A DNA stretch of 64,000 nt from Trichostrongylus colubriformis (Eukaryota; Nematoda; Chromadorea; Rhabditida; Trichostrongylidae): assembly GCA_963978905.1 (NCBI GenBank), contig CAXBUJ010000043.1, forward strand, positions 1 through 64,000. Reading direction: 5' to 3'. This document shows positions 1-64,000 of this stretch, in pieces. The notes beneath the pieces are model-generated. The model saw only the letters and a list, made by a program, of their open reading frames with translations. It searched no databases and had not been told where the DNA came from. Each line of letters opens with the position of its first letter. The stretch's first letter is position 1. Position numbers and translations under genes: made by a program.

Positions 1-1
1 G

Positions 2-800
2 ATTGAAGGATCTACGCAGGAGTCTTTATTAGCACTGTTTCGGCACGCCATTTTCTCTCTCTGCGATCGGGTTAGTCTGCTTGGATTGGCGATTCAAACA
101 GCTCTTATCTCCCAGCCAACCATTACCATTCGTCGTCTCATGGGTCGCCAGGACGTATCAGCCACATACCTGGGAAACGGCCTTACTCAAGTGCGTAAAT
201 GCATCCCGGTTCCAGCGGCGAGCTGGCACTTTATCGGTTTTAATACTACTTGTTATTCGCAGCCTATGATAGGCATCTCCCTTTCCTCCGGCAGCACTCA
301 CCAAGCGTTCCTTAATGTCGACACTGCCGTTATTGAAAATACTGCCCGGGAGGTACCCTGTCATTCAGTGACGTACTTCTACGTCTCCGACGGCATAAGG
401 ATCGCTCGCATCGACGCCTTTTCAGGCAAGACCTTTTCTGTCCCGCCCCACATGGTCAACACCTTTAACGCCCTCGCGACTCCCATTTGGCTTAACACCT
501 CTCTGCCCCTAACCATTTTCCACAACCTGGTCATCACAAATCTCAGCGAGATTGTGGATGGTCCCCGTCTGCAAGAATTTGGCAGGGCTCTGGCACAACA
601 ACGTATTGAGGAACATATTAAGGAACTGCAGAACAGAGAAACCCCGTTCACTAACCCTTCGCGGCCTCCATCCTTCTCAATCTGGTCACTGCTGGGCAAT
701 TGGACCCTGTTTGACATATGGGTCTCGCTGTGCGGATGCGTAGTTTCATTACGAGTGCTTCGTTACCTGCTGCGCGCGTACATTAAACGGGAGGGTCTTG
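2..800 (+). other. Envelope-glycoprotein-like segment fused in frame upstream of protease
   Basis: About 260 codons precede the protease. They contain isolated cysteines (codons at 203, 251 and 359), several N-glycosylation sequons (NTT, NTS, NLS, NWT), a charged helical stretch near 580-640, then a hydrophobic segment (FDIWVSLCGCVVSL) followed by basic residues. This reads as the C-terminal ectodomain, membrane anchor and cytoplasmic tail of a viral-type glycoprotein. I cannot assign it to a glycoprotein class. Alternatives are an unusual Gag or a spacer. No gag-type zinc knuckle is seen. The position N-terminal to protease is unusual, since env normally follows integrase. Confidence 0.45.
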
Positions 801-3800
801 GTCCGTTTCGTCCCGCGAGAGCAGAGGGGGGCCAGGGCGGTCTCCCAGCCGTAATTTCCTCCAACCCGGTAGCTTCAACCGCTACGCCCATGGGAGCACT
901 CCCCTTGCCCGAACTAGGAGTAACCCCACTGAGCAAACTGGTCATTGATGCACAGTCGGTTTGGCCGCCACGGGCTTCACTTGCACCGGCGAATGTTCTT
1001 GCTTTGGACACAGCACCCTTCTTTATCGCCCAAATCCCCGTCAGAGTCAATGATGTTGAGATGCTGGCGCTCATCGACACTGGTGCCGCCATCACCGTCA
1101 GTAGTAGTACTGTTACAGACCTGATAGGAGTATTTCGTCTGAACCCCTCTCGCATTCGGTCGGCGGTGGGTATGGCGGGGATCCCCGTCCCTATCGTAGG
1201 AACCGCCACTCTACGCATACGAGTCGGCTCCACTTCGTTAGCGCACATGGTGTACTTCACCAATGGGTCATGCATTCCTCGCCGCGTGGATAAATACAAT
1301 ATCATCTTCGGTAACGATCTCTTAGCCCGTCTGCCTGCGTGGCGCATTAACTACAGTCGCCGACGCTTTGCGGTGGGCCCGGACAGTGTCCCCATCCTTT
1401 CCCTTACGCCGCCGTTGTGCGGTGGGGAGTCGCCGGGTAAAGACATTAAAATCCGCGCGGCGCAAACGTCGGTTATACCGGCCCGGTCGGAGGCCTTCGT
1501 TTGCTGTTACATCGCGTCCCCTACAGCTCTCTCTGGCCCCGTAATGCTGACAACTCAATCGGCTGCTGTCTACAGTAAACACCTCTTCGTAGCGCCTGCC
1601 GTTGTCCAGGCAGAACGTGCTGTCTTACTGATCACGAACCCCTCGTCCCAGCCGGAGGTTTTGTACGCCAGACAACAAATTGGTACAGCGGTTCCCCTTA
1701 TCACAGACGACCACGGGAATTTGTCGGAGCTCTTCTTCCGCGTCAAGGAGCCTGTGGGTGATTCGTCTCCCACAGTAGCGGTCACGGACCGCGAAACCAC
1801 AGTTTCTCAGCCGACACTAAACGTTGATTTATCTCAGTGCGAAGTCACCGACGCCGAGAAAATTCAACTTCACCAATTATTTTTCGAATTTCGCGATCGC
1901 ATTTCGCAATCGAGTTATGATCTCGGATCGTATACCCACACCCTGGTCAATATTAAGACCACCACTAATGCCCCTCCGACCCGGTTTCGGCCCCCTCGCA
2001 TTCCTGTCAAGTTCCAGAAGGAGCTAGATGACCATATCAACAAGTTGCTCAAAGCAGGCCGCATCGTCGAAAGCGATACACCTTGGGTCCATAACACCGT
2101 TTTGGTAAAAAAGCGTGACGGTTCGCTTCGGATATGTTTGGATTTTCGCCCACTGAATGAAGTGACCATCCCAGACCATTACCCCCTTCCTCGCATAGAC
2201 GATCTACTCGTGAAAGTAGCTGGGAATAAGTACTACACCACGCTGGACCTCGCCTCAGGCTATATGCAGCTGCTTATGTCGCCCGAGAGCCAGGAAAAGT
2301 GCGGGTGGGCCACCCACCGCGGTATATATCAGTTCGTGTACCTGCCTTTCGGGCTACGTAATGCAGGAGCATATTTTTGCAGGGCTATGTCCCGCATCTT
2401 GTCAGGCCTTGAGGACACTTGCTTGGCGTACATTGACGATATCATCATCTTCAATAAGACCTTTGATGATCACTTGCGAGCTCTTCGAAATGTGTTTGAG
2501 CGGTTCAGGATTTTTAACATCAAAACCTCGGGTAAAAAGCTTACAGAAATCGCGCGATCCAGAATCACGTTTTTGGGTCACGAAATATCACACAGCACCT
2601 ATTGTCCAGCAGACCGCAATGTCCGAGCGCTAAAGGAGTTTCCGACACCGACAACAGCCAAAGAAGTTAAAAGATTTATTGGCATGGCCAATTTTTTTCG
2701 ACGTTTCATTCGCAATTTCGCAGGGTTAGCAGCCCCACTTTATGAACTCACGAAGGAAAACGCGAAGTTCGTATGGGGCGAACGTCAACAGGAGGCTTTT
2801 CTTGCATTACGTGATTGCCTCATGAGCAAGCCGTGCTTAGCTTATCCTCGCGATCGGGAATTCATCCTTTGTACGGACGGGAGTTCCTTGGCGGTCGGCG
2901 CAGGCCTCTTTCAAACGGCAACTGATGATAGTACTAGGTTAGTTGCAGTCGGCTATTTTAGTAAAGCGTTATCAGAGTCGCAAAGGCGCTGGAGCCCGAC
3001 GCACATAGAACTATTTGCGATGATAAGCGCCTTACGCTTTTTCCGAGCTACCATATACGGGAATCTCACGCGGATATTCTCTGACCATAAACCTTTGACC
3101 TTCCTTCTGAGACATAACAAGATCCACGATAATCTCGCCCGCTGGATCGTTGAGCTTCAGAGCTATAACATCACTATTGAGTATCTAAAAGGTTCCTCCA
3201 ATACAGTCGCCGATTGCCTTTCGCGAATCAGTCACCCTTCCTCTCAGTTCCAGGAGAACTCTCCTGAGAGTGATGATATTGTCGAGTTTCCGCGTTGCCT
3301 AACCGGCCTTCCTTTACCGGGACCCGAAAGTCCCCCGCTATTGCAGTACTCGCCTATCGCTATTCGCCCACATGATCTGGTGGTCGAGCAGCAGCAAGAC
3401 CAGCTATGCCGGAACGTCATTTACTTCCTTCACCATAAAGTCTTCAGCGCAGACGTGCCTGACGACAGTAAACCATCTTTGCTTCAAATCGCAGACCGAT
3501 GCCACATCAAACCAAACGGCTGTCTCTATTATCGACGCCCTTCTCCGGCCACCCCAGGTAACGCTCGGGATCAGATAGTAGTCCCCGAAAAGCTCAAGGA
3601 AGCGCTATTTCTGGCGTTTCATGAAAGCCCATCGGCCGGAGGACATTTCTTCTGGCGCAAAACCCTTGCAAAAATCTCGCGTAGGTACTATTGGCCGCAT
3701 ATGGCCGAGGACATTTACGCCCTATGTCGCACCTGCGACATTTGCCAACGGAAAAAGGCAGCCGCTCGCAACCGTGAAGACCTTCTACCAGTTGTCCCGG

Positions 3801-4852
3801 TGGCTATTTTCGATAAAGTGTACGTAGACCTTACTGGCCCTATGCATATTACAGAATCTGGTAATCGGTACATAATGGCCATGATCGACCACTTTTCAAA
3901 ATACGTGATCGCAGTGCCGCTTGCCGACTGCTCTTCGATAAGCATTGCACGCGCTCTGATGAACGAGTGCATCCTAAAATACGGGGTTATGACAGAACTC
4001 ATTTCCGACAATGCGTCTTATTTTCGGTCCGAAACGATCATGGAGCTGGGTAAACTACTTCGCGTGCACAGATATTTTTGTACACCCTACCACCACGAAG
4101 GAAATGGCGCTTGCGAACGTGTCTTTGCGACCTTTCAGCTCATGCTTCGATCGTACATTGGCACAGCTCAAACTGATTGGGATCAGTTTATTCCAGCATG
4201 TACTTTCATGTACAACACCTCCACCCATAATAGCACCTTGAATACCCCTTTTTTCTTGATGTTCGGGAGAGATCCCACTTTCAACGTAGATCTCATTATT
4301 CGCCACCACGAGGAGCGCCATGTTCCCTCCGACAGCACCGTGGAGCCCTACGTAGAGCGTCTATTACCGGTTCTCCATTCCGCTTGGCAATTCGCGTACC
4401 GCTTCAATATGAAACAACGTGAGCGCTATAAAGCACAATACGATAAAAGCCACTTATCACCATTGGAGGTTAAGGTTGGCGACAGGGTCTACCTCAGGAA
4501 CTTTACCCCTTCCCCCGGGCTATCCGCAAAACTGTGCATGCCGTGGCTTGGCCAGTTCCGGGTGATTTTAGTGGAGCACCCGCACGTGGTCATCGTCAGT
4601 ATTTCTTCTCCTGAGTCTCCCCCCAAAAAAGTTCATATGAACCAGGTCAAAAAATGCCATACTTTATCGGGACCAGTTTTTACGTCGCCCTGGCTTCCTG
4701 AACAAGAGGCGGTAGCGCTGGCTACCTGTCAGGCGGAAGATTACAGCCTCCCGGGCTACACACGGTCATCATCGCCTCCTAAAGACGCTAAGAAACAGGT
4801 CCCAACTCACCCTTACAACACTCGATTCAGAAAGCGAATGAACTCACTCTAA
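2..4852 (+). CDS. pol: Envelope-like / protease / RT / RNase H / integrase polyprotein (N-terminus outside window)
   Basis: The frame is open from the window edge, so a start near base 86 (a TTG) is not real. Bases 2-790 encode a glycoprotein-like segment with few cysteines, NxS/T sequons and a hydrophobic stretch near 712-775. A retropepsin follows with DTG at 1076-1084 and a flap-side FGNDLL motif near 1306-1323. RT has the LVKKRDGSLRICLDFR finger motif and YIDD at 2429-2440. RNase H has TDGSS near 2873-2887 and SDHKPL near 3080. Integrase has an HHCC zinc finger (about 3620-3750), catalytic Asp at 3827 and 4007 and Glu at 4115, giving exactly 35 intervening residues, and a GPY/F-like PWLGQF end. 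All catalytic residues are present, so the enzyme set looks competent. Gag is not seen; it must be upstream or absent. Confidence 0.9.
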   Translation: MEGSTQESLLALFRHAIFSLCDRVSLLGLAIQTALISQPTITIRRLMGRQDVSATYLGNGLTQVRKCIPVPAASWHFIGFNTTCYSQPMIGISLSSGSTHQAFLNVDTAVIENTAREVPCHSVTYFYVSDGIRIARIDAFSGKTFSVPPHMVNTFNALATPIWLNTSLPLTIFHNLVITNLSEIVDGPRLQEFGRALAQQRIEEHIKELQNRETPFTNPSRPPSFSIWSLLGNWTLFDIWVSLCGCVVSLRVLRYLLRAYIKREGLGPFRPARAEGGQGGLPAVISSNPVASTATPMGALPLPELGVTPLSKLVIDAQSVWPPRASLAPANVLALDTAPFFIAQIPVRVNDVEMLALIDTGAAITVSSSTVTDLIGVFRLNPSRIRSAVGMAGIPVPIVGTATLRIRVGSTSLAHMVYFTNGSCIPRRVDKYNIIFGNDLLARLPAWRINYSRRRFAVGPDSVPILSLTPPLCGGESPGKDIKIRAAQTSVIPARSEAFVCCYIASPTALSGPVMLTTQSAAVYSKHLFVAPAVVQAERAVLLITNPSSQPEVLYARQQIGTAVPLITDDHGNLSELFFRVKEPVGDSSPTVAVTDRETTVSQPTLNVDLSQCEVTDAEKIQLHQLFFEFRDRISQSSYDLGSYTHTLVNIKTTTNAPPTRFRPPRIPVKFQKELDDHINKLLKAGRIVESDTPWVHNTVLVKKRDGSLRICLDFRPLNEVTIPDHYPLPRIDDLLVKVAGNKYYTTLDLASGYMQLLMSPESQEKCGWATHRGIYQFVYLPFGLRNAGAYFCRAMSRILSGLEDTCLAYIDDIIIFNKTFDDHLRALRNVFERFRIFNIKTSGKKLTEIARSRITFLGHEISHSTYCPADRNVRALKEFPTPTTAKEVKRFIGMANFFRRFIRNFAGLAAPLYELTKENAKFVWGERQQEAFLALRDCLMSKPCLAYPRDREFILCTDGSSLAVGAGLFQTATDDSTRLVAVGYFSKALSESQRRWSPTHIELFAMISALRFFRATIYGNLTRIFSDHKPLTFLLRHNKIHDNLARWIVELQSYNITIEYLKGSSNTVADCLSRISHPSSQFQENSPESDDIVEFPRCLTGLPLPGPESPPLLQYSPIAIRPHDLVVEQQQDQLCRNVIYFLHHKVFSADVPDDSKPSLLQIADRCHIKPNGCLYYRRPSPATPGNARDQIVVPEKLKEALFLAFHESPSAGGHFFWRKTLAKISRRYYWPHMAEDIYALCRTCDICQRKKAAARNREDLLPVVPVAIFDKVYVDLTGPMHITESGNRYIMAMIDHFSKYVIAVPLADCSSISIARALMNECILKYGVMTELISDNASYFRSETIMELGKLLRVHRYFCTPYHHEGNGACERVFATFQLMLRSYIGTAQTDWDQFIPACTFMYNTSTHNSTLNTPFFLMFGRDPTFNVDLIIRHHEERHVPSDSTVEPYVERLLPVLHSAWQFAYRFNMKQRERYKAQYDKSHLSPLEVKVGDRVYLRNFTPSPGLSAKLCMPWLGQFRVILVEHPHVVIVSISSPESPPKKVHMNQVKKCHTLSGPVFTSPWLPEQEAVALATCQAEDYSLPGYTRSSSPPKDAKKQVPTHPYNTRFRKRMNSL

Positions 4853-5004
4853 ACGATACGCAAAAAGTTCCTTTTGTACATTACCTCCCCGCCATATCTC
4901 GACCACATTCATAGTTTTCCAGTGGACTCGATTTTTGGCTCCATATTGATTCCGTCGGAAGCCGCAAGGTTCACTGATGTGCCTCATTTCAGAGAGTGTT
5001 CGCC
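4853..5004 (+). promoter_or_regulatory. Inter-ORF spacer with a candidate splice acceptor
   Basis: The 152 bases between the pol stop and the helicase ATG contain a nematode-style acceptor (CATTTCAG, ending 4992) 12 bases upstream of the ATG at 5005. The two ORFs are in different frames, so ribosomal readthrough alone would not express the helicase. The acceptor suggests cis-splicing from a leader donor, as for retroviral env mRNAs, or SL trans-splicing. This is inference from one site. Confidence 0.45.
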
Positions 5005-8000
5005 ATGTCCGACCATGATCATGTGGAGGCCACTGAGGTCGATGGCGGTGATCAGTCAACAACAACGGAATCAGGTACCGGAGTGAGCTCCTTTTTACAA
5101 CCTCTTGGTCATACCTTGGCCGACTCAACAGTTAGTGTGCCTCTGTTATCTTCAGGTCATACTCTGGCCGATTCCCCGATGACGGGCACGTCCGATTCCA
5201 CGCACACCAACTCTCTTTTGAAAACACCAGATTCGCATTCGGGCACTAGTGACCAGGATACTTCACGAGGTTCGTCACTGTTGGCAGAATCCCCGAGCAA
5301 TGGTGAGGACTGGGCCCCGGCCCCTTCCCCAATGGATACCACGGAGTACGGCTCACCACAACCCCTTCCTGGTCCTCAGCCGCTACCATCGTTGGGCACC
5401 GTAGCATCGGCGGCAGCTCCCGCTATTCATCGGCCGTGCTCTCCACCATTATGGGCCACAGCCAGCGCCGCTTCTCGCCGACGATCGCACCATCTGCGGT
5501 TCTTCAGCGTCGCTTCGGCCTCGCAACCCCTACGAGGTGCCCGCTCTTTTGGTCGGGGTACTCGAAACGCTCCACAGCCAGCCCTTGGTTCTTCTCGGAC
5601 CTCTAATGCGCGGACCCGTGGAGGACGATCGTCAGGTATAAGAGGACCATCGAGACAGGAGTTCAGCTCTTCGAGGAAAGAAGACTGGCGTGACTGGAAC
5701 CTTGATCTTCCGGAGGTAACCCCCGAAGGGTACACACATTACCTGGCACACCTGCACCCATGGGCCCCGTTAGTCCGCCCACGTCGACCCCGGTATGCGA
5801 ATATACCGGATGACTGTGTCACAAGTGAGCTGCCAGAGGATAAGTATCGGCCGATTCCCCCAGCCGCCTATGAGGCCGCCCGTTGGGTCAGGTCACTCTT
5901 CCCTAATTTCATCAAAGACCCGCCTAGCCCCTCTAATAAAATCCCTATCATGGAGCTGCAGACACTAGAGGCCGCGATTCACTTCCGGGAAGAGTCTCTG
6001 TCAGTAATTCATGACACATTGAGCGGTCGCTATCAGGAACCCGTGCGTGAGAACCCACAAACCCCGCTCAAGTTTTATTCTTCGACACTGGCCCCTCGTC
6101 CCAGCAACGTCTCCCAGCCGGTGCTATATCAAGTTGTCGCGGTAGGATACGGGAACGGCGTGTTACTAGAAGCTAAAGATTTCTTTGTCGTGGGGCCAGA
6201 CAGGCGTGATCTGCATTGCATCGTTTTAGACCAGTACGCCGTCGACGTAACCACGAACATGCGAGGTTTCGACCGGTCGTTGGTATCAGTTCAGGACTTG
6301 GTTTGGATTTATTCGGTAACACCTACACGAGCTGCACTCCAAAATCCCGCTTCTATCCTGGATCGTTCCCGTATCCCCAGGGCCACGGCCATGGACCCTT
6401 CATCCGTCTATTTTTTCCGGGCGGATCAGTTCGCATTTGTGACACCCCACGTGCAGCACCAAACCAGCTTTGGCATGGTGGTCCATCTCGTCACCCGCGC
6501 GGATCGTGTTACGAAATTTCTAGCGGTTTTCGAAGGAGCTCCGGAGGCCGCAGTCATCACTCCCTCCTTGTGCGACCGCGACCTTGAACCGGTCTATAAA
6601 TATTCGCTTATTCGCGCCGAGACCCGAGTCAACACGTCCTACGCTATGCGATTTTCGGAACCACCAGCCTCACAGCAAGCACGGGATGAGCTATGCCAGT
6701 TAGTACGTCGCTTCTTGCCTCTCAACTCACGAGAAGGAGTACTTCCCCTACGCGTAATGAATCTGCGCCCGGAGGATAAGGACTGGTTAACGGACCGCGT
6801 CAATAGCTTCACCTCCTATGCCACGGACACTGCACGAGCCAAACATAGAATGGGTCAACTCTTCAATGTCGCGTGTTCGACATTAGCCGCCTTAAACACC
6901 ATGTTTGACGACACAGCAGTTCATTGGGTTACCTGCACCCAGCCTCAGGGTACCATGTGTCCAGTCCGTCTTGACTTCATTTTGGAAGACATGGCACAAG
7001 AAGCTGGATGGAACAGGGGCCGACTCCTGGATTTCTGGCTTATGGGAGCGGATCACACTATAAAAATGCGCGTGGAGTCGGTGTTCTTCAACATGGACAG
7101 TAAACAACTGTCGATTCGGATCTCGGGGTTCACCTGGAACCATGAAGGGCTAACTAACCTCATAGCGAAACACGGACGTCATCTTCGGGGTGAACGAATA
7201 GTCGATGGCTATGTTCGTCTGGCTAAACCCCCCAAATCGGCAAGCCCGGCTAATGAGGCTATCTCCAGGATGTTACATATTGTCACACAAGTAGAAACCG
7301 GCACAAAGGGGCATCGCATTCTCGACCTCGTCTACCGTAATCCACCAGCCTTACCAGCAGCCCCTCGAGGTTCGCAAGCTCGATTTTCCATTCCGGATAC
7401 CTTCCGGCTCCGAAATCAGTGTATCTCTCTGACGTCAGATCAACGCACTTCACTGGAACTCGGGTTAGCAAACCACCCGATCGCGGAAATCCAAGCCGCG
7501 TTCGGTACCGGAAAGACCGTTCTGGGTGCGATTATAGCAGGACTCCTCGTTCAACACCAAAAAGGCCCCATAATTGTTACGGCGACAACCAATAATGCGG
7601 TCGCACATTTTGCATCAACGATGTTGGCGCTCGAGGAGTTCCGACAACTCCGACTTTTGCGATATATCTCGGAATCCGCCTTTCTGGACGAATCGCCTTC
7701 AACCACCGTTGATATTCATGAAGTTTTGAAATCACTTGGAGAAGAATTTGCTAGCACGTTGCGAGTCCACGACCGTGATCGGTGCGCCCGTTTCCGCAAA
7801 GGGCGACTGCTTTATGAACGCTACGCTAGGGATCCAGCCCACTCCATGGATATGACGGAGACGGAAATTGAAGAGTACATCTTAGCTGAGAAGGATGTGT
7901 CGGAATGCGTGAAAAAAGTAGTAAACATAATGTTCGATGTCCGCCCTCCAGATGTGCTCCTTTTGACAACTGCATCGCTTTTAAACACAACGGCAAAAGG

Positions 8001-8862
8001 CGGCATCTTCAGAAACCACCTAGCTGACCGTAAGATTATCATCATTGATGAGGCGTCACAGGTGCCCGAGCCTATCTTGGCATCGTTCATCACCCTATTC
8101 CCGGAGGCGCGCCAACTTTACATTGGAGATGTACATCAGATGCGTCCTTATGTGAAATGCCCCCACGAGGCGAATCCAGCACTGTTCGGCGGTCAAAGTG
8201 TAATGTCCATTCTCGCGCGGTCTCCCGCGGTACCAAAGGCGGCGCTAGTGACGACGTTCAGATGCCATCCCGCGCTTATTGAGTTGCCAAATATCCTCTC
8301 GTACGGAGGATCATTAATAAGCGGAGTGACAGCGAGCCAACGGCGCCTACTTCTCGACCGCGTAAGGTTCCCAAAAGCTGACCTACCGTTCGCTTTTATC
8401 GACATCAAGGGCACTTCCATGCAAGCACCCACCCACTCCTATCTCAATGAAGAAGAAGCCAGGACTTGCCTTACGCTGTTGGATCATCTGTTAGGATGCG
8501 GGCTCTTGCCGAGCCAATTATGTGTGGTCACCTTTTATCGAGAACAATTTCGACTGCTAGTCGATTTCGCTTCCGAACGGCAAGTCGAGATCGCGACAGT
8601 CGATTCGATTCAAGGTCGAGAAACGGAAGTAATCATCCTTCTGACGACTCGCACAAGTTTGGAGCCTGAGACCGCAGGATTTATAGACGATCTGCTACGT
8701 TTGAACGTTGCTATCACCCGTTCGAGGCAGGGTCAATTTATCCTAGGGCACGTGCCAACTCTGCGACCCCTACCCCACTGGGGACAAATTATAAGTTGGG
8801 CTGAAGGATCGGGAGCCATCGTCCCCTCGACCCAGCTGCGGGACCTCTTTTCTGCTCCTTGA
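5005..8862 (+). CDS. Retroelement-encoded UPF1-like superfamily 1 helicase (1285 aa)
   Basis: I chose the ATG at 5005; the frame is also open at a GTG at 4996. Residues 1-230 are Ser/Pro/Gly/Arg-rich and probably disordered, with a repeated GHTLADS and RGG-like basic patches. Residues about 230-800 form a large region I cannot assign, ending in a part that resembles UPF1-family accessory domains. The helicase core is complete: Q-motif-like SDQR, Walker A FGTGKT near residue 834, Walker B DEAS near 1015, motif III GDVHQ near 1042, an FRCHP motif, motif V DSIQGRE near 1200, and motif VI NVAITRSR near 1234. UPF1/DNA2-NAM7 proteins are ATP-driven 5'-3' RNA or DNA translocases. The ORF is intronless over 1286 codons and lies between integrase and the candidate 3' LTR, so it belongs to the element rather than the host. 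A role in reverse transcription, RNP remodelling or evasion of nonsense-mediated decay is speculation. Confidence 0.88.
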   Translation: MSDHDHVEATEVDGGDQSTTTESGTGVSSFLQPLGHTLADSTVSVPLLSSGHTLADSPMTGTSDSTHTNSLLKTPDSHSGTSDQDTSRGSSLLAESPSNGEDWAPAPSPMDTTEYGSPQPLPGPQPLPSLGTVASAAAPAIHRPCSPPLWATASAASRRRSHHLRFFSVASASQPLRGARSFGRGTRNAPQPALGSSRTSNARTRGGRSSGIRGPSRQEFSSSRKEDWRDWNLDLPEVTPEGYTHYLAHLHPWAPLVRPRRPRYANIPDDCVTSELPEDKYRPIPPAAYEAARWVRSLFPNFIKDPPSPSNKIPIMELQTLEAAIHFREESLSVIHDTLSGRYQEPVRENPQTPLKFYSSTLAPRPSNVSQPVLYQVVAVGYGNGVLLEAKDFFVVGPDRRDLHCIVLDQYAVDVTTNMRGFDRSLVSVQDLVWIYSVTPTRAALQNPASILDRSRIPRATAMDPSSVYFFRADQFAFVTPHVQHQTSFGMVVHLVTRADRVTKFLAVFEGAPEAAVITPSLCDRDLEPVYKYSLIRAETRVNTSYAMRFSEPPASQQARDELCQLVRRFLPLNSREGVLPLRVMNLRPEDKDWLTDRVNSFTSYATDTARAKHRMGQLFNVACSTLAALNTMFDDTAVHWVTCTQPQGTMCPVRLDFILEDMAQEAGWNRGRLLDFWLMGADHTIKMRVESVFFNMDSKQLSIRISGFTWNHEGLTNLIAKHGRHLRGERIVDGYVRLAKPPKSASPANEAISRMLHIVTQVETGTKGHRILDLVYRNPPALPAAPRGSQARFSIPDTFRLRNQCISLTSDQRTSLELGLANHPIAEIQAAFGTGKTVLGAIIAGLLVQHQKGPIIVTATTNNAVAHFASTMLALEEFRQLRLLRYISESAFLDESPSTTVDIHEVLKSLGEEFASTLRVHDRDRCARFRKGRLLYERYARDPAHSMDMTETEIEEYILAEKDVSECVKKVVNIMFDVRPPDVLLLTTASLLNTTAKGGIFRNHLADRKIIIIDEASQVPEPILASFITLFPEARQLYIGDVHQMRPYVKCPHEANPALFGGQSVMSILARSPAVPKAALVTTFRCHPALIELPNILSYGGSLISGVTASQRRLLLDRVRFPKADLPFAFIDIKGTSMQAPTHSYLNEEEARTCLTLLDHLLGCGLLPSQLCVVTFYREQFRLLVDFASERQVEIATVDSIQGRETEVIILLTTRTSLEPETAGFIDDLLRLNVAITRSRQGQFILGHVPTLRPLPHWGQIISWAEGSGAIVPSTQLRDLFSAP

Positions 8863-8914
8863 GAAAAAAAAACAACAAAAAAAAATTAAAAAAAAAAGGA
8901 ATCACTGCAACTTT
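8863..8914 (+). promoter_or_regulatory. A-rich/polypurine tract before candidate 3' LTR
   Basis: Directly after the helicase stop is a run of A-rich sequence ending in AAAAAAAGGAATC. In LTR elements a purine tract at this place primes plus-strand DNA synthesis. The tract is only weakly G-containing, so its exact extent is uncertain. Confidence 0.45.
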
Positions 8915-9362
8915 TGTAAGCCATCCTTCTCCTTACTTCCTCCCACTCTCCCACCCATCCAAGACTAACCCCCGCCCTCGCCGGTACCTGCTCTGCTACA
9001 CCGTCGCTCTCCGCTCAACAGCCGCAGGTTTCTACTCCAGTTTTGTTACACAACAGAGGTAAGTACTCGAGTCCGGGACGGACTTTTTGCGATAGGGGAG
9101 GTGTAAGTGATGAAAAAGTTTTCTTAAGGCTCAAATCGATTCATTGTGTATTTCTCAGCTATTCTAGATGCCGAGAGCCGATATGGCGGAGGGGAATGGC
9201 AGCAAGGAAGGGGCAATCATGAAGGAGCGGCACCGACGCCCGGCGGGGTTGGATAGCGACTCCGGCTGTTGTTGCATCTCTTGTATATTCTCGAATCATT
9301 CTTGGCTTCTGCACAATAAATCGTTTTGTTATGCTTCTTCGCGCACGCTGCCTTTGTCAACA
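8915..9362 (+). repeat. Candidate 3' LTR (TGT...ACA, about 448 bp)
   Basis: The stretch starts TGTAAG just after the purine tract, ends GTCAACA, and carries AATAAA at 9315-9320 about 45 bases before the proposed end, as expected for R/U5. It also contains a strong splice donor (GAGGTAAGT, intron base 9060) and a TTTCTCAG acceptor near 9158. The matching 5' LTR is outside the window, so the boundaries cannot be verified here. A small ORF at 9168-9470 overlaps it and is probably not a gene. Confidence 0.4.
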
Positions 9363-10186
9363 AATGCCAGCCTGACTTCATTCGATATTCCGTCCTCATC
9401 CGAACACATTTCTGATATTTCATTTCTTATGTGTCAGTGTGGATGTGGTAAAATGCCGCTTATCACTTAACCGCCCATCTAGGAGTGTAGAGGAGCGTCT
9501 AGATGAGCTCTTCGATTATTTCTCCAAGTGGTAACTGATAATTAACACTCACCAAGTAGGCAACAATTGGAGCAAGTATGAACATACTTCGCAATGGATA
9601 TGCATACCTGGAAGGTCAGACATAGCTTTTTAGGCGCAGCAGTTATTCAGGTAACGACAGAGCATTGGATGATCTTCAGAAGAGACGGCTGTATCAATAT
9701 GTGAGGACTGTCTGCTTCAAGTGATGTCACTATTCCAAGTTTTGAATGACTGAATGGTGACTGGGCGTAATAAATCACCGTACACATGCTTCATTATTGC
9801 AGACATAAGTATCATTCACTACATACATATTTTCATGTTATATTACTCCAAAATGCAGCTGAAACAGTCTTGAATGGATGCAAACGCAAACAACCTCAGT
9901 GCTGACGGAGCAATGTTAGGAATTTGATTTCGGGGATTTAGATTTCGTAAGAACTCACAGTATTTTTAAACTTTGATATGCCAATTTGAAGGTGTGTGTA
10001 AAAGGAAGAGACCAAATTGATGGGATGGTCTTCTGCAGATGGGGTCACTGATATACATAATAGAATCCCTTACATAGAGTAATCAGGATCCATCTCCATA
10101 AAGTTGTAACTATCCATTTGGGAGAGTCTAGAAGCAGTCAGCTAAATGACCTATATTTATGCTGCATTGTGCTCAAGCTTAGGAAA

Positions 10187-10345
10187 GTAGTGATAGAATC
10201 TGGCCATTCGAGCTGCCCATAGCAGCAGAGCTGATCCCTTCATATATATGCACCACACTCAAAGTTTCATCCTTATCAGTCCATTGTGAGCAGAGCTGAA
10301 CTTGGTGACGGGCTCGCCAAAGCCGTGCCGTGGTCTTCGTGAATT
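10187..10345 (+). repeat. Dispersed repeat, copy 1
   Basis: A block of about 160 bases beginning GTAGTGATAGAATCTGGCC and ending GTGGTCTTCGTGAA closely matches 26836-26995 (same strand) and 60919-61078 (opposite strand, within the palindrome). No coding capacity is seen. Here it lies in an intron of the ZSWIM8-like gene. Confidence 0.8.
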
Positions 10346-11204
10346 CAGTCTTCCATTTCCTTCCTCATCTCTACTTATTCTTTTTTTATTCAACGGAACC
10401 ATTTGATTGTGTTCAGGACTCCGCTGGTGATGTGGATTTACTTTCATCTGAGTCTGAATCAATGCAGGTACCCGAGGATCCTGTCCGAGTGGATCCAGGT
10501 GCGCAGTATGTATTTTTCTGCTCTGATTGGTTCTTATTGTCTCTTCTTCTGGTACATGAAATAGTGCAAAGTTATCAATATTATAGTGAAATCTTCCTTA
10601 TTCGAACGTTCAGTGTCGGTGAAACTAATAGTACATTTTTAAGGCCACGACGCTGGCTCCTCAACTGTCTGACTAAATTATTGAACATCTCCAAAATCTT
10701 TCCGAAGCTGAAGGGACGCGGTGATATAATGTGAGAAGTGCCCATTCTTTTATTTGTGCTCTTGCATTCGAATATTTCATTATGTCAAGACCAATGTGCT
10801 CGGTAGCAGTCGGGATGCTGGGTTGACGTAGTTTCTTACTTCCATCGCAGTCAACGATTTGTTAATACTGTGGAGAAAGCTCTATAGGTGGCTCATGTAA
10901 GTTTTTTTTGCTTGCCCAACATCTTGCTTTATACGTTTTCATTCCGTTTAGAATTCTCAGATGTTTTTCAAGATTCTAAGCGCTGATCCTGCGAATCATT
11001 CTGGTGTGTTCATGTTCAAGTAGAACTTTACTATCTGCTAAGTATCCCCAATGGTTTTTAGCCAATTGCATGGCTTTGCCTTGTTTTACTCCTTCCCTCT
11101 TTTCTCTTTGCACATATTCTTCAGTGACGTTCGCTCTAGGAAGGTGAGATTGTGTCGCTACTTCAAACTGTGTATCTAGTGTGTTCCAAGTGTTCCGTTG
11201 ATTA

Positions 11205-11325
11205 ATGTGGAGTCAGGTCAATCATGAGTGGGTTTACTTCAAGAGACGATTGATTTACTAGCAATCATCAAGATCCTGACTACGTAGCTGTTCTACTCAT
11301 GTCAAAGATAAGGGTCGAAGATATT
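11205..11325 (+). repeat. Dispersed repeat shared with 23537-23655
   Basis: Starting near GTGGAGTCAGGTCA, the sequence tracks 23537-23655 (GTGGGGTCAGGTCACTC...) with scattered mismatches through GTCAAAGATAAG. The second copy directly follows an RTE tail, so this is probably RTE-associated sequence. It lies in an intron of the ZSWIM8-like gene. Confidence 0.65.
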
Positions 11326-12990
11326 TGTGAAGTTAAACATGTAGTAAAATTGGATATTCGTTACTTAAATGATTAAGTTAGGGCATCTTCTATTGAATAC
11401 TATTTCTCACTGAAACAGATCCTATCTATGATAAAGGTGGAAGCTAGTTAGTGTAACAGCCCATAATACAATGTTTTAGTCTCACAAGAACCTTGATCTC
11501 GTTGTTTCATAGTGAATTACCCTCCATACAACACTGGCGACCTGACCACCTGGAACATCAGTCGGAACACTTGCACGCCACCGGTGAATATTGGGGTGCG
11601 AGAATTAGACCAATGAGGGATGTGGCAAGTTATATGGCGACAGCTGTCACGTCTCAAACTGTGCCTCTCATCGCTTCTTCATTCTAGATCAATTGAGTTA
11701 TACGTACAATGTGTGCGAAGAAGATCAGAATGGGTACGGAGTCTCACTCTCGTTTTACCCTTGGAATCTCACTGGACGCTAATTCTGACAGCCGAACACT
11801 CGCATGTTACCAAATCGCCTCGGAGCACGCCGCCCTTAGGACGATGACCTCGCATTGGGAGCTGCCCTTGAAGCAGATGGAGCAAAACCACTTTTCTCTG
11901 ATGAGGATTATCCTTTGCTGAGTGAAGCTGTTGAAAGACAAAAGGGAGAAATGGCGATTGCGTTGTTGACCCGGTGAACGAAATACAAAGATTTCGACCT
12001 TTTTTCCAACATATTTTTTATGATTTTCGTTTTTTGTGTGATACTGCTTGAAGGCTCGAGTCAGTCAAGGTTTCCTTTTCAAGTACAGAGATTGTTCTGG
12101 AAAACTGGGTCTTATCCTCGACAGACTTCTAGACCCATCGATTCACAACATCTGAATCGAATCTGCCGAATCTGGTGGTGAATCGTGTCTGGTCTTCGCT
12201 TGCATATGAAAGCGTGGGGGAAGATAGTAGATAGTGTCAATTCGTTTTTCTGGTTGCTATACTCGTAACGTCTTAACTTTTAACTCCTTTTGTTGGTTTG
12301 TTTGTTTGTTTTTTTATGTTATGTGGAGAATAGGTTTTTCAGGTGGCATAGCTAAGTCGTGTGACACATTCCTGTTATTATTTTCGACGAGTCCTTTAGA
12401 TGGCACCAGTCGAATGCGGCAAACTTTCTTGTTAGAGATCCTGTTTATCTCAAGGTCGGTCAGCGAAGGCAGCGTCCAACTTTCCCAATCCCTTCTCATT
12501 CTTCTCTTGTGTTAAGGTAAACAACAACTGTTTTCAATAAGTAACATGATGGTCAAGTCTTTGTTGTATATCCGTTTCCCTGCAATTGGCTGATTCAAGA
12601 AAAAGGGCCTGTGATGAGGAAATAAAGTGTATATCAGAGCAGATGCAGTTTGAGGCTTTCTTCTGATGAAGGTAATGAAAGCATGCGTGGCATTCCGACG
12701 TCTGCATCTACTACTACAGAAACCAGTGAAACACCACCAACGTTGAAACCTAGTAGTAGCAAGGCGAAGTCAGTTCCTGTAAATTGTTAACTTTTTCAAA
12801 ATCTACAAAATATAATTATTGTTTTCATGTTCAGAGGAGGATCCGTGTTGGTGTCACGGACCACAGAAGCTCATGCACATTACATGTTAGGTTTTAACAG
12901 AAGCGGGAGGAAGTCACAGTCGTGTTGTCGTTGCTCTCAACGAAGTCTATTAGGTATGTCTTCGAGCATTCCTTTCCCTTAATGAAATAT

Positions 12991-13972
12991 TAGGTTGTAA
13001 GGAAAGTTTTGGCCGGTTTCTGAAATTTCAACTTCTGGAGATCATAACTCGGCTCAGAAAGCATATTTTCTCACAAAGTAAACACCATTTAATTCGCTAC
13101 ACTCATTAACACTCATTAACTCAGAATAAACACCATTCGATTCGCTACGCTACGCTACACTTCATTATGCACACCTACACATCTCAATTCGATTTAGGGC
13201 TGATGGTTTATATTGCGCGAAACGAAAAAAGTCGACTCCAAATCGCCACTCTTTCTGAGCACACTGCCACTAAAGGAGCTGTCCAGATGTTGGGAAAGTG
13301 GGGCTTAGCCAGCGCTGGATCTGGTGAATATAATGGACGAGTGAAGGCTTTAGCCTGTGACGGCTTCAATTACTGGAAAAGGATCTGTGAAAAATGCGCT
13401 TGCGCATAACTGCCGTGAGGGATCCGGCGACACCCATTTTTTGGATTTTTACAAATCAAGGCATCCGGCGGCACCCATTTTTTTGGATTTTTCCAAATCA
13501 AGGCTACCTGAAGTGGTCAACTAAGTTTGTTTATTGGGGGCCAATACTTGTGGATATCCCCTGCAAATATGGACGCTTATCGCCTTCTGCCATTCGATTG
13601 ACTGATTCGATCAGTTGAACATCCAAGCAGCTCGTTCTCATTTCTGCACTTCTGAAACCATGGACAAAGTGTTCCATGCAATGCTCCACCCCCTTCTTTT
13701 GCAGTATTCACATTTGTGTTCACCTTCGCTGATACCCGGCTAAACAAGAACTCTTGAAGTGAAGTCATCTTAAAAGTGCCATTTTCGCAGCACTTTAAAA
13801 TTTCCCTAATTTTTGAAAACCTTGTGGCATTCCTAATAAAACACATATTTAGAAAGAACAACTTTTTCTATCCAAGGAGCACAATATGTCAGCTGATTCA
13901 TGTTGACGCGCTCTGATATTTGAATTTATCTTGTGAGCGCGAGAAAGCGGCCAGAACTTTCCCTACAACCTA
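12991..13972. mobile_element. Non-autonomous mariner/Tc1-type element
   Basis: The ends are inverted repeats of 25 bases: left begins TAGGTTGTAAGGAAAGTTTT, and the right end read in reverse begins TAGGTTGTAGGGAAAGTTCT, with two mismatches. The outermost TA on each side fits the TA target duplication of mariner/Tc1 elements. The roughly 980-base interior has no transposase ORF or catalytic motif I recognise. It contains a tandem duplication of a roughly 47-base unit near 13425-13505. It sits in the intron after the 12835-12953 block of the ZSWIM8-like gene. Confidence 0.75.
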
Positions 13973-14205
13973 ATAGAATGTCCAAAATAGCCCACATTGG
14001 TTTTCCAATTTATTTGACTAATTGATTTCTTCTTGATTATTTCCACATTTTTATTCAATTCAAATTTGGCAATGAATTTCATACATTTTGCTCATAATTT
14101 TCTCATTTCCAGCGTCTAATCGGAAACTTCATATGTGTGCGTTTATGATTGGTTTGCATGTTATAGGTCTACACACTCAGGTGTGTACAAGCTGGAGATC
14201 AAGAA

Positions 14206-14213
14206 CATACAGC
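14206..14213. repeat. hAT target-site duplication, left copy
   Basis: CATACAGC lies directly outside the left terminal inverted repeat and is identical to the copy at 18265-18272. Eight-base duplications are diagnostic of hAT transposases. Confidence 0.9.
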
Positions 14214-15308
14214 CAGGGCACTCCGGGAGTCGAGGATTCCTCGACGGGGGGGGTCGCACTCGACCGGACAGGAGGGGGGGGGGTCGCATCTGTAGCTAAG
14301 CGATAATTTTATGGGAATTTCCTCTAGCCCATCGTACAGTCGATATCTGCCCCTCATACACGAAAACAGCCACCGCTACCTCGCTGTCTGAATCGCAGAT
14401 GGGTGTAGACCATCTTGAAAAGGTGACCGCCATCATTTATGGACTCGTTACGCGTTTAGCACTCACCATCGCGCTGCCATGATGACACACACCTCATCGT
14501 TATGGAGGGGCCTATCTAGTAGCGGATAGAACCAATATACTCACATTGCCGTAAACTATACGTTTATGTTATTGCATTGCTACCATAGAGTTCATTGTTG
14601 CGTGCAAGAACGACATGTCGGTATCCATTTAGGAGAAGAAAAATACATTTTTATTTTAGGCTACACCAGTCATACTATGAACGGCGTTTAATGGAGACAA
14701 GCAGTCCAGCAAAGCATGCTTGTTGTTCACGTTGTTGAATTGTTGTAATTTGGTTGCAGTGGTGCATGTAAATTGTTTAATGCACATTGTTCAAATAAAA
14801 AGTAAAGCCCCATGAAATGTCTCTATCATATCATCATCACGAAGAGCACCAGAAGAAAAGATCATTGCTTTCGCTTTTCATCAATCTCTTTTGACAGTCG
14901 TATGACGTGTGCATCTGATCTGCTCATGAACTTGTACGAGGTCATGGAATGCTGGGCAGATGTTTTACAAGATCTTGTGCAGCACCTGAAATCCTGAGTC
15001 AACCATGATCGGAGAGGCATGTAGTAGAAAAATACCTGAAACAATTGGCTTTCCCTCATGCTTCATAAACCATTCAAAAATTTTAAATGTCGATGGCATG
15101 TGAGCCGAAAATCCTGGACCAGGAAGTGGGTTAGCCCACTGCTTGGCCAGAGTTTCGGGCGTAACGATAAGTATGGTAAGTTCATCGTGTTGAACTCCGC
15201 AGTAGATTTTTGATATGGAGATGAGTATTGGCAGTTTTAAATTAAACTATATGGAGCTCTAAAATTTGGTAAAGCTGACCTCATTAGGCTTTGGTAAAGC
15301 TCACCTCA

Positions 15309-15604
15309 TCAGCCTATCTGAGGTTCAGCTCCTAATCTGCTCCTTTCACCTCTTCTGAGCCTAATGGCTGTCAAAAAACTGCGTTCAGGATCGGCATTGC
15401 TGGCAGGGATGACAAGTATACACTTGATGGCCTGCAAAGAAGGAAATCAGTCTCCGAAATTATTAATAGTGAATATTATTTTACCTGAATAACCACGTGA
15501 GGTATCCTTAATGCGTCTCCGTTGTCGAGCAGCGTTTGGCCCGCCAAAATGGCCATTCTCTGTAGCAATTTCCAAGCACTTGTAACAATTCTTTGCAATG
15601 GGAT
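15309..15604 (-). pseudogene. hAT transposase C-terminal exons
   Basis: Read on the minus strand, exon 15604-15485 is bounded by TTTGCAG and GTAAAA and codes for exactly 40 residues in phase 0. Exon 15431-15309 starts after CTTTGCAG, is in phase, encodes ILVIPASNADPERSF and stops at 15309-15311. The IPAS..A..ERSF pattern matches the hAT C-terminal dimerisation domain. Upstream exons with the DDE catalytic residues are not recognised between 15.6 and 18.2 kb, so I treat it as a remnant. A further open minus-strand stretch at about 15060-15245 (with ILIVTPETLAKQW) is downstream of the stop; I do not recognise it. Confidence 0.65.
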
Positions 15605-16888
15605 CTGCAAATGAAGTAAATTGATAAGTTGATGGATAAGGCAGTAACTTATGACATCAACATAAGTTGGTTTCACTAGATGTCTTTATCAAGTTAACAA
15701 AGACCAAAGAGAAAGAAAGCAAGTAAGAATACGGCCACACTGAGCATATGACAGAGCGAGCTCTTTTATATGCGAGCCCTTTTATATGAGGGAATGGCGG
15801 CTATCGATGATAAAGTGCAGGGACAATGCAGCGCTGCGCTGTTCATGCACTTTGTCATCGGCGAAAAAAAGGCGAAATGTGGAGAGGAGAACGCTACTGT
15901 GTTCACAGGGAAGTGCACTTATGTATTCGCTGTTCACTAGAACATTGAACATTCAAAGAGTATTCACTGATCACTCGCACCGTGAAACACCCTTTCAATG
16001 TTATCTGCAACTCGTAGCAGGAGCCCAGTGCATGGCGGATCCCTCAAGCGAAGCCACAAGTGTATGTCCTATCTGATAGCCGCGCGAGATCATCTTACTA
16101 GGCCAACCACCCTTCTAGTTACATCTACTGCCCTTCCAATCACATCTACTGCGAAAGTAGGAGGCATGGCGCATACCCAGAGCAAGGATGGAGAACGCTA
16201 AGGTGTTGGTTTTACTGCACTGCTACCAGCAAAATTGTTTAGAAAGTATGAGGCTGCTTTTGAGGAGGTTTTGAACGCTCTCTGTGCGACGCTGTCACGC
16301 TCTTGATGGCAAAAAAATTTTCCTCGACATTTCCTCGACTCACGTTTCTCAAGAACTAGGCAACGTACAAAGGAGTTTGAGGGCGCGTTGGAAAGAACGA
16401 AGTCTCTAGTTTCAGAAAAACAACTGGGATTGCAAAACATGCAGCACAAAAAAAGTTATAACTGTTAGAAGCCAAAAAACCCGCATGCAGTTTTCATTTT
16501 CCTCGACTAATCCTCGACTCGCATTCCTCTCTCGTTTCTGAACATTTGAAGCAACTAAAGTAGTCATTAGAAAGAGCAAACCTAGCTCTTTCCAAAAAAC
16601 ACCTGAAGTCCCAAATCATGGAATATGAGGAAAGTTATGGTCGTTCAAACAAGGTCTACTTTCGCGATTTTCAGCCATTTTTGTCGATTAGCGCGCTCCA
16701 GGTTCGCACGCCGCGACGCAACCGCAGCGCTTTTGATGTTACCGCGAATTTCAAGTTTTTGAATTTTTAACAGGTATTTTTCATGTTTTGCTCTGTTATG
16801 CTTTATGTTTTGATGTTTTTATGCTCATGTTTCGTTGTGCCTTATGTTTAAATGTGTTTAATGTTTGCTTACATGTGTTTTTTTTCAG

Positions 16889-17416
16889 ATTTCGTCAATA
16901 GTCGAAGCCGTCCCGTTGATCGCATCAAGGTATGTTGCTTTTTTTTCAGAATTTGTTATGTACATTGAATATTTTTCATATATAGTCGTATAGTTTTCAT
17001 TATGCTTTATGTTTAAATGTTTCTAATGCTTATTTCATGTCCTTTTTTTAGGTATCGTTCATGGTCGAAGTTCGGACGCGCGCCGCATCAAGGTATGTTG
17101 CTTTTTTTCAGAATTTGTTATGTATATTGAATATTTTTCATATATAGTCGTATAGTTTCCATTATGCTTTATGTTTAAATGTTTCTAATGCTCATTTCAT
17201 GTCCTTTTTTCAGGTATTCTTCATCGTGAAATCCAAACGCCTCCCGTAGGAAGGTATGTTGCTTTTTTTCAGATCTTGCAATTGTTCTTTGACTGTTTTT
17301 CATAATTAGTCGTAATATTTACGTTGTACTTAATGTTTCAATGTCTTTAATGCTTATTTCATGTACTTTTTTTCAGGTATTTTTTGGTAGTGAAGTCCGA
17401 CGCCGCCCGCAGGAAG
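16889..17416 (+). repeat. Tandem array A: four splice-site-flanked cassettes
   Basis: Four 40-41-base blocks at 16889-16929, 17052-17092, 17214-17253 and 17377-17416 recur every 162-163 bases. Each is preceded by a T-tract ending CAG or TAG and followed by GTATGTTGC. Block lengths are not multiples of three and stops occur, so they are unlikely to be a coding micro-exon series. They lie inside the hAT element. Confidence 0.85.
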
Positions 17417-17562
17417 GTATGTTGCTTTTTTTTCAGAAAATGAGGTCTGTTGTTTCCTTTTCGTTCTTCATGTTTAATATTGTTCACTTATTCTTATGTT
17501 ACTCTTTTTCTTACATTTTCGCGTTTTGCTTTACCTATATATGTTTGATTTTGCTTTTTCAG

Positions 17563-17950
17563 GTCCGTTGAAGAAGTGGCCGATTAAATCGAGGGAAGGC
17601 GTTCAGGAAACGAGGTTTGTTGTTTTCTTTTCATTCTTCATGTTTAATATTGTTCACTCATTCTTGTAATGCTCTTTTTATACATTTTCGTCTTTTACTT
17701 TATCTATATATGTTTGGTTTTGCTTTTTCAGGTCCGTTGAGGAAGTGGCCGATTAAATCGAGGGAAGGCGTTCAGGAAACGAGGTTTGTTGTTTTCTTTT
17801 TATTCTTCATGTTTAATATTGTTCACTCATTCTTGTAATGCTCTTTTTATACATTTTCGTCTTTTACTTTATCTATATATGTTTGGTTTTGCTTTTTTTA
17901 GGTCCGTTGAAGAAGTACCCGAGTAAAACGAGAGAAGTTTCAGAAAGAAA
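17563..17950 (+). repeat. Tandem array B: three splice-site-flanked cassettes
   Basis: Blocks at 17563-17614, 17732-17783 and 17902 to about 17950 begin GTCCGTTGA and repeat with period 169-170. Each follows a CTTTTTCAG-like acceptor, and the first two end GAG before GTTTGTTG. The first two are almost identical and the third is diverged. This array directly follows array A in the hAT element. Confidence 0.85.
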
Positions 17951-18264
17951 GATTTTTTTTGTTTCCTTTATATTTCGTGTTCGATTTAATAGGATTTAAT
18001 GTGTGAAATTGTAATTTTTTTTGGTTTGTACTTCTTCGATTACCTTTTACTGTGCCTAAGGGAAAAATAAATGTTCGCAATATTTGTACTGTAACATTTA
18101 TTACAAAAGAAATCAATACAACTACACAAAACATGAAATATAGCAATCATACAATCTTGCGGTGCCGTGGAAGCCAGTAGGGGGGGGGGGTCGCATTTGA
18201 GACCCGAAGAGGGGGGGGGGTCGCACTGAAGCGGCCATTTTCCTCGACACCTGGGAGTGCCCTG

Positions 18265-18272
18265 CATACAGC
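18265..18272. repeat. hAT target-site duplication, right copy
   Basis: CATACAGC, identical to 14206-14213, directly outside the right terminal inverted repeat. Confidence 0.9.
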
Positions 18273-18751
18273 ACTCATCTTCATGGATCAACTTACAGGC
18301 TTCCGAACTTGGTATGCTTTGCTTAAAGAGCACGAACTGATGGATTTCAATGAGCACCCGTTGATACCTCTGCTTAGGGCTTATGGCGATAGAAGTGGTT
18401 CACGAAAGTCGCCGACTCACTTAATGCCATCCAAGGCAGCTAGATTGGCCGACAAAGTAGGTATTGGTCCGCTCTGCGTTCTGAAATTTGTTTTGGGTTC
18501 TACAATTTCCGAGTTTGTGCTGACAAGCTGCGCTTATGGGCTGTGTCATGAAATACTTCGAAATCGTTGCTCTTTCTCTCAGGCTGGTCAGTCGCTTGGT
18601 CCTGCCTAGTTGAGGAAGCTGCTAGACTGGCGCTGTCGGTACTGTCATACGCCTACTCCTTGAGTGCAGCTGAGACGCAGCGTGCCCTGTTGCAGTGTCG
18701 AGAACAAGGAGCTACGCAACTGGAGAGTGTTTATCGCGCTATTGAAAACCT

Positions 18752-19690
18752 TTATACGGAATAGTTCGACATAATAAACTCAGACAGCCTTTCGCCCTGC
18801 TCATTCCATTCCGTTCCGTCAGTCCCGATGTGAAGTTCATTGCCCATTGTTCTCGAGCCGATCTTGGCGCTTGAGTCGCCGACGATGACTTTGAGGAAGG
18901 TATGGTCTTTTTTATAGAACGTCTCCAATTTCACATACAATGCTTCGAGCTCATCTTCGTCGTAGCTTGATGTTAGTGGATAGGCGATGAAGATGTTCAA
19001 AGCCAGGCTTGAACCACATCTTTTTAATCGCGAAGGTGCGATTCGAGTTGTCAGATTTTAGTACGAATCGATGTTGATGGCCGGGTGCGTGTTGACGAGA
19101 ACGTTCACACCACCAACACCTCTCCTGGCTCTTCTCGTCTCGTAATCGGCGTGTAGCGGGCGATGCCTTCTCGTCTCGGTCAGACCGACGACGTCGTATT
19201 TGATCTTCTTGGCTTGCATCATCAGATCTTCGATACTCGCTTACGATGCAAGGGTTTGTGCATTTGAACTACAGATCGCCATCTTAGTTCTTCTCGATTT
19301 AGGCAGCCTGTTATAACCCTGAGATTTTAGCAGCCTCTCCCGAGCGATCCTACTCAACGCTACCGTATTGGGGCTCCCTCAGGCTCAGGGAATGAGGCCC
19401 AGTTTAATTGTTGGTTTCGGCATAATGAAGACCCACGAGTAGCTTGCCAGGCTTTGTCGTGGGGGCTGGGTATACTCCGGATAGTCGGCCAGGCTGTCCG
19501 GAAGTGGACTTGGGGTTTATTTGCTGGAGGCGACCCAGGACTGCCTCCCATATACCTCCCAGTTGTAGAATGCAAACTTTTGGCCGGACCCAATGCAAGA
19601 TACCAACTCCACCATACAGAACGTTCCCACACGTATACTCCCGACCGTTTAAAGTGAATCATGTAAAACGTTGAGAATTTTCCGAACAAC
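18752..19690 (-). pseudogene. RTE retrotransposon 5' part / endonuclease fragment
   Basis: On the minus strand, 19000-18752 encodes an endonuclease stretch with LKVIVGDSSAKIG and ERLSEFIM, as in the APE-type nuclease of RTE/BovB elements, where the core is usually GDFNAKIG. Sequence up to about 19690 holds the RTE-like N-terminal region with frameshifts. The RT half is missing on this strand, and the fragment abuts the last ZSWIM8-like block. Loss of a 3' half is not what target-primed 5' truncation gives, so a rearrangement or later deletion is likely. Confidence 0.7.
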
Positions 19691-21125
19691 CTATTACATA
19701 AATCTTGTTGTCACCTGCAATGCGGGAGAATTTCCCTTTTTTTTGTTTTGATCATGCATCTTGAGAAAAGAATATGAGATGTGCACCCATAACTGCAGAA
19801 TGTAATACATGCAGCTCTTACAGCTTTGTCCACTTTTCTATCGGTTCATCAGACTTATTTTTCATTTTTTCTTTCCAATTTCTTTGGTTAAAGCATCCTG
19901 ACCTCTCTTACGCAGGCTTCAAGAAGTCAAACCATCATAAATAAAGTTGACAGATTTGGTTAGACGGTCATCTCATGGGTACAGGACCATTGCTTCCATC
20001 AGCTAAACCTTACAAGCTATATAATGATAGGGAAGAATCAGTCTTTGCACAATTCAGATATTTTTCAGCACCTGCTATACAGCGGAGTAAACATAAACAA
20101 CAAAAGCTGATTTTTATTCCAGAATTTCAAAGGCATTTTCGAGCACAAAGTTTCGATCACCAGTCGAAGTTTCGACCACTAATCCTTGTGTGGTTCCATA
20201 AATAACTCATGCAGTTACTGTAATCTGATTAAATAGTAATTTTGATTTGATCGTAATTTGTTTGTATAGCATCTGCGATCCGTTTATTCACATTTGGCAG
20301 AATGTCACATCTGTCAAAAAATTCTACAAATATGACGAATTGTTCGATAATATATGAGCTATGGAAGGTCTCACGACCTGAACTGTATCATCTCCGCAGA
20401 TTCACTCGTGTACAACTGTTTTCTCTCCTTTTTTGGAATCTTTTGCAGAATGTGTCTCTGATTCCTGAATGCCATTGCAGCAGCGCGTAGTAAATACCAC
20501 CCTGGCTAGGACGTTGTCATCCTGTTCCTCAGTCAATCAGTTTAGTCCTACCCTGCATTTGGCGAGCTTCGAATGGTTTTCGAATGCCTTCACTAACTAC
20601 TAAAGACTATGCTCCTGAATCCGTTCAAGAGATCAACGAGCCACCAGAGTGGTACCGTAGAGTAATCCGTAGAATTTTTAGTATATTTCAACCGAAATTG
20701 TTCATCAGCACTGATTTCTAGAATGACTAGGATCCAAATTCGCTACTCCGGTCCATTCACCTATTACATTCCATCCTGAGTGATGAAGGAACACTGTGCA
20801 GCTTTGATCGATACCATGAGAGGCCCACAGGGTGGTGGTGCAGTGACAAGTGGCGCGCACTCCCATTCTCATATCCTTCCAGGGTCGATGAATTTGTACC
20901 TGGCTTGCCTGGGAGGATGAAAGCACTGCATATCGGTGGGACGCGCATGTCATTCTATAAGCCACGTCGCCTTCCTCCTACCATATTATGAATGAAACTG
21001 GACTGCGAGGCGCATCCCACAGTAGCGATTGATTACCACTGAAAACATGATCTTTTTTTTGATCGGCTATGCATAAATGCTGTCAAATCTACAAATGAAT
21101 GAAAAAGAGGTAGGTCGTCCGGCCA
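19691..21125. other. Intergenic/repeat-derived, one possible exon
   Basis: I see no supported gene. Around 20590-20720 the plus strand has an open stretch (SVQEINEPPEWYRRVIRRIF) that looks protein-like but has no recognisable family. The minus strand at 20705-20965 is open but compositionally unremarkable. Confidence 0.4.
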
Positions 21126-21285
21126 GCGGATCACATCTCCTGCCGTGATATCACATCTCCTGCCGTAGATGGACAGTTCAACTCAAGCCACGTAGGCAGT
21201 ACCTTTATCGAGGCGTGGATGTCAGTTCCTGGAGCGTGCAGAGCCAAAGGATCTAGCGCAACAGCTCGGCCCCGCCCACCCCAAC
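21126..21285 (+). repeat. Inverted partner of 23660-23806, RTE 5'-like sequence
   Basis: The block around TCAGTTCCTGGAGCGTGC and CTCGGCCCCGCCCACCCC matches the reverse complement of 23660-23806 with moderate divergence. It precedes the RTE coding remnants. Confidence 0.7.
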
Positions 21286-23496
21286 CGGGAGTGTGCTGCA
21301 AGTGTTCCGGTGCCTAGTGTGGGGTCCAAACTGAAACTGAAGAGCCACCAGACATCAGCGAACATACCATCATGCAAAGATTGTTGCAAATTGGATGACC
21401 CTATCTTCAGACAGCACCTCCAAATATCTCTGTCAAACAGGTTCGCTGTTCTGACAACATCCGAAAACGCTGACGATGCGACTGATCAATTTGCTGCGGT
21501 TGTTACTGAGTCTGCCATATCCACGTGTCCACTTCGCCGGCATCGCACCTAAGCATGGATTTCTGATGAAACTCCTGATCTGGTGGATCAACGAAAACAA
21601 TGCAAACTGACTGATTTACAAAGATACCGGGAGCTTCATCGTGTCGTACGTAGTCGTCTCAGAATGGAAAGGAAGTAATACTGGTACAGTGTCGCAGCAG
21701 AACTTGAGAATCAGGCCAACCGCAGAGATTATCGCCGACTATATGCAACTCTTCGCCGTTTTGGAGGGAAGATTAGAAGCGTAGATGACAACATCAAGAA
21801 AAGTGATGGAAGCTACGTACGATCGCGTACAGAGCGACTTGGCAGGTGGAAAGAGTATTTTTGCCAGCTCTACAACCATCCCATACCAGATGAATTGCCG
21901 CCAAATTCTTCTCACAATCAATCGTTTGATCGTATTTCCGTGGAACCTCCTGTTATCGGTGAAATTGAAACTGCGGTGAATTAGTTGAAGCGTGGGAAAT
22001 CAGCGGGAAATGTTGGTGTGACAGCTGAAGCCTTGGGAGCTGGTGGTGACGTTCTCCGACAACGATTGCACTCACTGCTACATCTTGTTTGGACTTGCGA
22101 AAGTATACCTACTTCGTGGAAGCAGGCGATCGTCATACCAATTCACAAGAAAGGAGATACTCACGAATGCAAGAACTATCGCGGAATTAGCTTGTTATCT
22201 ATTATTGGGAAGGTCTTCATGAAAATCATACTCGGGCAAATCCAGCGACGACGAGAACAGATGAGTTGGGAGGAACAAGCGGGATTTCGTCCCAATCGTG
22301 GGTGTTCTGACCAAATTTTCACCCTGACGCAAGTCCTAGAGGAACGTGTTCGCTGTGAGAAGCGTCTCATCATCGTGTTCATTGACTTCGCTTCTGCATT
22401 CGACAGCGTCAACCGGGTGGCTCTTTGGAAAACGCTTGCTGCAGAAGGCATTCCCGAAAAGCTGATTCGACTACTACGCAACGCATACGAAAACTCCCGT
22501 AGCAGAGTTCGCATAAAGGGAGAATTGTCGGAAGATTTCGTGGTCAACACTGGTGTTCGTCAAGGATGCGTGTTGTCACCAGTACTCTTCAATACTGTCA
22601 TTGACTCCATCATGAAATCCGCTCAAGTGAATCAAACAGGCACACAGTTTGGAGAAGGACAATTCATCACGGATCTCATGTATGCTGACGACGTCGCCAT
22701 GTTTGCCAATGATGATACTGAAGCTTGTGAAATAGTGTACAGAATTGAAAGAGCTGCAAGGCCGTATGGATTAGTCATCAATACTGATAAAACGAAGGTT
22801 CTCACATCTGACGGAAGTGCTGCACGAGTGCATCTGAATGGAAATGTTTTTGAACAATTCTCACATTTCAAGTATCTGGGCTCGACTGTGGAGGAGAAGA
22901 AAGTGGCGTCATCAACAGAAGTTGTGTATCGGATTGGCTCAGCATCGAAAGTTTTTGGCACACTTTCCTGGTGTGTATGGAAGAAGCATAACATAACGAT
23001 ACACTTAAAAATGAAGATCTTTCGCTCCCTGGTGCTACCATTACTTCTTTACGGCTCTGAAACTTGGGCATTACTGCGATCTGACATCCGAAAATTGGAA
23101 TCCTTTCAAATGAGATGCCTTAGACGTATACTCGGTGTATCACTTCGCGACCGACTGAAAAACGGAGTGATAAGGCAACGATGCTGTCGCCAAACAACCG
23201 TCGAAATGGAAATCCAACAACGACGGCTTCGTTGGTTTGGCCATGTTTGCAGAATGCAGCCGGAACGATATCCCCATAAGACCTTGTGTAGAATTCGGCC
23301 GCATGACTGGAAGATTCAGCGCGGAGCACCGAAGAAAACATAGTTGAAACAGATATCAAAAGGTCTTTCTAATTGCAGACTTAGTATTCAGCAAGCAAAG
23401 ATAGTGGCCATGGACAGATTGCAGTGGAGGAGAACTGTGAAGACCTTGCGCACTCCAGTGGTATCTACAGCAGCACTCAATGCAAGCTAAGGAGGA

Positions 23497-23536
<40 letters not shown>
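21286..23536 (+). pseudogene. RTE-clade non-LTR retrotransposon, RT domain with nonsense codons
   Basis: The long open part 21985-23343 is a reverse transcriptase with KNYRGISLLS, IDFASAFDSVNR, GVRQGCVLSP and YADD (in LMYADDVAMF), plus the RTE-type C-terminus (LRWFGHVCRM). The frame is interrupted by TAG just before 21985 (the apparent start is a TTG) and again at 23341-23343, with RTE-like sequence continuing to a stop near 23488. Upstream, 21310-21980 holds frameshifted linker sequence. The 3' end is a TAAG microsatellite, a normal RTE tail. The element is inactive. Confidence 0.85.
23497..23536. repeat. (TAAG)n microsatellite tail
   Basis: About nine TAAG/TAAGT units directly follow the RTE C-terminus, matching the short-repeat 3' tails of RTE elements. 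Confidence 0.85.
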
Positions 23537-23537
<1 letters not shown>

Positions 23538-23820
23538 GTGGGGTCAGGTCACTCAGTAGTGGGTTTGCTTCACGAGGCGGTTGGTTTACTGCCAATTTCA
23601 AGATCTTGACCAGTAGCTGGTCTACCTTTGTCAAAGATAAGAGTCGTAGAGTAAAGGCAGACCCCCCGCTGGGGTGGGCGGGGCCGAGCTGGTGCGCTAG
23701 ATTCTTTGGCTCCGCACGCTCCAGGAACTGACACCCACGCCTCGGTAAAGGTACACCCTACGTAGCTTGGGTCGAACTATCCATCCACGGCAAGAGATGT
23801 GATATTCTGATAATCCTGGA
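23537..23820. repeat. RTE-associated repeat, partly inverted relative to 21126-21285
   Basis: Bases 23537-23655 match 11205-11325 directly. Bases 23660-23806 match 21126-21285 in reverse. The RTE coding remnant is therefore bracketed by inverted copies of the same 5'-like block. Confidence 0.65.
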
Positions 23821-24126
23821 ATGTGCCTTTAAACAGAGTTTGATCATTGACACTGCCATTAACAGGTGCGCATCCATATTATCTCTCCACCGCAATGATT
23901 GTTACGTGTTAAGGGTGTGACTCAACTACACTTCTGAGCTAATCGCTTTTCCGAAAATTTATTTGAAATAAAAGGACCTCAGATATAACAGTACTGCCAC
24001 CAGCAAATTTTAAAATCGTGCTGAACGCCGCTACATAGCATCGTCGTCATTGCTTCATTCTGCGAATGCTGTAAGCAGAACATAGGTTAAGGAGGCAGTT
24101 TTTGTAACAGAACTCAGAATCAACTG

Positions 24127-24799
24127 TCATAATCCACCATTACCATAGGGGCCATAACCTTGCATGAATTGCTCGAAGATAAACTTCAACGTACGGAATA
24201 CCTAAAAGGCTAATTGACTGCAGAGATAAACGAACACTGGCATCAAGGCTAAGATATACCTGAAGATGGATGAGAAAAAAATTGGAATTTAAAAATCCGC
24301 TCACCTCAGGATTGAGTTTCTTAAGTTCCCTTTTTCTTTGCGTGATTTCGTCAGGAGTCAAGTTTTTGTCTTCAACTACTCGGAAAAACTGCTTAAACGC
24401 TTGTGGAAGGAAGTCTATAACGTGCTTAACTTCCTTCTTTATTGCATTTCTAAACTCCATCCTGTCATCTTCGATTGCCTCTACTTTGTCCTGAAATGTA
24501 AGCGGGTGAAGGATGCTGCCTGGAACTGCTCATATTTTATTCACAAACCCTTCACTCACCCAAATACCATTGTCTTCAGCCCATCGTTTGATTTTGTTCT
24601 CTTGCTCACCGATTGTTAATGTTTTGTTGGATATAATTCTCCAGTAGTCTCTTCGAGCTTCTGTACGAACAAAATATGCTAGCTCTCGTGGCAATGGAGG
24701 AGGCCCGTAGTGAACTTTAGGGGCTCTGGGAAGCGGAGCTCCAACGGAGCGCTGAGCTGCTACAGCAGCAGAAACGAGCAGTATGATCTCGAGCTTCAT
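24127..24799 (-). CDS. SXP/RAL-2 (DUF148) secreted protein, left-arm copy
   Basis: Three exons on the minus strand: 24799-24560, 24490-24305 and 24201-24127, all joined in phase 0 and giving 166 residues. It is the mirror of the copy at 63115-63787, where the domains are described. Encoded sequence appears identical in the two copies. SXP/RAL-2 proteins are nematode-specific, usually secreted and immunogenic, and of unresolved biochemical function. Confidence 0.88.
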
Positions 24800-24916
24800 T
24801 GCGAATGTCTAAACAATTGTTTGCTAAATTGAAGTTTGCACAGCTTTCAAAATGATACCATTATAATAAAATAAATAAAATTCACGAGAAAACGGAAACT
24901 AGAGAGAAAGTAGTTA

Positions 24917-25063
24917 CTGAAAGAGCAAAAAGGGATTCACTGTGCAGTGCGAGAGACTGCTGTGCTGCCCTGATGATCGGTGTGCTCTTTATATCTCTCT
25001 TTTCTGGTGGTGCTTTTGCCCTTTGCCGCAGATAGATTGTAGATGTTAGTTCATCTGCTTCTT
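24917..25063 (-). promoter_or_regulatory. Upstream region of SXP/RAL-2 gene, left-arm copy
   Basis: Mirror of 62851-62997: a TATAAAG (minus strand, about 24987-24993), a TTTCAG acceptor about 120 bases from the ATG, and an upstream module resembling one near 26384-26441. Confidence 0.5.
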
Positions 25064-28000
25064 GTGGAGTACATATTTATACTCATTCGAAAAGTCGTGT
25101 CATTTTCGAACCATTTCTCCTGAATCAGTGTGTTACTGTGTACTTCAGGAGGAGCATAAAAACGGAGAATTGCGATATTTTATCATTCGGCTAATGTTTC
25201 GGTGAATCGCCTTTTTTGAAGCTTGTAGGCTGAAACATATGAGTTATACAAAACGTCGAGTATCCTTTCAAAAATTACAAAAGAATGCTAAAAGTGAAAC
25301 AATCCACAGCGGCATAATTAAACCAAAGGACCTTATGAAAATTTAGAGCTGAAGCTTGGCATCTTGTGCTGGAATTTTCACGGTGGTGGGTTTATATGTG
25401 TTTCTAAGCCTTTAAGGTTAGGTCAGATTACTGATGGTAGCCCTCCAGAGATATTACTATTTAAAACTATGCTAACGGTTATCGACTCATGCTGACTGCC
25501 GTCTGTAAGGCTCAGCACAAGTGTATCATTGATCGTGTCTAAAAAAAATGCTGAGATCAAGAGAGAATCGTAAATGGAGTGCAATAAAAAAATATGTTTC
25601 ACTATAATTAAAAACGTAAAAACTTCAAACTATGTGACTCATTCAAATCACTATTTGATCTGCTGTATACTCTGTCGTATTTCAAGGCCAAAGTTGGCTC
25701 CATAGATCTATTGCGAATTATGTTATATTGTGTTAGTTGATATCAGGTCATTACTGACAAATACGAAGTATGCGTGCATTGAAAGCAAGAAATTCAACGC
25801 TGCACCCGTGAGACCCAGCCACATTCATACATCTTGTAGAAACTCCTAACGAAAAAGGCGCATTCGTCAGCGAAACCGCGGAAGTCAATTGCCCAATATG
25901 TTAGACCATACATAACCATATTCTATAAAAATTAAGATTCATTGCGAAATAACGCAAAAAACAAGGGTTTTTGTTATTTTTCCAGCACTTTTGTGCTACC
26001 CTTGTGTATATTTAAAAATCGCGTTACTTCTTTCGATAAATTTCCTGCCAATCGCTCCACCTGCTTTTCTTTACTCGATACTAATACAATAATTAATTAT
26101 ATTTTCATCATCACCATAAATTAAACGCTAAGGAAGTCTTCCTTCATATCTGTCGACTTGTCTACAGTGCCCTGTTAGTTTATATCTTTTTTCGTTTGTT
26201 TGGAATGTAGTTCTTATCTCACGTGGTGTAATGGTGGATATCAGAATCTTGGAAAATGGTAGATGGGTTGGTACGAGTCTGAAACTGTGTGGTGAAATCT
26301 GTTTTTTGTTTGCGGTGATCTTGGAGCGTTGATATTCATGGTGTAATGTAATGTGTAAAGGAAACATTGATGACGGGAAAAGTGAGCTTTTGCCTTTTTG
26401 CTCTTCGCCGTGAATAGAATACAGCTGTTAGTTCACCTGCTTTCGATAGGAAACATCATTATTTCGAAAGGTAATGTAATGTCTGAATCCGTGTTTAGTT
26501 ATCCTTTGTCATCTGCGTTTTTCTCGAATCTCATAGAGCGACAGGACACTTGTGGAATCTAAGAAATTTGTGACGGCTGCATCATTTGTGCTTGATATAA
26601 AGTGATCAGTTGAGCACAGTACTGCGCGAACTTATTGATGACATTGATCCACCGATATCAAAGAAGCCCATATCGCATGAATTTACATTGTGATGAGCGC
26701 AGTACTGATCGCTTGCTCAACTGGTCTCCATACAAAAGCCTGTCACCACGGAATTTCACGTAGTTCAACAAACAGTCTTAGGGTTTTATATTTTTTCTAC
26801 TGGATAACGAAGGACGTTCAGTCACCGAGTTGGGAAGTAGTGATAGAATCTGGCCATCCGAGCTCCCCATAGCAGCAAAGCTGATCCTTTCACATATATA
26901 TGTGCCACACTCAAATTTTCATCCTTATCATTCCATTATGAGCAGAGCTGAACTCGGTGACGGGTCCGCTAAAGTCGCGCCGTGGTCTTCGTGAACGTGT
27001 GCACCTTCGTGCAGGGTTGTCACAGCATGCTCACGACGCCACCGTCAGCCGCGTAGCATGGCAAAGTCGATGCGCTATAGGTGGTCCCAGCAGACAGGTA
27101 CCACAGATGAAATTCACGCCGATCATTAATTAGCAAATCGATCTATTCGATTATAGATGTTTCTTCGATTGGAGCAAGGTATCCATTGCCAGTCCTATCT
27201 TGTGAAAAGTTGAAATTCAGCAAGAGCTGAATGCCTTTGAAGTGTTGGAATGTGTTGCAAAACCACCCACAAAATGGGCATGGAATTTGCTTTTGGAGAT
27301 CAGTAGACGTACGGTTGTGTTCTTATTCATGTCCACTAATCATAATGGGATCAGTAAGTGTCAGAGGTGATACATCTGTCGCACTTTTGAGTTATTATTA
27401 CAAGTTATTACAGTATTAGAAAGAATAGCTGTACCCATGTTTATTCTCTTGTAGATGCTCATTGGTGGCGCAGCCAGCTAAGGGTCACAGATGATGGACC
27501 TAAGGAGAGTGTAGAAAGGAGGCACTCACATGCAGCACATGAGGTCACTTCATAAGCATTTCTTTTTATCATTCATAGGTGTCATGCGCATAAGTTATTT
27601 GATTGAATTGATAAGATCCTATTTTCGCTGTTTCGGATAAAAATTATGATAGACTCAGGTCTGAGATGGAGTGAACACGCGCAGAGGATCGAAAGAATGA
27701 TGGCTGACCTTCTTCTGTGGGCACGACTGGTCAGCGATGTGCTACTGCTGGTGTTTATCCATGGTTCATAGTGAATTCATTGTTGAAAATGCACTGTGCG
27801 AATCTGCTTTAGTGGTGAGTATTCCAGTGAAAAATGGTGATTTGGTCAAAGAGGAAGAAGAAGGCCACACGCGAGGAGGCATTCAGCTACCCATGGGTGT
27901 GATTGTAGGGAAGAATTAGCGAATAAATTTTTCGTTTCTTGTCTTTGTTTTCAATCTTTTGTTTTCAAGGATACACTATACTTGACGGCCAAATGAGCTC

Positions 28001-28438
28001 TGGCTGACAAATGGCAAAATACTGATACAGTGGAAATCTGGGGCTAGTAGTAGAAGTGTATGCATAGAAGCCTATATGTAAGCTATGTTCCAAATTTGAG
28101 CTAAAACCGTTCAGTATGAAGGGAGTTATGGGTCCATGAACTTGTTGATGGCTATGCTGGAGCAGTGCCGCGCGGGTTCATGGCCGTCCTGCATGCGTGC
28201 GACGAGGCGAGCGCAGCCGCTACGTACGCGGGGATACCCCTTGTCAGTAGCTACCACGGCTCCAAGGCGATTGCTTGAGGGATTCCGTTGAAGAACAGAA
28301 CAAAGCTGAAAACACAGGTTTTTTGGATGCTCCATATCTTCGTTGGTGCTGAACTTCATAAGCGATTGGTGACACCATTGAATTCAGAGTCCTCGATTCC
28401 ATGACTATGCAAAATTTCGTGCAAATAAGTTGTCTGGT
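25064..28438. other. Left-arm intergenic DNA, no supported gene
   Basis: AT-rich sequence with short ORFs only. It contains the 160-base dispersed repeat at 26836-26995 and the second promoter-like module near 26384-26441. Two open stretches, plus 27737-27919 and minus 28126-28359, have no recognisable domain, and I do not call them genes. Confidence 0.5.
26836..26995 (+). repeat. Dispersed repeat, copy 2
   Basis: Closely matches 10187-10345 on the same strand, with scattered substitutions. Its mirror is 60919-61078. Confidence 0.8.
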
Positions 28439-29125
28439 TTTTCTAAAATAATCGCCCTTCTAATTAATCCTATGATTTATTTCATGCCTTACCCAACGGG
28501 AAAGGCATAATGCATTTCTTAAAGCCGATTTTTTCAGAACGGCCAGCTGTGATGGCCATTTTTTGGAATTCAGTGTTGTATGCCTTATTATTGAGAAAGG
28601 CATAGAATACGATAACAAGTGAAAAAGGTGAAGTGTGCGACTGCACACTTCACTTTTTTCGCGTTATTCGTTGGATTTCATGGATTATGATATTTTCTTT
28701 TAATCGCGTCATATTTTTACTTATGCGGATGCAGACTTCACTTCCGCAGCTTGCCTGCGAAATGCACTGCAGTTAAATGGAATGTTTCATAGATTGTTCT
28801 TCATCGTCATTCAGAGATTGATTTCTTTTTTTTCTCAAATGTAGCTCTCACTAGAGGTAAGTATTATGTGTTTTATAGGTTATCAAAACACTTGTTCACT
28901 GTACTCATGTTGCATCGATTCGCGTTCATTTCAGGTGTGCGACTGTGAGAGATTCCTAATTCACAATATCCATTTTTGAGACACTTTTTTTGAGTTGTGT
29001 GTTGTCTCAAAAAATGGGTATTAATGGATTAGAATTTACAAACTGGATGCATCCTTTCCTTGCTCTATTGCGTCGTATTGCATCGCTCCTCCTGTTTCGC
29101 TGGGTTAAGGTTTTGTTTTCGTTTT
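28439..29125 (-). repeat. Hairpin-rich repeat family, left-arm copy
   Basis: Mirror of 58790-59480 and diverged relative of 48960-49650. It contains a near-perfect palindrome GAAGTGTGC-GACT-GCACACTTC near 28632-28653 and further short stem-loops. Confidence 0.75.
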
Positions 29126-30927
29126 TACACATGTGATTGGGCGCAACCTATGCGTATAGTGGCCCCCCTAACTCGCTCAGCACCATAGGTCCTGTCTTGG
29201 ACCTATGTCAAATTTGCGGCTTGTTACTCCATGAACCATAGAAAGCGCCTTGTCTTCGGTCCCCATTATTTGCGAAGCACTCAAGGGAGATAAGTGCAGT
29301 GTTTTCGAAGAAGCTTTTCAACAATATAATCCCATGTTTGGAATACTGAACTGACATTATCTCAATATTTCCAAGCAGTGTGTTATAGGGATTACTAGAA
29401 ATTTTCCTTACAGTGTGCAAGCGAAAGTTATATGTGAGTTTCAGAGTACATTGATTAATTGCTTTTTCGTTATGAATCGTTCAATGTGTAATCGCTTTTA
29501 TTAAGACGTGGATCATATCCATGAGGGTGTTTTTTATAGCCGCTGTACTTTTATTTCTCTTTGCAGAGCGCCTCGTACGCAACGCTGTGTTTTAGCAGCG
29601 GTTGCTTTTTTGGACTGTTAAGTTCATTACTTGTGATTGTCTCCATTACTACAGAGTAGCGCGAGAGTAAAAACTGTTTTCATTCTTTGAGTTTATGTTT
29701 TGTTTTTAGTTGAATTTCAATTAAATGTCGTAGTGTAGTTAATGTGCATTCAATCTAATGGAGTTATGCCGAAGCGGCTGTGCCTATAAGCAGAAATTGG
29801 GAGCGACTTACGCTTTTGTTGATTGCCCCCCCCCCTAACTCCAGTAGCACCGAACTATGTTCCTATAGGCAGTTCCTCATGTTCAGACAAAGTCAACAAA
29901 AGTAAAATGCTTTATGAGGAAACTCACAACATTAAGTAGCTGGCCAGCTGAGTCGCCACTGGAACAAGCCGAAGGTTGCTTTAAATGTCCATGATTTGCA
30001 TGTGTGCACATCAACTCGCGCCACTTTTCAGTTTCGAATTACCTTTTGCTGCTATTTTATTCTGAACCTGAGTGCGTGACTTGTTGGTTAAGATTATGAC
30101 TTCCCGGCATTTTCAAAAGCTTCAGTAAGATGTTGCGCTTTCCGTCATGCCATTGTGAACATAGCAGAGTGCATATATCGTTCTAGGTTTTGTGCGTTTC
30201 ATTTTCCACCATGCGATTCGACGTGCTCCATCTCCATCTCTATAATTTACTCAATGCGACATTCGATTCTTCTTCTCCAGTTCTTTTAGTAGTTTCTAAA
30301 ATCGTTGGCTAGTTCGTGGTGAAGGGCAATTTGGGTCCAGGGAGAGGCGCAACTTCACGTTTCATGACACAAACAAAACGTATCGCGCACCATTGCATCA
30401 TAAACATGGCCAAGGGAATGTGAGTATCAGTGAACTTGGGAAGGGAGAAGATCGTCGGAGGATGAGCCACTTTTTACTCAAACCCATCTTGCCGATGGAT
30501 GTTGATCCATCCACTCACGAATTCCTTACCCTCTGCACTTAAGCCTAAGTTCCCAAGGTCAGTGTGCGTCGGGGGGGGGGGGGGGACGCGTCGTCACGTT
30601 TATGTTGCAAGCTCGCATACACGTGAAAGCGTGCAGAGGGCGCTTCCACGCCTTCATTCCTACAGCAGCTAGATAATGCTAGATGTTTTTTCCATGTGAA
30701 AGGAGGGGTGTTAGCGAAAAGGGGTTTTCGGTGGAAAAATGGTTCGCAAAGTTTCCTTCCCCTCTCCTGGATCAAGTTCAAACTCACATCTTTCTGGTCA
30801 CATTTGTCATGCTCATGTCTCATGTCATGTCATGCTTCCGGTGGTGCATTGGCATCGTTTCCCGATATAGGATAGCGATCCTAAAAGGAAGTACATTGAG
30901 CAAATATGAATAAGCATATATTTGAAT
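29126..30927. other. Left-arm intergenic DNA, no supported gene
   Basis: Two related C-tract-containing segments (near 29150-29210 and 29790-29880, each with CCCCCCTAACTC followed by AGCACC) suggest another diverged repeat. There is a G homopolymer near 30571-30585. No gene is recognised. It lies downstream of the SET gene on the minus strand. Confidence 0.5.
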
Positions 30928-32320
30928 TTATTTTTCAACGTATACCTCTGAGCCCAGAAACATAAGCCGGCTGTGTCGGTACGCATCAGACGGAGAAACG
31001 AGCATGTTCGGACCAGATGGAGGAACGAGGCCAGCTACACGCGTTTTGACGTTCAGTGAATAGAAAACGTTGCGAGACGTGATAACGTTTCGCACGTCTA
31101 TCGCCCGCTGAATCGCTATTCTATGCGAGATGGCCATTTGTTGCGAACAGGAGCTATCGTCAGATGGGATCACCTCAATTCTGGGAGGAATCATAACAGG
31201 TATGCGGAGCTGTGCGGATGACTCTGTAACGAGGATATGCATTGTTGTATGAGAGTTGTATTGACGATGACATGTTCATTACAGTAATCTCACCCAATTG
31301 TGGCTGACACTCCTGGCACAAACATGGCATAGGTACAGATGTAGTTTCGCTATAATGCCTACCATAATTCCACATTAGCTGTTCACCAACCTGGAAACCA
31401 CGTAATCGGAGAATTGTTCCGACAAAACTGAGATGAAATGAAAACGATGCAAACTGTTGTTTCTCACATTTATGTCTCGCGAAGCTTTGAAAAGCACTAG
31501 AAGCTGCAATTGTCGGCCTTGGTCAGTGGGATCTCGTTGATGAGGCTTGTGCGTGTAGAGATTGTTGTGCCTGCTGCTATGATTGAAAAGGCGGTCTAAT
31601 GTCACGGCCCCTTTATTTATGGGATCATGCGCAAGTATTGAGTACTTCTCTTGCCTACGACTTCCTCGTTCATCCGTGAGGTATGCTGAAATATTACTAG
31701 TGTGTGAGGCCTTGCTGAGTAACATCCAGACTATCGCTTACCGTTATATTCCACTTCATAATCACCGACTAGGGTCTCATCCGCAGGATCCATTCTCATG
31801 TTAAGACGCTCATCATGAGTGATAAACAAACCTCTGGAAGACATGTCCATTAGACCCCGTATTTTATACAAATGACATTAAATCTTTCACTAGAGTAATA
31901 AGAGATTGCGTCACCTATAATCACTGACGACTTGGTCTTTCAGAATCGGGACCTTGGCGAACAACCCTCTTCCACCGATGCTTTGGATATCGCGGATTTC
32001 CAGCCATGGGAAGTCCTTAACACATTTCATGAAATGCAGATGATGATGTTGCATGTGAACTGAACTCACCTGTATCGGCTGGGCTAATCGTCGTAGGTTG
32101 AAGCACTGTCGTTCGTATTCAGTTTGATAATACCCCAGTCCTCCGTCATATTGCCTGCTATTTAGCTCTTGCATGTAGCTGAGTACACTACCAGGATCAG
32201 CCGTTTCCGGTAACATGGAGGCGTAGCGCTGACGCAGTCGCTCTTCCTGTTGCCGTTGCATTCGCTCTGCTGCAGCACGTGTCCGTTCCAATATTGAGCT
32301 TTCTCCTTCTATTCCCACCA
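30928..32320 (-). CDS. SET-domain protein (partial 5'), left-arm copy
   Basis: Mirror of the six-exon model at 55593-56985. Minus-strand exons are about 32320-32070, 32015-31915, 31833-31742, 31685-31468, 31390-31294 and 31223-30928. The 5' side is interrupted by a CR1-like element ending at about 32324. Sequence further upstream that could belong to the same gene lies at 36472-37036. SET proteins are lysine methyltransferases; see the right-arm entry for motifs. Confidence 0.8.
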
Positions 32321-32583
32321 CTATTGATACTTGATACTTGATACTTTATTACATGACAAGCATGTACAAAAGAAATTGCCAGCAAACATCTAGCATTGAA
32401 CCACAAGTAAAGTAGAGAAGACGAACATTATCCCATGCAGTTCACAATTTGTAAAACAGCGAAATCTGTAGCAACATATGGCGAAGAACAAAATGGTCAA
32501 AGAAAAGAGATTGACGAAAAAGAGAAGAAAGAGGTGGAAATGGCGAAATTTACTAGAGCATCATCCGGTTTCTTAAAGTACTA

Positions 32584-34299
32584 TTAATCCAAGATGCGAT
32601 TGAGATAGGTTTTCAAGGAAATAGCCGAAACAGGGAGCGGTCTATGTTTTGACAAAGTTAAATATATGGATCCAGCACGGTTGACAAAGAAGTTATGCCG
32701 AAGACCACCGCGGGCACTTTTGAAACTAATCTTACTAAGGCTTCCTCTAGTTACTGATGGTAGGATCTGGAAAAAATGATTAGAATTTACCTGTACCTGG
32801 CCATTGAGTATTTTACTTACCATAACGACATCATTAACCTTTCTCCTGACTGAGAGGGTTTTCAACCCGAGTAGTTTATTACGAGAGGAGGAGTCCGGCA
32901 CCGATGTGTAAGAGAAACCAAGGCAACGTAAAAATAGTTTACGCGTGAAGCTATTCTGAACGGCCTCTAGCCTTTTGATAGAAGACTGCTTGCACGGATT
33001 GAACACTGTTGTTCCATACTCTAGGATTGGTCTAACATAACTTTTATACGCGGCCAGCAGCACTTGCGGATTGGTTGAGGATAGAGCTTTGAATATGTTG
33101 TAAATTCGTCTTTGTGCTGAGAGTGAAATTTTCTCGTAATGAGTGGTGAAATCAAGCCTACTATTGAGATGAAAGCCCAAATCCACTGTCGAATCCACCG
33201 GTGTGAGATTGATGCCGTTGATTTCGTATGAGGAAAGTCCGTTCCTGGCTCCGAGATGTAGTACTTTCGTCTTCTCAGGAGAGAGGGGGAGGCACCATTC
33301 GATAGACCAACGGATGAGAGTATTGATTGCTGCGCGAATTTGGAGGACACCTTCTTCATTACCAACCTCGGCATAGATTTTCAAGTCGTCGGCAAAAACT
33401 TTGCATTTAACTCCGCACGTAGACATGAGGGAAGGGATTTCATAAGTGTAGATATTGAAAAGGATGGGAGAAAGAACAGAGCCTTGCGGAACTCCATTAG
33501 GGGCGGGCTGATTGGTAGAGTAGGAGTTATTTATTCTAACTCGAGAGGAACGATTATGAAGAAAGCTACAAATCCATTTAACAATATGTGGCTCCAGACC
33601 GACTGCTATCATCTTTTTTTGAAGGAGAGCGTGCGATACTCTATCAAAAGCTTTTGTAAAGTCAAAGTATATTATATCTACGGGTATATTATGGTCCAAT
33701 GAGGTCGTCCAATCATTGATAGCTTCTAGCATGTGGGTTTCCGTAGACCCACCGCGGATGAATCCGTGCTGATCACATGACACAATTGAGTGAAATTGAA
33801 GATAATTAACAATGTGTTTTTTCATAATTTTCTCGGAAATCCGAAGAAAAAAGGACGTAATACTTATTGGCCGGTAATTTTTGACGGAGGAAAGAGGGGG
33901 CTTTTTGGGAATGGGTACCACAAATGAGTGCCTCCAACGTTCTGGTACTTCAGCGGTCATAAGGCTCAAGTTGAAAATGACTGAAAGTGGATACGATATG
34001 AACGGCGCTATTTCTTTAATGAATTTTAACGGAATGCCATCTGGGGTTACAGTAACGGAAGAAGGCCAACTTCGCAATATTTTTTCGATTTCCTCCTTAT
34101 CATACCATAGGGTAGAGGGCATAGTAGGAAAGTGGGCGACGCGCTGCACGTTCACTTCGCCACTTTCGACTGTCATAGGCATGTAAACACTGGCAAAGTG
34201 CTTGGCGAAAGCTTCAGCTTTATCATGATTGGAGAAAGCAATACCATCATCGTACACCAGAGATTTTATGCCAGGCTTGTCACTCAGTTTGGAGTTCAT
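32584..34299 (-). pseudogene. CR1-like reverse transcriptase domain
   Basis: The 571-codon open frame has the canonical non-LTR RT blocks: VKNYRPISIT, IIYFDFTKAFDRVSH, NGVPQGSVLSPILFN and FADDLKIY (FADD at about 33396-33385). It is the 3' part of ORF2. The endonuclease frame ends at 34332, out of frame, so it is disconnected. The right-arm copy differs at only a few residues. Confidence 0.88.
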
Positions 34300-34331
34300 A
34301 AGTTAGAAAAAGGCATTGGGCCTCTTAGATT

Positions 34332-35432
34332 CTAACACTTTCTTTTCCACAGAAGCATTATATTTACGCAACAATTTGAGGAATTTATGATTATTTGCTC
34401 TATAGGTAGGTCTCTATAGGTACACCAATCACTTTCACTGTTAGAAAGAGTAGCATTTTTCCATAATCGAATGCGTTTTCTGTTCATAGATACAAGGTAC
34501 TGCGGCATCATCAGTTTACATGGGAAGATTTCACGAAGGGGAGTAAAACTATCTAGCACATGATTGATTATTTGAAGCAGCATCTCGTATTTTTCATTTA
34601 CTGTTTCGACAGTGGAAAGGGAGCCTATGCAATCAATATCACTAAGGAAAGAGTAGACGGAAGAGTAATCGGTACTTTTGAGGTCAAGACCGTATCTGGG
34701 GGAACGCTGGACGCGATGTCTTTTTAACACGGCTGTTACTGAATGATGATCGCTAGCTCCTATAGGGGGGTGTGTCCTTACGTTCGTTACTAGATAGTGA
34801 TCGTTGCACAAAACCAAATCGAGGGTGTTGCCATCTCTAGTGCGCTGCTTGACTAATTGGCGGTAATTGTACGAATTGCACATTTCCAGAAAGGATCTAT
34901 GCAAAGCTGAGCATGTGTCGTTATTGTAGGTTTTTCCTATGTCCGGCAGATTGAAATCACCTACTAATATGGAGGAAAGCTCACTAGCAGAGAGATAACC
35001 TATGCACTTGAGTAATTGTTGAAAAGATTGCTGAGTACAACTGGGAGTACGATAGACTACAATGAGTCTGAACGCGTCGGAGTCTAATGGGTATATATCA
35101 CATGCGAGGATTTCATAGGCGCCCTCGACAGATTCACTGAATACTAAAACATGGTGAAGGTCCTTGCACAAAAGTACCGCAACCCCTCCTCCTTTCCTAC
35201 ACGTGCGGTCACATCTGATAGTGTCGTAACAGTTGCAAAGATTACCAAGGAGGGGAGCAATGTCATTTGCCTGCTTAAGCCAGGTTTCCGTAAGTGCAAC
35301 TATAGAAAAGGAAGACTTAATAAGGTGGAATTGGAGGTCGTCGGCATTTTTTAGTAGAGATCTAATATTGGCTAGTAGGAAAGTCAGTCCACTTGTTTGT
35401 ATCCGGAGAGGCTCTAGCAGTTTTCCGAGTTA
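34332..35432 (-). pseudogene. CR1-like APE-type endonuclease domain of ORF2
   Basis: The frame is open from about 35432 down to the stop at 34332. It shows ANIRSL, VALTETWL (catalytic Glu), VGDFNLPD and the C-terminal GASDHH motif, the standard order for APE endonucleases of LINE-type elements. There is no ATG near its start. It overlaps the end of ORF1 in another frame, so translation by frameshift or reinitiation is plausible for the ancestral element. Only the part after 34799 is mirrored in the right arm. Confidence 0.8.
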
Positions 35433-36259
35433 CCAAGAGGAGAGTTTGCATGTAACATTGGAGGAGAAGACTGATGGGTAGAGGCACTGCGTAACGATAT
35501 TGGAGACAATGGATGAGACTGAGTAACAGATTGTGATATTGGACAGTTATTTTGTTGAGATAAAGGACGATGTTGGGTGCGGCGCTGACTACGTTCTTCA
35601 CGTGTCAGCGAAGGGCGGATGAAAACACCTTTAACAGGAAAGAAACGCAAACGTGGCGCACGCTTAAGTAGGAGAGATTGAAATGTTCTAGTAGGCAAAA
35701 CAATTTTGAGAAGCCGAGGGACACCCCTACGGGGGCGACCCATTCTATAGCAGGTAACAGGGGTACATTCAATGTCTAGGTAGCACAATAATTTTCTAAC
35801 ACAATCGATATCATAATTCAAACGGTTAAAAACATTACAATCAACACTCTCGGCGACTCCACTTACAACAACAGACCTTTGGCGTTCATGCTCTTCAAAG
35901 GAATTAGAAATTGACGGTGCGGACAACTGGCAAGTGGGATTGTCAGGCGAGGCATTATGGGTAGAGAGAGACAAACTAGCTTTAAGAGAGGCTATTTCTT
36001 CTTTCAATTTGTTATTCTCAGCGGTTAACTCTAGATCTCGTTTCCTCAAAATTTCCAACTCACGATCCTTAGCAAATACACTATCTAGTAGGTGACCTAG
36101 TATCGTCTTCAGATGAGGCGGCACCGATTGATCCGTGTTCAAAAGATTGATTGCGTCCCGGAGTCCATGATCGCAGTCGACGTGCACTGGAGAGGGTTCT
36201 TCAGTAATATGACCGCGTTTCGTTCCCTGAATGAACGACGCGCGCGGAGAATCTATCAT
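35414..36259 (-). CDS. CR1-like ORF1 protein (281 aa)
   Basis: It starts at an ATG at 36259. Residues about 60-105 form a predicted coiled coil (KDRELEILRKRDLELTAENN). A region starting RSVVVSGVAES then follows, resembling the RRM-like domain of non-LTR ORF1 proteins, with a Ser/Gln/Pro-rich tail. ORF1 proteins coat element RNA and act as chaperones. The frame is intact and lies wholly in the unique centre, so it is present once in this window. Confidence 0.75.
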   Translation of the reverse strand: MIDSPRASFIQGTKRGHITEEPSPVHVDCDHGLRDAINLLNTDQSVPPHLKTILGHLLDSVFAKDRELEILRKRDLELTAENNKLKEEIASLKASLSLSTHNASPDNPTCQLSAPSISNSFEEHERQRSVVVSGVAESVDCNVFNRLNYDIDCVRKLLCYLDIECTPVTCYRMGRPRRGVPRLLKIVLPTRTFQSLLLKRAPRLRFFPVKGVFIRPSLTREERSQRRTQHRPLSQQNNCPISQSVTQSHPLSPISLRSASTHQSSPPMLHANSPLGNSENC

Positions 36260-36471
36260 ATTAGCAATAGTATTCAGACCTTAAAAGGTGGCACTAAAAA
36301 CGAAAGGGGCGGCTCCTGCCACAGGAAGCCTCACTTGATTTGCCTGTCACACACGAAAGTCGATGATCAGGGGATGATCGATCGACCGCCAAAAGAGAGA
36401 TCCAAAAAATCCTTGAAAAAATAGACCTGATGAGTTGGCTTGCAGAATACTAGTACGAAGTTATGCCCCAG

Positions 36472-37036
36472 CCACAAGGGCGACTGCTTCTGAATCAGGT
36501 AGAGCGGGAGGAAGAAGAGTTGTAGCAGAAGTTGTCGAATGAATGAAGGATGAGAGAACCGCTCGCCGTGGACGTACGTACTCGAATGGTGAAGTCATCG
36601 CCAACCTCGAGGTCGTGGTTGCACGAATATTTCCTGCTACTGGGTGGATATCCTGTGCTCTGGATTCTGAGGCAACAGCAGGTGCTCTCGAAGTCGTTTC
36701 TGCACCCCGTGCTACTGGTGGCTCAATATCCTCAGCTCTAGATGCTACGGCAACAGGAGCTTGCTGCCCCTCGCGACGAGAACGCGCTCCGTTACTACCT
36801 GAACTCTTGTTGTTATTCTACCAACTACTCAATGAAATCATTCGTATGGTTCTGATATCAGTTGCAGTGCAATTGCGTATACCTGCTGTTCGACTGGGCT
36901 CACTGACTACAGGCGGATCAATCTCGTAGTCGCCCACTACGTCCTCATAGAGTGACTCATCCGACGACTGACTACTACTGAATTCAACTTCCTGCCTCGG
37001 TGCAGTAGGTACAGCTCGTGATCTACGGCCCATCAC
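36472..37036 (-). CDS. Ser/Ala/Pro-rich exons, possible 5' part of the SET gene
   Basis: On the minus strand an ATG near 37033 begins an open stretch (GRRSRAVPTAPRQEVEF, then acidic, Ser-rich) to about 36880, where a GTATAC donor could start a short intron. A second open stretch, rich in Ala, Arg and Pro, continues to about 36472 (stop TAA). Composition suggests a disordered nuclear protein. The CR1-like element lies between it and the SET exons. Joining them is inference; no matching donor was located with certainty. Confidence 0.45.
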
Positions 37037-37039
37037 AGA

Positions 37040-37650
37040 TTCGGCCCACGATAAAACACTGAATACACACTTTCATAGAGATTATTTGCGTTAGGTGAAT
37101 AAACACGGAATTTACCCTGTTGCCGGTTGCAACATTCTCTTGACCTCCCTTACACGCGCTCTGATATTACTGCTACTATTGATCTGCCATTGTGCATAGA
37201 ACCTAATCTTGACGTAGCCGTATACACAAGATTTCTCGTATTGCCTCACATATTCCAATTGTGCTGAGGGCTGATGTGCTAAGAGAACAGCGATTATCAT
37301 TGGTTAGCATTTTTATAAAGTAAAAAAATGCTAAAAAGTAAAATGAGATAATAGGGAGCTGAGGAAAAAGAGATAAATATCCAATAAAATTATGAAATAT
37401 CATAAATAATAAAATAATATTAATCATAATAAATAATGATATGTGAAGCAACTGAATAAAAATAACGAAATAGTAATAAAAATAATAAATAAATGAGTAA
37501 ATAACGCGTCGACCGTAATCCTTAGAGGTGCCCTACACTGCCGAGACTCCCTAAGCCACGGGAGAATTCCGGTTACTGTAGCCGCGTTTCGTGAACAAAA
37601 ATATAGCCGGAGATCGCGGAAGCAACCGCGTAATCACAACTCCTCCGCCC
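37040..37650. other. AT-rich intergenic DNA
   Basis: Low-complexity AATAAT-type sequence around 37310-37500; no gene seen. Confidence 0.5.
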
Positions 37651-37654
37651 GCCA

Positions 37655-38300
37655 CAACTCGTCCACTTCGGAGTGACTCGTCCAAAAGCAGGACAACCCG
37701 TCCATCAAGGACTTTTCCCGGAAACAGCGTCAGAGACACAAAATCAGCCTGATAAAACCGGAATAAGACTCCATTAACCAGTTGAAAATATGACCAAATA
37801 TCGCAGGAGCAATCCATAACCCAATATTTTGTGGGCCCCGCCCGCTAAAACTCGTCCAACTTAAAATAACTCGTCCAAAAACAGAAACACTCGTCCATTG
37901 AGTATTTTCACACGGAAACAAGGCCACAGACACAGAACCCACCTAACAGAGCCAGAATAAGACTACATTGACTAGAAGTAGTCTCGAAAAGCCGAAAGAA
38001 GCCGAAAAACGAAACATGAAGGATAGAGGTCAAGAATCCTATGGAACACATCTCTAGAAGCCCTATCTGCGACAACTCGTCCAAAAAGGTAGAAAATGAT
38101 GAAAATCATGGAATAGAGTCAGAAGCGGGGAAACGGAGAAAACAGGTCTGAGGTCAAGTAAAGAGTAACGACCCATCTCCCAACATCAAATAGGCTCCGC
38201 CCAGGATAACTCGTCCTAACAGTCAAAAACGGCCTAAATATGGTTGGGCGGCCACAAATTGCAAAGAGCTTTTGAAATTTTGAGAAACTCGTCCAGCTGA
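37655..38300. repeat. Degenerate tandem repeat with recurring ACTCGTCC
   Basis: The octamer ACTCGTCC or a one-base variant occurs about ten times (near 37655, 37674, 37694, 37848, 37868, 37887, 38074, 38206 and 38287). A longer unit of roughly 195 bases can be followed from about 37655 into a second copy from about 37850. Spacing is irregular. Confidence 0.75.
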
Positions 38301-38660
38301 GAACAAATAAATAATAAATGATAGATAATTAAAATAATAATAAAATATGGAAGTATAAGTAGGTAAATAATAAGATAATGAAATAATAACAATGACAAAA
38401 TAATAATAATAAATGCAATAATATATAAAATGAATAAAAATAACAGTAATAAAATGGTGTTGTTAATTAATAATAAAAATTAGTAATAAAAGTAATAATG
38501 TATAAACGCAAGTAAATGTAATCAAGAACAAAACAAACATAAACAATAAATATAAGTACAAAAATATGATATAAATACATATAAAATAAATACAAATAAA
38601 GGAAATAATAAAAAAGCAAAAATTAATAAACAAATAAAACAATAAATGAAAATATGGTCG
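38301..38660. other. Low-complexity A/T-rich sequence
   Basis: Mostly AATAAA/AATAAT runs; no coding or RNA gene seen. Confidence 0.7.
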
Positions 38661-38799
38661 GCTTTCGCTTACTCACATTGCATACGAGCGATATCAGGAT
38701 CAGCAAAGGTGGGAAGTGCTTGTGTTCGTGCTTGCATGCTCCTATCGTACTCCACACGAGCAATACCATGCCTTGACTAAATATGGTAATAATAACCTT

Positions 38800-41566
38800 A
38801 CTGTTCAATAATGTAAGGACCATCATTTACTCTGTTACAGCTCAATCCTAGTGTTCCGCATCCCAGTTCATCGAAAAAAGTCGTCATAAGACGACGGGTA
38901 TTCTCTGGTGACATGTCTACACCATTCCATTGAATGAAAAACACCTTCAAAGGAGCCGTGGCGTTTGCGACGTTGTTCATACGGCACACACTAAATATAA
39001 AGCATATATCAGCATCATGCATACACCGCTAACAACCCACTATTCACGGAGTTTCAAATAGTGATCGATCCACTTCTTAGACTTTTTGTCGACGACAAAA
39101 TATCCGCCTGTTGTTGTGGTCGGCTCGCGAACTCTGTTGTAGTGCTTTGGTTGAGGATATCTTCCAACCTGGAGGCAAAAATACGCCATATCTTCCAAAG
39201 CATTTTCAAATTTTAAACCACTCACCCAGAGCTAATCCTGTGCCGTAAATCGCCTTCATACATTACAGATTGGAGTCCCGTACCTGGTACGTCATCTCCA
39301 CAACCGCATATGTTGCCAAAACGCGTTTTGTATGTAAGCTCATTCCTTGCCCCATTACAGTGCACCAAATACGTCATGACGGCACTGAAAAACATCTCTT
39401 ACGTATATTGGTGGAGGTTCTGAGCATTTTATACGAGATGCTCAAATCATGTCGGACACGCGGCACGTCTCACCTCATTACGAAGTTGTAATCTAGTCGT
39501 TGCACTGATCCTTCTCTCTCAAAATTACGCATGATCGATTTGATCCTTTCATGAATTCTCTTTGAATCCACCACTGTTCTCACCACACAGTAATGCTCCA
39601 TTTCCTAAACATAGCTATTCTAGAACCCGTCCTCCTCCATTGATCGCTCTTGAATTTTCGTACCGCTTGCATGCGCCCGTCAGTACCAGTGTAGGTGTTC
39701 TGCCTCTTCTTTTCCTATTTTGCTCTATCTAGCAGGTGTGCAGCCAAATCTTTTGCCTGTCCAATGACGAGAGTTCTGGTGGGCCCGGCAGCTTAAACAC
39801 TGGGTTTTGTTGCGCATAAGTGAACGTATAAACAACAACTGACCTGAGCCCATATTCATCTCTAAGAACTTATAGAACGACAGTATTGCTTTCGAGAATG
39901 ACCACCTCACACTCAACGGCACATTTTTGTCCACCAGTCTTTTGAAGAACTCCTCTACGATTTCTCGTGAAAAAATGGCATCATCGACAGATACTGTTTC
40001 GTTGAATCCGCATATTCACAGGTGGAAAGGTCTGTACTGTGTGCGTTGCTGCTTTATACGCCGGTGTCTAGTTCAAAACTCACCTTTTTCTTGAACGCAT
40101 TGCAACAAGCATGAACCATTCCACATTGCTTGCATATGATTTGCATGTGTTCCGAGTTTCTTGATAAATCTGCTCTCCGCCACTGGCTCTCACTGGCACT
40201 GTCTGTAAGCGGCTCACTTTGTGTGGATAACAAGGACTATCACACAAAAATCTCTTACCGTTTTACTTTCGAGATAGTCATAGAAGTGTTGTAATATGGG
40301 ATGTTGTTCCCTAATCAATTTCCTCCACAGCTTCAACTCGCTGTCTACTACGTTCATCCATCCTTAAACATCAGATGGAATGATAACCAGTTTTTCAGAT
40401 ACTGATTGAATATTACTCACTGAGGCTGCGTTTGCTATTTGGTGGAATAGTATACGTTTGCACGTAGTATTGGCGCTCTTCATCTTCACTCCAGTCATCA
40501 TGCTGATGAGCAAACATCAATGTCTTGTCAGGTGGAGCAAAGAACACAGGATGTACCGAAGCTCCCCCTTAAATACCATTACCACTCAACCTATGTCTAC
40601 ACTTGAGCATTTCGCGAAGATTCTACCTGTATACTGTGTATCGTCAGTAACATTGACTGTGATGCAAAGCTGCTGCCTTGGTATAGCTGGTGATGCACGT
40701 GTTGGTGGTGGAGCGGTTCGGTATCGATGACCGTAATCCTAGAAAATCTCATTTTTGGTAGGCCTATTTCGAAACTCCACTGTTTAATTCACCTGATGTG
40801 ATGGCCTGTCCTGTTCACGTTGTACTGGAAAAGCTGTGGCTACGTGTGATGGTCCTGGTTGTTCTCCAAAATCCACCTCTACAGCCTCCGGCTGTGATGG
40901 ACGCTGTGACTGCTGGGCACCTGGCTGCTCAATCTGCTGGACGATCAGAATGTAATACCGTTGACAAGTGTTGAAATACTTTAAACGCTTACTTCATTCA
41001 GTAATGGAATGCCACAGCGACGCAACTGCATCAGAAATGCGTCGTATATCATCACTTCTCCAGGTCCCCGTGGTTTAGGAATTTCTGCTAAATCCACGTA
41101 AGCACTTTCCATCCTTTGCGCTATTCCTCTACCCACTTGTTCAAATGCCTTAAAATCGATTATTAGAAGGGAATCCCACACAGACAATGATGCCTACCTT
41201 GTACGGCTCAGTGTTTTTCTCAATTTTGTGCTTGCGGATTAAGTGCTTGTCAAGGCGAAATTTGCCATGTTTTCCACACATCACACAAAACCGAACACCA
41301 CCTTGGGCAGCATCAGGATAATACACTGCTGAAATGTAGAAGTGAACCGTGAAGATCAATGCATCATTCCCCTTCTACCACTGTTTACCATCTGACAGCT
41401 GCACTGGTGACTTGGCTATCCTTCCACTACGCAGCATTTCGGGCAGTATTTGTTTTGCATAGTCTCCTATCTGTTGAATCTCTGCTCTTTGGCTGGTCGC
41501 TCTGGACTGAGTTGAGCGTTCGGCAGTGACTTGCGAACGATTTTCTTCTGGCGGTGTGGGCTCCAT
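38800..41566 (-). CDS. Unidentified multi-exon gene with zinc-finger-like motif
   Basis: The ATG at 41566 follows an acceptor-like TTTACATCAG by four bases, suggesting SL trans-splicing. Exons 41566-41389, 41328-41198, 41148-40993, 40936-40793, 40738-40627 and 40567-40421 join with consistent phase. The second exon encodes FCVMCGKHGKFRLDKHLIRK, a C2H2-like finger. The fourth and fifth are Gln/Pro-rich. Further open stretches with splice-like ends continue at 40364-40259, 40210-40096, 40010-39870, 39600-39490, 39225-39040 and about 39000-38800, but I could not fix all junctions (40421 to 40364 does not join in frame). No enzymatic domain is recognised. It could be upstream exons of the SET gene or a separate gene. 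Confidence 0.6.
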
Positions 41567-42737
41567 TCTCCTGATGTAAACTGATGGCAGCTGGCACATC
41601 GTTAGTGTTATAAGAGTGAATTTGCCGAAGAACATCCACAAAGTTGAAGAAAAGACGGCAAATAAAAAGGTTGACAAGTTTTGGGTGAGCTTAGTGATCC
41701 ATACCATTCAGTTGCCAGCGTCTGCGGCCCAGGTCAGACAAAAGTCATGCTCGTGTTTTACGGATCAAACTCTTCCTTGGCACAAGTTTCGAGCAAGCGT
41801 AATGATCACCCCTTTTTGGAGCGTGGGCGTCGACCGGTTTATCGCCAAACAAGTGTCATATTCGTCTTCTACTAGTAGAAGTGCCCCGGTATATGAGTTT
41901 GCAGCCGAATTGGAAAGTTCTCCAAAAATCACCTCCTCTACCGCATTGGTTGGCGAGGTAGTGCGTTATATTGGGTAAATAGTACAGAAAAGATGGAGTA
42001 AAAACTGCAGAAAGTAACGAAAAAAGTAAGAATTCGGATTACAGTGTGGGTCCTCAATATGGCTGTGGCAGCTCAAAACAGCGAGCCTACGTTAAGCGAT
42101 AGTTCGATAGGCTATGATCGTCAGGACTAGGACAAAGGCTCAATGTCTCCCCAATTGCACTGACCCTCTGATGCACCCCCATCACCCGTTTTGAGCCGTC
42201 TCCAGAAAAGCCAACCAGCCCTTTAGTTCCATATCTCGTATAATTCTGGCTACGTGGGGTCTAATTTCGGCCACCATGGGGCACCCACGGGAGTGACGGT
42301 AGCTGCGCCCAGTTAAAAATGAGTCGCGCAACCCTATCGCACGTCATACAAGCGGCGTATTTTTGATCGAGGGCGGCCACCGTAACCTGAAGTGTTTTCC
42401 GGCCAGCAGGGGTCTCATTCCGGCAGTATGGGACGCCCCTGAGTAAGTATCGTCGTGCCACTCTATTATCCGCCGTGAGCGCGAGATACTTTCAACAGCA
42501 CGCGACCACCGTAGTTCGGGCGTATTTGACCGAAGAAAAGGGAGGGACTTGTACCTGCAGAGTTCAGAGATCAGCACTGTATTCTGAACCTTCAGTAGGC
42601 AGATGAGAAGCGAAGGGTATTTCAAAGCGATTAAGAAGAACCGTGAAATGAATATGCTTCAAGTAAGAATGGATAGCAGTAATATGAATCGCAACTACAC
42701 AAGCCGGCAACAACTACTGGTATTGTTGAGGTAAAAA

Positions 42738-42815
42738 AGAGGGGGTCGCATTCGATCTCTGTAGAGAAGAAGGGAGTCGTACTGAAGCAGCTAGATTCCT
42801 CTACACCTGGGACTG
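42738..42815 (+). repeat. Diverged hAT terminal fragment
   Basis: GAGGGGGTCGCATTCGATCT, followed by a GTCGTACTGAAGC block and CCTCTACACCTGGGACTGCC, parallels 18180-18264 at the right end of the hAT element. The terminal CCCTG is degraded to CCCATG. It suggests an old related insertion or MITE. Confidence 0.65.
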
Positions 42816-43167
42816 CCCATGCACCTCTTTATCCGTTAGCCGTCTCCAGAAAAATCGATATTTTGATTAGACTCGAGACCGAGAGAGAATCCAGAGTTTA
42901 CCTAAAGTAGGCGCTGAGAAGTTTCGGTAAATAGTCCCCCACTATATCCACATCAACCCATTGAGTCCACACCTGAGATGCGCTAACAAGTATTTCATAA
43001 GATATCGCGTTATGGCAACTGAGAATGTCTCAGTGAGAAGAGTCTCAATGAGGTAAAAAGGGTAAAAGAAGTAAGTGATTTAAAGAATGTATAAGTGATT
43101 TAAAGAATGTAAAAGAAGTAGGTGACTCGAAAAAGCCGCCACAATTGTTCAGATCATCCCTGAACAT

Positions 43168-43560
43168 TATTGTAGCATTAGAGCCATAGACTTAAAGGAA
43201 ACATTAGGAAAATGTTAAAGAAAAGGATACACAAAATGACTTTAATGTGGAGATTGCAGAATGAAGGAATATGAAAGAAAGCATTTCATGAGTACGAAGA
43301 AGGGAAAAAGACTGTATTGCGAAATAACGGTGCACTACTGTTCTATAGTTTGTCACCCTTGAACGTAATTGTAGCAACAGAGCCATAGAATTCAAGAAAC
43401 GATTGAGAAAATCCAAAGGAAAAACACAAAATGGCTTCAATGTGGAGATTGTAGAAAGAAGGAGTAAAACAAAGCAGTTTATGAGTACGATGAAGGGAAA
43501 GGACTGTATTGCAAAATGACGGTGCACTACAGTGCTCCTATTGTCAACAACTAATTACTG
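43168..43560. repeat. Two-copy tandem repeat, period about 199
   Basis: Units start near 43168 (TATTGTAGCATTAGAGCC) and 43367 (TAATTGTAGCAACAGAGCC) and share GACTGTATTGC and GACGGTGCACTAC-type segments. No coding capacity is seen. Confidence 0.7.
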
Positions 43561-45960
43561 CATATCTTGAATAGCAGACGAACTTGCCCTGATCCTACCG
43601 CTGTTCAGCTCTGTTTTCTTGTAGTTGTAATGATTTTAAATTATAATGGTAAGGAAAACTGATCATATGGGTGTCAAAGGGTCGGCAGACGTGGCACGTT
43701 GATATGTGTAGGCAAGTTTGGTGGAGGTGTCTGCTGCTGGACCCTTATCATCTGGTGACCCTCGTGTTCGTGGCCGTATTCGCTTGTTTCATGTTAGCGC
43801 ACATGGCCACATAGAATGTTTGTTTATATATCAATCCATTTGGTCAGCATTATCGGCCTCTGATTCGCAGGTCAGAATTTCCTCAAATTCATTAACATAA
43901 GGACTGGGAGAACCTTAGAGATCCACAAAGCTTCCTCTTGGATGCATCATTCGCATTCAACTGTTGTACGCCCGCTACACACTACATACTACCCGATCAC
44001 TAATACTAAAAGCTAATCTCAACTAACTTTGATTCGAATATTTATTTCATAGACAATTTTGTTAATTTCATAAAAAATCGACACGTGATAACACATGATG
44101 AAATCATCGACAGCAATACGGTTGAAGATGCTGGCAAATAATTCACACAATAGCTGATGTTTAGTTCGAAAAGTCTAGCAAAAAAGATTACGTAGCGACA
44201 GACGGAAGGTTTACAGGACGGTGGTCAAGCTAAACGTGGTCAAGATTCCGCAAAAACCTTACAATATGCTTGCAAGATCCAGACCGATGACAGTTCCAGT
44301 GACTGCGCAATGCAAAATGCTTGGCGCAACCCATCTGTCGCAATCTGTCGCAACCTACACTGTCCACCAAAAGTTACTGAAAAACTCGATACAACAATAA
44401 CATAATATAAGGGCAGAAAAATGGAATAACGAAAAGGCTGTTTCGCCCTCTCAACCACAGACAGCCAATGAAAATGTATTAAAAAGGGCTCATCAGTGAG
44501 GTCTTTGCAAAATGTGAAAAAAAAACTGAAAGAAAAATATGGTAAATTGAATGGAAAAGGATCCTCGCATACACACAAATACGCACGTGCTTACGAAATG
44601 TACGAAATGCACAGAGGCTGAAAATCAATCAAACTTTGCATGCTGTAGTACCTCACCTGATACCATATGAATCCTACAATTAACAATTGTACGCTTAGTA
44701 AGCTTAATATGTCTTCGAGAAAATATGGAGCAAATTTCTCAGGGAGCACGCATGGATCATACTAGACAAGAATGGACTGACATGTCAAACATGAAACTGG
44801 TATGGAAAGTAAATGTAGTACCAAGTAGAACTATGGATAAACATCAAATCCAATTGCTCCTTCACTCCCCCATCCTCCCCCCCCCCCCTCCCTCAAGGTA
44901 TATGTATAATGCCATAGACATGTGAACAAATGAATAGATGGACCGAAAATTCGAAACGTGAGGGCATAATGACTGAGGAGCAAAGTTAGCACTCATCCAT
45001 TCAAACTAGATTCACATATAGCATTTGCCTGAATCGTCATAGATCTCAGATCGCAATATCTAAGCAAATCACAGGTGGCTGTGATATAAAAACGGTTCAC
45101 GCAAGAGTAATCGCTGCTGTTCTCCAAAACACATTTAATCCATGGCTAATTTGAAAAGTATAAAAGGGACCAATTGAATGGCCAAAAATACAGTCAAAAG
45201 GATTCGTCAAAATAAGCTTCAATCTATAATAATAACAAAATCGTGACATACCTGTCTCAGCTAGAACAGTTAATCAGGCTTGACTCCAACACGCTTTGCG
45301 TAGAGAATAATTTCCCGTCAGTATAAAAAGACAAGATGCACTGCATGCTCATTCTAGCATCAAAACTCCAGAAACTTCTCAAATGTTACCTATTCGTTCA
45401 TGGAAGAAGCGCACTGCCATTACGCAGCCATCGTACAGCCGGCGCAGGATATCCCGCTAGAGAGTATCCAGTTGACAGCGGTGCGCAAGCGGTTGCCTTA
45501 ACAATTCTGGGCTACTTCAAAAAAACACTGAGGTAATGCAAAGAGATCGTAGGAAATGTCGTAAGTGCGAATTTATGCTTCGATTTACTCCTTCTAACTC
45601 CATAAAAACTAAACAATTGACGATTTCAAAAAAAAAACAATTAGTACCATGTTGGAAAGCAAATGAAGCTCCATTGAATAAAGTATGAGCTTTGCTGAGA
45701 AACAAAGAGAATGTTTGAAACAAGGGGAATAAAATACGGCATGAGCTTATTGCACAACTTGATACTTACATTTGACCCCTGTGCTGCAAGTGAAAAAGCT
45801 CAATGCAATGCCGCACAATCAACCGATCCAACCTTTCAGGTTCTCCCAGACCAGAGTGGATGATAGTGAGTACTAGAGAGAAAATAGCAAGAAAATAACC
45901 CAGTCAAGTTTATGTTAGCCGTCTTTAAACTACATCACTTTTAGACTAAAGCGCTAATTA

Positions 45961-48959
45961 TTTGAATGAAGTGTGCAGTCGCACACTTCACTCAAAAAAA
46001 ACCAAAACAAACCAAAACATTATTACAACGCTGAACTGGGGCAAAATAACACCTTTGGCATTCAAAAAAGGGGCTATCAATACCGGATAAGAACCCGAAA
46101 AGCAACAGAAACACAGAAAATCAGAAGATTTAGGAACCAAAACTATTCCAAATTCCCGAACATACATACATAAACATAAACTACACGAGCATACACAAAC
46201 TAAACAAAAAGTTACAATACTGCACCAACCTTTTCCATTCCGCCGCACAACTTGGCTTCCCGCCAACTCATGGTTTTCAATAACCAGCTTCCAATATTAT
46301 CGCTATCCAGCGGTCAGATGGATGCCAACTCAGACTCTTTTCCGTCCACCAAACTCCTCACGAGGGTACATTACTGAAATCAAGGACAAGTGTGTCTAAC
46401 TCAAGTTTCGAGAGAGTACTAACTTACCTCCAGGATCCAAACCGAAGTGCTGCCGCCGAACAAAGGATGCTGTGAGAGCACACTGACAATTTCGGAAAAT
46501 AGCGAAACTGCGACTATCAAAGAGACTAGAAAAGACGAAAATACGAAAGGAGCAGATTCAAAAGAATCTTCAAAAACAAGAATGCACCTCACTTGCTGCC
46601 TAAACCAACATGAACTCCCAAGAGGAAACACATTGGGTATGCTAAGACAACCTCTCTGGGTGGTTAATACCTTCATCCATCCAATCCATGACTAATTCAT
46701 GCATACATGAAGTCAAACATAGCTCCTGGATCGGTATTTTCAGGCACTGTGAGGAATACCTAAACGAACAGCTACTAGAAGCTGCGCTTCATAAAAATTG
46801 ACGGAAAAATTGCAGAAACACGAGGTTAACAAGCAACAAAAGAGATGAAAATTCAACGAATACGAGAAAATGCTCTTCACACTTTCTCTAAATGGGAGCA
46901 CTGAAAGACAATTACCACATACAATAGCCAAAAAACCGAAAATCTCATGACAAGCTCTAAAGTAATGAAACATACCACCTCCAGCCTTAACAGTGTTTCA
47001 ATGTCAACTCCCATTGCAATTAGAGGCTGATTCCCTGAAACAAATTCATTTTGTAGCACTAATACCATAGTCTCCATGGATAGGAAATGCGACGAACCTC
47101 ATTCATGAATCGATCTGAAGATAAAATGAATCGAAAAACACCAACATCGACCCCTACCTTTGATAAAAATTTCATTTCCCCACTCCGGATCTCCTTCTCC
47201 CTAGGCTTAGGCACAAAACACACTCCAGGTTTGCATTAGTATCTTAGAGCCTTCCAGCAAATAAAAACGTATAACTAGTGCAGACATGCAATAGAAAAAC
47301 CAAATAACAAAAAGATATACATTGAAATTCGCTGGAAGTGGGTGCGAACTGGGGTGTGAGATTTAGCCTGAGTGAGTCTAAGGGAGGAAATACCTAACCA
47401 ACGGACGATCATCAATCTAAGGCATTTCGAAACGTAATACTAGTGCAAACACGCAGTAAAAAACGCAAAACCAAAACGATTCAATGCAATATGCAAGAAA
47501 TCGTGGAGCGAACTGGAGTGTGAGGTTTAGCCTGAGCTTAGGGGGAAGGAAACACACTTCACCAACGGGTGATCAAATACATATGAGAATACAGCACCAC
47601 AAAGGGGGACAACAAGTTGGACATATGGGTCTGGAAAAATATATTTGCTCGAAAATCAGAGCAACGATGAAGGATAACCATGGTCAGTAAAAACACAATA
47701 AGAAAGAAGAAAAGATTCAAATGCTATGAAGATATGGAACCGGCGGAATGCAGGCTCACCTGAATGAAAGAATCTTGTCAAGTAATGATCTATCTTTTCT
47801 TTCTGGTCCAAATGCAACACTGAAGGCTTTGCTAGGGTATAGACATATACATACAATACGTAGAATATTCACTGAAAGTGGTATCATAAGCAATGAAAAC
47901 GGTCGAAATAGTTAACAATTAAGAACGGAACAAAATCTAATCAAATAAAAAGATCAATAAAATGAAATGAAGTAAAAATGATATGGTGGAATTCAACTCA
48001 CCAAACTATGCGACACTATGATTCTGAAAGAAGCGATAGAATTGCGAATATGTCGCCTATGTCGAATGCCTCAAAGAATAATCTGAAGAAATTGAATAGT
48101 TCCATACAAGTGTATTCGATGTCATCACAACTTAGGAAAAAAGCGGCTCTTTTCGGTCACATAAAAGTTCAGCGTCATGCGTAAAAACGAAAATAAAAAC
48201 GCAAACTACGCGAAAAGACAAAAGAAACTAAGCGAATTTTAAAGTTTGCACGTTAAAACACCTCGAAATTCTCAACAGTTGCACACTTAAAATGAGCCCA
48301 CAACGATGCAACAAGAAAACAATGATGAAATGCTGTGATAACAAAAGGAATACATAATACCTACCGGGTCAAATAAAGTCGGGGGGGGGCACCGTAAAAT
48401 TTTCACTCACGTCAGAGCTCCTTCCCCTCCCTAGGTTTAGGCTGAAACAGATGAAACCTATGCTTTGATAGATGCTTTTTCATGTGGGAGGGGGAATATC
48501 AATTTCAGCCTAAGCCTAGAGAAGGAAAGGAGGACCCGAAACAGAAATGACCAATAACAGAAATGCCCAAAAACAGAAATGACCATTGACCAAAACGAAC
48601 AACTGAAATTCTTATAAATAGAACCAATCTTACCTTACTGTCATGCTTTTCAGATCATATACGGACGATCTGGTGTAATAGCGAGTATAACAACTGGAAA
48701 TAGCAACTTGAGTAAAGAAAACGACGACATAAATACATCCGGATTTGAAAAAAAAAACATCCTGTTTACAGATGGTTTCATCAACGGAGTATGGAAAACA
48801 AAACCGAAAACAAAACAACGAATAAAGCAAAAGGTCGATAAAATAAAGATTCAACTTGCATCCATGCCAGAAAAGAGGTAAAAAGGGCTAGAATCATACA
48901 AGTTCTGCCACTATTCAACCCTCAACTGGCAGTGAACACAAACCAGGGAAGTAACATGA
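45961..48959. other. Repeat-rich AT-biased DNA, no supported gene
   Basis: A copy of the GTGTGCAGTCGCACAC palindrome lies at 45970-45990. A-rich blocks around 48185-48370 resemble 48960-49160 and 49265-49410, so diverged copies of the same repeat recur here. Sequences with CCTAGG(C/T)TTAGGC recur near 47195, 48430 and (inverted) 48510. No ORF shows a domain. Confidence 0.5.
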
Positions 48960-49650
48960 GTAAAAACGAAAATAAAACCGAAAACTACGCGAAAAAAAGC
49001 AAAAAATACAGCGAATTTTCAAATTTGCACGTTAAAACACCCTGAAATCCTCAACAGTTGCACACTTGAACCGATCCCGCAACGATGTAACAAGAATACA
49101 ATGATAAAATGCTACGATAACCAATGAAATATATAATACTTACCTCTTGTAAAAGCAACATTCACGAAAAGGAAAGAAACAATCCATAAATGACGATGAA
49201 GAACGAGCGAAGAAACATCCCACTTAACTGCATGCATTTCGCAGGCAAGCTGTGAAGTTAACTGTGCATTCGCATAAATAAAAACAAATTAAACAAAATA
49301 CAATACTATAATCCGTCAAATTATACGAAAAACGCGAAAAAAGCAACAAAAATGAAGCGAAATCCGCAGTGTGCACGTCGAAAAACACCCCAAAACCCAA
49401 CGCTGGTCGTTCAAGTGAAGTGTGCAGTCGCACACTTCACTTTTTTCGCATGCTACCGTATCATATGCCTTACTCATTGGAAAGGCATACAACACTAACT
49501 GCCGAAAAACGGCCATCATAGCTGGCCGCGGCCAGCATAGCTGGCCGTTTCGAAAAATTTGGCTTGAAGAAATGCACTATGCCTTTCCCGTCGGGTAAGG
49601 CATGAAATGACGTCACAGGTTTTAAAGAAAGGTGTTTATTTTAGAACAAC
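48960..49650 (+). repeat. Hairpin-rich repeat family, central copy
   Basis: Corresponds to 58790-59480 with clear divergence. The 3' part (49412-49606) holds successive stem-loops: GTGAAGTGTGC-AGTC-GCACACTTCAC with a perfect 11-base stem, an ATGCCTT/AAGGCAT stem, and paired CATAGCTGGCC blocks. Confidence 0.75.
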
Positions 49651-49665
49651 TATATCATCGCCAGG

Positions 49666-49888
49666 TGTGCGATGATTTCTCACAACCTGCGTCTGGCGGG
49701 GGCGGGGCATAAACTGTATGGCGGACTGGGAGGTCCAAGCCTCAGACCTTCTGCTGTAACGCTCGAATAAAGGCGTGCACCTATTCTCTCTGTTCTGTTA
49801 TTCCTTGCACTATAGCAAATCCACTGAACCACCGTGAAAGCGGTCAAAAGGGTCGATTATATCCCCTAGTCTCTTAGCGCCCACTACA
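49666..49888 (+). repeat. Candidate BEL/Pao 5' LTR
   Basis: Bounded by TGT (49666) and ACA (49888), with AATAAA at 49766-49771. TTTGGTGCATCGGCC follows directly and looks like a primer-binding site. The 3' LTR is missing, so the limits are not proven. Confidence 0.5.
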
Positions 49889-50155
49889 GTTTGGTGCATC
49901 GGCCTAATTAAGCCAATATCTCCCGTGTCAAAGCGTCGCAACTTTGAGACCTGGAGTCGAGACTTGCTCATTGAGCACATTTATCTGGTCGAATACAAGA
50001 CCACGAATCTTACGATTCATAAGTCTCCCGTACCAAAGTACCTGGAGCATCTCACTGCAAAACAAGCAGTATAAAACTCCCGTACCACGTACCTGGAGAC
50101 AACTTCTGTGACTTATACGCACAGAAACTAAATTTAATTACGGAAATCTCGCAAA

Positions 50156-51650
50156 ATGGCGTTGCACTTCCACAGAATTCCAATCGTTAACAGCGCAACA
50201 ACGCTGAAAAATCTGGTCACCAGATATAAACAGTGCACAGCTAGAGTAGAATATCCGACGATAGACGAAGATAGCTACGAAATGTGTAAAGAAACTACAT
50301 CGCTGCTACAGAGCGGTATAAATCCTCAGAGAAGGGAAAGAAAACCTTACAAAACTCTATAATGAGATCAGAGAAGAGCATAAAAATTGTAAAACCAAGT
50401 CCGATAAAAAGGATTTAATGATAGAGATCGAACAAATCGAGCAGGAGTCTCAACTTCATAAAGAACTAGCCAACGCAGACGAACTAATTTTTATGCTGAC
50501 AGCTAGACATGATGAATCCAAATGTATTAGGGATAGAATGAGCGTAAGGCTTGGCTACATGACTCAAAGTTCCTTAATACAACAGAACGCTCCATCTGAC
50601 AGTACGGATCACTCAATTGATCAGGCAGAAAATTCGGCCCAGATCGAAGCGAGTCACAGCAGCGAGAGTAACCACTCTCAACGTTCTTCTAATATAGCTG
50701 CCTTTGAAAGAACTGAGAACAGTGCAAGACCATATCGATCCATCAAGCCTCCACAAGCTACGTTGCCCAAATTTTACGGCAATGTGGAGGACTTTTCAGA
50801 ATACTGGGCTATCTTTGAGACGCTCGTTCATAACAGTCAGGAATTGGACATAATGGAAAAGATCCTACTACTGAAAGAAAGCCTTAAGGGTAGAGCCGAG
50901 GCATCAATAAAAGGAATAAAGCTTGTGCCACAGAACTATGAGTGGATAATCCAAACTTTGAAGGATAACTACTGCAACAACTCTTCTAATAGATCGCAGA
51001 TAGTTCAAAAACTGGTTAGTCTAAAACCAGCAAACGATTTCTCGGACAGCTGCTCATCTGTCTTCGATCAAATTCAAATCTTAATAAATCAAATTGTATC
51101 CGCCGGTTACGATGTGCGGACAACTTGCGACCCCATGTGGTGCGAGACCATACTATCAAAGTTTCCCCACGACATCGTAAAACCGGTGCTACTATCAAAT
51201 CAAGAGCAAGATAGTCAAACAATCGGTAATCTCATGGGTCACTTGAAGAAAGAGATTGCCGCTAAGGGCTACATCGAAAACAGACTCGGCCACAAGCATA
51301 CCAATAAGGTCAGCAATCCAAAAGATAAGTACGTCGGGCCACGTCCTTACTCCGGTGATCAATGTCTGTTTTGCCAAAAGGGCAATCACGCTTCAATGAC
51401 CTGCAGGACAGTCACCGATCAAGGGACTCGCCGAAAAATCTTAACAGATGGTCGAAGATTCTGGAAGTGTTGCTCTAGCAATCACAGCAGCTTTGACTGC
51501 CAGAAGTCCGACTGTCCTAAATGTGGGCAGAAGCATCACTCCAGCCTCTGCTTCAAAAGAGAAGGTGGACAAAACAGTAATCAATCTCCTTGGAAGCAAC
51601 GTCGCTATGGACGCTTGGCTGCCACATCGGGACCACCCAAGTATAAGCTT
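50156..51650 (+). pseudogene. BEL/Pao Gag (DUF1759-type) with frameshift, 3'-truncated
   Basis: The ATG at 50156 opens a 69-codon frame. The reading continues in another frame from about 50335, so a frameshift lies near 50325-50340. The downstream frame has a coiled-coil-like stretch, then LPKFYGNVEDFSEYW, typical of the BEL/Pao gag core, and Cys/His knuckles CLFCQKGNHASMTC and CPKCGQKHHSSLC near 51364-51552. Gag packages element RNA. The frame runs to 51683, but its last residues probably come from the adjoining sequence. The normal continuation into protease is missing. Confidence 0.8.
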
Positions 51651-52075
51651 AAATTTTTTAATGATTTCGCAATTACACTCTAAACTTGACAAATATCAAG
51701 ATTTCACAGCGATTTCGCAATTATATTGGAGATTTCGTAAAAATCGCTTTAAAGTAGGGATTTCATAAAAATCGTCGTATGTTCACCATGCACGTTATTC
51801 CACTCACTTATTTGAAACGCACAATTACGGTCGCCGATGCTTTCGTGAGGGTGGGATGAAACTTTTTCGTTTTCGATGAAAATTTTTCTGAGTTCCCAAC
51901 ATTTCATAATTTCACAAAGGGTATCGTTATGTGTCGATCTGTTTTCACCAGTATTTTACTGTTGGAGTTTTGCGAAAATGCAAACGTGGCATATAGACCA
52001 CCCACGACGGTTGCTAAATTTCGGGGCCACCTACCGCGAAAACAATCGTTATTGGGACCACTCACGTTGTCTAAG
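51651..52075 (+). other. Probable rDNA external spacer
   Basis: It directly precedes the 18S 5' end and has recurring GATTTCGCAATTA/GATTTCGTAA-type words, as in spacer DNA. Its identity is inferred from position only. Confidence 0.45.
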
Positions 52076-53113
52076 TACCTGATTGATTCTGTCAGCGCTA
52101 TATGCTCAGTTTAAAGATTAAGCCATGCATGTGGAGTTCATCTAAAAGAGAAACTGCGAACGGCTCATTAGAGCAGATGTCATTTATTCGGAACGTCCTA
52201 TTGGATAACTGCGGTAATTCTGGAGCTAATACAGGTAAATAAACCCTGACTTTCGAAAGGGTGCAATTATTAGAGCAAATCAATCACCTTCGGGTGCTGT
52301 TTGCTGACTCTGAATAACGCAGCATATCGGCGGCTTGTTCGCCGATATTCCGAAAAAGTGTCTGCCCTATCAACCTGATGGTAGTCTATTAGTCTACCAT
52401 GGTTATTACGGGTAACGGAGAATAAGGGTTCGACTCCGGAGAGGGAGCCTTAGAAACGGCTACCACATCCAAGGAAGGCAGCAGGCGCGAAACTTATCCA
52501 ATCTTGAAGAGATGAGATAGTGACTAAAAATAAAAAGACCATTCCTATGGAACGGTCATTTCAATGAGTTGATCATAAACCTTTTTTCGAGGATCAAGTG
52601 GAGGGCAAGTCTGGTGCCAGCAGCCGCGGTAATTCCAGCTCCACTAGTGTAAATCGTCATTGCTGCGGTTAAAAAGCTCGTAGTTGGATCTAAGTTACAT
52701 GCAGTGGTTCGCCTTTGGCGTTAATCGCTGTTGTAACTATTTGCTGGTTTTCTATTGAGGTTTCGGCTTCTTTAATGGCTAGCGAGTTTACTTTGAATAA
52801 ATTAGAGTGCTCAGAACAAGCGTTTGCTCGAATGGTCGATCATGGAATAATAAAAGAGGACTTCGGTTCTATTTATTGGTTCAGGAAGTGAAATAATGGT
52901 TAAGAGGGACAATCCGGGGGCATTCGTATCCCTGCGCGAGAGGTGAAATTCGTGGACAGCAGGGGGACGCCCTAAAGCGAAAGCATTTGCCAAAAATGTC
53001 TTCATTAATCAAGAACGAAAGTCAGAGGTTCGAAGGCGATTAGATACCGCCCTAGTTCTGACCGTAAACTATGCCATCTAGCGATCCGATGGGGTATTGT
53101 TGCCTTGTCGAGG
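52076..53113 (+). rRNA. 18S rRNA gene fragment (5' about 1038 bases)
   Basis: It begins TACCTGATTGATTCTGTCAG and includes the universal GTGCCAGCAGCCGCGGTAAT segment near 52613. It ends after GTTGCCTTGTCGAGG at 53113, well inside 18S. The sequence is nematode type. From memory of nematode 18S, normally invariant positions look altered (for example near 52132, 52209 and 52372), suggesting a pseudo-rDNA copy. The remaining 18S, 5.8S and 28S are absent; CR1-like sequence follows directly. Confidence 0.9.
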
Positions 53114-53581
53114 CACTATCTAGTAACGAACGTAAGGACACACCCCCCTATAGGAGCTAGCGATCATCATTCAGTAACAGCCGTGTTAAAAAGACATCGC
53201 GTCCAGCGTTCCCCCAGATACGGTCTTGACCTCAAAAGTACCGATTACTCTTCCGTCTACTCTTTCCTTAGTGATATTGATTGGATAGGCTCCCTTTCCA
53301 CTGTCGAAACAGTAAATGAAAAATACGAGATGCTGCTTCAAATAATCAATCATGTGCTAGATAGTTTTACTCCCCTTCGTGAAATCTTCCCATGTAAACT
53401 GATGATGCCGCAGTACCTTGTATCTATGAACAGAAAACGCATTCGATTATGGAAAAATGCTACTCTTTCTAACAGTGAAAGTGATTGGTGTACCTATAGA
53501 GACCTACCTATAGAGCAAATAATCATAAATTCCTCAAATTGTTGCGTAAATATAATGCTTCTGTGGAAAAGAAAGTGTTAG
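53114..53581 (+). pseudogene. CR1-like endonuclease C-terminal part
   Basis: Starts HYLVTNVRTHPP and includes GASDHHSV. It stops at 53579-53581, at the same place as the left copy. It differs from the left copy by Trp for Cys in the SDIDxIGS segment. The few residues before 53114 come from 18S. Confidence 0.8.
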
Positions 53582-53613
53582 AATCTAAGAGGCCCAATGC
53601 CTTTTTCTAACTT

Positions 53614-55329
53614 ATGAACTCCAAACTGAGTGACAAGCCTGGCATAAAATCTCTGGTGTACGATGATGGTATTGCTTTCTCCAATCATAATAAAGCTGAA
53701 GCTTTCGCCAAGCACTTTGCCAGTGTTTACATGCCTATGACAGTCGAAAGTGGCGAAGTGAACGTGCAGCGCGTCGCCCACTTTCCTACTATGCCCTCTA
53801 CCCTATGGTATGATAAGGTGGAAATCGAAAAAATATTGCGAAGTTGGCCTTCTTCCGTTACTGTAACCCCAGATGGCATTCCGTTAAAATTCATTAAAGA
53901 AATAGCGCCGTTCATATCGTATCCACTTTCAGTCATTTTCAACTTGAGCCTTATGACCGCTGAAGTACCAGAACGTTGGAGGCACTCATTTGTGGTACCC
54001 ATTCCCAAAAAGCCCCCTCTTTCCTCCGTCAAAAATTACCGGCCAATAAGTATTACGTCCTTTTTTCTTCGGATTTTCGAGAAAATTATGAAAAAACACA
54101 TTGTTAATTATCTTCAATTTCACTCAATTGTGTCATGTGATCAGCACGGATTCATCCGCGGTGGGTCTACGGAAACCCACATGCTAGAAGCTATCAATGA
54201 TTGGACGACCTCATTGGACCATAATATACCCGTAGATATAATATACTTTGACTTTACAAAAGCTTTTGATAGAGTATCGCACGCTCTCCTTCAAAAAAAG
54301 ATGATAGCAGTCGGTCTGGAGCCACATATTGTTAAATGGATTTGTAGCTTCCTTCATAATCGTTCCTCTCGAGTTAGAATAAATAACTCCTACTCTACCA
54401 ATCAGCCCGCCCCTAATGGAGTTCCGCAAGGCTCTGTTCTTTCTCCCATCCTTTTCAATATCTACACTTATGAAATCCCTTCCCTCATGTCTACGTGCGG
54501 AGTTAAATGCAAAGTTTTTGCCGACGACTTGAAAATCTATGCCGAGGTTGGTAATGAAGAAGGTGTCCTCCAAATTCGCGCAGCAATCAATACTCTCATC
54601 CGTTGGTCTATCGAATGGTGCCTCCCCCTCTCTCCTGAGAAGACGAAAGTACTACATCTCGGAGCCAGGAACGGACTTTCCTCATACGAAATCAACGGCA
54701 TCAATCTCACACCGGTGGATTCGACAGTGGATTTGGGCTTTCATCTCAATAGTAGGCTTGATTTCACCACTCATTACGAGAAAATTTCACTCTCAGCACA
54801 AAGACGAATTTACAACATATTCAAAGCTCTATCCTCAACCAATCCGCAAGTGCTGCTGGCCGCGTATAAAAGTTATGTTAGACCAATCCTAGAGTATGGA
54901 ACAACAGTGTTCAATCCGTGCAAGCAGTCTTCTATCAAAAGGCTAGAGGCCGTTCAGAATAGCTTCACGCGTAAACTATTTTTACGTTGCCTTGGTTTCT
55001 CTTACACATCGGTGCCGGACTCCTCCTCTCGTAATAAACTACTCGGGTTGAAAACCCTCTCAGTCAGGAGAAAGGTTAATGATGTCGTTATGGTAAGTAA
55101 AATACTCAATGGCCAGGTACAGGTAAATTCTAATCATTTTTTCCAGATCCTACCATCAGTAACTAGAGGAAGCCTTAGTAAGATTAGTTTCAAAAGTGCC
55201 CGCGGTGGTCTTCGGCATAACTTCTTTGTCAACCGTGCTGGATCCATATATTTAACTTTGTCAAAACATAGACCGCTCCCTGTTTCGGCTATTTCCTTGA
55301 AAACCTATCTCAATCGCATCTTGGATTAA
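53614..55329 (+). pseudogene. CR1-like reverse transcriptase, right-arm copy
   Basis: 571 codons with the same RT blocks as the left copy; FADD at 54517-54528. It differs at few residues (HNKAEAF for HDKAEAF, KVEIEK for KEEIEK, RIFEK for RISEK), all before about 54090. It shares the frameshift and TAA that separate it from the endonuclease. Confidence 0.88.
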
Positions 55330-55592
55330 TAGTACTTTAAGAAACCGGATGATGCTCTAGTAAATTTCGCCATTTCCACCTCTTTCTTCTCTTTTTCGTC
55401 AATCTCTTTTCTTTGACCATTTTGTTCTTCGCCATATGTTGCTACAGATTTCGCTGTTTTACAAATTGTGAACTGCATGGGATAATGTTCGTCTTCTCTA
55501 CTTTACTTGTGGTTCAATGCTAGATGTTTGCTGGCAATTTCTTTTGTACATGCTTGTCATGTAATAAAGTATCAAGTATCAAGTATCAATAG

Positions 55593-56985
55593 TGGTGGGA
55601 ATAGAAGGAGAAAGCTCAATATTGGAACGGACACGTGCTGCAGCAGAGCGAATGCAACGGCAACAGGAAGAGCGACTGCGTCAGCGCTACGCCTCCATGT
55701 TACCGGAAACGGCTGATCCTGGTAGTGTACTCAGCTACATGCAAGAGCTAAATAGCAGGCAATATGACGGAGGACTGGGGTATTATCAAACTGAATACGA
55801 ACGACAGTGCTTCAACCTACGACGATTAGCCCAGCCGATACAGGTGAGTTCAGTTCACATGCAACATCATCATCTGCATTTCATGAAATGTGTTAAGGAC
55901 TTCCCATGGCTGGAAATCCGCGATATCCAAAGCATCGGTGGAAGAGGGTTGTTCGCCAAGGTCCCGATTCTGAAAGACCAAGTCGTCAGTGATTATAGGT
56001 GACGCAATCTCTTATTACTCTAGTGAAAGATTTAATGTCATTTGTATAAAATACGGGGTCTAATGGACATGTCTTCCAGAGGTTTGTTTATCACTCATGA
56101 TGAGCGTCTTAACATGAGAATGGATCCTGCGGATGAGACCCTAGTCGGTGATTATGAAGTGGAATATAACGGTAAGCGATAGTCTGGATGTTACTCAGCA
56201 AGGCCTCACACACTAGTAATATTTCAGCATACCTCACGGATGAACGAGGAAGTCGTAGGCAAGAGAAGTACTCAATACTTGCGCATGATCCCATAAATAA
56301 AGGGGCCGTGACATTAGACCGCCTTTTCAATCATAGCAGCAGGCACAACAATCTCTACACGCACAAGCCTCATCAACGAGATCCCACTGACCAAGGCCGA
56401 CAATTGCAGCTTCTAGTGCTTTTCAAAGCTTCGCGAGACATAAATGTGAGAAACAACAGTTTGCATCGTTTTCATTTCATCTCAGTTTTGTCGGAACAAT
56501 TCTCCGATTACGTGGTTTCCAGGTTGGTGAACAGCTAATGTGGAATTATGGTAGGCATTATAGCGAAACTACATCTGTACCTATGCCATGTTTGTGCCAG
56601 GAGTGTCAGCCACAATTGGGTGAGATTACTGTAATGAACATGTCATCGTCAATACAACTCTCATACAACAATGCATATCCTCGTTACAGAGTCATCCGCA
56701 CAGCTCCGCATACCTGTTATGATTCCTCCCAGAATTGAGGTGATCCCATCTGACGATAGCTCCTGTTCGCAACAAATGGCCATCTCGCATAGAATAGCGA
56801 TTCAGCGGGCGATAGACGTGCGAAACGTTATCACGTCTCGCAACGTTTTCTATTCACTGAACGTCAAAACGCGTGTAGCTGGCCTCGTTCCTCCATCTGG
56901 TCCGAACATGCTCGTTTCTCCGTCTGATGCGTACCGACACAGCCGGCTTATGTTTCTGGGCTCAGAGGTATACGTTGAAAAATAA
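55593..56985 (+). CDS. SET-domain protein, partial 5' (about 350 aa), right-arm copy
   Basis: Exons 55593-55843, 55898-55998, 56080-56171, 56228-56445, 56523-56619 and 56690-56985 join with matching phases. Exon 1 is helical and Arg/Gln-rich (RMQRQQEERLRQRY). Exon 2 has GGRGLFAKV, the start of the SET domain. Exon 4 has LFNHSSRHNN, the NHS..xN cofactor motif. Exon 5 has GEQLMWNYG, equivalent to GEELTFDYG with the catalytic Tyr, then a Cys-rich CLCQEC post-SET-like end. SET proteins transfer methyl from S-adenosylmethionine to lysine, often on histones. The C-terminal exon has no known domain and ends YVEK with TAA. Missing upstream exons are replaced here by the CR1-like element. Confidence 0.82.
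56980..56985 (+). terminator. Poly(A) signal overlapping the SET-gene stop
   Basis: The last codons GAA AAA TAA read AAAAATAAATTC, so AATAAA overlaps the stop codon. The same arrangement is mirrored at the left-arm gene end near 30928. Confidence 0.5.
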
Positions 56986-56999
56986 ATTCAAATATATGC

Positions 57000-58789
57000 T
57001 TATTCATATTTGCTCAATGTACTTCCTTTTAGGATCGCTATCCTATATCGGGAAACGATGCCAATGCACCACCGGAAGCATGACATGACATGAGACATGA
57101 GCATGACAAATGTGACCAGAAAGATGTGAGTTTGAACTTGATCCAGGAGAGGGGAAGGAAACTTTGCGAACCATTTTTCCACCGAAAACCCCTTTTCGCT
57201 AACACCCCTCCTTTCACATGGAAAAAACATCTAGCATTATCTAGCTGCTGTAGGAATGAAGGCGTGGAAGCGCCCTCTGCACGCTTTCACGTGTATGCGA
57301 GCTTGCAACATAAACGTGACGACGCGTCCCCCCCCCCCCCCCGACGCACACTGACCTTGGGAACTTAGGCTTAAGTGCAGAGGGTAAGGAATTCGTGAGT
57401 GGATGGATCAACATCCATCGGCAAGATGGGTTTGAGTAAAAAGTGGCTCATCCTCCGACGATCTTCTCCCTTCCCAAGTTCACTGATACTCACATTCCCT
57501 TGGCCATGTTTATGATGCAATGGTGCGCGATACGTTTTGTTTGTGTCATGAAACGTGAAGTTGCGCCTCTCCCTGGACCCAAATTGCCCTTCACCACGAA
57601 CTAGCCAACGATTTTAGAAACTACTAAAAGAACTGGAGAAGAAGAATCGAATGTCGCATTGAGTAAATTATAGAGATGGAGATGGAGCACGTCGAATCGC
57701 ATGGTGGAAAATGAAACGCACAAAACCTAGAACGATATATGCACTCTGCTATGTTCACAATGGCATGACGGAAAGCGCAACATCTTACTGAAGCTTTTGA
57801 AAATGCCGGGAAGTCATAATCTTAACCAACAAGTCACGCACTCAGGTTCAGAATAAAATAGCAGCAAAAGGTAATTCGAAACTGAAAAGTGGCGCGAGTT
57901 GATGTGCACACATGCAAATCATGGACATTTAAAGCAACCTTCGGCTTGTTCCAGTGGCGACTCAGCTGGCCAGCTACTTAATGTTGTGAGTTTCCTCATA
58001 AAGCATTTTACTTTTGTTGACTTTGTCTGAACATGAGGAACTGCCTATAGGAACATAGTTCGGTGCTACTGGAGTTAGGGGGGGGGGGCAATCAACAAAA
58101 GCGTAAGTCGCTCCCAATTTCTGCTTATAGGCACAGCCGCTTCGGCATAACTCCATTAGATTGAATGCACATTAACTACACTACGACATTTAATTGAAAT
58201 TCAACTAAAAACAAAAACATAAACTCAAAGAATGAAAACAGTTTTTACTCTCGCGCTACTCTGTAGTAATGGAGACAATCACAAGTAATGAACTTAACAG
58301 TCCAAAAAAGCAACCGCTGCTAAAACACAGCGTTGCGTACGAGGCGCTCTGCAAAGAGAGATAAAAGTACAGCGGCTATAAAAAACACCCTCATGGATAT
58401 GATCCACGTCTTAATAAAAGCGATTACACATTGAACGATTCATAACGAAAAAGCAATTAATCAATGTACTCTGAAACTCACATATAACTTTCGCTTGCAC
58501 ACTGTAAGGAAAATTTCTAGTAATCCCTATAACACACTGCTTGGAAATATTGAGATAATGTCAGTTCAGTATTCCAAACATGGGATTATATTGTTGAAAA
58601 GCTTCTTCGAAAACACTGCACTTATCTCCCTTGAGTGCTTCGCAAATAATGGGGACCGAAGACAAGGCGCTTTCTATGGTTCATGGAGTAACAAGCCGCA
58701 AATTTGACATAGGTCCAAGACAGGACCTATGGTGCTGAGCGAGTTAGGGGGGCCACTATACGCATAGGTTGCGCCCAATCACATGTGTA
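57000..58789. other. Right-arm intergenic DNA, no supported gene
   Basis: Mirror of 29126-30927, including a C homopolymer near 57329-57342 and the two related G/C-tract segments. No gene is recognised. Confidence 0.5.
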
Positions 58790-59480
58790 AAAACGAAAAC
58801 AAAACCTTAACCCAGCGAAACAGGAGGAGCGATGCAATACGACGCAATAGAGCAAGGAAAGGATGCGTCCAGTTTGTAAATTCTAATCCATAATACCCAT
58901 TTTTTGAGACAACACACAACTCAAAAAAAGTGTCTCAAAAATGGATATTGTGAATTAGGAATCTCTCACAGTCGCACACCTGAAATGAACGCGAATCGAT
59001 GCAACATGAGTACAGTGAACAAGTGTTTTGATAACCTATAAAACACATAATACTTACCTCTAGTGAGAGCTACATTTGAGAAAAAAAAGAAATCAATCTC
59101 TGAATGACGATGAAGAACAATCTATGAAACATTCCATTTAACTGCAGTGCATTTCGCAGGCAAGCTGCGGAAGTGAAGTCTGCATCCGCATAAGTAAAAA
59201 TATGACGCGATTAAAAGAAAATATCATAATCCATGAAATCCAACGAATAACGCGAAAAAAGTGAAGTGTGCAGTCGCACACTTCACCTTTTTCACTTGTT
59301 ATCGTATTCTATGCCTTTCTCAATAATAAGGCATACAACACTGAATTCCAAAAAATGGCCATCACAGCTGGCCGTTCTGAAAAAATCGGCTTTAAGAAAT
59401 GCATTATGCCTTTCCCGTTGGGTAAGGCATGAAATAAATCATAGGATTAATTAGAAGGGCGATTATTTTAGAAAAACCAG
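58790..59480 (+). repeat. Hairpin-rich repeat family, right-arm copy
   Basis: Same order of blocks as 48960-49650. The palindrome GTGAAGTGTGC-AGTC-GCACACTTCAC lies near 59261-59287, followed by GGCATACAACACTGAATTCC and a CTGGCCG block. Confidence 0.75.
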
Positions 59481-62400
59481 ACAACTTATTTGCACGAAAT
59501 TTTGCATAGTCATGGAATCGAGGACTCTGAATTCAATGGTGTCACCAATCGCTTATGAAGTTCAGCACCAACGAAGATATGGAGCATCCAAAAAACCTGT
59601 GTTTTCAGCTTTGTTCTGTTCTTCAACGGAATCCCTCAAGCAATCGCCTTGGAGCCGTGGTAGCTACTGACAAGGGGTATCCCCGCGTACGTAGCGGCTG
59701 CGCTCGCCTCGTCGCACGCATGCAGGACGGCCATGAACCCGCGCGGCACTGCTCCAGCATAGCCATCAACAAGTTCATGGACCCATAACTCCCTTCATAC
59801 TGAACGGTTTTAGCTCAAATTTGGAACATAGCTTACATATAGGCTTCTATGCATACACTTCTACTACTAGCCCCAGATTTCCACTGTATCAGTATTTTGC
59901 CATTTGTCAGCCAGAGCTCATTTGGCCGTCAAGTATAGTGTATCCTTGAAAACAAAAGATTGAAAACAAAGACAAGAAACGAAAAATTTATTCGCTAATT
60001 CTTCCCTACAATCACACCCATGGGTAGCTGAATGCCTCCTCGCGTGTGGCCTTCTTCTTCCTCTTTGACCAAATCACCATTTTTCACTGGAATACTCACC
60101 ACTAAAGCAGATTCGCACAGTGCATTTTCAACAATGAATTCACTATGAACCATGGATAAACACCAGCAGTAGCACATCGCTGACCAGTCGTGCCCACAGA
60201 AGAAGGTCAGCCATCATTCTTTCGATCCTCTGCGCGTGTTCACTCCATCTCAGACCTGAGTCTATCATAATTTTTATCCGAAACAGCGAAAATAGGATCT
60301 TATCAATTCAATCAAATAACTTATGCGCATGACACCTATGAATGATAAAAAGAAATGCTTATGAAGTGACCTCATGTGCTGCATGTGAGTGCCTCCTTTC
60401 TACACTCTCCTTAGGTCCATCATCTGTGACCCTTAGCTGGCTGCGCCACCAATGAGCATCTACAAGAGAATAAACATGGGTACAGCTATTCTTTCTAATA
60501 CTGTAATAACTTGTAATAATAACTCAAAAGTGCGACAGATGTATCACCTCTGACACTTACTGATCCCATTATGATTAGTGGACATGAATAAGAACACAAC
60601 CGTACGTCTACTGATCTCCAAAAGCAAATTCCATGCCCATTTTGTGGGTGGTTTTGCAACACATTCCAACACTTCAAAGGCATTCAGCTCTTGCTGAATT
60701 TCAACTTTTCACAAGATAGGACTGGCAATGGATACCTTGCTCCAATCGAAGAAACATCTATAATCGAATAGATCGATTTGCTAATTAATGATCGGCGTGA
60801 ATTTCATCTGTGGTACCTGTCTGCTGGGACCACCTATAGCGCATCGACTTTGCCATGCTACGCGGCTGACGGTGGCGTCGTGAGCATGCTGTGACAACCC
60901 TGCACGAAGGTGCACACGTTCACGAAGACCACGGCGCGACTTTAGCGGACCCGTCACCGAGTTCAGCTCTGCTCATAATGGAATGATAAGGATGAAAATT
61001 TGAGTGTGGCACATATATATGTGAAAGGATCAGCTTTGCTGCTATGGGGAGCTCGGATGGCCAGATTCTATCACTACTTCCCAACTCGGTGACTGAACGT
61101 CCTTCGTTATCCAGTAGAAAAAATATAAAACCCTAAGACTGTTTGTTGAACTACGTGAAATTCCGTGGTGACAGGCTTTTGTATGGAGACCAGTTGAGCA
61201 AGCGATCAGTACTGCGCTCATCACAATGTAAATTCATGCGATATGGGCTTCTTTGATATCGGTGGATCAATGTCATCAATAAGTTCGCGCAGTACTGTGC
61301 TCAACTGATCACTTTATATCAAGCACAAATGATGCAGCCGTCACAAATTTCTTAGATTCCACAAGTGTCCTGTCGCTCTATGAGATTCGAGAAAAACGCA
61401 GATGACAAAGGATAACTAAACACGGATTCAGACATTACATTACCTTTCGAAATAATGATGTTTCCTATCGAAAGCAGGTGAACTAACAGCTGTATTCTAT
61501 TCACGGCGAAGAGCAAAAAGGCAAAAGCTCACTTTTCCCGTCATCAATGTTTCCTTTACACATTACATTACACCATGAATATCAACGCTCCAAGATCACC
61601 GCAAACAAAAAACAGATTTCACCACACAGTTTCAGACTCGTACCAACCCATCTACCATTTTCCAAGATTCTGATATCCACCATTACACCACGTGAGATAA
61701 GAACTACATTCCAAACAAACGAAAAAAGATATAAACTAACAGGGCACTGTAGACAAGTCGACAGATATGAAGGAAGACTTCCTTAGCGTTTAATTTATGG
61801 TGATGATGAAAATATAATTAATTATTGTATTAGTATCGAGTAAAGAAAAGCAGGTGGAGCGATTGGCAGGAAATTTATCGAAAGAAGTAACGCGATTTTT
61901 AAATATACACAAGGGTAGCACAAAAGTGCTGGAAAAATAACAAAAACCCTTGTTTTTTGCGTTATTTCGCAATGAATCTTAATTTTTATAGAATATGGTT
62001 ATGTATGGTCTAACATATTGGGCAATTGACTTCCGCGGTTTCGCTGACGAATGCGCCTTTTTCGTTAGGAGTTTCTACAAGATGTATGAATGTGGCTGGG
62101 TCTCACGGGTGCAGCGTTGAATTTCTTGCTTTCAATGCACGCATACTTCGTATTTGTCAGTAATGACCTGATATCAACTAACACAATATAACATAATTCG
62201 CAATAGATCTATGGAGCCAACTTTGGCCTTGAAATACGACAGAGTATACAGCAGATCAAATAGTGATTTGAATGAGTCACATAGTTTGAAGTTTTTACGT
62301 TTTTAATTATAGTGAAACATATTTTTTTATTGCACTCCATTTACGATTCTCTCTTGATCTCAGCATTTTTTTTAGACACGATCAATGATACACTTGTGCT

Positions 62401-62850
62401 GAGCCTTACAGACGGCAGTCAGCATGAGTCGATAACCGTTAGCATAGTTTTAAATAGTAATATCTCTGGAGGGCTACCATCAGTAATCTGACCTAACCTT
62501 AAAGGCTTAGAAACACATATAAACCCACCACCGTGAAAATTCCAGCACAAGATGCCAAGCTTCAGCTCTAAATTTTCATAAGGTCCTTTGGTTTAATTAT
62601 GCCGCTGTGGATTGTTTCACTTTTAGCATTCTTTTGTAATTTTTGAAAGGATACTCGACGTTTTGTATAACTCATATGTTTCAGCCTACAAGCTTCAAAA
62701 AAGGCGATTCACCGAAACATTAGCCGAATGATAAAATATCGCAATTCTCCGTTTTTATGCTCCTCCTGAAGTACACAGTAACACACTGATTCAGGAGAAA
62801 TGGTTCGAAAATGACACGACTTTTCGAATGAGTATAAATATGTACTCCAC
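59481..62850. other. Right-arm intergenic DNA, no supported gene
   Basis: Mirror of 25064-28438. It contains the dispersed repeat at 60919-61078 and a promoter-like module at 61473-61530 resembling the SXP/RAL-2 upstream region. The open stretch 61547-61786 after that module has no DUF148 features. Confidence 0.5.
60919..61078 (-). repeat. Dispersed repeat, copy 3
   Basis: Reverse-complement match to 26836-26995 (palindrome partner) and to 10187-10345. Confidence 0.8.
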
Positions 62851-62997
62851 AAGAAGCAGATGAACTAACATCTACAATCTATCTGCGGCAAAGGGCAAAA
62901 GCACCACCAGAAAAGAGAGATATAAAGAGCACACCGATCATCAGGGCAGCACAGCAGTCTCTCGCACTGCACAGTGAATCCCTTTTTGCTCTTTCAG
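62851..62997 (+). promoter_or_regulatory. SXP/RAL-2 upstream region with TATA box and acceptor
   Basis: TATAAAG lies at 62921-62927 and CTTTCAG ends at 62997, 117 bases before the ATG, possibly a trans-splice acceptor or the end of a leader intron. The stretch 62851-62902 (AAGCAGATGAACTAACATCT...) parallels 61473-61530 (AAGCAGGTGAACTAACAGCT...), so a shared cis-element or an old duplication is likely. Confidence 0.5.
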
Positions 62998-63114
62998 TAA
63001 CTACTTTCTCTCTAGTTTCCGTTTTCTCGTGAATTTTATTTATTTTATTATAATGGTATCATTTTGAAAGCTGTGCAAACTTCAATTTAGCAAACAATTG
63101 TTTAGACATTCGCA

Positions 63115-63787
63115 ATGAAGCTCGAGATCATACTGCTCGTTTCTGCTGCTGTAGCAGCTCAGCGCTCCGTTGGAGCTCCGCTTCCCAGAGCCCCTAAAGT
63201 TCACTACGGGCCTCCTCCATTGCCACGAGAGCTAGCATATTTTGTTCGTACAGAAGCTCGAAGAGACTACTGGAGAATTATATCCAACAAAACATTAACA
63301 ATCGGTGAGCAAGAGAACAAAATCAAACGATGGGCTGAAGACAATGGTATTTGGGTGAGTGAAGGGTTTGTGAATAAAATATGAGCAGTTCCAGGCAGCA
63401 TCCTTCACCCGCTTACATTTCAGGACAAAGTAGAGGCAATCGAAGATGACAGGATGGAGTTTAGAAATGCAATAAAGAAGGAAGTTAAGCACGTTATAGA
63501 CTTCCTTCCACAAGCGTTTAAGCAGTTTTTCCGAGTAGTTGAAGACAAAAACTTGACTCCTGACGAAATCACGCAAAGAAAAAGGGAACTTAAGAAACTC
63601 AATCCTGAGGTGAGCGGATTTTTAAATTCCAATTTTTTTCTCATCCATCTTCAGGTATATCTTAGCCTTGATGCCAGTGTTCGTTTATCTCTGCAGTCAA
63701 TTAGCCTTTTAGGTATTCCGTACGTTGAAGTTTATCTTCGAGCAATTCATGCAAGGTTATGGCCCCTATGGTAATGGTGGATTATGA
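63115..63787 (+). CDS. SXP/RAL-2 (DUF148) secreted protein, right-arm copy
   Basis: Exons 63115-63354, 63424-63609 and 63713-63787 join in phase 0 to give 166 residues, a typical length. Residues 1 to about 21 form a signal peptide (MKLEIILLVSAAVAA, cleavage near Gly-Ala). DUF148 follows: ARRDYWRIISNKTLTIGEQ, RWAEDNGIW, the charged helix with EVKHVIDFLP, LNPEVF, and the FIFEQF..GYGPYG tail. This order is characteristic of the nematode-only SXP/RAL-2 family. The protein is presumably secreted. Introns are short with GTGAGT/GTGAGC donors and TTTCAG/TTTTAG acceptors. A frame reading through the second intron gives an alternative C-terminus but lacks the family tail. Confidence 0.92.
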
Positions 63788-64000
63788 CAGTTGATTCTGA
63801 GTTCTGTTACAAAAACTGCCTCCTTAACCTATGTTCTGCTTACAGCATTCGCAGAATGAAGCAATGACGACGATGCTATGTAGCGGCGTTCAGCACGATT
63901 TTAAAATTTGCTGGTGGCAGTACTGTTATATCTGAGGTCCTTTTATTTCAAATAAATTTTCGGAAAAGCGATTAGCTCAGAAGTGTAGTTGAGTCACACC

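What the first reader, a model, noticed from the sequence alone, without database searches (positions are those of the whole stretch)
1..9362. Ty3-like retroelement carrying a complete UPF1-type helicase ORF
A 1285-residue SF1 helicase with all motifs (GTGKT, DEAS, GDVHQ, DSIQGRE, NVAITRSR) sits after integrase and before a candidate LTR, intronless and undamaged. Autonomous LTR retroelements known to me encode gag, pol and sometimes env, not a UPF1-like helicase. An acquired helicase could act on genomic RNA, on reverse transcription, or against nonsense-mediated decay of a long multi-ORF RNA. The first two statements are sequence and family knowledge; the role is inference.
Basis: partly seen in the sequence, partly recalled or inferred. 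Interest (0 to 1): 0.92.

Follow-up and report, generated by a model that had tools for sequence, protein, structure and literature searches.

The report
Nematode Ty3 elements with UPF1-like helicase
In a nematode genome, retrovirus-like mobile elements carry, besides their usual genes, an intact-looking relative of the cell's RNA-surveillance helicase UPF1, kept by selection, which suggests the element uses its own RNA motor during its life cycle.

Summary
Confirmed. The helicase ORF (5005-8862) is a gene of an LTR element. The same genome holds 5 loci with the integrase-helicase junction at 98-100% (window included); in the 4 whose two ends could be read, pol and helicase lie between LTRs identical to each other, with 4-bp target duplications. 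The window copy begins at base 1 of a 68-kb contig, so its 5' part is missing. A second family (4 loci; helicase about 60% identical) also has LTR pairs around it. Among the five copies the helicase is under purifying selection like pol (64 synonymous, 24 nonsynonymous variable codons; pN/pS 0.13, pol 0.12). Its core is nearest to UPF1 among solved structures, without a detected UPF1 zinc domain. Unexpectedly, a class III-like env lies between gag and protease. Likely role, inferred: an accessory RNA translocase, made from a spliced mRNA, acting on the element's own RNA. Other enzymes are known in LTR elements; ten paper searches listed no UPF1-like helicase. One remoter pol locus showed no helicase; host-helicase phylogeny could not be run.

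The parts
2..4852 (+). ORF A (5' part cut by contig start): env C-terminal part, protease, RT, RNase H, integrase in one frame
   Evidence: in the C1 copy the frame continues upstream through env into gag
2..790 (+). C-terminal part of env-like class III glycoprotein with one transmembrane-like segment (about 704-760) and N-glycosylation motifs
   Evidence: Monjiviricetes_fusion E=5.5e-4, 18.5 bits, below cut-off, on window:89-391; 29.2 bits, above the cut-off of 27, on the longer C1 piece; hydropathy and N-glyc motifs
1034..1249 (+). aspartic protease (DTGA at residue 359)
   Evidence: aspartyl protease family matches, all below cut-off; motif position
2105..2587 (+). reverse transcriptase (YIDD)
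   Evidence: RVT_1 E=8.8e-24; motif position
2774..3166 (+). RNase H
   Evidence: RT_RNaseH E=1.5e-21 and RT_RNaseH_2 E=4e-21
3581..4093 (+). integrase (H2C2 zinc domain and rve core)
   Evidence: Integrase_H2C2 E=4.7e-19, rve E=2.4e-8
4987..4992 (+). TTTCAG splice-acceptor-like site 12 nt upstream of the helicase ATG
   Evidence: present in 4 of 5 family-A copies (C7 has TTTTAG); a TTTCAG also precedes the helicase in 4 of 4 family-B loci; same hexamer as the verified acceptor of the Cer1 3' ORF (PMC10309623)
5005..8862 (+). helicase ORF, 1285 aa: S/T/P-rich N-terminus (1-235), conserved middle (236-800), UPF1-like SF1 core (801-1285)
   Evidence: purifying selection
7429..8751 (+). SF1 helicase core (AAA_11 and AAA_12)
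   Evidence: AAA_12 E=1.4e-36, AAA_11 E=1.4e-8; PDB best UPF1
9094..9101 (+). polypurine tract AGGGGAGG next to LTR
   Evidence: GGGGAGG also precedes the 3' LTR in 4 of 4 family-B loci
9102..9355 (+). 3' LTR (reader gave 9362)
   Evidence: matches 5' and 3' LTRs of 4 of 4 other copies
9315..9320 (+). AATAAA polyadenylation signal in LTR

Best explanation
Shown: a young, multi-copy Ty3-type LTR retroelement of a nematode, with the order LTR - gag - env-like glycoprotein - protease - RT - RNase H - integrase - UPF1-like SF1 helicase - PPT - LTR, in which the helicase is an element gene kept by purifying selection. Inferred: the helicase sits where env normally sits and is translated from a spliced (cis or trans) subgenomic mRNA through the TTTCAG acceptor upstream of its ATG. 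Inferred: the protein is an ATP-driven RNA translocase that acts on the element's own unspliced RNA, which carries about 4.5 kb after the pol stop and so would look like a decay target to host UPF1. With a UPF1-like core but no detected CH (UPF2-binding) domain, it most likely loads on that RNA, displaces or competes with host surveillance helicases, and so stabilises genomic RNA for translation and packaging. My probability for this RNA-protection role is about 0.35; the confidence below is for what the thing is.
For: LTR pairs flank pol and helicase in 4 of 4 testable family-A copies, with 0 differences between LTRs and 4-bp TSDs, and in 4 of 4 family-B loci (TSDs readable in 3 of 4). Five copies of the integrase-helicase junction at 98-100%. 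The helicase frame is open over its full length in 4 of 5 A copies (C7 is shortened). pN/pS is 0.13 for the helicase against 0.12 for pol, binomial p 8.4e-21 and 7.9e-21. Between families A and B the helicase is 62% identical and its motifs persist (motif VI with one residue changed). Only 152 nt separate the pol stop from the helicase ATG, and no LTR copy lies there. GC3 is near that of pol (0.52-0.54 against 0.56) and above that of four other window ORFs (0.44-0.47). A TTTCAG acceptor is present in 8 of 9 loci. UPF1 is the best solved relative.
Against: No biochemical, RNA or protein data. The RNA-protection role rests on homology and layout only. No splice donor common to the leaders was found (the C5 leader was read for only 320 nt), so the spliced mRNA is not shown. 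The middle domain (236-800), about as conserved as the core, has no known relative and could set quite another function. One remote pol locus lacks a detectable helicase (L021). Several copies have broken frames: C3 of family A in ORF A, C5 near the end of pol and C7 in the helicase, C5 and C6 of family B.
Confidence: 0.85

Rival explanations
1. The helicase serves reverse transcription or packaging: it travels with the particle and unwinds structured genomic RNA or strips RNA from DNA.
For: Selection as strong as on pol; the ORF is in the same element in two families. An S/T/P-rich N-terminus could be a tether (composition; the role is a guess).
Against: The ORF is separate from gag-pol, so packaging would need its own signal; LTR elements in general reverse-transcribe without their own helicase (general knowledge).
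Confidence: 0.25
2. Counter-defence against small-RNA silencing: a decoy of host SF1 helicases (MOV10/ERI-6/7, ZNFX-1 type).
For: Host SF1 helicases of these kinds act in nematode small-RNA pathways (recalled; a paper title on the ERI-6/7 helicase in siRNA amplification is in the reference list seen); for LINE helicases silencing suppression was proposed (PMC5563155).
Against: The core is closer to UPF1 (146 bits) than to ZNFX1 (52 bits); MOV10 was not among the PDB hits and could not be compared.
Confidence: 0.2
3. Regulator of nuclear export of unspliced RNA, functionally parallel to CERV of Cer1.
For: Same position (pol to 3' LTR) and same TTTCAG acceptor type as the CERV exon.
Against: CERV has no obvious homology outside Caenorhabditis according to its paper; no sequence comparison with CERV was made here.
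Confidence: 0.15
4. Passenger: a host helicase retrocopy trapped between LTRs without use.
For: LTR elements do carry captured host genes (PMC7264820 passages).
Against: pN/pS 0.13 over 88 variable codons in 5 copies, and retention in a second family at 60-62%.
Confidence: 0.02
5. A separate host gene next to a truncated element.
For: Only the window copy, whose 5' end is cut, would allow it.
Against: LTR pairs with TSDs enclose pol and helicase elsewhere.
Confidence: 0.01

Closest known systems
Cer1 (C. elegans Ty3 element) with CERV ORF (PMC10309623, passages read)
   Same: Ty3-type nematode element with an extra ORF between pol and 3' LTR, made from a spliced mRNA with a TTTCAG acceptor
   Different: CERV is an RNA-export factor without obvious homology outside Caenorhabditis; env between gag and pol was not mentioned in the passages read
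Bdelloid rotifer Vesta/Juno LTR elements with enzymatic ORF3 (PMC5408684, passages read)
   Same: env-position ORF encoding an enzyme of RNA/DNA metabolism (DEDDy exonuclease) or a GDSL esterase
   Different: exonuclease and esterase, not a helicase; there no significant departure from neutrality within genomes is reported, here strong purifying selection
Phalaenopsis Ty3/Gypsy elements with AlkB m6A demethylase (PMC9289625, abstract and passages read)
   Same: Ty3 element with an additional ORF acting on RNA
   Different: demethylase, plant element
TRAS/Jockey LINEs with viral SF1 helicase (PMC5563155, passages read)
   Same: retroelement carrying an SF1 helicase
   Different: non-LTR elements; helicase from virga-like RNA viruses inside an existing ORF, not of the UPF1 family
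Host UPF1/NAM7 (SMG-2)
   Same: SF1 core motifs and best PDB match
   Different: no UPF1 zinc-domain match; conserved middle domain without known relative; intronless and LTR-borne
BEL/Pao elements with chuvirus glycoprotein, 'Anakin' (PMC7642597, abstract read); hookworm Atlas (PMC9094657, passages read)
   Same: LTR element with env taken from negative-strand RNA viruses
   Different: BEL/Pao, not Ty3; Atlas env is class II; here env lies between gag and protease

Membership tests
Ty3/Metaviridae LTR retroelement | PR-RT-RNaseH-IN order | tested here: met
   (protease below its cut-offs)
Ty3/Metaviridae LTR retroelement | LTR pair, PPT, PBS, target duplication | tested here: met
   4 of 4 testable family-A copies: LTRs identical, 4-bp TSDs read by eye; TGGTAGCAGCGAG at the inner edge of the 5' LTR read as PBS, its tRNA not identified
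Ty3/Metaviridae LTR retroelement | gag with capsid and zinc knuckle | tested here: met
   C1 copy: Retrotrans_gag 26.8 bits (cut-off 24.1) and zf-CCHC 28 bits (20.8); Ty3_capsid 21.1 bits is below its cut-off of 29.1
Ty3/Metaviridae LTR retroelement | RT groups with Ty3 clade in a tree | not tested
UPF1 (SMG-2) proper | SF1 helicase motifs I-VI | tested here: met
   motif I begins A instead of G, allowed by the P-loop pattern (recalled)
UPF1 (SMG-2) proper | N-terminal CH zinc domain | tested here: not met
   no such match in the whole protein (E<=1) or its pieces (E<=10 asked, though HMMER's filters drop most above 0.1); no PDB match to UPF1 upstream of the core
UPF1 (SMG-2) proper | orthology by tree | not testable with these tools
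   protein search of the genome did not complete; homologue database off
IGHMBP2-family helicase (TIGR00376) | score above family cut-off 348.9 bits | tested here: not met
   116.9 bits
Viral-type SF1H carried by LINEs | Viral_helicase1 domain above its cut-off | tested here: not met
   18.6 bits against 21
LTR elements with enzymatic ORF3 | intact enzyme ORF between pol and 3' LTR | tested here: met
   enzymatic activity itself not tested
Retrovirus/errantivirus gene order | env after pol | tested here: not met
   env match lies between gag zinc knuckle and protease

The most novel reading that the evidence does not exclude
A separate lineage of nematode reverse-transcribing elements with the order gag-env-pol in one polyprotein plus their own RNA-surveillance-type helicase: an LTR retroelement that carries a rewired UPF1 to shield its RNA from host decay, and an enveloped one if the env is functional.
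Probability: 0.35. Interest if true: 0.9.

Novelty: new variant of a known kind. Interest (0 to 1): 0.8.

Why it matters
To my knowledge LTR elements and retroviruses borrow helicases from the host rather than encode them. A Ty3 element that encodes a selected UPF1-like helicase makes a testable case for how retroelement RNA meets nonsense-mediated decay. It also offers a natural, stripped-down UPF1-type core, and shows an env-like gene inside the gag-pol frame in two element families.

Tried and rejected
Chance ORF, separate host gene and passenger were rejected. Single-sequence structure predictions of the env part and of the helicase middle domain were too poor to use (pLDDT 38 and 33), so no fold search was made. 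Scans of viral contigs with helicase, pol, env part and helicase alignment confirmed no relatives; of prokaryote genome contigs none. Pfam and PDB gave no family for the helicase middle domain. RSCU correlation between ORFs was weak (0.18-0.42 within the element, up to 0.31 with an unrelated ORF) and is not used; GC3 is. No common splice donor was found in the leaders. 20 remoter pol places that I asked for and 5 of them again could not be read, so how many lack the helicase is unknown; for L021 no helicase match was found. Six weak LTR matches (L038-L043) were listed but not analysed.
Full report
What is there. Window 1-9355 is roughly the 3' three quarters of an LTR retroelement. [quoted passage not shown] ORF B starts at ATG 5005, ends at 8862 and encodes 1285 residues with an SF1 helicase core at its C-terminus (AAA_12 E=1.4e-36, AAA_11 E=1.4e-8). 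A purine tract (9094-9101) and an LTR (9102-9355) with AATAAA follow. In 300 random Markov sequences of 9,400 nt the longest stop-free run was 381 codons, so neither ORF is chance. G+C falls from 0.505 (9200-9399) to 0.405 (9400-9599) just after the LTR.

Host. The window is bases 1-64000 of a 68,363-bp contig (C45) in a 331-Mb assembly of 52 contigs. Two adjacent ORFs at 24143-24808 match the SXP/RAL-2 family Ani s 5-like domain (E about 4e-6 each, slightly under the cut-off), a nematode family as far as I recall.

Is the helicase part of the element? A DNA search of the genome with window 4000-6000, which spans the integrase end and the helicase start, gave 47 matches (40 of 46 candidates scored, so a lower bound); 5 are full-length at 98-100% identity: the window itself, C5, C1, C3 and C7. 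Reading both ends of the other four shows an LTR at each end. The two LTRs of each copy are identical (255/255, 259/259, 254/254, 255/255). Flanks read by eye give 4-bp duplications (CTAC, AAAC, ACGC, AAAC for C5, C1, C3, C7), and TGGTAGCAGCGAG, a primer-site-like sequence, stands at the inner edge of the 5' LTR. From the LTR positions these copies are about 13.0, 13.0, 9.6 and 10.9 kb (C1, C3, C5, C7); C5 and C7 lack part of the 5' internal region. A genome search with the LTR gave 21 matches. Nine of them are the window LTR and the four pairs. Four are two further pairs with large internal deletions (C3 43.63 Mb and C1 42.80 Mb); both keep the 3' end of the helicase before the 3' LTR. Two single LTRs (C5 41.05 Mb, C7 40.96 Mb) showed no other element sequence in the 1.5 and 3.5 kb read. 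Six weaker partial matches were not analysed. Among those read, no copy of this family has the LTR directly after integrase.

A second family. Four loci (C5 21.17 Mb, C7 39.61 Mb, C3 1.40 Mb, C6 20.55 Mb) have pol at about 79% protein identity (shown for three of the four: L006, L007, L008) and a helicase at 60-61% by tblastn (all four). They too are bounded by LTR pairs: 354/354 (C7), 357/359 (C3; the two mismatches fall in the flank that the alignment took in) and 353/353 (C6), and 99.3% for the C5 locus, where the match also runs into a further duplicated stretch. Flanks allow 4-bp duplications in three of four; the C5 locus was not resolved. Frames are broken in the C5 and C6 loci. A further locus (L022, C5 27.50 Mb) has pol at 69% (56% in its env part) and helicase at 71%, with an internal deletion between them. 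Another (L021) has pol at 56% and no helicase match in the roughly 5.4 kb read downstream of it. So the helicase is older than the split of at least two families, and may be missing in remoter ones.

Is it used? The five family-A copies differ at 88 simple variable codons in the helicase, 64 synonymous and 24 nonsynonymous, where about three quarters would be nonsynonymous without selection (pN/pS 0.13, binomial p 8.4e-21). Pol gives 61 and 24 (pN/pS 0.12, p 7.9e-21). The S/T/P-rich N-terminus, the middle and the core each show it (0.09, 0.17, 0.10). Pairwise values run from 0.06 to 0.23 for the helicase and 0.09 to 0.17 for pol (10 pairs each). The binomial test treats variable codons as independent changes; only codons with two states and one change were counted. 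Four of five copies have the full-length helicase frame; C7 is shortened. Elsewhere frames are not all whole: ORF A is split in the C3 copy and pol changes frame near its end in C5. Between families dN is 0.29 with dS saturated; the middle region (residues 241-540, 70% identity; 541-790, 63%) is about as conserved as the core (67%) and the N-terminus is not (41%). Identical LTRs within copies say that the insertions are recent, while the copies differ from one another at about 1 to 4.5% of synonymous sites, so the selection acted while the element was replicating.

What kind of helicase? By sequence the best solved relatives are human UPF1 and yeast NAM7 (146 and 121-123 bits with a five-sequence profile), then DNA2 (84), an entry named 5'-3' RNA helicase-like protein (80), Sen1 (75), SMUBP-2 (71), ZNFX1 (52) and Aquarius (31); the single-sequence order is similar. 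The printed alignments to UPF1 cover motif I and everything from motif II to motif VI. No UPF1 zinc domain was found, the NCBI IGHMBP2 model is far below its cut-off, and the viral helicase family is below its cut-off. Residues 236-800 have no known relative in Pfam or, by sequence, in the PDB. It is thus a UPF1-like core in a new context, not shown to be UPF1 itself. A proper tree with host helicases could not be made.

How is it expressed? The pol stop and the helicase ATG are 152 nt apart. TTTCAG lies 12 nt before the ATG; it is present in 4 of 5 A copies (C7 has TTTTAG), and a T-rich TTTCAG site precedes the helicase of 4 of 4 B loci. In Cer1 of C. elegans the 3' ORF in the same place is made from a spliced mRNA through a verified TTTCAG acceptor (PMC10309623, passages). 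I infer a spliced or trans-spliced helicase mRNA here; no donor shared by the leaders was found, so this is not shown.

The env surprise. In the C1 copy the frame of ORF A runs on upstream. It begins with gag (Retrotrans_gag and CCHC zinc knuckle above cut-off) and continues into a Cys-rich segment that matches the Monjiviricetes fusion glycoprotein at 29.2 bits (cut-off 27, E=3e-7) when the 556-residue piece is scanned; shorter pieces stay below the cut-off, and a rhabdovirus fusion-domain match next to it is weak (E 0.02-0.1). A signal-like hydrophobic stretch precedes it and a membrane-anchor-like stretch follows; the window's first 260 codons or so are its C-terminal part. Family B has the same order at 56% env identity in 4 of 4 loci, in one open frame in C7 and C3. 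The order is therefore gag-env-pro-pol in one frame, which departs from the gag-pol-env order stated for simple retroviruses (PMC10309623).

Mechanism. Shown: element membership, recent movement, selection, intact ATPase motifs. Inferred: a translocase acting on the element's own RNA. The unspliced RNA has about 4.5 kb behind the pol stop, which host UPF1 would read as a long 3' UTR (established NMD knowledge, recalled); PMC10309623 notes that most retroviruses need ways to avoid NMD. A UPF1-like motor without a detected UPF2-binding domain could occupy that RNA or compete with host UPF1. Rivals are reverse transcription or packaging, counter-silencing, and RNA export; the data do not separate them.

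Literature. The listings that I saw named no UPF1-like helicase in an LTR element; some were short cuts of long lists (20 of 1,179, 10 of 318, 12 of 43, 10 of 199, 12 of 14, 8 of 29), and subscription journals are mostly not held. Closest precedents read in part: enzymatic ORF3s in bdelloid LTR elements (PMC5408684), AlkB in orchid Ty3 elements (PMC9289625), viral SF1 helicases in insect LINEs (PMC5563155), CERV in Cer1 (PMC10309623), chuvirus glycoproteins in BEL/Pao (PMC7642597, abstract) and a phlebovirus-like env in a hookworm element (PMC9094657). Hence a new variant of a known kind.

Noticed in passing
L056:1-1668 (minus strand) and window 2-790: Env-like class III glycoprotein encoded between gag and protease in the same frame in the C1 copy, with the same order in 4 of 4 family-B loci; an unusual gene order in its own right.
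   Followed up: partly
window 23914-34799 and 53114-64000: Near-perfect (99-100%) inverted repeat with arms of about 10.9 kb and about 18.3 kb between; the right arm reaches the window end. Recent palindromic duplication or assembly artefact of a small contig.
   Followed up: no
window 50322-51683 +: gag-like ORF with DUF1759 (E=7e-15), BEL/Pao-like by recall, inside the spacer of the inverted repeat.
   Followed up: no
window 21985-23343 + and 32584-34299 -: Two other reverse transcriptase ORFs (RVT_1), non-LTR type by recall; the second has a near-identical inverted copy at 53614-55329.
   Followed up: no
window 16904-17937: Array of short direct repeats (about 162 and 169 nt) with TTTTTTCAG-like stretches, like duplicated exon-intron units.
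   Followed up: no
L022 (C5 27.49 Mb): Further relative whose helicase (71%) is more alike than its pol (69%), reversed relative to family B (60% and 79%); hints at recombination or uneven rates.
   Followed up: no
L017/L059 (C5 21.17 Mb): Family-B locus where the LTR match is followed by a further 1.1-kb stretch duplicated at 99.6%; structure unresolved.
   Followed up: no
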